Under the pieces are notes generated by a model that saw only the letters and a program-made list of their open reading frames with translations, had not been told where the DNA came from and did no database searches. The position numbers were made by a program, and so were the translations under genes. Below, piece after piece: positions 1-37,109 of a stretch of 37,109 bases of DNA. The DNA lies in the NCBI GenBank assembly GCA_018240985.1, contig JAFEER010000090.1:1-37109 (forward strand), in the 5' to 3' direction. This stretch comes from Pseudomonadota bacterium (GTDB taxonomy: Bacteria; Pseudomonadota; Gammaproteobacteria; Burkholderiales; Burkholderiaceae_C). Numbering within the stretch: the first letter of the stretch is position 1; every line of letters starts with the position of its first letter.

Positions 1-225
1 AAGGCGCTGGCCGCCGTGCTGCCCGACGTGCAGCCGGGTGACCGCCTCACGGGCCTTTACCAACCCGGCGTGGGCATGCGTCTGTGGCGCGGCTCGCAGG
101 CGCTGGGCGCGATAGACGATCCCGAGCTGGCGCGCCGCTTCTTCGGCATCTGGTTGTCGCCGCGCACGTCCGAGCCCGGCCTGCGCAGCGCCTTGCTGGC
201 GCGCAAACCAGGAGCCGGGCCATGA
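1..225 (+). CDS. Chalcone isomerase-like protein, C-terminal part (5' end outside window)
   Basis: The frame is open from base 1 and ends at TGA 223-225, giving about 74 C-terminal residues. The stretch GDRLTGLYQPGVGMRLW followed by FFGIWLSPRTSEPGLR is typical of bacterial chalcone-isomerase-like proteins. These are periplasmic or lipid-associated proteins of unclear enzymatic role and are not true flavonoid enzymes. The stop codon overlaps the ATG of the next gene by ATGA, so the two are translationally coupled and belong to the same operon. Such proteins are often found beside DUF3833, cyclopropane-fatty-acid-synthase-like and photolyase genes, which fits what follows here. The family assignment rests on remembered motif similarity; the N-terminus is not visible. 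Confidence 0.72.
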   Translation, partial: KALAAVLPDVQPGDRLTGLYQPGVGMRLWRGSQALGAIDDPELARRFFGIWLSPRTSEPGLRSALLARKPGAGP

Positions 226-1532
226 CCCGCGCCCTGCCATGGGATTTTTCGAAGGTGTTGCCTTGGCGCGCCGGGCTGGCCTATGGGCTGCTGGGCCTGC
301 CCCTGGCCTTTGCCGCGTTGCCGCTGTACGTGGTGCTGCCGCATTACTACGCCAGCAATCTCGGGCTGCCGCTGGCCACCGTGGGGGCGCTGCTGCTGCT
401 GGTGCGGCTGATGGATGCGGGGGCTGATCCGCTGCTGGGGCGTTTGAGCGACCTGCTGTACCGCCGCACCGTGCATCCGGTTTTGTGGGTGGCTGGCGCC
501 TCGGCGCTGCTCCTGGGCAGCGGCATGGCGGGGTTGTTCTTTCCACTGGTGCAGGGGCCAACAGCGCTGGCGGCCTGGATGGTGGCGGGGCTTTTGTTCA
601 CCTGCCTGGCGCACAGTCTGCTGGTCATTGCCCACCAGGCCTGGGGGGTGCGCCTGGGCGGCGACGGCGTGCAGCGCAGCCGCATCGTGGCCTGGCGCGA
701 GGGGCCCGGGTTGATCGGCGTGGTCACGGCCAGCGCGCTCTCGGTGGCTTGGGGCGCTGGCGCCATGCTGGGGGTATTCGCGCTGGCGCTGCTGACCGGC
801 TGGCTGGCGCTTTGGCAGGCACCGCGCCCGCCGTTTGCCACCGAGCCGCGTGAGAGGCGCGAGCCGCGCAAGCTGCAGCTTTGGCAGCCGCTGACCGAGG
901 AACCCTTCCGCCGACTGCTGGCGGTGTTTTTGTGCAATGGCATCGCCAGCGCCATCCCGGCCGCGCTGATGCTGTTTTTCGCACAAGACCGGCTGCTGGC
1001 CTCGCCGCCGCAGATTGCGCTGTTCCTGGTGCTGTATTTCGTCAGCGGTGCGCTGTCCATGCCCGGCTGGCTGCGGGTAGTGCGCCGCTTCGGGTTGGAG
1101 CGGGCGTGGCTGGCTGGCATGCTGCTGGCGGTGGCCTGCTTTGGCTGGGCAGCTGCGCTACAGGGCGGGCAGGTGGCGGCCTTTGCCGTGATCTGCGTGC
1201 TGTCGGGCGCAGCCTTAGGCGCTGATCTGGCCGTGCCCGGCGCGCTGCTGGCCCTTTTGATCGAGCGCCAGGGCGCCCAGGGCGCGCAAGACGGCGCCTA
1301 CCTGGGCTGGTGGAACCTGGCCACCAAACTCAACCTGGCGCTGGCCGCCGGGGCAACGCTGCCGCTATTGCAATGGCTGGGCTACGTGCCCGGGAGCCAA
1401 GACCCGCTGGCACTGCAACGCCTGGCGTGGATTTATGCGCTGCTGCCCTGTGCGCTCAAGCTCATGGCGGCCTGGCTGCTGCACCGACTGTTGATCGCCT
1501 CTCGAAACCCGTCCCAAGGAGTGACATCATGA
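222..1532 (+). CDS. MFS transporter (GPH/MFS_2-like permease)
   Basis: A protein of 436 residues with about 12 hydrophobic segments. The start is ATG 222, which overlaps the preceding stop; the frame is open further upstream but that part reads antisense-like and hydrophilic. The N-terminal part contains RLMDAGADPLLGRLSD, the cytoplasmic-loop signature of the glycoside-pentoside-hexuronide type of major facilitator proteins, which move a solute by cation symport across the inner membrane. A hydrophilic central loop lies near residues 205-225. The substrate cannot be read from the sequence. Its place between a chalcone-isomerase-like gene and a DUF3833 lipoprotein suggests envelope or lipid-linked transport rather than sugar uptake, but that is inference. 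The stop overlaps the next ATG by ATGA. Confidence 0.85.
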   Translation: MTRALPWDFSKVLPWRAGLAYGLLGLPLAFAALPLYVVLPHYYASNLGLPLATVGALLLLVRLMDAGADPLLGRLSDLLYRRTVHPVLWVAGASALLLGSGMAGLFFPLVQGPTALAAWMVAGLLFTCLAHSLLVIAHQAWGVRLGGDGVQRSRIVAWREGPGLIGVVTASALSVAWGAGAMLGVFALALLTGWLALWQAPRPPFATEPRERREPRKLQLWQPLTEEPFRRLLAVFLCNGIASAIPAALMLFFAQDRLLASPPQIALFLVLYFVSGALSMPGWLRVVRRFGLERAWLAGMLLAVACFGWAAALQGGQVAAFAVICVLSGAALGADLAVPGALLALLIERQGAQGAQDGAYLGWWNLATKLNLALAAGATLPLLQWLGYVPGSQDPLALQRLAWIYALLPCALKLMAAWLLHRLLIASRNPSQGVTS

Positions 1533-2065
1533 ACACACGCCGCCATGTCCTTTTTGCCCTGCTCGCGGGCTCGGCTGTGCTCGCGGGATGCGCCAGCCCC
1601 CAGGTGAGCGACTACGCCCAGCAGCGGCCCAAGCTGGAGCTCGATCGCTATTTCAATGGCCGCGTTCACGCCCATGGCATGTTTCAAAAGCGCGGTGGCG
1701 AGGTGGCGCGCCGCTTCACCGTGGTGATGGACTGCCACTGGAAAGGCAGCCAGGGCGTGCTGGACGAGGCGTTCACCTATTCCGACGGCACAACCCAGCG
1801 CCGCGTCTGGCACCTGACCAAGCACGCGGATGGTCGCTACACCGGCCGCGCCGACGACGTGGTGGGAGAGGCTGAGGGGCAGGAGTCCGGCAACGCCTTC
1901 CGCTGGAACTACACGCTGCGCCTGCCGGTGGACGGCAAGGAGTACGACGTGCAGTTCGACGACTGGATGTTCCTGATCGACGAGCGCGTGCTGCTCAACC
2001 GCGCCACCATGAGCAAGTTTGGCGTCACGCTGGGCGAGGTGCTGCTGTCCTTCACCAAGGAATAG
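1529..2065 (+). CDS. DUF3833 family lipoprotein
   Basis: A 178-residue protein. ATG 1529 is preceded by a purine-rich AAGGAG and overlaps the MFS stop, so I prefer it over the longer open frame. The first 20 residues form a lipoprotein signal peptide ending in the lipobox LAGC (Cys21), so the mature protein is probably anchored in a membrane facing the periplasm. The rest contains GRVHAHGMFQKRGGEV and a C-terminal DDWMFLIDERVLLNRATMSK, which are characteristic of DUF3833. The family has no established reaction. It recurs with SDR, photolyase and cyclopropane-fatty-acid-synthase-like genes in proteobacterial stress clusters, and here lies directly upstream of an SDR. Confidence 0.85.
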   Translation: MNTRRHVLFALLAGSAVLAGCASPQVSDYAQQRPKLELDRYFNGRVHAHGMFQKRGGEVARRFTVVMDCHWKGSQGVLDEAFTYSDGTTQRRVWHLTKHADGRYTGRADDVVGEAEGQESGNAFRWNYTLRLPVDGKEYDVQFDDWMFLIDERVLLNRATMSKFGVTLGEVLLSFTKE

Positions 2066-2069
2066 CGCC

Positions 2070-2852
2070 GTGCCCCTCAACCCCCCCATCACCGACTGGT
2101 GCGGCCAACGCGTGTGGCTGATCGGCGCGTCCAGCGGCATCGGGCGCGCCGTGGCCGCGCTGCTGCACGCGCGTGGCGCGCAGGTGTGCGTGTCGGCGCG
2201 CCAGCAAGGCCTGCTCGACGCCTTCGTGCGCGAGCATCCCGGCAGCCAGGCGCTGGCGCTCGACGTGACGGACGCGCAGGCCGTCGCCGGCGCTGCGCAA
2301 CAACTGCTGGCCGGTGGCCCGCTGGACCTGGTGTGTTATTGCGCCGGCCACTACCGCCCCATGTCGGCCAGCGCGTTGGATCTGGCCGAGCTGTTGCAGC
2401 ACCAGCGCGTGAACGTCACGGGCGCGCTGCAGGTGCTGGCTGCGGTGGTGCCCGCGCTGCTGCAGGCGGCCCGCGCCGGGCGCACGCCGCACCTGAGCCT
2501 GGTGGCCAGCGCGGCCGGCTGGCGCGGCCTGCCGCAAAGCCTGGCCTATGGCCCCACCAAGGCGGCGCTGATCAATCTGGCGGAAAACCTGTTTTTTGAT
2601 CTGCGCCCCCAGGGGGTGGGCGTGAGCCTGGTCAACCCCGGTTTCGTCGATACCCCGCTGACGGCGCAAAACCAGTTTTCCATGCCGGCGCTCATCACGC
2701 CGGAGCAGGCGGCGCTGGCCATCGTGCGCGGCTGGGAACGGGGGCAGTTCGAGGTGCACTTTCCCAAGCGTTTCACGGGCGTGCTCAAGGTCATGCGCTG
2801 CCTGCCGTACCGCTGGTATTTCCCCCTGGTACACCGTTTCACGGGGCTTTGA
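2070..2852 (+). CDS. Short-chain dehydrogenase/reductase (SDR)
   Basis: A 260-residue classical SDR oxidoreductase using NAD(P). The start is GTG 2070, four bases after the DUF3833 stop; the frame runs further upstream inside DUF3833 but has no better signal. The glycine-rich cofactor motif GASSGIG is near residue 18. The Asn of the Rossmann core lies in RVNVTGALQ, the catalytic Ser in SLVASAAGW, and the catalytic Tyr/Lys pair in YGPTKAAL. The motif NPGFVDTPLT follows as expected. The C-terminal extension KRFTGVLKVMRCLPYRWYF is basic and aromatic and could touch the membrane. The substrate is unknown; position within the photolyase cluster hints at lipid modification. Confidence 0.88.
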   Translation: MPLNPPITDWCGQRVWLIGASSGIGRAVAALLHARGAQVCVSARQQGLLDAFVREHPGSQALALDVTDAQAVAGAAQQLLAGGPLDLVCYCAGHYRPMSASALDLAELLQHQRVNVTGALQVLAAVVPALLQAARAGRTPHLSLVASAAGWRGLPQSLAYGPTKAALINLAENLFFDLRPQGVGVSLVNPGFVDTPLTAQNQFSMPALITPEQAALAIVRGWERGQFEVHFPKRFTGVLKVMRCLPYRWYFPLVHRFTGL

Positions 2853-2854
2853 AC

Positions 2855-3352
2855 ATGCAGACTTCGCTCCCACTTGCTGACTGGAAGACGCAGGCCGCCA
2901 CGCAGCGGCTGATTGCGCTGTACGAGCAGCTCTCGCCCGCGCAGCTGTCCGGGCTGGACACCTATTACGCGCCCGACGCGCATTTCAAGGATCCTTTCAA
3001 CGACGTGCGCGGCGTGCCCGCCATCGCGCAGATTTTTGCCCACATGTTCGCCACGCTGGATCAACCCCGCTTCACCGTCACCCAACACATCGTGCAGGGT
3101 GACCAGGCCTTTCTGGGCTGGGAGTTCCGTTTTCGCATGCGCCGCTGGCAGCCGCAGGTGGAGCAATGCATCCACGGCGCCACTCTGGTGCGCTTTGACG
3201 CCGAGGGCCGCGTGGTGCTGCACCGCGACTACTGGGATGCAGCCCAGGAGCTGTACGAAAAACTGCCCGTGCTGGGCCGCCTGATGCGCTGGCTGCGCCA
3301 ATCAGCCTCGGCCACCGCCAAGGACTCTCATGCTTACCGTCCATCACCTTGA
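2855..3352 (+). CDS. NTF2-like (SnoaL-type) protein
   Basis: A 165-residue protein; ATG 2855 is chosen (TTG 2849 is also in frame and overlaps the SDR stop). The pattern of an N-terminal helix, then YYAPDAHFKDPFNDVRG, then FRFRMRR and a terminal RVVLHRDYWD is the cone-shaped NTF2/SnoaL fold: small alpha+beta barrels that bind or isomerise hydrophobic ligands. No catalytic Asp/His set can be assigned with certainty. It overlaps the following GST gene by 23 bases, so the two are probably co-translated. NTF2-like genes of this type occur next to SDR, DUF3833 and photolyase genes in related genomes, from memory. Confidence 0.75.
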   Translation: MQTSLPLADWKTQAATQRLIALYEQLSPAQLSGLDTYYAPDAHFKDPFNDVRGVPAIAQIFAHMFATLDQPRFTVTQHIVQGDQAFLGWEFRFRMRRWQPQVEQCIHGATLVRFDAEGRVVLHRDYWDAAQELYEKLPVLGRLMRWLRQSASATAKDSHAYRPSP

Positions 3353-4019
3353 AACGTCGCGCTCGCAGCGCATCCTCTGGCTGCTCGAAGAGCTGGCCGT
3401 GCCGTATGACATCCGCCTCTACCGGCGCGATCCGGTGACCCGGCTGGCGCCTGCGGCGCTGAAAAAAATCCACCCGCTGGGTAAATCTCCGGTCGTGACC
3501 GATGGCGATACCGTGGTGGCCGAATCGGGCGCCATCATCGAATACTTGGTGGAGCGCTTCGGCGCCCAGGCACCGGCCGATCTGGCCCATCTGGAGCCCG
3601 CGCGGGGCACGCCCGAGCACCGCCAGTGCCGCTACTGGATGCACTTCGCCGAGGGCTCGCTGATGAATTGGCTGGTGATGCAACTGGTGTTCGACACGAT
3701 CCCGCGCCAGCCCATGCCGTTTTTTGTGCGCCCGATCGCTCGCGCCCTGTGCGGCAAGGTGCAGCAAAAACTCATTCACCCGAATGTGCAAACCGCCCTG
3801 GCCTTCATGGAGGCACACCTGGCGCAGCACCCGTGGTTTGCGGGCGACTACCTGAGCATGGCCGATTTTCAAATGAGCTTTGCCGTCGAAGCCGCCCTGG
3901 CACGCGGCGGCAACGAAGGCGCATGGCCGCACTTGCTGGCCTACCGTCAGCGCATGCAGGCGCGACCAGCCTATCGGCGCGCTCTGGACAAGGGCGGGCC
4001 GGTGTTGATGCAAGCCTGA
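3330..4019 (+). CDS. Glutathione S-transferase
   Basis: A 229-residue protein with the two-domain GST layout. The N-terminal thioredoxin-like domain (about residues 1-80) carries SRSQRILWLLEELAVPYD, the cis-proline region GKSPVVTDGD and the glutathione-binding VAESGAIIEYL. The C-terminal helical domain holds FAGDYLSMADFQMSF, the usual N-capping box. It conjugates or removes glutathione in the cytoplasm; the acceptor is unknown. The N-terminal catalytic residue would be Ser or Thr near position 9-11 rather than Cys. The gene starts inside the NTF2-like gene and ends 58 bases before the photolyase start, consistent with one stress operon. Confidence 0.9.
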   Translation: MLTVHHLETSRSQRILWLLEELAVPYDIRLYRRDPVTRLAPAALKKIHPLGKSPVVTDGDTVVAESGAIIEYLVERFGAQAPADLAHLEPARGTPEHRQCRYWMHFAEGSLMNWLVMQLVFDTIPRQPMPFFVRPIARALCGKVQQKLIHPNVQTALAFMEAHLAQHPWFAGDYLSMADFQMSFAVEAALARGGNEGAWPHLLAYRQRMQARPAYRRALDKGGPVLMQA

Positions 4020-4077
4020 AGCCAGCCCAAACAAGATGACAGCCCCAACCCACACCGACCCACGAGAGGCGTCTGTC

Positions 4078-5541
4078 ATGGCCCCGAGTGCCCTGGTCTG
4101 GCTGCGCCGCGACCTGCGCTGCGACGACCATGCCGCGCTGTACCACGCGCTGCGCCGCTTCGAGCGGGTGTATTGCGCCTTTGTGTTCGACACCGATATC
4201 CTGGATGCGTTGCCCACGCGCAGCGACCGGCGCGTGGAGTTCATCCACGCCAGTGTGCTGGAGTTGCATGCGCACCTGCAGCAATTGGCCGCGCTCAGCG
4301 GCGCCTCCGGCGGGGGGTTGATCGTGCGCCATGGCCCGGCGCTGCAGTGCATCGCTCAGCTCGCGCAAGAGCTGGGCGTGCAAGAAGTTCTGGCCAACCG
4401 CGACTACGAGCCCGAGGCCATCGCGCGCGACCAGCGGGTGGCCGACGCCTTGCGCACACTGGGCATCGCCTTCAGCGACTACAAGGACCAGGTGCTGCTG
4501 GAGCGCGATGAGGTGCTGACCCAGCAAGGCCGCCCCTACAGCGTGTTCACGCCCTACAAGCGCGCCTGGCTGCAACGGCTGGACGCCTTTCAGCTCAAAC
4601 CCTATCCCGTCGATCGCTACGCCCAGCACCTGGCACCGCCGCCCGCGAACGAGCGCCTGCCCACGCTGGCAGAGCTGGGCTTCGCCCCCACCAATCTGCA
4701 TGACTTGGCCTTGCCCACGGGCATGCGCGGCGCGCAGCAGCTGCTGCAGGACTTCGCGCCGCGCATGGCGGCCTACAAAGAGGCGCGCGACTATCCCGGG
4801 CGCAAGGGCGTGTCCTACCTGTCGGTACACCTGCGCTTTGGCACCGTGTCCATCCGCCAGCTGGCGGCGCTGGCGGCAAAGCAGGCAGAACAGGGCTGCG
4901 CGGGCGCGCAGACCTGGCTGTCCGAGCTGGCCTGGCGCGACTTTTACTTCATGATTTTGTGGCACCACCCGCAGGTGGTCACGCAGTGCTTCAAGCCCGA
5001 GTACGACCGCGTGCAATGGGACGAGGCGCCCGCGCTGTGGCAGGCCTGGTGCCAGGCGCGCACTGGCTATCCGCTGGTGGACGCCGCCCTGCGCCAGCTG
5101 CTGCAAACCGGCTATATGCACAACCGCCTGCGCATGGTGGTGGCGAGCTTTCTGACCAAGGATCTGGGAGTTGACTGGCGCCGGGGCGAGCGCTTTTTTG
5201 CCCAGAACCTAAACGACTACGACCTGTCCGCCAACAACGGCGGCTGGCAGTGGGCGGCGTCCACGGGGTGCGACGCGCAACCCTACTTTCGCATTTTCAA
5301 CCCCATCACGCAGTCGCAGCGCTTTGACCCTGAAGGCACGTTCATCCGCCGCTACCTGCCCGAGCTGGCGCGCGTGCCTGATGCGCACATCCACTTCCCG
5401 GCCGCCATGAAGCCAGCAGCGTTAGCTGTCTGTGGCCTGCGCCTGGGTGTGGACTACCCGCTGCCTGTCGTTGACCACGCACGGGCAAGAGAACGCACGC
5501 TGATGCGGTTTTCGCTTCTGCCAGAAAGTGACACTTCATGA
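4078..5541 (+). CDS. phrB: Deoxyribodipyrimidine photo-lyase (CPD photolyase, class I)
   Basis: A 487-residue flavoprotein that uses blue light to split UV-induced cyclobutane pyrimidine dimers. ATG 4078 has a GAGAGG eight bases upstream and begins just before LVWLRRDLR; an in-frame ATG at 4036 would add 14 residues and has a weak ribosome site. The N-terminal antenna domain is followed by the FAD domain with TGYPLVDAALRQL (about residue 328), MHNRLRMVVASFLTKDL, and NNGGWQWAASTGCDAQPYFR (about residue 386). These contain the FAD pocket and the Trp electron-transfer route. The C-terminus VVDHARARERTL is normal, but the last residues MRFSLLPESDTS look unusual and may come from a junction with the downstream element. 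The stop lies 12 bases before the LysR start. Confidence 0.95.
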   Translation: MAPSALVWLRRDLRCDDHAALYHALRRFERVYCAFVFDTDILDALPTRSDRRVEFIHASVLELHAHLQQLAALSGASGGGLIVRHGPALQCIAQLAQELGVQEVLANRDYEPEAIARDQRVADALRTLGIAFSDYKDQVLLERDEVLTQQGRPYSVFTPYKRAWLQRLDAFQLKPYPVDRYAQHLAPPPANERLPTLAELGFAPTNLHDLALPTGMRGAQQLLQDFAPRMAAYKEARDYPGRKGVSYLSVHLRFGTVSIRQLAALAAKQAEQGCAGAQTWLSELAWRDFYFMILWHHPQVVTQCFKPEYDRVQWDEAPALWQAWCQARTGYPLVDAALRQLLQTGYMHNRLRMVVASFLTKDLGVDWRRGERFFAQNLNDYDLSANNGGWQWAASTGCDAQPYFRIFNPITQSQRFDPEGTFIRRYLPELARVPDAHIHFPAAMKPAALAVCGLRLGVDYPLPVVDHARARERTLMRFSLLPESDTS

Positions 5542-5543
5542 AG
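5534..5543. repeat. Perfect 10-bp palindrome at the photolyase/LysR junction
   Basis: CTTCATGAAG is perfectly self-complementary and contains the photolyase stop codon TGA 5539-5541. It directly follows an imperfect inverted repeat GAAAGTG-A-CACTTC (5524-5537). Both lie 10-30 bases before the LysR start, where a regulator-binding site or a recombination scar would be expected. No function can be proved from sequence. Confidence 0.4.
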
Positions 5544-5553
5544 CCAAAGAACT

Positions 5554-6498
5554 ATGGAATTACGACACCTCCGTTGCTTTTTGGCTGTCGCTGAAGAGCT
5601 GCATTTTGCGCGCGCCGCTGAGCGGCTGCATATCGAGCAGTCGCCCCTGTCGCGAGCCATCAAGGAACTCGAAGAAGAGTTGGGGGTTGCGCTATTCGCC
5701 CGCACCACCCGCAGCACACGATTGACCCGCGCCGGCACACTGTTTTTGGAGCACGTGCGCCGCGTATTCACAGCCTTGGAACAAGCGCGCGATAGCGTGA
5801 AAGCGGCGGCAAGCGGCTTTCACGGACAGTTGCGCGTGGCTTTGTCGGACGGCATCACGCCTTCGCGCTTACCGGCCGTGCTGGCGCTATGCCGCCAGGA
5901 AGAGCCCGAAGTTGAAATACGGTTCTTCGAAATACCGCTGTCACAGCAGATCAAGGGGTTGCACGACGACCTGTACGACGTGGGCTTCGCGCAGTCCGAT
6001 GAGGTGGGCGATGGCGTTGTCGCCTTGCCTGTCTGGAGCGATGCGATCATGGTGGCGGTACCTGCGCGGCACCCGCTGCTGATCCACAAGCGCATTCCGC
6101 TGGATGAACTACTGCGATATCCGCTTGTCCTGTGCGATCCACAAGTCTGTGAAGGCCCTGCCAGACACTTCGATCGGATACTGCGCCGAGCAGACACGGA
6201 GCCGTTGGTCGCAGAACGAGTCGCTTCGTGTGATCTGATGATGACACTGGTATCTGCTGGCTTCGCGCTTGGGCTGGCTGGCGCCTCGCGTATTGCTGCC
6301 AGCCATGAAACGGGCGTGGTGGCCCGGCCGCTGGCGATACGCGTGCCGCCACTGACGACCTACTTGTTGCACGCCGAAGGCGAGCCGTCTGATGTGCTTG
6401 CGCGCTTCATTGAGCGTGTGCAGGCCATCGATTCACCGGAACACCCTATGCCCAAGCCGGGCAAACATTCCGATTCGCTGGAGGAACCCGCGTCATGA
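5554..6498 (+). CDS. LysR-family transcriptional regulator of the conjugation module
   Basis: A 314-residue protein with an N-terminal winged helix-turn-helix: MELRHLRCFLAVAEELHFAR, then AAERLHIEQSPLSRAIKELE, the standard LysR recognition region (about residues 17-40). A linker helix is followed by a two-lobed effector domain from about residue 90. LysR genes at this position, just before eexN and traG, are a regular part of Tn4371-type ICEs, where the regulator is thought to act on the transfer genes. It faces the same way as the operon and overlaps eexN by ATGA, so it may autoregulate. The ligand is unknown. The gene starts only 12 bases after photolyase with no obvious promoter, so it may be read from upstream or from within the phr end. 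Confidence 0.9.
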   Translation: MELRHLRCFLAVAEELHFARAAERLHIEQSPLSRAIKELEEELGVALFARTTRSTRLTRAGTLFLEHVRRVFTALEQARDSVKAAASGFHGQLRVALSDGITPSRLPAVLALCRQEEPEVEIRFFEIPLSQQIKGLHDDLYDVGFAQSDEVGDGVVALPVWSDAIMVAVPARHPLLIHKRIPLDELLRYPLVLCDPQVCEGPARHFDRILRRADTEPLVAERVASCDLMMTLVSAGFALGLAGASRIAASHETGVVARPLAIRVPPLTTYLLHAEGEPSDVLARFIERVQAIDSPEHPMPKPGKHSDSLEEPAS

Positions 6499-6773
6499 AG
6501 AAGATCATTCCGTTCTTGTTAGTGGCCGCGTTGACTGCGTGCGGCCAGTCCGAAACGCCTCAGAAGGCCAACACCTTGGAGGCGAACATTCCGACAGTGG
6601 AAGAACTGGCGGCCAACCCCGAACGGCTCAAAGAGCTGCGCCAGCAATGCAAGACCGACCGCCCCAAGCTGGGCGACTTGCTATGCAACCGGGTAGCCGA
6701 GGCCACGCGCAAACGGTTCTATGGTGATGGCGAAACACCCTACACACCGCCGAAGGAACCTCCCAAGTTCTGA
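6495..6773 (+). CDS. eexN: EexN family entry-exclusion lipoprotein
   Basis: A 92-residue protein with a short lipoprotein signal peptide and lipobox LTAC (Cys16). The mature part contains PTVEELAANPERLKELRQQC and a second Cys in LLCNRV, typical of EexN-type lipoproteins encoded in Tn4371-family and related conjugative modules. These are thought to stop a cell that already holds the element from receiving it again. The C-terminus RKRFYGDGETPYTPP closely resembles the end of TrbJ in the same operon (RRRFLGDGTPYTP), suggesting that the exclusion protein copies part of its transfer partner. It overlaps the LysR stop by ATGA; traG begins 236 bases later. Confidence 0.85.
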   Translation: MKKIIPFLLVAALTACGQSETPQKANTLEANIPTVEELAANPERLKELRQQCKTDRPKLGDLLCNRVAEATRKRFYGDGETPYTPPKEPPKF

Positions 6774-7009
6774 TTGGCGGCGGATCGCCGCATCGCCTTC
6801 ATTTTTCTGTTCAATACGCCGCAATGCGCCTTCGCTTACGGTGTTTTTCTTTGGCTCGACGCCGCTTGAATTCTGCCTTTTTGCTCGACCTTTCTGCTGG
6901 AAACGGTCTTTGACCGGCACTGACTCGGCACCGATCCTGACGCCTGCGGCACGTCCTTGTGCCGCTTCTTCCATGAGGAAGCAGCGCAGGAGAAATCGGA
7001 GGCCAGGTC
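6774..7009. other. Non-coding gap between eexN and traG with a small hairpin
   Basis: 236 bases with no convincing gene, the largest gap inside the transfer operon. It is more AT-rich in its first half (6795-6900). A 7-bp perfect stem GCGGCAC-GTCCTT-GTGCCGC lies at 6946-6965, followed by TTCTT, about 45 bases before the traG ATG. A traG ribosome site (GGAG) follows. The hairpin could be a weak attenuator, or the gap may hold a traG promoter; I cannot assign clear -35/-10 boxes. Confidence 0.45.
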
Positions 7010-9022
7010 ATGCAAGGGACGAACGTGCTGTTCGGTCAGATCGCCGTGGTCTTCGGCATCGTGATCGCCGGCGTGTGGGGCGCCACACAATGGACAGCCG
7101 CCGCTCTTGGCTATCAACTACGCTTGGGCTCGCCCTGGTTCGATCTTCTTGGCACGCCGGTCTACCACCCGTGGAAGCTGTTTGAGTGGTGGTTCGTTTT
7201 CGATGCCTACGCGCCGCGCGTGTTCGACACCGGCGGCGCCATCGCGGGCGGCAGTGGGCTGCTGGCAGTGGTGGTCGCCATCGGCATGTCGGTCTGGCGC
7301 TCGCGACAGTCGCGCCTGGTCACAACCTACGGCTCTGCGCGATGGGCCAACGCGCATGACATTCGCAAGGCGGGCCTCACGCAGCCGTCCGGCGTGTTCC
7401 TGGGCCAGCACGATTGCCAGTACCTGCGCCATGAAGGCCCGGAACACGTCCTGACTTTTGCGCCCACGCGCTCGGGCAAGGGCGTGGGCCTGGTGGTGCC
7501 GACGCTGCTGTCCTGGCCAGCCTCGGCCGTCATCCACGACATCAAGGGCGAGAACTGGCAGATCACCGCCGGCTGGCGCTCGCGCTTCTCGCATTGCCTA
7601 CTGTTCAACCCGACAGATAACCGGTCGGCTGCTTACAACCCGCTGCTGGAAGTGCGGCGCGGCGCGCATGAAGTGCGCGACGTGCAAAACATCGCGGACA
7701 TTCTGGTCGATCCCGAAGGCGCGCTGGAGAAGCGCAACCATTGGGAGAAGACCAGTCACGCGCTGCTGGTCGGGGCCATCCTGCATGTGCTCTACGCGGG
7801 CGAGGACAAGACGCTGCGCGGTGTCGCCAACTTCCTCAGCGACCCGGCCAGCCCGTTCGAGCTGACCTTGCACCGGATGATGACCACGCCGCATCTCGTG
7901 AATGCGGAAGGTGGTGGCCCGCATCCGGTGGTGGCATCCGCCGCACGCGAGGTCTTGAACAAGAGCGACAACGAGCGTTCCGGCGTGTTGAGCACCGCCA
8001 TGTCGTTCCTCGGCCTGTACCGCGACCCCACGGTGGCCGAAGTCACGTCGCGCTGCGACTGGCGCATCGCCGACCTGATCGCGGCCGAGCATCCGGTGTC
8101 GCTGTATCTGGTGGTGCCGCCTTCGGACATTTCGCGGACGAAGCCGCTCATCCGCTTGCTTCTCAACCAGATCGGCCGGCGCCTCACCGAATCGCTTGAT
8201 GGCTCCGACGGCATCGCGCGCCGCCACAAGCTGCTGCTGATGCTCGACGAGTTTCCGGCGCTGGGGCGATTGGACTTCTTCGAGACGGCCCTGGCCTTTA
8301 TGGCCGGCTACGGCATTCGTAGCTTCCTCATCGCCCAAAGCCTGAACCAGATCGACAAGGCATATGGGCAGAACCATTCCATTCTCGACAACTGCCATGT
8401 GCGCGTGACGTTTGCGACGAACGACGAGCGCACGGCCAAACGCATTTCCGAGACGCTGGGCACCGCGACCGAGCTGCGCGCGCAGCGCAACTATGCCGGC
8501 CACAGGCTCGCGCCGTGGCTGGGGCACCTCATGGTGTCGCGTCAGGAGACGGCTCGCCCGCTGCTGACGCCGGGCGAGGTGATGCAGCTTCCGCCTGACG
8601 AAGCCGTGGTGATGGTGTCCAGCGTGGCGCCGATCAAGGCGAAGAAGCTGCGCTACTACGCGGACAGCAATTTCAAGCGCCGCGTGTTGCCACCGCCTGC
8701 ACTGGCGGACGGGCAGTACGCAGATGCGCCGCCATCGCGGCCTAACGACTGGAGCGGCCTGGCAATTCCCGCCGTGCCCGTCGCGCCTGCGGCCGATACT
8801 GCCGAAGGCTTCGGCGCATCGACCGACGACGGCGGCCCGCGCCGTCAGCCCGAACTCTCGGAAACCGTCGCTTACGCCCCCGAGCTGGCCGCGCCCGCAG
8901 CCGACCTCGGGCTGCTCGATGACGACGACCTGCCGCTTCCTCTCCCACGTCAGCTTGACCCAGTCATGCAGCGCACGGTCCGGCTGGCATCGCTGAACCC
9001 CAACGACGGAATCGAGCTATGA
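7010..9022 (+). CDS. traG: TraG/VirD4-family type IV coupling protein
   Basis: A 670-residue inner-membrane ATPase that delivers the relaxase-DNA complex to the mating channel. Two hydrophobic N-terminal segments (about residues 8-28 and 78-94) flank a periplasmic loop. The ATPase domain has Walker A APTRSGKGVG (about residue 151) and Walker B LLLMLDEFPALGRL (about residue 405-418). Other VirD4 marks are VIHDIKGENW and FLIAQSLNQID. The C-terminal 130 residues are Pro/Ala-rich and acidic, probably a flexible substrate-contact tail. The start has a GGAGG-like site. It overlaps the following CopG-like gene by ATGA. No relaxase gene is in view, so its substrate must be encoded elsewhere or be lost. 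Confidence 0.95.
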   Translation: MQGTNVLFGQIAVVFGIVIAGVWGATQWTAAALGYQLRLGSPWFDLLGTPVYHPWKLFEWWFVFDAYAPRVFDTGGAIAGGSGLLAVVVAIGMSVWRSRQSRLVTTYGSARWANAHDIRKAGLTQPSGVFLGQHDCQYLRHEGPEHVLTFAPTRSGKGVGLVVPTLLSWPASAVIHDIKGENWQITAGWRSRFSHCLLFNPTDNRSAAYNPLLEVRRGAHEVRDVQNIADILVDPEGALEKRNHWEKTSHALLVGAILHVLYAGEDKTLRGVANFLSDPASPFELTLHRMMTTPHLVNAEGGGPHPVVASAAREVLNKSDNERSGVLSTAMSFLGLYRDPTVAEVTSRCDWRIADLIAAEHPVSLYLVVPPSDISRTKPLIRLLLNQIGRRLTESLDGSDGIARRHKLLLMLDEFPALGRLDFFETALAFMAGYGIRSFLIAQSLNQIDKAYGQNHSILDNCHVRVTFATNDERTAKRISETLGTATELRAQRNYAGHRLAPWLGHLMVSRQETARPLLTPGEVMQLPPDEAVVMVSSVAPIKAKKLRYYADSNFKRRVLPPPALADGQYADAPPSRPNDWSGLAIPAVPVAPAADTAEGFGASTDDGGPRRQPELSETVAYAPELAAPAADLGLLDDDDLPLPLPRQLDPVMQRTVRLASLNPNDGIEL

Positions 9023-9465
9023 GCCACTATCGCCTGAACCTCTTTATCCAGCGTGAGCACGCCCAGCGGCTCGATGAACTGGCCGCCAAGAAAGGCGTGT
9101 CCAAGTCCAGCATCGTCGCCGCTGCCTTGGCGTCCTGGCTGTCGCCGGACGCAGCCGACCAGCGTGAGGCGGCCATCGCCAAGCGCCTGGATCGCCTGTC
9201 GCGCCAGGCCGAGCGCCTGGAGCGCGACCAGAACATCGCCATCGAGACGTTGGCGCTGTTCGTTCGCTACTACCTCACGGTGAGCACGCCGGTTCCCGAG
9301 GCGCACCAAGACGCGGCCCGCGCCCAGGGCAAGGCGCGCTTCGAGCAGTTCGTTGAACAGTTGGGCCGCCACCTGCTGCGGGGGCGCAGCCTGGTACGCG
9401 ACGTGGTAGAGGAACTGCACGCCGACCCCGCGCGCCTGGACGAAGCGCAGGAGCGTGCGTCATGA
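9019..9465 (+). CDS. CopG-like ribbon-helix-helix protein
   Basis: A 148-residue protein. The N-terminal part, RLNLFIQREHAQRLDELAAK followed by KGVSKSSIVAAALASWLS, is a ribbon-helix-helix pattern: one beta strand then two helices (residues 1-45). It is followed by a charged, likely coiled-coil stretch, RLDRLSRQAERLERDQNIA (about residues 58-80). Proteins of this type sit between traG and trbB in Tn4371-type elements. By analogy they may bind the transfer origin or regulate the operon, but this is not established. The gene overlaps traG upstream and trbB downstream by four bases each. Confidence 0.85.
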   Translation: MSHYRLNLFIQREHAQRLDELAAKKGVSKSSIVAAALASWLSPDAADQREAAIAKRLDRLSRQAERLERDQNIAIETLALFVRYYLTVSTPVPEAHQDAARAQGKARFEQFVEQLGRHLLRGRSLVRDVVEELHADPARLDEAQERAS

Positions 9466-10529
9466 CCGCGCCGCAGTCCGCAAACGCGGCCTCGCTTGAC
9501 CGCCGAATCCAGATGCTGCGCACGGCAATGGGGCCGCTGATCGCCACCGCGCTTGAAGACCCCGACGTGGTGGAAATCATGCTCAACCCCGATCGCACCC
9601 TTTGGGTGGATCGGCTGTCGTCGGGCCGCGCGCCGATGGGCGTGGAAATGCCTGAGGCGGACGGCGAGCGGATCATCCGCCTCGTCGCCGCCCACGTCGG
9701 CGCGGAAGTCCATCGCGGCCAGCCGCTGCTGTCGGCCGAGCTGCCTGAAACAGGCGAACGCTTCGAGGGCATCTTGCCGCCGGCTGCGCCGGGGCCGGCC
9801 TTCGCGCTGCGCAAGCGCGCCATCGGCGTGATTCCGTTGGAGCGGTACGTCGTGGATGGAATGATGACCGCCGCCCAGGCGGACTTTCTCGTTCGGGCCG
9901 TGCGCGAGCGGCAGAACGTCTTGATCGCCGGCGCCACCAGCAGCGGAAAGACCACGCTCGCCAATGCGCTGCTGGCCGAGATCGCCGCCACGGGCGACCG
10001 CGTGCTGGTGCTCGAAGACACGGTGGAGTTGCAATGCGCCGCCCGCGACCACGTTCCGCTGCGCACACGCGCAGGCGTGGTGTCCATGACAGAACTGGTG
10101 CGCTCGTCCATGCGCCTGCGGCCTGATCGCGTCGTCGTCGGCGAGGTGCGCGGCGCCGAGGCGCTGGATCTCATCAAGGTGTGGGGCACGGGCCATCCCG
10201 GCGGCATCGCCACCATCCATGCCGGCTCCGCTCTGGGTGCGCTGCTGCGCCTGGAGCAACTGATTCTCGAAGTGGCCGTGAACCCGCCCCGTGCGCTGAT
10301 CGCCGAGGCGGTCAACGTGGTGATCCACATCGCCGGACGCGGGCGCAAGCGCCGCATCGAGAGCATCGTCCTCGTCGTCGGCTTCGACGGCGCGGGCTAC
10401 CGATTGGCGGATTGGGAGGCGGATGCGATGGACGCGCCGTTTCCCGAGCTGTCGCCAAACCCCGATGCCGCACCCGCTGCGGCGACTTCCTCATCCCCGT
10501 CCCTCAATCCCTCTGGAGAACTGCCATGA
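9462..10529 (+). CDS. trbB: Conjugal transfer ATPase TrbB (VirB11 family)
   Basis: A 355-residue hexameric secretion ATPase that powers assembly and DNA transfer of the type IV secretion system from the cytoplasmic side. Walker A GATSSGKTT is near residue 157, the Asp box VLVLEDTVELQ follows, Walker B lies in RVVVGEVRGAEALDL, and the His box is TGHPGGIATIHAGSA. The N-terminal domain includes DPDVVEIMLNPDRTLWVDR, typical of VirB11 proteins. The C-terminal 40 residues are Pro/Ala/Ser-rich and variable. The start overlaps the CopG-like stop and the end overlaps trbC by ATGA. Confidence 0.96.
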   Translation: MTAPQSANAASLDRRIQMLRTAMGPLIATALEDPDVVEIMLNPDRTLWVDRLSSGRAPMGVEMPEADGERIIRLVAAHVGAEVHRGQPLLSAELPETGERFEGILPPAAPGPAFALRKRAIGVIPLERYVVDGMMTAAQADFLVRAVRERQNVLIAGATSSGKTTLANALLAEIAATGDRVLVLEDTVELQCAARDHVPLRTRAGVVSMTELVRSSMRLRPDRVVVGEVRGAEALDLIKVWGTGHPGGIATIHAGSALGALLRLEQLILEVAVNPPRALIAEAVNVVIHIAGRGRKRRIESIVLVVGFDGAGYRLADWEADAMDAPFPELSPNPDAAPAAATSSSPSLNPSGELP

Positions 10530-10918
10530 CGCAGACGACTGTTCCTGCTTTCCGTGTTTCCGCAAATCCGCTTTTGCGCCTGCCGAGGCTGGCCCGGCTG
10601 CACAGCTTGACCCGCCCTGCGGCCCAAGGGCTGCTGTTGGCCGCGCTGCTCCTGTTCCTGGCCGGCACCGCGCAAGCCGCCGGTTCCTCGATGCCGTGGG
10701 AAGGCCCCTTGCAGTCGATCTTGGAGTCGATTCAAGGGCCGGTGGCGCGCATCGTCGCGGTCATCATCATCATCGCCACTGGCCTCGCGCTGGCCTTCGG
10801 CGACACGTCGGGCGGCTTCCGCAAGCTGATCCAGATCGTGTTCGGCTTGAGCATCGCGTTCGCCGCTTCGAGCTTCTTCCTGTCGTTCTTCAGCTTCTCG
10901 GGCGGGGCTGTCGTATGA
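10526..10918 (+). CDS. trbC: Conjugal transfer pilin TrbC (VirB2 family)
   Basis: A 130-residue prepilin. ATG 10526 overlaps the trbB stop and has a GGAG nearby; the upstream open frame is a shadow of trbB. A long basic leader is followed by a hydrophobic signal ending GTAQAAG (about residue 53). The mature pilin has two hydrophobic segments: the first around IVAVIIIIATGLALAFG, the second around LSIAFAASSFFLSFF. That is the VirB2/TrbC hairpin layout. In IncP plasmids the TrbC pilin is cyclised, and the same may hold here, but the processing gene traF is not in the window. Overlaps trbD by ATGA. Confidence 0.93.
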   Translation: MTQTTVPAFRVSANPLLRLPRLARLHSLTRPAAQGLLLAALLLFLAGTAQAAGSSMPWEGPLQSILESIQGPVARIVAVIIIIATGLALAFGDTSGGFRKLIQIVFGLSIAFAASSFFLSFFSFSGGAVV

Positions 10919-11187
10919 GCGGCCCGGACAGCTTCGCGGCCGGCTTCGAGGTGCCTTTGCACCGCTCGCTGACCGAGCCGATCTTGCTGGGCGGCGCACC
11001 GCGCACCGTGGCAATCGCCAACGGCACGCTGGCCGCCGCCGTCGGGCTGGGCCTGCAACTGTGGATTCCGGGCGTGGTGCTCTGGATCGTCGGCCATTCG
11101 CTGGCGGTGTGGGGTGCCCGTGTCGATCCGCAGTTCATGGCCGTGTTCGCCCGGCACATCAAGCACCGCCCGCTGCTGGACGTGTGA
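10915..11187 (+). CDS. trbD: Conjugal transfer protein TrbD (VirB3 family)
   Basis: A 90-residue inner-membrane protein. VPLHRSLTEPILLGGAPR at the N-terminus is the VirB3/TrbD signature, followed by one hydrophobic hairpin (about residues 32-65). VirB3-type proteins link pilin handling to the VirB4 ATPase, and the trbE ATPase starts 10 bases downstream. Start ATG 10915 overlaps the trbC stop. Length and order are normal for the family. Confidence 0.93.
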   Translation: MSGPDSFAAGFEVPLHRSLTEPILLGGAPRTVAIANGTLAAAVGLGLQLWIPGVVLWIVGHSLAVWGARVDPQFMAVFARHIKHRPLLDV

Positions 11188-11196
11188 GGGAACGCC

Positions 11197-13671
11197 ATGC
11201 TGAACCTTGCCGAATACCGCCAGCGGCCCGCGCTGCTGGCCGACTGGCTGCCCTGGGCCGGGCTGATCGCGCCGGGCGTCGTCTTGAACAAGGACGGCAG
11301 TTTCCAGCGCACGGCCCGGTTTCGCGGGCCTGATCTCGACAGCGCCACGCAAGGCGAGCTGATCGCCACGTCGGCCCGCTTGAACAACGCGCTGCGCCGG
11401 CTGGGTTCGGGCTGGGCGTTGTTCATCGAAGCCGAGCGCCGCGCCGCTGCCGAATATCCGCACTCGGAGTTCCCAGAACCGCTGTCCTGGCTGGTGGACG
11501 AGGAACGCCGCGCAAACTTCGAGGAATCGGGCAACCACTTCGAGAGCTGGTATCACCTGACGCTGCAATACCTGCCTGCGGAGGAGTCCCGCGCGCGTGC
11601 GGCGGGACTTCTCTACGAGAACCGTCCCACTGAAGGCGTGGACTGGCGCGAGCGCCTGACGGCCTTCGTGGCGGAGACGGATCGCGTCTTTGACCTGCTC
11701 GATGGCGTGATGCCGGAAATCGCCTGGCTCGATGACAGCCAGACGCTGACCTACCTGCACGCCACCATCTCGACGCGGCGCTATTCGCTGGCGGTGCCCG
11801 AGGTGCCGTTCCACATCGACGCGCTGCTGGCCGATTCCATGCTGGTCGGCGGCCTGGCGCCGATGCTTGGCGAGCAGCACCTGCGTGTGTTGTCGGTGCG
11901 GGGCTTCCCGACCTCGACCTGGCCGGGAATTCTGGATGACCTCAACCGCCTGGGCTTTGCCTACCGCTGGAGTACGCGCTTTCTGTGCCTCGACAAAGCC
12001 GAAGCGGAACGGGAGTTGGGACGCCTGCGCCGCCAGTGGTTCGCCAAGCGCAAGAACGTCATCGCGCTGCTGCGCGAAACGATCTTCCAGCAGGAAAGCC
12101 CGCTGGTCGATACCGACGCCAGCAACAAGGCGGCGGACGCCGATGCCGCCTTGCAGGAGCTGGGCAGCGATCAAGTCGCCTTCGGTTATCTCACCGCCAC
12201 GGTGACGGTGCTCGATGCCGACCCCGCCGTGGCCGACGAAAAGCTGCGCAGGGTGGAGCGCGTCATCCAGGGCCGCGGCTTTGTGACGATCCCAGAGACG
12301 CTGAATGCCGTGGATGCGTGGCTGTCCTCGCTTCCCGGCAATGCTTATGCCAACGTCCGCCAGCCCATCGTCTCGACGCTGAACCTGGCGCACATGATGC
12401 CGGTGTCTGCCGTGTGGGCCGGGCCGGAGAAGAACGACCACCTGGGCGGCCCGCCGCTGATCGTCACGCGCACCGATGGTGTCACACCGTTCCGGCTGGT
12501 GACGCACATCGGCGACGTGGGCCACACGCTGGTCGCGGGGCCGACCGGCATGGGCAAGTCGGTCTTGCTCGCCACGCTGGCGATGCAGTTCCGCCGCTAT
12601 CGCGGCTCGCGCATCTTCGCTTTTGATATGGGGCGCTCGATGCGCGCCACGGTTCTCGGGCTGGGCGGCGAGTACTACGACCTGGGCACGGATGGAGAAA
12701 TCGCCTTCCAGCCCTTGGCCCGCATCGACCGCGAGGGCTACCGCACCTGGGCCGCCGAATGGATCGAAGGCCGCTTGCTGCATGAGGGCGTGGCGGTCGG
12801 CCCGGATGAGAAGGCTGCCATCTGGTCGGCGCTGGGAAGCCTCGCCGGTGCGCCGGTGGAGCAGCGCACGATGACGGGGCTTTCCGTGCTGCTGCAATCG
12901 AACACGCTGCGCCAGGCGCTGTCGCCCTATGTGCTGGGCGGCGCGCACGGCAAGCTGCTGGACGCCGACCATGACCGGCTGGAGAGCGCCGATGCGAGGC
13001 CAGCCGACGTGCAGTGCTTCGAGATGGAGGAGCTGATGCACAGCAAGGCCGCCGTCATGGCCGTGCTGCATTACCTCTTTGCGCGCTTCGATGAACGCTT
13101 CGATGGGGCGCCCACGCTGCTGATCCTCGATGAGGCGTGGCTGTTTCTCGATGACCCGGTGTTTGCCGCGCGCATCCGGCAATGGCTCAAGACGCTGCGC
13201 AAACGAAACGTCAGTGTCATCTTCGCCACGCAGAGCCTGGCTGACATCAAGGATTCGAGCATCGCGCCCGCGATCATCGAAAGCTGCGCGAGCCGCATCT
13301 TCCTGCCGAACCCGCAGGCCACCGAGCCGCAGATTCGCACGATCTATGAGGGCTTCGGCCTCAACAGGCGGCAGATCGAAATCGTCGCCACGGCAGTTCC
13401 GAAGCGCGACTACTACTACCAATCCCGCCTCGGCAATCGCCTGTTCGACCTCGACCTGGGGCCGGCGACGCTGGCCTTCGCGGGCGCTTCCACGCCGCAA
13501 GACCAGCGCGACATGGACCGAGTGCTGCTGGACGGCGGCGTGCCCGGCTTCGTGGGCGCCTGGCTGCGCCATCGCGGCCTCGATTGGGCGGCTGACCTGC
13601 TGCCCTCGTTCCTCGGGACTTCGCCGGCTCCTTCCGGCTTCGCAAACCTTCTACAGGAGAACCATCCATGA
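11197..13671 (+). CDS. trbE: Conjugal transfer ATPase TrbE (VirB4 family)
   Basis: An 824-residue VirB4-type ATPase, the largest energy component of the mating channel, on the cytoplasmic face. The N-terminal CagE/TrbE domain (about residues 170-400) precedes the nucleotide-binding domain with Walker A GPTGMGKS (about residue 448) and Walker B LLILDEAWLF (about residue 641). The motif IFATQSLADIKDS follows. Length is normal and the frame is intact, so there is no sign of decay. The stop overlaps trbJ by ATGA. Confidence 0.96.
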   Translation: MLNLAEYRQRPALLADWLPWAGLIAPGVVLNKDGSFQRTARFRGPDLDSATQGELIATSARLNNALRRLGSGWALFIEAERRAAAEYPHSEFPEPLSWLVDEERRANFEESGNHFESWYHLTLQYLPAEESRARAAGLLYENRPTEGVDWRERLTAFVAETDRVFDLLDGVMPEIAWLDDSQTLTYLHATISTRRYSLAVPEVPFHIDALLADSMLVGGLAPMLGEQHLRVLSVRGFPTSTWPGILDDLNRLGFAYRWSTRFLCLDKAEAERELGRLRRQWFAKRKNVIALLRETIFQQESPLVDTDASNKAADADAALQELGSDQVAFGYLTATVTVLDADPAVADEKLRRVERVIQGRGFVTIPETLNAVDAWLSSLPGNAYANVRQPIVSTLNLAHMMPVSAVWAGPEKNDHLGGPPLIVTRTDGVTPFRLVTHIGDVGHTLVAGPTGMGKSVLLATLAMQFRRYRGSRIFAFDMGRSMRATVLGLGGEYYDLGTDGEIAFQPLARIDREGYRTWAAEWIEGRLLHEGVAVGPDEKAAIWSALGSLAGAPVEQRTMTGLSVLLQSNTLRQALSPYVLGGAHGKLLDADHDRLESADARPADVQCFEMEELMHSKAAVMAVLHYLFARFDERFDGAPTLLILDEAWLFLDDPVFAARIRQWLKTLRKRNVSVIFATQSLADIKDSSIAPAIIESCASRIFLPNPQATEPQIRTIYEGFGLNRRQIEIVATAVPKRDYYYQSRLGNRLFDLDLGPATLAFAGASTPQDQRDMDRVLLDGGVPGFVGAWLRHRGLDWAADLLPSFLGTSPAPSGFANLLQENHP

Positions 13672-14423
13672 AACCTCATGCCCCCAAGCTCGCCACCCTG
13701 GCCGTGGCCTGTACGCTCGCCTTCGGCGCCGTGCAGCCCGCCCACGCGCTGTTCGGCGTCGGCGACATCGTGCTCGACCCGACCAATCTGGTGCAGAACA
13801 CGCTCACGGCCGTTCGCACGCTGGAGCAGATCAACAACCAGATCCGCCAGCTCCAGAACGAAGCGCAGATGCTCATCAACCAGGCGCGCAACCTGGCCAG
13901 CCTGCCATCCAGCGTGGTGGGCCAGTTGCGCGCCAATCTGGCGACTACGGAGCGGCTGATCGCCCAAGCTCGCGGCTTGGCCTACGAGGTGACGAATCTG
14001 GATCGGGAGTTCGCGCGCCTGTATCCCGAGCAGTACGCCGCCACTGTGAGCGGCGACCAGATGTACCGCGACACGCAGGAGCGTTGGAAGAACACGCTCC
14101 ATGGCCTGCAGACCACGATGCAGATGCAGGCCCAGGCATCGCAGAACCTCCATGACGATGAAGGCGTGCTGGCCGATCTGGTGAGGAAGAGCCAATCCGC
14201 CGTCGGCGCGCTGCAAGCCATGCAGGCCACAAACCAACTGCTGGCCTTGCAGGCCAAGCAGTCCATCCAGACCCAGCGGCTCCAGATCACACAAGACCGT
14301 GCCGCCTCGCTGGAGCTGGCGCGGCAATCGGCTGCAACGGAGCGCGCCCGCGAAGTGCGGCGCCGCTTTCTGGGCGACGGCACTCCGTACACACCACAGT
14401 CCGTGAACTTCTACCGCGACTGA
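13668..14423 (+). CDS. trbJ: P-type conjugative transfer protein TrbJ (VirB5 family)
   Basis: A 251-residue periplasmic protein with a clear signal peptide, cut probably after PAHA at residue 27. The mature protein is long-helical: NQIRQLQNEAQMLINQARNL is followed by further heptad-like stretches, as in VirB5/TrbJ pilus-tip and adhesion proteins. The C-terminus RRRFLGDGTPYTPQ closely resembles the end of EexN in the same operon. Overlaps trbE; a 45-residue ORF follows 12 bases downstream, where IncP plasmids encode TrbK. Confidence 0.94.
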   Translation: MKPHAPKLATLAVACTLAFGAVQPAHALFGVGDIVLDPTNLVQNTLTAVRTLEQINNQIRQLQNEAQMLINQARNLASLPSSVVGQLRANLATTERLIAQARGLAYEVTNLDREFARLYPEQYAATVSGDQMYRDTQERWKNTLHGLQTTMQMQAQASQNLHDDEGVLADLVRKSQSAVGALQAMQATNQLLALQAKQSIQTQRLQITQDRAASLELARQSAATERAREVRRRFLGDGTPYTPQSVNFYRD

Positions 14424-14435
14424 CGGGAGGCCGTC

Positions 14436-14573
14436 ATGCGATGCGTCCTCGCCCTATCTGTTCCGGTGCTGGTCGCGCTGCTGGCCGACCTGCCGCCGAT
14501 CCCGCCGAGCTTCGATGAGCCGGCGAATGGCGTAGCGCCGGAACCGCCCATTGAACCGGAGGGCACGCCATGA
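14436..14573 (+). CDS. Small ORF in the TrbK position (45 aa, no lipobox)
   Basis: ATG 14436 is preceded by GGGAGG and the stop overlaps the trbL ATG by ATGA, so it looks translated and coupled. The 45 residues begin with a hydrophobic run (RCVLALSVPVLVALLADL) and continue as a Pro/Glu-rich tail. IncP-type systems encode the entry-exclusion lipoprotein TrbK between trbJ and trbL. Here the only Cys is residue 3 and there is no lipobox, so this is either a worn-down TrbK or a different small membrane peptide. Exclusion is probably handled by EexN instead. Too short for family assignment. Confidence 0.6.
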   Translation: MRCVLALSVPVLVALLADLPPIPPSFDEPANGVAPEPPIEPEGTP

Positions 14574-15955
14574 ATGACGTGACCATCATCGACCAGTTCC
14601 TCAACACCTTCGCCACCTACATCGACTCGGGTTTTGGGCTGTTGCGGGGCGAAGTGGCGTTCCTGACCGCCACGCTGATCGTCATCGACATGACGATCGC
14701 CGGGCTGTATTGGGCCATGAGCCACGCCACCGGCCAGGGCGAGGACGTGATCGCCAAGCTGATCCGCAAGGTGCTCTATGTCGGTGCCTTCGCCTACATC
14801 ATCGGCAACTTCAACTGGCTGGCCGGCATCGTGTTCCGCTCATTCGCCGGGCTCGGCATCATGGCCACTGGCTCGGCCATCACGATGGAGAATTTCTTGC
14901 AGCCGGGCCGGCTCGCCAAAACCGGCATCGACGCCGGAGCACCGATCTTGAAGCAGATCGGTGACATGGCCGGGTTCCCCGAGGTGTTCGCCAATCTCGA
15001 TCCCATCGTGGTGATGTTCCTCGCCTGGCTGGTTGTGGTCTTGTGCTTCTTTGTGCTGGCGATCCAACTGTTCATTACGCTGATCGAGTTCAAGCTGACG
15101 ACATTGGCTGGCTTCGTGCTGGTGCCGTTCGCACTGTGGAACAAGACCAGCTTCCTCGCCGAGAAGGTGCTGGGCAACGTCGTGTCCGCCGGCATCAAAG
15201 TGCTGGTACTGGCTGTGATCGTCGGTATCGGCTCGGGCCTGTTCGCTCAGTTCCAAGTCCATCCCGCCGAGCAGTCCATCGACCATGCGCTGGTCATCAT
15301 GCTGGCCTCGCTCACCTTGTTGGCGCTCGGGATCTTCGGCCCCGGCATCGCCACGGGCCTGGTGTCCGGTGCGCCGCAGCTTGGCGCGGGCGCGATGGCC
15401 GGTGCTGCGGTCGGCGCTGTCGGCACCGGCGTTGCCGTTGGTGCCGCCGCGACCGGCGTGGGCGGCGCGGTCATGGCCGGGGCGCGCATGGCGCCGGCCG
15501 CCGCCAAGCTGGCTGGCGGCAGTGCGCGTGCCGCCACATCGGCGGCCAGCAGCGCCAAGTCGGCGTTCCAGGCCGGTTCCACCGCAGCAGGCGGTGGTGT
15601 AAGGGGGGTGATGGCCGGCCTGGGTAACGTTGCCAAGACCGGCGCACAGTCCACCGGGCGCGCGGCTGCATCCCGCGCTTCCGCTGCCGGGCAGCGCGTG
15701 GCGGCACCGTTCCGCGCTGGCTGGAACGGCCCGGTCGCTGACGAAGGCGCGGCAGCTGGTGGAGCTTGGGCATCCGGCCATGCCGCCGCAAGCGAAGCTG
15801 CTTCCGGCGCAGCCAACGCACAGCCCGCTTGGGCCAAGCGGCTGCATCGCCGCCAGCAACTCACCCACGCCGCGACCGCCGCCGCCCACACGCTGCGCGG
15901 TGGCGACGGTGGTGGCTCCGGGCAAGGCCCGAGCCTACGCGGTACCGACGAATAA
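14570..15955 (+). CDS. trbL: P-type conjugative transfer protein TrbL (VirB6 family)
   Basis: A 461-residue polytopic inner-membrane channel protein. About six hydrophobic segments lie in the first 280 residues, including LDPIVVMFLAWLVVVLCFF and the family segment FKLTTLAGFVLVPFALWNKT. The C-terminal 190 residues are Ala/Gly-rich and low in complexity, as in other TrbL proteins, and end in a basic tail. VirB6/TrbL proteins form the inner-membrane passage for DNA. Start overlaps the small ORF; trbF follows 24 bases later with an AAGGAG ribosome site. Confidence 0.94.
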   Translation: MNDVTIIDQFLNTFATYIDSGFGLLRGEVAFLTATLIVIDMTIAGLYWAMSHATGQGEDVIAKLIRKVLYVGAFAYIIGNFNWLAGIVFRSFAGLGIMATGSAITMENFLQPGRLAKTGIDAGAPILKQIGDMAGFPEVFANLDPIVVMFLAWLVVVLCFFVLAIQLFITLIEFKLTTLAGFVLVPFALWNKTSFLAEKVLGNVVSAGIKVLVLAVIVGIGSGLFAQFQVHPAEQSIDHALVIMLASLTLLALGIFGPGIATGLVSGAPQLGAGAMAGAAVGAVGTGVAVGAAATGVGGAVMAGARMAPAAAKLAGGSARAATSAASSAKSAFQAGSTAAGGGVRGVMAGLGNVAKTGAQSTGRAAASRASAAGQRVAAPFRAGWNGPVADEGAAAGGAWASGHAAASEAASGAANAQPAWAKRLHRRQQLTHAATAAAHTLRGGDGGGSGQGPSLRGTDE

Positions 15956-15979
15956 GGCGATTTCCAAGGAGAACTGAGC

Positions 15980-16684
15980 ATGCGATTCAAACGACCGCAA
16001 GTGCGCTATGCCGACACGCCGCAGCCTGCCACGCCGTACCAAGCTGCCGGCCAGGTGTGGGACGAGCGTATCGGCTCGCCGCGTGTGCAGGCGAAGAACT
16101 GGCGGCTGATAGCCTTCGGTTGCCTGACGCTCGCGCTGCTGATGGCCGGCGGCCTGGTCTGGCGCTCGGCGCAATCCATCGTGACGCCCTATGTCGTGGA
16201 GGTGGACAACTCGGGCCAGGTGCGCGCGGTTGGCGAAGCCGCCACGCCGTACCGGCCCAGCGATGCACAGATCGCCTACCACCTGGGCCGCTTCATCGGC
16301 CTGGTGCGCTCGCTGTCCATCGACCCCATCGTGGTGCGGCAGAACTGGCTCGATGCCTACGACTACACCACCGACAAGGGCGCCGTGGTGCTCAACGAGT
16401 ACGCCCGCGTGAACAACCCGTTTGCGCGCATCGGCAAGGAGTCGGTGACGGTGCAGATCACCAGCGTGACCCGCGCCAGCGACACGTCATTCAACGTGCG
16501 CTGGACGGAAACGCGCTTCGTCAACGGCGCGCTAGACCGCACCGAGCGCTGGAACGCCGTGGTTTCCATCGTGCAGCAGACCCCGCGCACCGAACAGCGC
16601 CTGCGCAAGAACCCCTTGGGCATCTACGTCAACGGACTGTCGTGGAGCCGCGAACTGGAAGGAAACGAAGGAGCAAAACCATGA
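15980..16684 (+). CDS. trbF: Conjugal transfer protein TrbF (VirB8 family)
   Basis: A 234-residue bitopic inner-membrane protein. A cytoplasmic N-terminus (NTPYQAAGQVWDERIG-like, here TPYQAAGQVWDERIGSPRVQ) precedes one transmembrane segment (about residues 41-60). The periplasmic VirB8 domain follows, with GRFIGLVRSLSIDPIVVRQN and the conserved end RKNPLGIYVNGLSWSREL. VirB8/TrbF is the scaffold joining inner- and outer-membrane parts. ATG 15980 has AAGGAG nine bases upstream. Overlaps trbG by ATGA. Confidence 0.94.
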   Translation: MRFKRPQVRYADTPQPATPYQAAGQVWDERIGSPRVQAKNWRLIAFGCLTLALLMAGGLVWRSAQSIVTPYVVEVDNSGQVRAVGEAATPYRPSDAQIAYHLGRFIGLVRSLSIDPIVVRQNWLDAYDYTTDKGAVVLNEYARVNNPFARIGKESVTVQITSVTRASDTSFNVRWTETRFVNGALDRTERWNAVVSIVQQTPRTEQRLRKNPLGIYVNGLSWSRELEGNEGAKP

Positions 16685-17673
16685 ATGCAGTTTTCCGTAA
16701 ATCCGCGGTGCCGGTGATCCTGTTGGCATCGACTGTCCTGTTCGCGGGCTGCGCCACGCAGGGCAAGCCACCGCCGGTGATCCCGCTCGATGAGCCGGTA
16801 CAGGCCCATCCGTTGCCCGAGGCGCCGAAGCCGGTGGAGGTCGTGACCGTGCCTGAGGTGTTGCCGATGCCAGCGCAGATGAAGCCTGTGCCGGATTCCA
16901 AGCCTACGGCGGAACCCACCGATGAAACCGTGCGCGTGGCCCGCGCCAATGCCGAGGCGCGTGTCGCGCCCACGCGCGAGGGCTACGTCAACGCGATTCA
17001 GGTCTGGCCTTTCACCGATGGCGCGTTGTATCAGGTCTATGCGGCCGTGGGCCGCGTGACCGTGGTTACGCTGCAGCCGGGCGAAGAATTGGTAACGGTC
17101 GCCGCTGGCGACACGGTGCGCTGGATCGTGGGCGACACGTCCAGCGGCAGCGGTGCCGACCTGCGCGTCAACGTGATGGTCAAGCCGATCCGCTCCGGCC
17201 TCAAGACCAATCTGGTTATCACGACCAGCCGGCGGACCTACCTGCTGGAGCTGACATCGACGGAGAAAGCATGGATGGCTTCGGTGTCCTGGGAGTATCC
17301 GAAGGATAGGATGCTGGCCTTGCAGCGCCAGGCGCAAGCGGCCAGCGCCGCCGCGCCTGTCGATACCGGCCTGTCACTGGAGAAGATCCGCTTCCGCTAT
17401 GCGGTCAGCGGCAGCAATCCGTCGTGGAAACCACTGCGGGCCTTCGATGACGGTGAGAAGGTCTATATCCAGTTCCCCGCCGGCATCGCGCAAGGCGAGC
17501 TGCCGCCGCTGTTCGTCATCGGCGCGCAGGGCGACGGGCAACTCGTCAACTACCGTTTCCGCCCGCCGTACTACATCGTGGATCGGCTGTTCGGTGCGGC
17601 CGAGCTGCGCCTGGGCGGGGACAAGGGCGATGTGGTGCGGATCGAACGCACGGACGGCACGCGGAGGAATTGA
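16681..17673 (+). CDS. trbG: P-type conjugative transfer protein TrbG (VirB9 family)
   Basis: A 330-residue outer-membrane complex protein. ATG 16681 overlaps the trbF stop. It carries a signal peptide with lipobox-like FAGC (Cys24), so it may be lipidated and do part of the job of a separate VirB7 lipoprotein. A Pro-rich linker (residues 30-90) is followed by the VirB9 domain with IQVWPFTDGALYQVY, PGEELVTVAAGDTVRW and the C-terminal FRPPYYIVDRLF. VirB9/TrbG binds VirB10/TrbI in the outer-membrane core. The end is three bases before the trbI start. Confidence 0.94.
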   Translation: MNAVFRKSAVPVILLASTVLFAGCATQGKPPPVIPLDEPVQAHPLPEAPKPVEVVTVPEVLPMPAQMKPVPDSKPTAEPTDETVRVARANAEARVAPTREGYVNAIQVWPFTDGALYQVYAAVGRVTVVTLQPGEELVTVAAGDTVRWIVGDTSSGSGADLRVNVMVKPIRSGLKTNLVITTSRRTYLLELTSTEKAWMASVSWEYPKDRMLALQRQAQAASAAAPVDTGLSLEKIRFRYAVSGSNPSWKPLRAFDDGEKVYIQFPAGIAQGELPPLFVIGAQGDGQLVNYRFRPPYYIVDRLFGAAELRLGGDKGDVVRIERTDGTRRN

Positions 17674-17675
17674 CC

Positions 17676-18947
17676 ATGAGCCAGGACGACAGCCCCGACC
17701 GTGCCGCGCCGCAGGCGGGCAAGGTCGCGCCCGAGGCGGTGGCGCTGCGCGCGCAGCCGCGCCCGGTCACACGCCTGAACCGGCGCACGCTGGCGATGCT
17801 GATGGGCGGCCTGTCGGTCGCCGTGCTCGGGGCCACGATCTGGTCGCTGCAACCGCACCGGCGCAGCGCCGGCGAGCAGACCGAGCTTTACAACGTCGAT
17901 CGCGTCTCCAAGTCCGAAGGGCTGGACGGCTTGCCTTCGGACTATTCCAAACTGCCGCCGAAGGTGCCCGAGCTGGGGCCGCCGCTGCCCGGCGATCTTG
18001 GGCCGGCCATCGTGAAGTCGCAGCAGCCCGTGACGCCCACCTATGCGCCGCCGGGCCATGACCCCGAGGATGCCTTGCGCAAGGAAGCGGACGCGGCGGC
18101 AGCCTCGGCGGTGTTCTTTCGCTCGGGCCAGCAGGGCAAGGCTGCCGCGCCTGCCGCAGCCCAAGTCGCTGCGGCCGCGCCTGCCAGCACCTTGGCGGGC
18201 TTCGATCCGTTGGCGGCCGGGCCTGCCTCGACCGCGGCCCAGCCTGCCGACCCGACTGCGACGCAGAACCGTCAAGACCAGAAAAAGGCTTTCCTGAAAG
18301 GCGGCGCTACGGAGACCCGTAATTCCGGCAATCTGCAAATGCCGGCTTCGCCGTATCAGGTGATGGCCGGGACGGTGATTGCGGGAGCGCTGGTCACGGG
18401 CATCAAGTCGGACTTGCCGGGCGACGTGATCGCCACGGTGACGGAGCCGGTTTACGACACGGCCACGGGCAAGTTACTGCTGATCCCGCAGGGATCGCGC
18501 ATCTTGGGCAAATACAACAGCCATGTCAGCTACGGGCAGAGCCGCGTCCAGGTCGTGTGGAACCGGGTCATCCTGCCGGACACGTCCTCGCTGACGCTCG
18601 ACAACCTTGTCGGCACCGACCCGGCCGGCTACGCCGGCTTGGAAGACAACGTGGACTGGCACTGGAAGCGCATCGTAGCCGGTGCGGTGCTGACTACGCT
18701 GCTGGGCGTGGGCGCCGAGCTGGCCGCGCCGGAGAACCGCCAGGACGGCAACCGCATTGTCATCGCCGGGCGCGACAGCGCGCAGGACAGCATCAATCAG
18801 GTCGGGCAGGAGATGACCCGGCGCAACATGAACATCCAGCCGACGCTGACCACACGGCCGGGCTTGCCGGTGCGGATCATCGTCAACCGCGACCTGGTGC
18901 TGCGGCCTTATCAGCCGCTTTTCTTCAACAGGGGGGCGATGCGATGA
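17676..18947 (+). CDS. trbI: Conjugal transfer protein TrbI (VirB10 family)
   Basis: A 423-residue protein that spans both membranes and forms the core channel. ATG 17676 has GGAGG eight bases upstream; an in-frame TTG six bases earlier is less likely. Cytoplasmic N-terminus, one transmembrane segment (LAMLMGGLSVAVLGATIWSL, about residues 37-56), a Pro/Ala-rich periplasmic stretch, then the VirB10 domain with VMAGTVIAGALVTGIKSDLP, LLIPQGSRILGKY and VQVVWNRVILPD. The final residues RLVL-like VLRPYQPLFF match the family end. Overlaps the DUF2274 gene by ATGA. Confidence 0.95.
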   Translation: MSQDDSPDRAAPQAGKVAPEAVALRAQPRPVTRLNRRTLAMLMGGLSVAVLGATIWSLQPHRRSAGEQTELYNVDRVSKSEGLDGLPSDYSKLPPKVPELGPPLPGDLGPAIVKSQQPVTPTYAPPGHDPEDALRKEADAAAASAVFFRSGQQGKAAAPAAAQVAAAAPASTLAGFDPLAAGPASTAAQPADPTATQNRQDQKKAFLKGGATETRNSGNLQMPASPYQVMAGTVIAGALVTGIKSDLPGDVIATVTEPVYDTATGKLLLIPQGSRILGKYNSHVSYGQSRVQVVWNRVILPDTSSLTLDNLVGTDPAGYAGLEDNVDWHWKRIVAGAVLTTLLGVGAELAAPENRQDGNRIVIAGRDSAQDSINQVGQEMTRRNMNIQPTLTTRPGLPVRIIVNRDLVLRPYQPLFFNRGAMR

Positions 18948-19186
18948 CCACGGGCAAGAAGCTGCGGCTCGGGCCGCTGCCCAAGACAGAGAGCACGAAG
19001 ATTACGTTTGCGTGTCCGGGCGTCCTTAAGGCTGACCTCGACCGTTACGCTGCGGCGTATGGGCAGGCGTATGGTGAAGCGGTGGACGTGGCCGCGTTGA
19101 TTCCGCATATGCTTGAAGCCTTCATGGCTGGGGATCGGGGGTTCAGGCGCAGACAGGCCAAGAACGAAAAAGCCGCCCCTGTGTGA
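18944..19186 (+). CDS. DUF2274 domain-containing protein
   Basis: An 80-residue protein with KLRLGPLPKTESTKITFACP, then a helical stretch DLDRYAAAYGQAYGEAVDVA, then LIPHMLEAFMAGDRGF: the DUF2274 pattern. This gene is the regular last gene of Tn4371-type trb operons. Function is unknown; the shape suggests a small DNA-binding (RHH-like) or regulatory protein. Its last codons and stop lie inside a strong hairpin that also ends the opposing tRNA transcript, so its C-terminus is partly shaped by a terminator. Confidence 0.9.
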   Translation: MTTGKKLRLGPLPKTESTKITFACPGVLKADLDRYAAAYGQAYGEAVDVAALIPHMLEAFMAGDRGFRRRQAKNEKAAPV

Positions 19187-19199
19187 ACAGGGACGGCTC
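19171..19199. terminator. Bidirectional Rho-independent terminator shared by trb operon and tRNA-Leu
   Basis: Stem AGCCG-C-CCCTGT pairs with ACAGGG-A-CGGCT with one C/A mismatch and a four-base loop GTGA (19183-19186) containing the DUF2274 stop codon. Read on the minus strand the stem is followed directly by TTTTTC, a classic terminator for the tRNA-Leu transcript. Read on the plus strand it is followed only by CTTAATT, a weaker signal for the trb operon. Confidence 0.8.
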
Positions 19200-19204
19200 T
19201 TAAT

Positions 19205-19521
19205 TGGTGCCCGAGGTCGGACTCGAACCGACAAGCCTTGCGGCGGAGGATTTTCTTCCCACTTCGGCTTTCGCCGCCGACCTGCACAGGGCAGGGCGTT
19301 CGTGGTCTGGAGCACGCCTTCACCATAGCCTTTCAGCCGTAGGTGCCCGCCGTCTGCTCTCTACACCTTCCCTGGTCTTTCGACCTGGGCTTGGCTCGGC
19401 ATTAGCTCGGACTTGCGTCCAGGGCCTTCACCGAGTTTGACGGGCTTCACCTCAAGGATTTCTCCAAGAGGGCTCAAATTTGGTCTGAGTCCTCTGCGTC
19501 TACCAATTCCACCACTCGGGC
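19205..19521 (-). tRNA. tRNA-Leu(CAA) interrupted by a group I intron
   Basis: Exon 1 is 19487-19521 and exon 2 is 19205-19254 on the minus strand. Joined, they give a full tRNA-Leu with encoded CCA. Acceptor stem GCCCGAG/CTCGGGC has seven pairs, anticodon stem GAGGA/TCCTC five pairs. The loop CTC+AAAA has anticodon CAA. The long variable arm is GCC-GCAA-GGC, and the T arm is GTCGG-TTCGAGT-CCGAC. All stems are intact, so it should work after splicing. It decodes UUG. The intron sits right after the first anticodon base. A possible -10 box TAAAAT lies on the minus strand at 19530-19535. The gene stands about 190 bases from a broken second tRNA-Leu. Open reading frames across it are not genes. 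Confidence 0.9.
19255..19486 (-). ncRNA. Group I self-splicing intron (Azoarcus-like, IC3 type) in tRNA-Leu
   Basis: 232 nt, ending in the required terminal G. The core closely matches my memory of the Azoarcus tRNA-Ile intron. GCCGAGCCAAGC forms the P4 region; GAAGGTGTAGAGAGCAGACG (around 19350-19368) and ATGGTGAAGGCGTGCTCCAG (around 19307-19326) hold the two P7 strands. P7 pairs GAGCA with TGCTC, a compensated change from the Azoarcus GACTA/TAGTC. P1: exon CTC plus intron AGA pair with the guide TTTGAG. P10: guide TTT pairs with the start of exon 2 (AAAA). The 5' splice site has a C-G pair instead of the usual U-G wobble. No homing endonuclease is encoded. Confidence 0.9.
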
Positions 19522-19707
19522 ATGACGCGATTTTACTTTACTACTCTCTACTACTCACTTGGAGCCAGCCTGTGCTGCGCTGACTCCTAGTTGGCTCCTA
19601 GCTCAAAAAGCAAACTTTCCGGCCAAGCTCCCACTTCCACCCCAAACCCTTGCGCGATGCGGGTTGACGAACAATGAACTCAAGCTAACTATGGGTACAA
19701 GTCCCTA
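19522..19707. other. AT-richer non-coding end of the element between the two tRNA-Leu sequences
   Basis: 186 bases without a gene, lower in GC than its surroundings. It holds the direct repeat TACTACTC (19539-19558 area), an inverted repeat GGAGCCA (19561-19567) / TGGCTCC (19592-19598), and the direct repeat CTCCTAG twice around 19584-19600. It also holds the octamer CTCAAAAA at 19602-19609, an inverted copy of TTTTTGAG at 19708-19715. This looks like the end region of an integrated element with possible integrase-arm sites; binding is not demonstrated. Confidence 0.5.
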
Positions 19708-19715
19708 TTTTTGAG
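19708..19715. other. Putative attachment-site core TTTTTGAG
   Basis: The octamer is the complement of the anticodon loop CTCAAAA(A) of the truncated tRNA-Leu. To its right the sequence is host tRNA; to its left it is unrelated. From memory, Tn4371-type elements use T-rich octamers such as TTTTTCAT as crossover cores, so this is a plausible right attachment site. The matching left site is not in the window. Confidence 0.55.
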
Positions 19716-19747
19716 TCCCCTGCGTCTACCAATTTCACCACCCGGGC
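19709..19747 (-). pseudogene. Truncated tRNA-Leu(CAA), 5' half only
   Basis: On the minus strand this reads a normal tRNA-Leu 5' half: acceptor strand GCCCGGG, D-arm GGTGAAATTGGTAGACGC, and anticodon stem GGGGA followed by the loop CTCAAAA. It then stops matching: the expected TCCCC strand, variable arm, T arm and CCA are missing. Its acceptor strand differs from the intron-bearing tRNA-Leu next door (GCCCGAG), so it is a remnant of another gene, most simply the original host copy. It lies back-to-back with cysM. Confidence 0.85.
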
Positions 19748-19791
19748 AGGCGCAAAAAGCGAAGTCGCAAATTATGGCACAGTATCGCCAT

Positions 19792-20697
19792 ATGAAGACC
19801 TACCCCACCATCGAAGACACGATAGGCCGCACCCCCCTGGTGGCCCTGCAGCGCATTGGCGCGCCGGACAACGCGGCGCGAGGCAATGTGGTTTTGGGCA
19901 AGCTGGAGGGCAACAACCCCGCGGGTTCCGTCAAGGACAGGCCGGCGCTGTCGATGATCCGGCGCGCCGAGGAGCGTGGCGAGATCAAGCCCGGCGACAC
20001 CCTGATCGAGGCCACCTCGGGCAACACCGGCATCGCACTTGCGATGGCGGCGGCCATCAGGGGCTACCGCATGGTGCTGATCATGCCGGAGGACTTGTCG
20101 GTGGAGCGCGCCCAGACCATGAAGGCCTTTGGCGCCGAGCTCATCCTTACGCCCAAGAGCGGCGGCATGGAATACGCGCGCGATCTGGCCGACCAGATGG
20201 TGGCCCAGGACAAGGGCGTGGTGCTGGATCAGTTTGCCAACCCTGACAACCCGCGCATCCACTACGAAACCACGGGCCCCGAGCTGTGGGAGCAGACCGA
20301 TGGGCGCATCACCCACTTCGTGAGCGCCATGGGCACGACGGGCACCATCACCGGGGTGGCACGCTATCTGCGTGAGAAGAATCCCGCCATCCGCATCGTC
20401 GGCGCCCAGCCGCGCGAGGGCTCGCGCATTCCCGGCATCCGCAAGTGGCCCGAGGAGTACCAGCCCAAGATCTACGAACCCAATCTGGTCGATGAGCTGG
20501 TGCTGGTGAGCCAGGACGACGCCGAGGACATGGCGCGGCGCATGGCGCGCGAGGAGGGCATCTTCGGCGGCATCTCGGCGGCTGGGGCCTGCTGGGTGGC
20601 GCAGCAGATTGCGGCGCAGGAGCACAACGCAACCATCGTCTTCGTGGTCTGCGACCGCGGGGATCGTTACCTGTCCACCGGTGTGTTTCCGGTTTGA
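19792..20697 (+). CDS. cysM: Cysteine synthase B (O-acetylserine sulfhydrylase)
   Basis: A 301-residue PLP enzyme that makes cysteine from O-acetylserine and sulfide or thiosulfate in the cytoplasm. The PLP lysine is Lys48 in PAGSVKDRP; the phosphate/substrate loop TSGNTG is at residues 75-80. GTTGTITGVARYLRE and EGIFGGISAAGA are also typical. CysM rather than CysK is supported by DTIGRTPLVALQRI and the overall length. ATG 19792 is chosen; ATG 19774 in frame would add MAQYRH. No strong ribosome site is visible, and the 5' region abuts the broken tRNA-Leu, so the promoter may lie in that tRNA remnant. Confidence 0.95.
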   Translation: MKTYPTIEDTIGRTPLVALQRIGAPDNAARGNVVLGKLEGNNPAGSVKDRPALSMIRRAEERGEIKPGDTLIEATSGNTGIALAMAAAIRGYRMVLIMPEDLSVERAQTMKAFGAELILTPKSGGMEYARDLADQMVAQDKGVVLDQFANPDNPRIHYETTGPELWEQTDGRITHFVSAMGTTGTITGVARYLREKNPAIRIVGAQPREGSRIPGIRKWPEEYQPKIYEPNLVDELVLVSQDDAEDMARRMAREEGIFGGISAAGACWVAQQIAAQEHNATIVFVVCDRGDRYLSTGVFPV

Positions 20698-20711
20698 CCC
20701 AGCTTTGATGT

Positions 20712-21278
20712 ATGCGTTACGAAACCCGTTTTTGCCCCCACTGTGCGACCGACCTCGCGCCCATCGTGCTGCTGGAAGACAGCGGCGAGAAGGAGCGCCT
20801 GCGCTGCCCGGCCTGCGGCTGGACGCATTGGAACAACCCGACGCCCGTGCTGGCCGCCATCGTCGAGGTGAATGGCCGGGTGCTGCTGGCGCGCAATGCG
20901 CTGTGGCCATCCAAGATGTACGCGCTGATCACCGGCTTCATGGAGGCGGGCGAGTCGCCTGAGGAAGGCATTGCGCGCGAGGTCAAGGAAGAGACCAACC
21001 TCGACACACACGCCGTGCGCCTGGTGGGCGCGTATGAATTCCTGCGCATGAACCAGGTCATCATCGCCTACCATGTCCAGGCTGAGGGGGACGTGAAACT
21101 GTCGCCGGAGCTGGTCGATTACCGCTTCTACGAGCTCGATCAGCTCAAATGCTGGCCCGCCGGCACGGGCTATGCGCTGGCCGACTGGCTGCGCTCGCGC
21201 GGGCATGAGCCGGTGTTCTTCACGGCCGAGGAAAATGCGGAGCGCCGCCGCGGACTGGACGATGCGCCAAAGGACTGA
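20712..21278 (+). CDS. Nudix hydrolase with N-terminal zinc ribbon (NudC-like)
   Basis: A 188-residue protein. A zinc ribbon with Cys8, Cys11, Cys32 and Cys35 (CPHC...CPAC) precedes a Nudix domain with a full Nudix box at residues 75-97 (GFMEAGESPEEGIAREVKEE). The box binds Mg2+ and carries the catalytic Glu residues that cut nucleoside-diphosphate-linked compounds. NudC-type enzymes use NADH or NAD-capped RNA, but this protein lacks the long N-terminal NudC domain, so the substrate is open. It follows cysM by 14 bases and precedes tusA by five, an apparent operon. Confidence 0.9.
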   Translation: MRYETRFCPHCATDLAPIVLLEDSGEKERLRCPACGWTHWNNPTPVLAAIVEVNGRVLLARNALWPSKMYALITGFMEAGESPEEGIAREVKEETNLDTHAVRLVGAYEFLRMNQVIIAYHVQAEGDVKLSPELVDYRFYELDQLKCWPAGTGYALADWLRSRGHEPVFFTAEENAERRRGLDDAPKD

Positions 21279-21283
21279 AGAGA

Positions 21284-21511
21284 ATGAACATCGATAAAGA
21301 AATCGACACCCGGGGCCTGAACTGCCCCTTGCCCATCCTCAAGGCCAAGAAGGCCCTGGCCGACATGCAGAGCGGCCAGCTGCTGAAGGTGGTGGCCACC
21401 GACGTCGGATCCATGCGCGACTTCCAGGCGTTTGCCAAGCAGACGGGGAATGAACTGGTGGAGCAGCAGACGGTGGGGGAGGAATACGTGCACGTGCTGC
21501 GGCGGCGCTGA
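21284..21511 (+). CDS. tusA: TusA-family sulfurtransferase
   Basis: A 75-residue protein with the family signature RGLNCPLPILKAKKAL; Cys14 is the persulfide carrier in the CPxP motif. TusA passes sulfur for tRNA thiolation or other sulfur metabolism. Location after cysM fits a sulfur theme. Normal length, intact. Confidence 0.93.
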   Translation: MNIDKEIDTRGLNCPLPILKAKKALADMQSGQLLKVVATDVGSMRDFQAFAKQTGNELVEQQTVGEEYVHVLRRR

Positions 21512-21565
21512 CGTAACTGCGGCCCGCCGTTGCCACGACGGCCTTCAGCGCACAAGCCTTGACCG

Positions 21566-22252
21566 ATGCCACGTGCCGAACGCCTGCTGCAGCTGATGCA
21601 GGCCCTGCGGGGCCGGCGCCATCCGGTGCGCGGCGCCGTGTTGGCGCAGGAGCTGGGTATCAGCCTGCGCACGCTGTACCGCGACATAGCCGCACTGCAG
21701 GCGCAAGGGGCGCATATCGACGGCGCACCGGGCCTGGGCTATGTGCTGCGGCCCGGTTTTGTGCTGCCACCGTTGATGTTCTCGCACGATGAGATCGCGG
21801 CGCTGGTGCTGGGCACGCGCTGGGTCGCAAGCCGTGCCGATAGCGAGCTGGGGAGCGCCGCGCGCAGCGCCCTGGACAAGATCGCCTTCGTGCTGCCTGC
21901 CGAGCTGCGTCTGGAGCTCGACAACACGGCCCTGCTGGTGGGGCCGGGCGAGGTGCTGACCTGTGGCGACAGCGAGCTTGCCAGCATGCGGCACGCAATC
22001 CGTACCGAGCGCAAGCTGCGCATCGGCTACCGCGACCTGCAGGGGAAGGAGTCGTTGCGCACCATCTGGCCGTGCGCACTGGGGTTTTTCGACCGGGTCT
22101 GCGTGCTGGTGGCGTGGTGCGAGCTGCGCCAAGACCTCCGGCATTTCCGTGCCGACCGTATCACTACCCTGGAGCCGCTGGAAGAGCGCTATCCGCTCAG
22201 GCGCCAGGCCCTGCTGAAGCAGTGGCGCGAACAGCAGGACATGCCATCATGA
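21566..22252 (+). CDS. YafY-type HTH/WYL-domain transcriptional regulator
   Basis: A 228-residue protein. An N-terminal winged helix-turn-helix of the HTH_11/DeoR type (AERLLQLMQALRGRRHPVRG, then LAQELGISLRTLYRDIAALQ) is followed by a C-terminal WYL-like domain from about residue 130 (AIRTERKLRIGYRDLQGKES). WYL domains sense ligands, often nucleic acid or nucleotides, and the protein probably represses or activates a nearby gene. The VOC gene starts 101 bases downstream on the same strand and is a candidate partner. Confidence 0.88.
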   Translation: MPRAERLLQLMQALRGRRHPVRGAVLAQELGISLRTLYRDIAALQAQGAHIDGAPGLGYVLRPGFVLPPLMFSHDEIAALVLGTRWVASRADSELGSAARSALDKIAFVLPAELRLELDNTALLVGPGEVLTCGDSELASMRHAIRTERKLRIGYRDLQGKESLRTIWPCALGFFDRVCVLVAWCELRQDLRHFRADRITTLEPLEERYPLRRQALLKQWREQQDMPS

Positions 22253-22353
22253 TCGCTGCTGACAGGATCTGACAAGGTCTGCCAGGACACTGGCGCTGAC
22301 TGGGCTGGTGACGCGCTCCCGCGGTGGGGGCCGCCGGCCTTGCGGAGGCCTTT

Positions 22354-22725
22354 ATGACGCACCCTGGTTTCATTCTTCTCTACGTGGCAGACCCCACGGC
22401 CAGCGGGGCGTTCTACGCGCAGTTGCTGGGCGTAGCGCCGATCGAGTCGGCGCCAACGTTTGCCCTGTTTGCCCTCGATTCGGGGATGAAGCTCGGGCTG
22501 TGGGCCAGGCACGAGGTGCAGCCAACGGCCAGCATGTCCGGCGGGGGCGCGGAGCTGTGCTTTGCGCTGGCCAGCGATGCCGAGGTGGACGACTGGCACA
22601 CGCGCTGGCGCGGCCAGGGTCTGCCCATCCTCCTCGCGCCCCGGCGCATGGACTTTGGCTACACCTTTGTCGCCGCCGATCCGGATGGCCACCGCCTGCG
22701 CGTGTTCGCGCCCAGCCAGCCATGA
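22354..22725 (+). CDS. VOC-family (glyoxalase/bleomycin resistance-like) protein
   Basis: A 123-residue protein with the paired beta-alpha-beta-beta-beta pattern of the vicinal oxygen chelate fold: [20 protein letters not shown] at the N-terminus and [18 protein letters not shown] at the end. ATG 22354 has GGAGG seven bases upstream; an earlier in-frame start lacks one. The expected metal ligands are not all evident, so it may be a binding protein rather than an enzyme. PhnB-like assignment is likely. Overlaps the EVE gene by ATGA. Confidence 0.87.
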
Positions 22726-23150
22726 GCCGCAACTGGATCGCGGTCGCGTCGCGCGCGCATGTGCGCATCGGCGTTGCGGGCGGCTTCATGCAGGTAGGCC
22801 ACGGCAAGGCCGCGCCGCTGCGGCGCATGCAAGCCGGCGACAGGGTGGCCTACTACTCCCCCACGGACGTGCTGGGCGACCGCAAGCCGCTGCAGGCCTT
22901 CACCGCGCTGGGGGTGCTGCGCCCCGCCGCGCCCTACCAGGTGGATATGGGCCAGGGCTTTGTCCCTTGGCGGCGCGATGTGGATTGGGCGGATGCGCGC
23001 GAGGCACCCATTGCGCCCTTGCTCGAGCTGCTGGATTTTTCCCGTGGGCGGCGCAACTGGGGATACGCGATGCGCTTTGGGTACTTCGAAATCAGCGACC
23101 ATGACCTGCGGGAAATTGCTGCCACGATGGGGCGCATGTCCGCTTTGTGA
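22722..23150 (+). CDS. EVE domain-containing protein
   Basis: A 142-residue protein beginning [20 protein letters not shown] and containing [20 protein letters not shown], the PUA-like EVE fold. EVE domains bind modified bases in DNA or RNA and often occur in defence or RNA-handling proteins. It is translationally coupled to the VOC gene and ends 139 bases before the convergent galU end. The true ligand is unknown. Confidence 0.87.
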
Positions 23151-23289
23151 AAATGGCGGTCGGCCGATCGGGTGACCCGTTGCGCGTCGGCATGCGTGGT
23201 CGCGTGCGCCTGCTCAAAGGCCCCGTTCAGGCCAGATGCGGCGGGGGCGTGGGACGGTCACAGCGCGCCCTGGGTTGCCCAGGTAGCAC

Positions 23290-24174
23290 TCAAAGATCAA
23301 GGCTGCGCAGGTAGTCCCTAAACGCAGCGCCCACCTGCGGGTGCTGCAGCGCCAGTTCCACGGTGGCCTCCAAGAAACCTTCTTTGCTACCACAATCGTA
23401 GCGCTTTCCGCTGTACTGGTATGCGTAAACGGTCTCGTGTGCCATCAGGCGCGCGATGGCGTCGGTGAGCTGGATCTCGCCACCCACGCCGCGCGGCTGG
23501 TTGCGGATTTCCTCGAAGATGCGCGGCGTCAGCACGTAGCGGCCGGCCACGCCCATGCGGGATGGTGCCACTTCGGGGGCGGGTTTCTCCACGATTTCAT
23601 CGACGCGCAGCAGCGGCCCGCCGGCCGGCTCGCCCTTGACGATGCCATAGCGGCGCGTGTGCTCCTGCGGCACCTCTTGCACGGCCAGCAGCGATCGGCC
23701 CTGCTTTTCAAACGCGGCCGTCATCTGCGCCATCACGCCCGGGCCGCCGTTCTGGCCGACCATCAGGTCGTCGGCCAGCAGCACGGCAAAGGGCTCGTTG
23801 CCGACCAGGGGCTCGGCGCATAGCACGGCGTGCCCCAGGCCCAGGCTGCGCGGCTGGCGCACGAACAGGCAGTTCATGTCGTCCGGCGCGATGGAGTGCA
23901 CCAGCGCCAGCATGTCGCGTTTGCCGGCCTGCTCGAGTTCGTTTTCCAGTTCGTAGGCGGTGTCGAAATGATCCTCGATGGCGCGCTTGCTGCGGCCGGT
24001 GACGAAGACCATGTCGCGGATGCCGGCCTCGTAGGCCTCCTCGACGGCGTACTGGATCAGCGGCTTGTCCACCACCGGCAGCATTTCCTTCGGGCTGGCC
24101 TTGGTGGCGGGCAGGAAGCGGGTGCCGAGGCCGGCGACGGGGAAGACGGCTTTGCGGACGCGGGTGGTGGTCAT
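23290..24174 (-). CDS. galU: UTP-glucose-1-phosphate uridylyltransferase
   Basis: A 294-residue enzyme that makes UDP-glucose for cell-surface polysaccharides. [20 protein letters not shown] (residues 15-34) is the nucleotide-binding signature; [21 protein letters not shown] and [12 protein letters not shown] follow as in GalU. ATG 24174 has GAGGAA six bases upstream. The open frame extends 31 residues further upstream into the palindromic repeat, and I reject that longer start. It lies downstream of valS, separated by the repeat. Confidence 0.95.
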
Positions 24175-24201
24175 GGGAGGTTCCTCGGGATTGGGCTTTT
24201 C

Positions 24202-24294
24202 TCCCTCCCCCTCTGGGGGAGGGTTGGGGTGGGGGCCAGCGGTGTCGGCATGGCAGGCCGCCCCCATCCCCGCCTTCCCCCAGAGGGGGAAGGA
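24202..24294. repeat. Large palindromic G/C-run repeat between valS and galU
   Basis: Two arms, about 24202-24236 and 24260-24294, are inverted copies with a few transitions; each arm also contains its own hairpin (CCCTCCCCCTCTGGGGGAGG-like). The spacer is about 23 bases. Such G-run/C-run palindromes are, from memory, scattered between genes in many Betaproteobacteria. It would form a strong RNA hairpin in the valS-galU transcript and may stop or slow transcription. Confidence 0.8.
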
Positions 24295-24306
24295 GTAAGA
24301 CAGGGG

Positions 24307-27300
24307 TCAACTCAAGCGCGCGAGCTGCTCCTGGATGCGTGAGAGCGTGCCGCCGAAGTCGGCCACGCGTTTCTTTTCCTGCTCGATCACGGCGGGCGGC
24401 GCCTTGGCGACGAAGGCCTCGTTGCCCAGCTTGGCGTTGGCCTTGGTGATCTCGCCTTGCAGGCGTGCCACTTCCTTGGACAGGCGGGACTTTTCTGCCG
24501 CCACGTCGATCTCGACGAACAGCGCCAGGCGCGCGCCGCCGATGACGTTGACCGGGGCGTTCTGCGCCTCACTGGCCCAGGCTGCGGCGTCGTCAAACAC
24601 CTTGACCTCGCTGAGTTTGGCCAGGTTCTTGAGCACATCGGCGTTGGCGCGCAGGAAGGCTGCGTCCTCGGCCGTATCGGCCACGGCCAGCAGCGGCAGG
24701 CGCTGGGCGGGCGAGACGCCCATCTCGCCGCGCAGCGTGCGGCAGGCGTCCACCATCTGTTTCAGGCGGGCGACGTAGGCGATCGAGGCTTCGTCGATCT
24801 TGGCCGGCTGCGCCTGGGGGTAGGGGGCAATGGCGATGGACGCGCCTGCTATGCGCGCCACCGGGGCCACCACCTGCCACAGCGCCTCGGTCACAAACGG
24901 GATGATGGGATGGGCCAGGCGCAGGATGGCCTCCAGCACGCGGATCAGCGTGCGGCGCGTGCCGCGCTGCTGCTGCGCGCTGCCGGTCTGGATCTGCACC
25001 TTGGCGATCTCCAGGTACCAGTCGCAGAACTCGTTCCAGACGAAGTCGTAGAGCGTGGTGGCGACGTTGTCCAGGCGATAGTCGGCAAAGCCGCGCGCGA
25101 CCTCGGCCTCCACCTTTTGCAGCTGCGAGGCGATCCAGCGATCCGGCTGGCTGAACTGCAGATAGGCCTCGCTGCAGCTGCCGTCGCCGTCAAAGCCGCA
25201 GTCGTAACCCTCGCAGTTCATGAGCACGAAGCGCGAGGCGTTCCAGAGCTTGTTACAGAAGTTGCGGTAGCCCTCGCAGCGCTTGCTGTCGAAGTTGATG
25301 CTGCGGCCCAGGCTGGCGAGCGCGGCAAAGGTAAAGCGCAGCGCGTCGGCGCCATAGGCCGGAATGCCCTCAGGGAATTCCTTTTGCGTGTTCTTGCGCA
25401 CGGTGGGCGCGGTCTCGGGGCGGCGCAGGCCTTGCGTGCGCTTGTCCAGCAGTGGCTCCAGGGCAATGCCGTCGATCAAGTCCACCGGATCCAGCACATT
25501 GCCCTCGGACTTGCTCATCTTCTTGCCATGCGCGTCCAGCACCAGGCCGTGGATGTAGACATGCTTGAACGGCACGCGGCCGGTGAAGTGCGTGGTCATC
25601 ATGATCATCCTGGCCACCCAGAAGAAGATGATGTCGTAGCCCGTCACCAGCACGGAGGAGGGCAGATAGAGGTTGTAGTCGTCGGTGGCGCTGTCCGTCT
25701 GATTGGGCCAGCCCATGGTGGAGAACGGCACCAGCGCACTGGAATACCAGGTGTCGAGCACGTCCTCGTCGCGGCGGAGCAGCTTGCCCGGCGCCTGGGC
25801 CTGCGCTTCGGCTTCCGTTTTGGCGACGTAGACCTTGCCATCCTCGTCGTACCAGGCCGGAATCTGGTGCCCCCACCAGAGCTGTCGCGAGATGCACCAG
25901 TCCTGGATGTTGTTCATCCACTGGTTGTAGGTGTTGACCCAGTTCTCGGGCACAAAGCTGACCTGGCCCGAGGCCACGGCGTCGATGGCCTTTTGTGCGA
26001 TGGACTTGCCGGTGGCATCGCCCTGGCCGACCTTGTTCATGGCCACGAACCACTGATCGGTCAGCATGGGCTCGATCACCTGGCCGGTGCGGGTGCAGAT
26101 CGGCACCATGAGCTTGTGCTTTTTCACCTCGACCAGCAGGCCCAGGGCCTCCAGATCGGCCACCACGGCCTTGCGCGCGGCAAAGCGATCCATGCCCCGG
26201 TATCTTTCCGGGATCGCCCGTTGCCCTTCAAAGTTAGCAAGAGTGTTTGCAACGAAAAACGACCGCTCTCCAGCGTCAAAGCGCTTGCGAAGTTCGAGCA
26301 TCTGAGCAGCATCGTCGCCGGTCGGGTAGGAAACGATGTGCGCTGTCAAATCGAGGACGGTAATCATCGGCAGGCCGTGGCGCTGGCCCACCGCGTAGTC
26401 GTTCTGGTCGTGCGCGGGCGTGACCTTGACCACGCCGGTGCCGAATGCCTTGTCCACATAGGCGTCGGCAATCACCGGAATCTCGCGGTCACAGAGGGGC
26501 AGCTTCACAGTCTTGCCAATCAGGTGCGCGTAGCGCTCGTCCTCGGGATGCACCATCACGGCCACGTCGCCCAGCATGGTTTCAGGCCGCGTCGTTGCCA
26601 CGACGAGCTGGCCCGAACCCGAAGCCGCGAGGCTTCCATCAGGATCTACCAGCGGGTAGGCGATATGCCAGAGCGAGCCGTCCTTTTCCTCGTTCTCCAC
26701 CTCCAGATCCGACACGGCGGACTGCAGCTTCGGATCCCAGTTCACCAGGCGCTTGCCGCGGTAGATCAGGCCCTGTTCATACAGCTTGACGAAGGTCTCG
26801 GTCACCACCTTGGACGGCTTGTCGTCCATGGTGAAGTATTCGCGGCTCCAGTCCACGGTGTCGCCCAGACGGCGCATCTGCGTGGTGATGGTGTTGCCCG
26901 ACTGCTCCTTCCACTCCCACACCTTTTTCAGGAACTCGGGCCGGCCCAGGTCGTGGCGGCTAATGCCTTGTTCCTGCAGCTGGCGCTCGACGACGATCTG
27001 CGTGGCGATGCCGGCGTGATCCGTGCCCGGAATCCAGGCTGTGTTGCAGCCCAGCATGCGGTGATAGCGCGTCAGGCTGTCCATGATGGTCTGGTTGAAG
27101 GCGTGGCCCATGTGTAGCGTGCCGGTCACGTTGGGCGGGGGCAGCTGGATGGCGAACGACGGCGCCGCCGCATCCGGCTGGCCGCTGCCGCGCACGCCGG
27201 CGCGGCCGTAGCCGCGGCGCTCCCATTCCGGCCCCCAATGGGCCTCGAGCTCGGCGGGCTCGAACGATTTGGACAGGGATTGCAGGCCGGGTTGATTGGG

Positions 27301-27312
27301 GGTGTCGCTCAT
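24307..27312 (-). CDS. valS: Valine-tRNA ligase
   Basis: A 1001-residue class Ia aminoacyl-tRNA synthetase. The HIGH box appears as HMGH (residues 67-70, in [11 protein letters not shown]) and KMSKS in [14 protein letters not shown] (about residue 598). The editing domain includes [17 protein letters not shown]. The C-terminal coiled coil typical of ValRS is present ([20 protein letters not shown]). Residues about 321-370 hold an extra segment (from [10 protein letters not shown] to [10 protein letters not shown]) encoded by lower-GC DNA than its flanks and longer than in relatives I recall. No Shine-Dalgarno is clear; a hairpin with U-tract lies seven bases before the start. Confidence 0.96.
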
Positions 27313-27319
27313 GGCAATG

Positions 27320-27344
27320 AAAACGGCATCCCGCGGGATGCCGT
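27320..27344 (-). terminator. Perfect 22-bp palindrome plus U-tract just upstream of valS
   Basis: ACGGCATCCC/GGGATGCCGT around GC (27323-27344) is perfectly self-complementary. On the minus strand it is followed by TTTT and then, seven bases on, by the valS ATG. It has the form of a Rho-independent terminator for the oxidase operon, but its location also covers the place where the valS ribosome site should be, so it may instead attenuate valS. Confidence 0.7.
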
Positions 27345-27400
27345 GCTGTGGCAGTGGTGAGAAGGATGGGGGATTTTATCGCCGCTGGCATACTATTTTT

Positions 27401-27451
27401 TTGATAGCTTATAGCGCTTGTCGGATGGGCGCTATAGCCTATTTTGCTTGG
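27401..27451. repeat. Dispersed Comamonadaceae-type repeat, copy 1 (intergenic)
   Basis: TTGATAGCTTATAGCGC begins the unit; TATAGCGC (27410-27417) and GCGCTATA (27429-27436) form a perfect 8-bp stem. A diverged copy lies inside hemD at 34801-34850, sharing TTGATAGCTT, the GCGC stem and the GCCT end in the same order. From memory, this type of repeat is common between genes in Comamonadaceae. Confidence 0.7.
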
Positions 27452-27455
27452 ATTT

Positions 27456-28061
27456 TTAGCGACTCTGTGCCTGCTCGCGGCGCGCATCCTGGCGCACCAG
27501 CAGCCAGCCCACATGCGCCAGCCAGGCAAGCGCCAGCAGCGCCGCCACACCAATCAGCCATTGGCCCAGGCGCTCCTGGTCGTCCTGCAGGTAGGCGTTG
27601 CACAGGCGCAGGGGCGAATCGACATAGAGCTGCCCGACGACGACCATCATGGGCAGCAGCATGCCCAGGAAGAAACTCTGCAGCACCAGCCCGGCCGGCT
27701 GCCAGGACAGGCGCAGTAGGGCGCCTGCGAGCAGCAGGGCGGCGCATTTGGCGGCTTCGATGTCGCCACGGTAAAGCGCCAGATCCAGCACACGCGGGAT
27801 CATGAGCACGGACAGCACCACGACCACGCCCAGCAGTCCGGCGATGCCGTGGGCGTTCCAGCCGGCGATGGCGCTGCGCGCGCGCGCCGGCAGTGTGGCG
27901 GCGAGCAGGGTGCCGGCCAGCATCAACAGCGGGAACTGCAGCAGCATGTGGCGCCACATGCTGGCCTCAAGCCAGTGGCGTGCAAATGGCAGTGCCAGCA
28001 GCACGAGTAACGCCACCCCTATGGCCGCCTGGTGCCAGGGCTTGCAGGCGGGGCGTTTCAT
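27456..28061 (-). CDS. Polytopic membrane protein of unknown function in the cbb3 operon
   Basis: 201 residues with about six hydrophobic segments (near residues 12-30, 40-57, 72-90, 104-118, 124-145 and 168-188). I do not recognise a family. The stretch SMWRHMLLQFPLLMLAG has His and Met beside a membrane segment, loosely like copper-oxidase assembly proteins, but the match is weak. It overlaps the SCO gene by four bases, so it is made together with a copper chaperone and a cbb3-type oxidase. An assembly or copper-handling role is inference only. Confidence 0.8.
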   Translation of the reverse strand: MKRPACKPWHQAAIGVALLVLLALPFARHWLEASMWRHMLLQFPLLMLAGTLLAATLPARARSAIAGWNAHGIAGLLGVVVVLSVLMIPRVLDLALYRGDIEAAKCAALLLAGALLRLSWQPAGLVLQSFFLGMLLPMMVVVGQLYVDSPLRLCNAYLQDDQERLGQWLIGVAALLALAWLAHVGWLLVRQDARREQAQSR

Positions 28062-28690
28062 TGCGGCCCCCGGGTCAGGTGGCGCGCGTAGTTGAGTGCC
28101 AGCTGCTGCTCCGCCAGGTCGAAGATGCGCACCATGCGCCCCTTGGCATCAAACACCAGCAGGGCGGCGTTGTGCTCATAGTCGCCACGGCCATCGGGGA
28201 TCACGACCACGCCCAGCCGGCGCAGCAGGGCCTGCTGCTGCGCCACGTCGGGCACGCGCACGAAGCGCCACAGGGCGGCCTCGGCGCGCAGGCCTTGCGC
28301 GTAGGCCTGTAGCGCCGTGGGGTCGTCGCGCACGCCGTCAAAGCTGATGGACAGCAGCCTGAGCTTGGCCGGGCTACCCTTTGACCGGTCGGCCTGCAGC
28401 TCGGCCTGCAGCTGCTGGAAGCTGCTGCCCAGCGTCAGGCACACGGTTTCGCAATGCGTGTAGATGAAATCGACGATGGTGACGCCGCCGTCCTCGCTCA
28501 ACAGCGCCGGCAGGCTGCCCTCAACGTCCGGCCCTTGCACCGTGACGGCAGGCGCGGCGACCGGGTGCAGCGCCACGGCCAGGCGGCGTGCGCCCTCGTC
28601 GGTGAAGACCTGGAAGTCGTAGCTCAGCCAGCTGGCTGCGGCCCAGCCGCCCAGCAGCAGCAGGGCGCTGGCCAGGGCGGTGCGCAGCAT
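28058..28690 (-). CDS. SCO1/SenC-family copper chaperone
   Basis: A 210-residue membrane-anchored thioredoxin-fold protein. An N-terminal hydrophobic anchor (residues 3-22) precedes the copper motif THCETVC with Cys80 and Cys84; the third copper ligand is His173 in DYEHNAALLVF. SCO proteins deliver copper to oxidase CuA or CuB sites. A cbb3 oxidase has only CuB, so here it probably serves CuB loading or thiol reduction. Starts six bases after the cytochrome c stop. Confidence 0.93.
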   Translation of the reverse strand: MLRTALASALLLLGGWAAASWLSYDFQVFTDEGARRLAVALHPVAAPAVTVQGPDVEGSLPALLSEDGGVTIVDFIYTHCETVCLTLGSSFQQLQAELQADRSKGSPAKLRLLSISFDGVRDDPTALQAYAQGLRAEAALWRFVRVPDVAQQQALLRRLGVVVIPDGRGDYEHNAALLVFDAKGRMVRIFDLAEQQLALNYARHLTRGPQ

Positions 28691-28696
28691 GACCCG

Positions 28697-29290
28697 TTAC
28701 TTTTCCAAGGCCTTCAGGGCTGCCTCGCCTTCGAAGGGCGTGCTGCGGCTGCCGTCCTTGCGCTCCTGGGCAAACAGGTCTGACGTCACCGCCTCGGCCT
28801 TGTTCGACCAGTTGCCGCGTATGAAGCTGGCCACGCCGGCCAGCTCGGCGTCCGACAGCTGCGCAAAGCTGGGCATGGAGCCGGAGTATTTGTTGCCCTT
28901 CACCGTGATGTCCCCGGTGATGCCGTGCAGCAGGATGTTGGCCAGCACCTTGGTGCTGCCCTGCACCCATTCCGAGCCATCGAGCGGCGGGAACACCCCC
29001 GGCAGGCCGGCGCCCGTGGCCTGGTGGCAGGCGGCGCATTGCGCGGCAAAGATCGCCTTGCCGTCCACGGCGCCACCGCCGGCGCCGGCAACCGGGCCCG
29101 AGAGCTCGGCGCGCGTGCGCTGGTCGCCATAGGCCGAGAGCGTCAGCGGTTCGCTGCGCAGGATGTAGACCACGCCCCACAGCGCCATGACCACGGCAAT
29201 CAGCAGCACGGCCATCGGCATGGGGCGGACGGTTTCCTCGGGGTCTTCGTTTTCGCGCTGTTGTGCGCGCGTGACTGGGTCTTGGCTCAT
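28697..29290 (-). CDS. Membrane-anchored monoheme cytochrome c (CcoP-like subunit)
   Basis: A 197-residue protein. ATG 29290 has AAAGGA upstream; the longer frame is rejected as a basic shadow. One transmembrane segment (about residues 26-44), then a single heme c site CAACH (Cys85, Cys88, His89) and a likely axial Met in SGSMPSF. Normal CcoP has two hemes c; this one has one. With CcoN and CcoO just upstream, it most likely takes the CcoP place as electron-entry subunit. The C-terminal 30 residues are charged and unusual. Confidence 0.88.
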   Translation of the reverse strand: MSQDPVTRAQQRENEDPEETVRPMPMAVLLIAVVMALWGVVYILRSEPLTLSAYGDQRTRAELSGPVAGAGGGAVDGKAIFAAQCAACHQATGAGLPGVFPPLDGSEWVQGSTKVLANILLHGITGDITVKGNKYSGSMPSFAQLSDAELAGVASFIRGNWSNKAEAVTSDLFAQERKDGSRSTPFEGEAALKALEK

Positions 29291-29303
29291 CGTGGCAGTC
29301 CTT

Positions 29304-29954
29304 TCAGGATGCGGGCGCGGACTTTTCGGCCGACGGCGCAGAGGATGTCTTGGCGCCTGTGGCCTCGTGAGGTTCGGGCGGCAGGATCGGGTATTCACGC
29401 TTGAGCGCCTGCAGGTACTTCACCAGGTCTTGCGCCTCGGGCGTGGGCACCACCACCTTGCCCACCGGGGCGGTGCCCGGCGGCAGGTTGAGCGCCTCTT
29501 CGCCCGGATCGACCTTGTCCTTCACGTCGAACAGATAGGGGTAGGACGGCATGATGGACTCGGGCACGTAGGCGCGCGGCTGGTACAGGTGGCCCAGCTG
29601 CCAGTCCTTGCTGGGCTGGCGCACGCCGATGTTGAACAGGTCTGGCCCGGTGCGCATGCTGCCCAGCAGGTGCGGCCGGTCATACACATAGTCGGCCGGC
29701 ACCGAGGCACGGCCCCAGCCGCGCTTGGCGTCCGCGGGGGAGAAGCTGGTCGAGCGCGGCTGCTGGCTGTGGCAGTACATGCAGCCGTTGGCGATGTAGA
29801 CGGAGCGCCCGCGCAGCTCGGCGCTGGTATAGGGCTTGAGCCCTTCGGGCGGCTTGACGTCGTGCTCCTGGATATAGGGCAGGATCACCAGCGCCGAGAC
29901 GGCGATGGCAAAGGTCACCATGGCGCCCGCGGCGAGTTTGGTTTCATTTTCCAT
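29304..29954 (-). CDS. ccoO: cbb3-type cytochrome c oxidase subunit II
   Basis: A 216-residue protein anchored by one N-terminal segment (residues 8-27). The heme c site is CMYCH (Cys58, Cys61, His62), followed by SQQPR and RRGWG-like KRGWGRAS, then DRPHLLGSMRTGPDLFNIG, all CcoO/FixO hallmarks. ATG 29954 overlaps the ccoN end by 11 bases. The C-terminal tail is Ala/Ser/Lys-rich. It passes electrons to the catalytic subunit in the inner membrane. Confidence 0.93.
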   Translation of the reverse strand: MENETKLAAGAMVTFAIAVSALVILPYIQEHDVKPPEGLKPYTSAELRGRSVYIANGCMYCHSQQPRSTSFSPADAKRGWGRASVPADYVYDRPHLLGSMRTGPDLFNIGVRQPSKDWQLGHLYQPRAYVPESIMPSYPYLFDVKDKVDPGEEALNLPPGTAPVGKVVVPTPEAQDLVKYLQALKREYPILPPEPHEATGAKTSSAPSAEKSAPAS

Positions 29955-31599
29955 GAGCGAGCCCCCCGGCCTTGGACTGATTGGAGAAGAGTGCGGCGCC
30001 GGTACGATCCGGGCCGAAGCGCAGCACCATCGCCAGGAAGTGGAAGACGAAGACCACATGGCTGGCCACCATCAACCCGCCGCCAAAGCTGCGCCATTTG
30101 AGCCAGGGCAGGGTGACGGTGACGGATTCGATGAACGGGCGTGCCGGATCGAGCATGGCCAGGCCTTGCAGCCAGCCGCCGTAGGACAGGAAGAAGAAGT
30201 AGATCAGGATGCCGACCGCGGCCAGCCAGAAGTGCAGCGAGATCAGGCGCGGATAGGGCCACTCCCAGTGCATGATGCGCGGCATGATGAAGTAGATGGC
30301 ACCGAACAACACCATGGTGACAAAGCCGTAGGCACCCAGGTGGGCATGGGCCACGGTGTAGTGCGTGAAGTGCGCCACCGCCTGCACCGAGCGCAGTGCC
30401 TCGAACGAACCCTGCAGCGACGACATGAGGTACATGAAGCCGCCGAACATCATGAAGCGCAGCACGGGCGAATAGCGTGCCAGGTGCATGCGCCCCTTCA
30501 TCGTCAGCGCCATGTTGATGGCAAAGGCCAGCACCGGGATGATCATCATCATGCTCTGCACGATGGACAGCGTGACCAGCCAGCCCGGCACCGGCCCGCC
30601 CACCAGGTGGTGGCCGCCGACCTGGGCGTAGAAGAAGGCCAGCGTCCAGAAACCCAGAATGGACAGGTTGTACGAGCGGATCGGCCGCGCAATGATCTTG
30701 GGCAGAAAGTAATAGATGGCGCCCACCCCCACCGGCGTGAACCACAGTCCCAGCACGTTGTGGCCGTACCACCAGTTCATCGCCGCCTGCTGCACGCCGA
30801 ACTGCACGCCCGGCACCTTGCCGACGATGAACAGCAGCGTGATCCACAGCAGCGCGGCGGTGTGGTACCAGGTCGTCACGTAGAGCGATTCGACCTTGCG
30901 ATTGACCAGCGTGTAGAGCACCGGGCCGATGATGCAGATCATGCCGGCGGCAAAGAAGATGCCGATCTGCCAGGGCATCTCCAGGTATTCCAGCCCGTCC
31001 GTCCAGCCCGCGCCGATGGCGCCGACACCGCTGGCGATGGCCACGTTGACCAGCGCGCCGCCCAGCATGATCCACATCGGCCCCATCAGCGGCGTGCGCA
31101 GCAGGCGTGGCATGAGCCAGATGATGATGCCCAGCTCGGCGTTGGTGATCCAGCCATAGAGCACGGCCGTCAGGTGCATGGTGCGCATGCGGCCGAAGGT
31201 CATCCAGGCCTCGCTCACCAGCCAGTCGGGCATGTGCAGCTTGAGCGACGCCGTCAGGCCGGCAATGCCACCGAACAGCAGCCACATGCAGGCGAAGGCG
31301 ATGAACATGAACACCGGGAAGGCGCTGGAGCGGTCGGCATCGACCCGGTCTTCGATCTCATGGGCGTCGGGAAGGTGGGTCGAGTCGCCGGGCTCGGCCG
31401 CGATGGCCTGAAAGCGCTGGTGCTCGGCCTGTCCCAATGCCGGATCGTCGGCATGGCCGATCTCGCCGCGCGCAAAGATGGCCGAGGCCGCCTTGGGGTT
31501 CTCCACCAGCAGGCCCTTGCGCAGCGACCAGATGAAGGCGAACAGTCCAATGACGGACAGCAGAAAGGCGGCCAGCAGGCTCAATATCGCACTGTCCAT
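29944..31599 (-). CDS. ccoN: cbb3-type oxidase subunit I with N-terminal CcoS-like extension
   Basis: A 551-residue terminal oxidase subunit reducing oxygen in the inner membrane. Ligands are visible: low-spin heme His142 (RTMHLTAVLYGW); CuB His280 (WWYGHN), His330 and His331; cross-linked Tyr324 (Y then six residues to HH); and heme ligands His418/His420 (YTVAHAHLG). It departs from classic CcoN in motifs such as HYTVAHAH (classic TDWTxGHVH-like). Residues 1-53, with FAFIWSLRKGLLVEN and then FARGEIGHADDP, resemble CcoS, a separate assembly protein in other bacteria. So this looks like a CcoS-CcoN fusion. First gene of a six-gene minus-strand run. Confidence 0.92.
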   Translation of the reverse strand: MDSAILSLLAAFLLSVIGLFAFIWSLRKGLLVENPKAASAIFARGEIGHADDPALGQAEHQRFQAIAAEPGDSTHLPDAHEIEDRVDADRSSAFPVFMFIAFACMWLLFGGIAGLTASLKLHMPDWLVSEAWMTFGRMRTMHLTAVLYGWITNAELGIIIWLMPRLLRTPLMGPMWIMLGGALVNVAIASGVGAIGAGWTDGLEYLEMPWQIGIFFAAGMICIIGPVLYTLVNRKVESLYVTTWYHTAALLWITLLFIVGKVPGVQFGVQQAAMNWWYGHNVLGLWFTPVGVGAIYYFLPKIIARPIRSYNLSILGFWTLAFFYAQVGGHHLVGGPVPGWLVTLSIVQSMMMIIPVLAFAINMALTMKGRMHLARYSPVLRFMMFGGFMYLMSSLQGSFEALRSVQAVAHFTHYTVAHAHLGAYGFVTMVLFGAIYFIMPRIMHWEWPYPRLISLHFWLAAVGILIYFFFLSYGGWLQGLAMLDPARPFIESVTVTLPWLKWRSFGGGLMVASHVVFVFHFLAMVLRFGPDRTGAALFSNQSKAGGLAHGK

Positions 31600-31646
31600 G
31601 GTGGATTCCTTTTCAGTTCTGGTGGCATGTTTTGTACACCCATGGG

Positions 31647-31660
31647 TTGATGCAACACAA
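31647..31660 (-). promoter_or_regulatory. Imperfect FNR/ANR-type site upstream of ccoN
   Basis: TTGTG-TTGC-ATCAA on the minus strand: the right half equals the FNR half-site ATCAA, the left half has two mismatches from TTGAT. Its centre lies 54 bases before the ccoN ATG. Oxygen-regulated cbb3 operons usually have such a box, but one match at this quality is weak evidence. Confidence 0.35.
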
Positions 31661-31757
31661 GTGCGTCGATGCGGCGCTGTGTTAAGAGGTAAGGCTGGCG
31701 ATCTTATGATTCATTTGCCGTGCATGTTTTTTTGCGCATTAATCCATGCTCAAAACG

Positions 31758-31809
31758 CAGGTACAAGACACAGGTACACAGCGCAGGTACACAGCGCAGG
31801 TACACAACG
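31758..31809. repeat. 13-bp tandem repeat, four units
   Basis: Units start at 31758, 31771, 31784 and 31797. Units 2 and 3 are identical (CAGGTACACAGCG); unit 4 differs by one base and unit 1 by several. A decayed fifth unit (CAGTTGTGCTGCG) follows. The array lies between ccoN and hemY and could vary in copy number. Confidence 0.9.
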
Positions 31810-31897
31810 CAGTTGTGCTGCGCGCGCTATTTCGCTAGCGCGGAGTGCTTGGTCGCTGGAGGTGGGGGCCCGCGGTGCCAGGGCCGTGGCTATGTGT

Positions 31898-33160
31898 CTA
31901 TTGCAGCGCGGCCTGCTTCCAGGCGCGCGCGGCGGCTTCGGCGTCGCCGCGCTGCTCGGCCAGGCCGGCCAGGTGGCGCCAGGCACTGGCGCGCAAGGGC
32001 GGGTCGGTTAGTTGCCCCGCCGCCTGGGTGAACAACTGCTGCGCCTTGCCCCACAGTTCGCGCTGCAGGCAGGCCGCGGCCGAGAGGTACAGCAGGCGCG
32101 CATTGCGCGGATCCGATTTCTGCGCCGATTCGATGCGCGCGAGCCAGCTGGCATCGATCCCTTCCAGGCTGGCCTGCAGCGCCTGCACCACCTTGAGCTG
32201 CTGCCTGTCGGGCAGCACGGCCATGCGCTCCCACACGGGTAGCAGCCAGGTGCGCACCTGGGCTGCTTCACCGCCCAGTTGCGCCAGGCGCTGCGCGGCA
32301 GCCACGGCGATCTCGGGCATGGCGCGTTCGGCACTCTCCAGGCCAAGCCAGATGCGCTGCAGCTGGGCCGAGTCGTGCGCGCCATTGATCAGCTCCATGG
32401 CCAGACCGCGCACGATGCTTTCTGCGGCTGCGGGCGAGAACGCATGGTGCTTGCCCAGCAGGCGTGCCGTCTCCAGTGCCTGCTCGGTCTGGTGTGCCAG
32501 GCGCGTCGCCTTGAGCCTGCCGCGCAGCGCCAGCGTGCGCCGCGCCGTGCCGGCTGACAGGGTGGCCAGCCGCTCCAGCGCAGTGTCGGCATCGCGCTCG
32601 TCCAGCGACCAGCGTGCTGCGCGCAGCTGTGCGCCTTCGCGCAGCTCCAGCATGGCGGCCGGTGCGCGATCGGGGATGTGATCCAGCGCCTGCTGCAGGT
32701 GCATCTCGCGCGTGCTGCGATCCTGCAGGGCGTGCGAGCTCTCGGCCGCCACCAGGTAGGCCAGCGTGCGCAGCTGGGTGCCGTGGGGCAGGTGGTGCTC
32801 GGCGTCATCGAGCGCCGTGGACTGGGCAATGGCCGATTCGGCCGCCTTGCGTGCGCGCAAAAAGCGCCCGGCCAGCATCTGCGACAGCGCATCCAGCAGC
32901 GCGCCGTGCATGGCGCGCTCCTTTTGCAGCAGGCGCCAGCGCCTGGCGCGCACGGGCATCTGCAGCAGCTTGGACAGGCCGCGCAGCGCCGCATACAGCA
33001 GGACGAAACCGCCCAGCAGCAACAGCACCACCATGTTCAGCGACAGATCCACGCGGTAGGGCGGCCAGAACACGGTGACCGTGCCCTGGTTGTTGCCCAC
33101 AAACAGCGCAACGGCAACGGCGACGCCGAACAGTCCCAGAAACCAGAGTGCTGCGCGCAT
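31898..33160 (-). CDS. hemY: HemY-family heme biosynthesis-associated protein
   Basis: 420 residues. Two N-terminal membrane segments (about residues 2-22 and 41-61) enclose VGNNQGTVTVFWPPYRVDLS, the HemY_N signature. The rest is TPR-like helices (AGLAEQRGDAEAAARAWKQA at the end), facing the cytoplasm or periplasm. This proteobacterial HemY is not the protoporphyrinogen oxidase of the same name; its role in heme synthesis is poorly defined. Last gene of hemC-D-X-Y, 24 bases after hemX. Confidence 0.92.
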   Translation of the reverse strand: MRAALWFLGLFGVAVAVALFVGNNQGTVTVFWPPYRVDLSLNMVVLLLLGGFVLLYAALRGLSKLLQMPVRARRWRLLQKERAMHGALLDALSQMLAGRFLRARKAAESAIAQSTALDDAEHHLPHGTQLRTLAYLVAAESSHALQDRSTREMHLQQALDHIPDRAPAAMLELREGAQLRAARWSLDERDADTALERLATLSAGTARRTLALRGRLKATRLAHQTEQALETARLLGKHHAFSPAAAESIVRGLAMELINGAHDSAQLQRIWLGLESAERAMPEIAVAAAQRLAQLGGEAAQVRTWLLPVWERMAVLPDRQQLKVVQALQASLEGIDASWLARIESAQKSDPRNARLLYLSAAACLQRELWGKAQQLFTQAAGQLTDPPLRASAWRHLAGLAEQRGDAEAAARAWKQAALQ

Positions 33161-33184
33161 GGTGGAGGCTACCTGTGCGGTGGT

Positions 33185-34270
33185 TCAGCGGCCGGCTGCG
33201 GCCGTGGCCAGGGCGGCGAAGCTGTCGTCGAGCTGTGGCAACTCGGTGGTCTTCATGTGCTCCTGCAGCTGTTGCAGGGCGGTGGCGGCGGACTGGGTAC
33301 GCCGCGATGCGGGGTCGAAGTATTTGTTCAAGGCGCTGGTGGCGGCGGCAATGTCGGCGCGGGCCGAGTCCATGCGCCGCGCCAGCAGGCCCATGCGGGC
33401 GTTGAGCAGCTTGAGCTTCAGGTTCTCGCGCAGGAAGAAGGCCTGGTCTGGCGCCAGCAGCATGGCATCGGCCTGATCCACGCGGCGCACGCGTACCAGG
33501 CCGCGGGTCTGGTCGAGCACGCCTTCCCAGGTGCGGCGCAGCGTGGTCTTCCATTGCGGTTCGTGGGCCGGTACGCTGGCCGGTTCGGCACTGGCGGATT
33601 CGCTCTCCGCCTGGCGGCGCATGGCGGAGGCCTGGGCCACGCTGCCTATCAGCGGCAGATCATCGACCTGGCGCACCAGGTCGTCGATGCGCACCAGCAG
33701 GCCGGCCGTGTCGGTGACCGAGGCATGGTCGAGCCGCTCCAGGTCATGGTTCAGGGCGCGCTGCACCGGCGCCAGGCGTGGCTGGGCGGCGCGCTCGATG
33801 CGCTGGCTGGCGCTCTTGACGGCCGCCACCAGCGGCTGCAGGCTGCCCGTGAGCTGGGCCTGCTGCTGGGCCAGGCGCAGGCCGGCGTCTATGTCCACCA
33901 CCAGGTTTTCGTCGCGCGAGCGCGACAGGCTCTGCATGAGTTCTTCCAGCTGGCTGCGCTGCAGCGCCACCTCGCCCACGCGGGTCTCGGTGACGGCCAG
34001 GCGCGCTGCGGTGTCGCGTGCCACATCCTGCGCTTGCTGGGCCATGGTGCGTGCCTCGACCGCCTGGGCGCCGGAGTCGGCCGTCTGGCGTGCCAGCTGC
34101 TCTTGAATGCTGGCCAGGCGCTGCCATAGCAGCACCGAGCTGACGAGCGCTGCGATGGCGATGATGCCCAGCGCATAGAGCGCAGCGCCGCCGCCGTGGC
34201 TGGCGGGGGGCGGTGTCCGTGCCGCTGGCGGCGTGGTATAGGACGGCTCGGGGGCGGTCTCAGTGCTCAT
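33185..34270 (-). CDS. hemX: HemX family protein
   Basis: 361 residues. A Pro/Thr-rich N-terminus, one membrane segment (about residues 30-48, LYALGIIAIAALVSSVLLWQ), then a coiled coil (RLASIQEQLARQ, VTETRVGEVALQRSQLEELM). The HemX domain carries WEGVLDQTRGLVRVRRVD and LFLREN-like FFLRENLKLKLLNARMGLLA. It was long annotated as uroporphyrin-III methyltransferase but has no SAM-binding domain. Overlaps hemD by 11 bases. Confidence 0.9.
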   Translation of the reverse strand: MSTETAPEPSYTTPPAARTPPPASHGGGAALYALGIIAIAALVSSVLLWQRLASIQEQLARQTADSGAQAVEARTMAQQAQDVARDTAARLAVTETRVGEVALQRSQLEELMQSLSRSRDENLVVDIDAGLRLAQQQAQLTGSLQPLVAAVKSASQRIERAAQPRLAPVQRALNHDLERLDHASVTDTAGLLVRIDDLVRQVDDLPLIGSVAQASAMRRQAESESASAEPASVPAHEPQWKTTLRRTWEGVLDQTRGLVRVRRVDQADAMLLAPDQAFFLRENLKLKLLNARMGLLARRMDSARADIAAATSALNKYFDPASRRTQSAATALQQLQEHMKTTELPQLDDSFAALATAAAGR

Positions 34271-35069
34271 GCAACCATTCTATCGACGCGGCCACCTCAT
34301 TGAATGCAGGGCGGCATTCCGTGACCTGGCCAAAGCCGGCCGCGCGTGCCGCCTGTGCAATGCGTGGATGCGTCACCAGGGCGCGCGCATCGCTCCAGTG
34401 CTGATCGGGCAGGGCCGTGGCCAGGTGGGCAATGGCCTCGGAGCTGCTCAGCAGCCAGATCGAGCCGTCGGTTGCCGCGCTGCGGGCCAGCGCCTGCTGC
34501 GCAGCATCCAGCCTGGGCGCGCCGCGCTCGTAGGCGGCGACAAAATCCACGGCGCCGCCGGCAGCCGCAATGCGCTGGGCCAGCCATTCGCGGCCATTGC
34601 CGCCATCGGCGCCCGGCGCGTTCGTGCCGCGCACGATGAGCACGCGCTGGCCTGGGACGATTTGCGGCGCCACCACCTGCCACAGCGCCTCGGAGTCGAA
34701 CTGCGCGGCGTCGGCCCGTGGCGCGTCGATGCGCTGCTCGGGGATGCCCGCCTGGCGCAGCGCCGCCACGGTGCCGGGGCCCGGCGCCCATACTCTTGTA
34801 TTGATAGCTTGTGGCGCTTTCTGGATAAGCGCCTGGGCCTGATTTGATTCAAAAAAATACTGAGCCGCATTGCCGCTCACGAACATCACGGCGCGGTAGC
34901 TGGCAAAACGCTCGCGCGCGCGCTGCAAGGCCGCGCGCAGCAGCGGGTCGCTCACTGCTGTGATGGCGATCAAGGGCAGCGCGCAGGCTGCTATGCCGCG
35001 CTCCTGCAGCCTGGCAACCCACTGGGCGGCCTCGCGCGCCGGGCGCGTGACGATGGCGCGCGCGGCCAT
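34260..35069 (-). CDS. hemD: Uroporphyrinogen-III synthase
   Basis: 269 residues; ATG 35069 follows the hemC stop by two bases, and the longer open frame is an antisense-like extension. It closes hydroxymethylbilane to uroporphyrinogen III with ring-D inversion. Typical parts: AIVTRPAREAAQWVARLQ, FVSGNAAQYFF, WAPGPGTVAALRQAG, LIVRGTNAPG, LLSSSEAIAHL. Between AQYFF and RVWAPGPGT is an extra segment ESNQAQALIQKAPQAINT that is encoded by a copy of a dispersed repeat (34801-34850). The frame is kept, so the protein is likely still active. Confidence 0.93.
   Translation of the reverse strand: MAARAIVTRPAREAAQWVARLQERGIAACALPLIAITAVSDPLLRAALQRARERFASYRAVMFVSGNAAQYFFESNQAQALIQKAPQAINTRVWAPGPGTVAALRQAGIPEQRIDAPRADAAQFDSEALWQVVAPQIVPGQRVLIVRGTNAPGADGGNGREWLAQRIAAAGGAVDFVAAYERGAPRLDAAQQALARSAATDGSIWLLSSSEAIAHLATALPDQHWSDARALVTHPRIAQAARAAGFGQVTECRPAFNEVAASIEWLHEH
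34801..34850. repeat. Dispersed repeat, copy 2, inside hemD
   Basis: TTGATAGCTTGTGGCGCTTT starts the copy; it shares order and spacing with the intergenic copy at 27401-27451 (TTGATAGCTT, GCGC stem halves, GCCT). Here it is translated in frame as part of HemD. Similarity is clear by eye though diverged. Confidence 0.7.
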
Positions 35070-35071
35070 GC

Positions 35072-36001
35072 TCAGCAGGCTGCCACGGCGCCGGCGGCGC
35101 GCAGCCTGGCAGCCACTTCCAGGCCCAGGGCGTCGGCCTGTGCCAGCGTCGCCACCGGGGCCGCACCCTCGGCGCGCACCAGGGGCAGGCGGCCGTCCAT
35201 GTCGCCCCAGGCGGCCTGCAGGCGCAGCTCGTCGCGGCTCCACTGGCCATGCGCGGCCAGCGGCATGGAGCAGCTGCCGCCCATGGCGCGGCTCACGGCG
35301 CGCTCGGCGGTCACCGTGAGCCAGGTGCGCTGGTGCGCCAGCGGCGCCAGGGCGTCGATCAAATCCTGGCGCTGGCTGCGGATCTCGATGCCCAAAGCGC
35401 CCTGGCCGGCCGCGGGCAGCATCTGGCCGGGCTCGAACACGCTGCGGATGCGCTCGTTCAGGCCCAGGCGCTTCAGGCCCGCGGCGGCGAGCACGATGGC
35501 GGCGTACTGGCCCTCGTCCAGCTTGCGCAGGCGCGTCTGCACGTTGCCGCGCAGCGGCTCTATCTTCAGATCCGGGCGCAGCGCCTGCAGCAGCACCTGG
35601 CGGCGCAGGCTCGACGTGCCCACCACGGCGCCTTCCGGCAGCTCGTCCAGCGTGGCGTAGCGCGGCGAGACGAAGGCGTCGCGCGGGTCTTCGCGCTCCA
35701 TCACGCAGGCCAGGGCAAAGCCCGCCGGCAGCTCCATCGGCACGTCCTTGAGCGAGTGCACGGCGATGTCGGCGCGGCCTTCTTCCAGCGCCACCTCCAG
35801 CTCCTTCACGAACAGGCCCTTGCCGCCGACCTTGGAGAGGGTGCGATCCAGAATCTGGTCGCCGCGCGTGGTCATGCCCAACAGGCTGACGCGGTGGCCG
35901 CGCGCGGTGAGCAGGGCCTGCACATGTTCGGCCTGCCAGATGGCAAGCTGGCTTTCGCGTGTGGCGATGACGATGGCGGGGAGGGCGCTGGCAGTGGTCA
36001 T
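35072..36001 (-). CDS. hemC: Hydroxymethylbilane synthase (porphobilinogen deaminase)
   Basis: 309 residues; ATG 36001 is the start, as the upstream 70-residue extension lies in the ppc leader. It joins four porphobilinogens into hydroxymethylbilane. [40 protein letters not shown] and [13 protein letters not shown] are family motifs. Cys244 in [12 protein letters not shown] binds the dipyrromethane cofactor. First gene of the minus-strand heme set; divergent from ppc across 103 bases that must hold both promoters. Confidence 0.96.
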
Positions 36002-36104
36002 GGAAAGGCTGTCTTCATGGCCCCGCAGATACGGGTTTGGGGCAATCGATGATGCTAGCATGCTGCGCTGCAACACCCACAAGCGCATCAGGAGACACCC
36101 GCGC

Positions 36105-37109
36105 ATGACCACCGCCGCCCGCAAGACAGCCGCCGCCAGTACCGCCGCGCCCGCACGCAAGACCGACAAGGATCTGCCGCTGATCGAGGACATCCGCCTG
36201 CTCGGGCGCATCCTGGGCGACGTGATCCGCGAGCAGGAGGGCGAGGCCGCCTATGAGGTGGTGGAGCAGATCCGCCAGCTGTCGGTGGCCTTCAGGCGCG
36301 ATGCCGATCACGAGGCCGACCGGGCGCTGAAAAAACTGCTCAAGGGCCTGACGGGCGACCAGACGGTGAGCGTGATCCGCGCCTTCACCTATTTCAGCCA
36401 CCTGGCGAACCTGGCCGAGGATAGGCACCACATCCGCCGCCGTGCCGTGCACGAGCGCGCCGGCAGCAGCCAGGAGGGCAGCATCGAGGTGGCGCTGGCG
36501 CGCCTGCGCTGGGCCGGCATTGCGCCGAGCACCGTGGCGCAGACCCTGGCCACGAGCTATGTGGCGCCGGTGCTCACGGCCCACCCCACCGAGGTGCAGC
36601 GCAAGAGCATCCTGGATGCCGAGCGCGAGATCGCCCAGCTGCTCACCCAGCGCGACGACATCCAGGATCGGGCCCAGCTCTACAACAGTGCCAAGGACAC
36701 CCTCACCCCGCGCGAGCTGGCCGCCAACGAGGCGCAGCTGCGCGCCCGCGTGGCCCAGCTGTGGCAGACGCGGCTGCTGCGCTATTCCAAGCTCACCGTG
36801 GCGGACGAGATCGAGAACGCGCTGTCGTACTACGAATCCACCTTCCTGCAGCAGATCCCGCGCATCTATGCCGACCTGGAGCGCGAGTTGGGCGCGGATC
36901 AAAGCGTGGCCAGCTTCCTGCGCATGGGCCAGTGGATTGGCGGCGACCGCGACGGCAACCCCAATGTCAGCGCCGCCACCCTGGCGCTGGCGCTGCGCCG
37001 CCAGGCCGAGGTCGCCCTGCGCCACCACCTGACCGAGGTGCACCTGCTGGGCGCCGAGCTCTCGCTGTCGAGCAATCTGGTGCCGGTCTCGCCCGAGATG
37101 CGCGCGCTC
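36105..37109 (+). CDS. ppc: Phosphoenolpyruvate carboxylase, N-terminal part (3' end outside window)
   Basis: 335 codons are visible, open to the window end. ATG 36105 follows CAGGAG. It makes oxaloacetate from PEP and bicarbonate. The Ala/Lys-rich first 20 residues are variable; then [20 protein letters not shown], the catalytic-His motif [13 protein letters not shown] (about residue 159) and [12 protein letters not shown] (about residue 281) are classic PEPC. No frame break is seen in the visible part. Confidence 0.96.

Follow-up and report, generated by a model that had tools for sequence, protein, structure and literature searches.

A contig of 37,109 nucleotides (G000:C293, analysed whole and referred to here as the window) contains one end, the right one, of an integrative and conjugative element (ICE) that is Tn4371-like. 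This element cuts the tRNA-Leu(CAA) gene of its host and carries a replacement tRNA gene, which an intron probably hides from the element's own integrase. The integration site, the broken halves, the empty site, the anticodon-matched replacement, and the absence of the core from this replacement are established by the anatomy of the loci. Protection from the element's own integrase is a strong inference and is untested. In vivo splicing, decoding, and integrase avoidance as the reason for keeping the intron or C32T are inferred, without splicing, charging, or recombination data.

In the proposed mechanism, a tyrosine integrase would recombine at the 7-bp core CTCAAAA, the anticodon loop of tRNA-Leu(CAA). 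Because the shared stretch is too short for rebuilding the tRNA, integration would cut the host gene in two. The element's own complete tRNA-Leu(CAA), located just inside the right end, would compensate for the broken gene. The carried copy has the orientation of the broken half, from which it is inferred that read-through from the host tRNA promoter could transcribe it. A group I intron between C34 and A35 of the carried copy splits the core into CTC|AAAA; the copy would no longer be an attB at the DNA level, and splicing would restore the tRNA at the RNA level. In alphaproteobacterial relatives, C32T would take the place of the intron.

The usual view of group I introns is that they are selfish or neutral. 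If the mechanism is true, such an intron has a selected use, in that the integrase target is gone from the DNA and the RNA product is intact. It would also explain the use of important tRNA anticodon loops as landing sites for elements, the patchy spread of introned tRNA-Leu genes, and element-borne tRNAs missed in annotation.

Right end of the element and its junctions

The broken host tRNA-Leu(CAA) is present as a 5' half on the minus strand (19709..19747), with foreign sequence past the loop CTCAAAA; its intact counterpart is found in the congeneric genomes G001 and G005. The core (19709..19715, minus strand) is common to attL, attR, and the empty site. A spacer forming the inner attR arm (19522..19708 by sequence position) separates the broken half from the carried tRNA, and both genes have the same orientation. 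In relatives, the carried tRNA starts approximately 180-240 bp past the start of the broken half. The carried tRNA-Leu(CAA) consists of a 5' exon ending in CTC (19487..19521), a 232-nt group I intron (19255..19486), and a 3' exon, AAAATCC...GGGCACCA (19205..19254), all on the minus strand. With introns allowed, ARAGORN placed a tRNA-Leu(caa) at c[19205,19521], interrupted after base 35 by a 232-nt intron; the standard run with no intron setting reported no tRNA in the window. A search for terminator-like sites found a hairpin and T-run directly behind the carried tRNA (19168..19201, minus strand), one of two such sites in the searched stretch against a shuffle mean of 1.1.

The conjugation genes lie on the plus strand. 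TrbI (17670..18947; Pfam PF03743, E 4e-60) is the final mating-pair gene ahead of the element end. The others encode TrbF/VirB8-like (15980..16684; PF04335) and TrbL/VirB6-like (14570..15955; PF04610) proteins, a TrbE/VirB4-like ATPase (11197..13671; PF03135, PF19044), a TrbB-like ATPase (9462..10529; PF00437), a TraG-type coupling protein (7010..9022; PF02534), and a LysR-type regulator that is TraR-like by position (5554..6498; PF00126/PF03466). On the other side, a cysM-like gene (19771..20697, plus strand; PF00291) belongs to the host chromosome outside the element. The earlier note had described the 5' half ending in CTCAAAA, a complete tRNA-Leu(CAA) about 190 bases away split CTC|AAAA by a group I intron, and a conjugation module beyond. 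All three descriptions hold, the first in coordinates and loop, the second by ARAGORN and Rfam Intron_gpI, and the third by Pfam. Genes for an MFS transporter, a short-chain dehydrogenase, a GST, and a DNA photolyase occupy window positions 84-5541. A related block near an integrase remnant occurs in G001 (3128-3139 kb), so the window genes are probably cargo.

The missing tRNA-Leu(CAA) 3' half was located on another contig of the same genome (G000:C299:293-342). The 5'-half junction also occurs in four congeneric genomes (G002, G003, G004, and G006); three of them, G002 being the exception, also show the 3'-half junction. In these four genomes and in G000, the 5'-half side reads GGGGACTCAAAAATAGGGAC. 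The 3'-half side reads TCAATCTCAAAATCCCCC in G000, G003, G004, and G006, and the intact site of G001 and G005 reads GGGGACTCAAAATCCCCC. Comparison of these sequences gives CTCAAAA, the anticodon loop, as the shared core. As the earlier note had anticipated for relatives lacking the element, G001 and G005 have a single intact intronless tRNA-Leu(CAA) directly beside cysM; the cysM neighbour in G002, G003, G004, and G006 is the broken half. In the complete genomes G003 and G004, the two halves are 50 kb apart (1373691 and 1423885) and 82 kb apart (2106604 and 2189018), respectively, with trb genes and an integrase between them. The tyrosine integrase adjoins the 3' half, and relatives of TrbI, TrbF, TrbL, TrbJ, TrbE, TrbB, and TraG lie behind the carried tRNA. 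The claim that the element cuts the host tRNA-Leu in the anticodon loop and carries a replacement is thus supported by the junctions, the empty site, and the matching anticodon. No refuting case was seen, that is, neither element-free relatives with both the introned and the broken copy nor an integrase using an unrelated site.

Two traits of Tn4371-like ICEs are present: a tra/trb module with TrbI at the end opposite the integrase (the window and the CAA elements of G003 and G004), and, in relatives, a terminal tyrosine integrase of the MAKIKLTK type (Pfam PF00589). A trait of tRNA-dependent integration, a short core in a tRNA gene with neither junction rebuilding the tRNA, is met as well. 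The direct repeats of Tn4371, TTTTTCAT, are not met; because the core CTCAAAA / TTTTGAG differs from them, the element was filed as Tn4371-like and not as Tn4371 proper, and relatives with a T-tract attL form a separate class. Identity to the CAA-type integrase of G003 is 94% for the CAA-type integrase of G383, 89% for that of G004, and 65-67% for UAA-type integrases. The earlier note had expected an integrase gene together with the missing half. This was borne out for the half and for G003 and G004; no integrase was detected in the window's own assembly, G000, at E <= 1e-50, and the G000 copy may for this reason be immobile. By eye, C299 departs from G003 just upstream of the expected int start, at the int ribosome-binding site, and the element in G000 may have lost int. 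The point of divergence (L009 1-130) has what we take to be a resemblance to the end of an insertion sequence.

A parallel arrangement exists at tRNA-Leu(UAA) in congeners. An introned tRNA-Leu(UAA) lies behind a broken intronless tRNA-Leu(UAA) half in G001, G003, and G005, and trb genes follow it in G003 and G005. An integrase and the UAA 3' half are found at the opposite end in G001, G003, G385, and G383, the last of which is Variovorax sp. Root473 and the same genome as G446 (loci identical to L230 and L180). A further element of G001, at 3137 kb, was considered as a test case of an element without a tRNA and was dropped, with no trb match at that locus.

Related elements and possible dependence of the host on the carried tRNA

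An alignment of eight integrases was used to survey genome_contigs, and the best 80 of at least 214 relatives were kept. Their attL sites comprised 22 tRNA-Leu(UAA) and 14 tRNA-Leu(CAA) 3' halves, 42 T-tracts, and two other sites. In 33 of the 36 tRNA-Leu elements, the broken half is accompanied by an altered replacement tRNA with the same anticodon; a group I intron interrupts the core in 29 of these replacements, and C32T breaks it in the four that have no intron. The introned copy lies in the same genome beside the broken half of its own anticodon in 19/22 UAA elements and 10/14 CAA elements, and an intact core was found in none of the 33 altered copies. The three UAA misses (G434, G443, and G447) all come from MAGs that gave no match to the right-end junction pattern at <=1 mismatch. 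The loop of the broken half has decayed in G452. For G453, G454, and G455, the exons were read by hand, and ARAGORN had misjoined or misnamed the copy.

The four intronless CAA copies (G456, G459, G460, and G463) start 180-200 bp past the broken half and read TTCAAAA for CTCAAAA in the loop; the hosts are Rhizobiaceae, Mesorhizobium kowhaii and two MAGs. G459 has a further TTCAAAA copy elsewhere in its genome, and G453 contains a fifth TTCAAAA (C32T) pair, outside the 4/14. Resident tRNA-Leu(CAA) genes can have the TTCAAAA loop too, as in Pseudomonas sp. Q2-TVG4-2, so it may have been taken up and not made by the element.

Among these best 80 of at least 214 relatives, the integrase and the copy are on one contig in 16/33 cases, judged from contigs of equal length. 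Nine are UAA cases (G438, G439, G440, G441, G445, G446, G449, G451, and G454) and seven are CAA cases (G446, G457, G461, G465, G466, G467, and G468). The remaining 17 comprise G453, in which the lengths differ by 100 bases, and 16 on different contigs, including all four C32T copies; not being on one contig, these 17 are tied to the element by junction and anticodon, without continuity. A TrbI relative lies within ~1.4 kb behind the copy in 19/33 (UAA 11/19, introned CAA 8/10, C32T 0/4). The earlier note's expectation of such tRNAs near the trb end was therefore met by an altered tRNA-Leu of matching anticodon in most elements and a TrbI-like gene behind many copies. Because the elements are related to one another, their counts cannot be treated as independent trials.

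The genomes were scanned with a covariance model of the intron core. A first set comprised 38 loci in 37 genomes, with the two other-site elements included. The model matched 29/37 genomes of this set and, under stricter filters, 7/42 T-tract genomes (again within the best 80 of at least 214); G467 belongs to both sets. In the T-tract genomes G467, G502, and G503, an introned CAA copy lies beside a broken half and represents a separate CAA element. A second introned CAA copy without a half is also present in G467, and a CAU-type intron in G503. The other matches are introned UAA copies without a half (G473, G497, and G500) and a CAU-type intron (G477). In Sphingobium phenoxybenzoativorans, the right-end junction is at a non-tRNA site, with an introned tRNA ~160 bp inside and a TrbI relative behind it; the attL, on another contig, is also at a non-tRNA site. 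Since this non-tRNA junction contains the introned tRNA, the tRNA travels with the element, and the candidate explanation that the intron is a resident host allele is ruled out for ICE copies. Halfless introned copies in other genomes may be resident. No introned tRNA was found with the intron-core model in G450, the other non-tRNA case. Bordetella ansorpii (L282 and L234) seems to have a T-tract-type element within the end of a CAA-type element, beside the introned tRNA.

Further leucine tRNAs were searched by loop in 37 genomes at <=1 mismatch. Beyond the half, with or without the carried exon, no further loop of the broken anticodon was found in these genomes, except in G432 (a MAG in which another UAA gene lies on a contig of 4 kb), G451 (a UAA gene in a tRNA array), and the G455 relic described below. 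A tRNA-family search of G003 gave 48 matches above and six below the cut-off, and ARAGORN was run on nine long matches and four of the six weak ones. The intronless leucine tRNAs found were only CAG (two), UAG, and GAG; among these 13 matches and the family search, no UAA or CAA genes other than the intron-bearing copies were found. UUA is decoded by tRNA-Leu(UAA) alone. In vivo splicing is therefore implied if UUA codons are used, and a host such as G003 would rely on an element-borne ribozyme for reading UUA.

The intron as protection or as passenger

Group I introns in tRNA-Leu(UAA) genes are inserted after base 34. The window intron matched Rfam Intron_gpI (RF00028) at 19307-19496 with E 3.6e-5 and 28.9 bits, under the gathering score of 50 bits, and nothing was reported in the window at gathering thresholds. 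When 24 related intron cores were aligned, double-sided compensatory changes were seen in 18/31 pairs of the core helices, which we take to be P3-P8. The precursor folds with P1 (z = -2.7). The terminal base of the intron is G, and the final base of the 5' exon is C in CAA copies and T in UAA copies. The P1 splice-site pair in CAA copies would thus be C-G against the usual U.G, which counts against protection by a working intron.

A similar device occurs in a prophage-like stretch of ~16 kb (G079:C101:33600-49420; L312, L134), which has split a tRNA-Leu(UAA) gene so that one half flanks it on each side, and which has an introned tRNA-Leu(UAA) immediately within its boundary. One of its proteins matches a virion family, and its integrase is 26% identical to the ICE integrase over 229 aa. 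A scan of viral_contigs with this integrase gave one relative, with no tRNA in the stretch, which starts at the integrase and leaves the attachment side outside. In Gordonia phage Daredevil (NC_048021; L316 3875-4186), ARAGORN with introns allowed found a tRNA-Lys(TTT) with a 238-nt group I intron, ~570 bp from the integrase gene and with an attP-like loop-and-stem string in between; the integrase is 20% identical to the ICE integrase. According to the part of the source available, Daredevil targets tRNA-Lys-TTT without rebuilding it, lacks a tRNA of its own, and forms clear plaques (PMC10865867). The hidden introned tRNA-Lys alters the published statement that this phage has no tRNA of its own. 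The clear plaques speak against a working introned tRNA there, and it may not work.

Introned tRNA-Leu genes without a broken half count against a protective role. An intron query matched 28/399 genomes of the order, ICE copies and CAU-type introns included, and 16 UAA and two CAA loci of the order sample lacked the half; the prophage copy (L109) was left out of this count, and the pattern used can miss decayed halves. A carried-type tRNA-Leu(CAA) with an intact core lies 388 bp past a decayed CAA attR on G455:C5, a relic with no integrase or trb match in 12 kb. It may reflect relaxed selection after loss of the element, or be an exception. Similarity to the ICE spacer was tried and rejected as a marker of domesticated copies, as only 4/29 upstream stretches matched and true element ends were missed. 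The matches were L100 and L279, without a broken half, and the element ends L282 and L273 (only 22 bases in L273); similarity was absent in 25/29, including the alphaproteobacterial-type element ends L010, L272, and L274. One halfless introned tRNA-Leu(UAA) (L126 9530-9843, G256) has an ICE-like upstream spacer (78.6% over 56 bp) and is possibly a domesticated ICE tRNA.

The intron tree, which has several long branches, leaves room for another reading. All 17 ICE-CAA introns fall into a single clade (96/88) nested among UAA introns; having one origin, they count as one event, and from their place in the tree the CAA copy would most likely have arisen from an introned UAA gene by U34C, leaving the C-G pair. 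The ICE-UAA introns are not one clade and are intermixed with halfless UAA introns, so the capture of an already introned gene is possible. The replacement would then be real and the intron a passenger with no effect on the integrase. We give this explanation a small but real chance; the halfless introned tRNA-Leu(UAA) genes of several genomes and the TTCAAAA loops of resident tRNA-Leu(CAA) genes fit it as well. The same tree sets alphaproteobacterial-type introns (three ICE copies and one plasmid copy) apart as a separate clade (95/84), and the separate origin of the UAA introns among them argues against a mere passenger. So do the coincidence of the intron position with the core, the breaking of the core by C32T in 4/4 intronless alphaproteobacterial CAA elements with the G453 pair as a fifth, the lack of an intact core in all 33 named carried copies from the best 80 of at least 214 relatives, and the recurrence of the arrangement in a prophage and a Gordonia phage with distant integrases.

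It is improbable that the intron protects mainly against other elements, anticodon nucleases, or recombination between the carried and host tRNAs. An archaeal study, as far as its available text goes, suggests that an element-brought intron blocks invasion by further elements (PMC3293823), and the UAA loop is also the target of a prophage with a distant integrase. However, the carried anticodon, and hence the core, matches the element's own target in 33/33 copies (best 80 of at least 214 relatives), and the spliced RNA, being without the intron, would have no shield from nucleases that cut mature tRNA. The two genes are both tRNA-Leu(CAA), ~190 bp apart and in the same orientation, which would fit the alternative offered in the earlier note, ancestral neighbours of which one has decayed. 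This alternative is virtually ruled out: G001 and G005 have a single intact gene at the empty site, the 3' half in G003 and G004 is separated from its partner by 50 or 82 kb and adjoins an integrase, and the arrangement recurs elsewhere, both at tRNA-Leu(UAA) in other genomes and at a site outside any tRNA. Protection of the carried copy from the element's own integrase remains the preferred explanation.

Known systems and similar loci elsewhere

The arrangement resembles that of Tn4371-family ICEs, in particular ICE-KKS102, with the integrase at one end and the trb genes at the other (PMC11448139, PMC6563109, PMC9960961, each available in part). The main target of ICE-KKS102 is given as tRNA-Leu in the accessible part of a review (PMC9960961), and its published direct repeat is GATTTTAAG in the portions available (PMC9960961, PMC11448139). 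Read on the opposite strand, this repeat is CTTAAAATC, which corresponds to the tRNA-Leu(UAA) loop plus TC. The three ICE texts (PMC11448139, PMC6563109, PMC9960961) do not contain the word intron, and their available portions name no carried tRNA. T-tract members of the Tn4371 family are not in a tRNA gene, unlike the tRNA-Leu elements described here.

The tRNA-dependent lysogeny of actinobacteriophages (Guerrero-Bustamante and Hatfull, 2024, PMC10865867) is comparable as far as the partial text goes, but concerns phages and not conjugative elements; the word intron appears in that text only once, in a reference title. For phages without their tRNA, integrants at secondary sites only are reported there. 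Bacterial tRNA-Leu(UAA) group I introns (PMC4033280) are also in the anticodon loop, whereas the intron here is in an element-borne tRNA-Leu(CAA) with a C-G splice-site pair. The part of that source at hand treats such introns as tRNA gene diversity and not as part of an integration system (PMC4033280). In archaea, tRNA introns and split genes remove the integrase target, as here (Randau and Soll, cited in PMC4390854 and PMC4033280; PMC3293823), and the element itself is suggested to bring the intron (PMC3293823); judging from excerpts of these sources, the archaeal introns are in a restored host gene, without the separate ribozyme-introned replacement gene seen here. The earlier note's view that protection by an intron is undescribed must therefore be narrowed. 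Precedents exist in the portions seen of PMC10865867, PMC3293823, and PMC4390854, but a carried replacement tRNA with a ribozyme intron did not turn up among the matches listed for the open-licence literature. Among these matches, no title or abstract joined tRNA group I introns with ICE integration, and a search for Tn4371 with group I intron returned no papers; an earlier mention in the KKS102 paper (PMC3416211) is not excluded.

Protection of this kind could be a general rule for elements that cut an anticodon loop without being able to rebuild it, solved repeatedly by an intron, a loop base, or an altered flanking stem. On this view, protected copies or their domesticated remains would account for many introned tRNA-Leu genes of proteobacteria, and the missing tRNA of Daredevil would be its introned tRNA-Lys, overlooked because tRNA searches that do not allow introns miss such genes. 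We regard this extension as evenly balanced between right and wrong. In BrutonGaster, the loop of the phage tRNA is unchanged, but its flanking pair is not that of attP. In Mollymur and OneUp, the phage's own tRNA keeps the attP loop string ACTCATAAT unchanged, which counts against the protective reading.

Several further loci were noted. A query with the introned tRNA of the window matched 1283 plasmid records, mostly of Enterobacteriaceae, and the junction was examined in pCTX-M3 only. In this plasmid (NC_004464; L010 2831-3293), an introned tRNA-Leu(UAA) lies close to aac(3)-IId and follows, at a distance of 164 bp, a junction resembling the attR of alphaproteobacterial UAA elements; the locus looks like the right end of an old ICE. 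On the conjugative Bradyrhizobium plasmid CP094621 (L012 8004-9630), an introned tRNA-Leu(UAA) lies ~0.8 kb from a trbI-like match, with no broken half seen at that locus. A stretch of G240 within 2.7 kb (L123 7377-10019) combines a short integrase-like gene with two tRNA-Leu(CAA) genes, one intact and the other introned and on the opposite strand. An introned tRNA-Leu(UAA) is also present in the jumbo Agrobacterium phage Atu_ph07 (L317 2003-2364).
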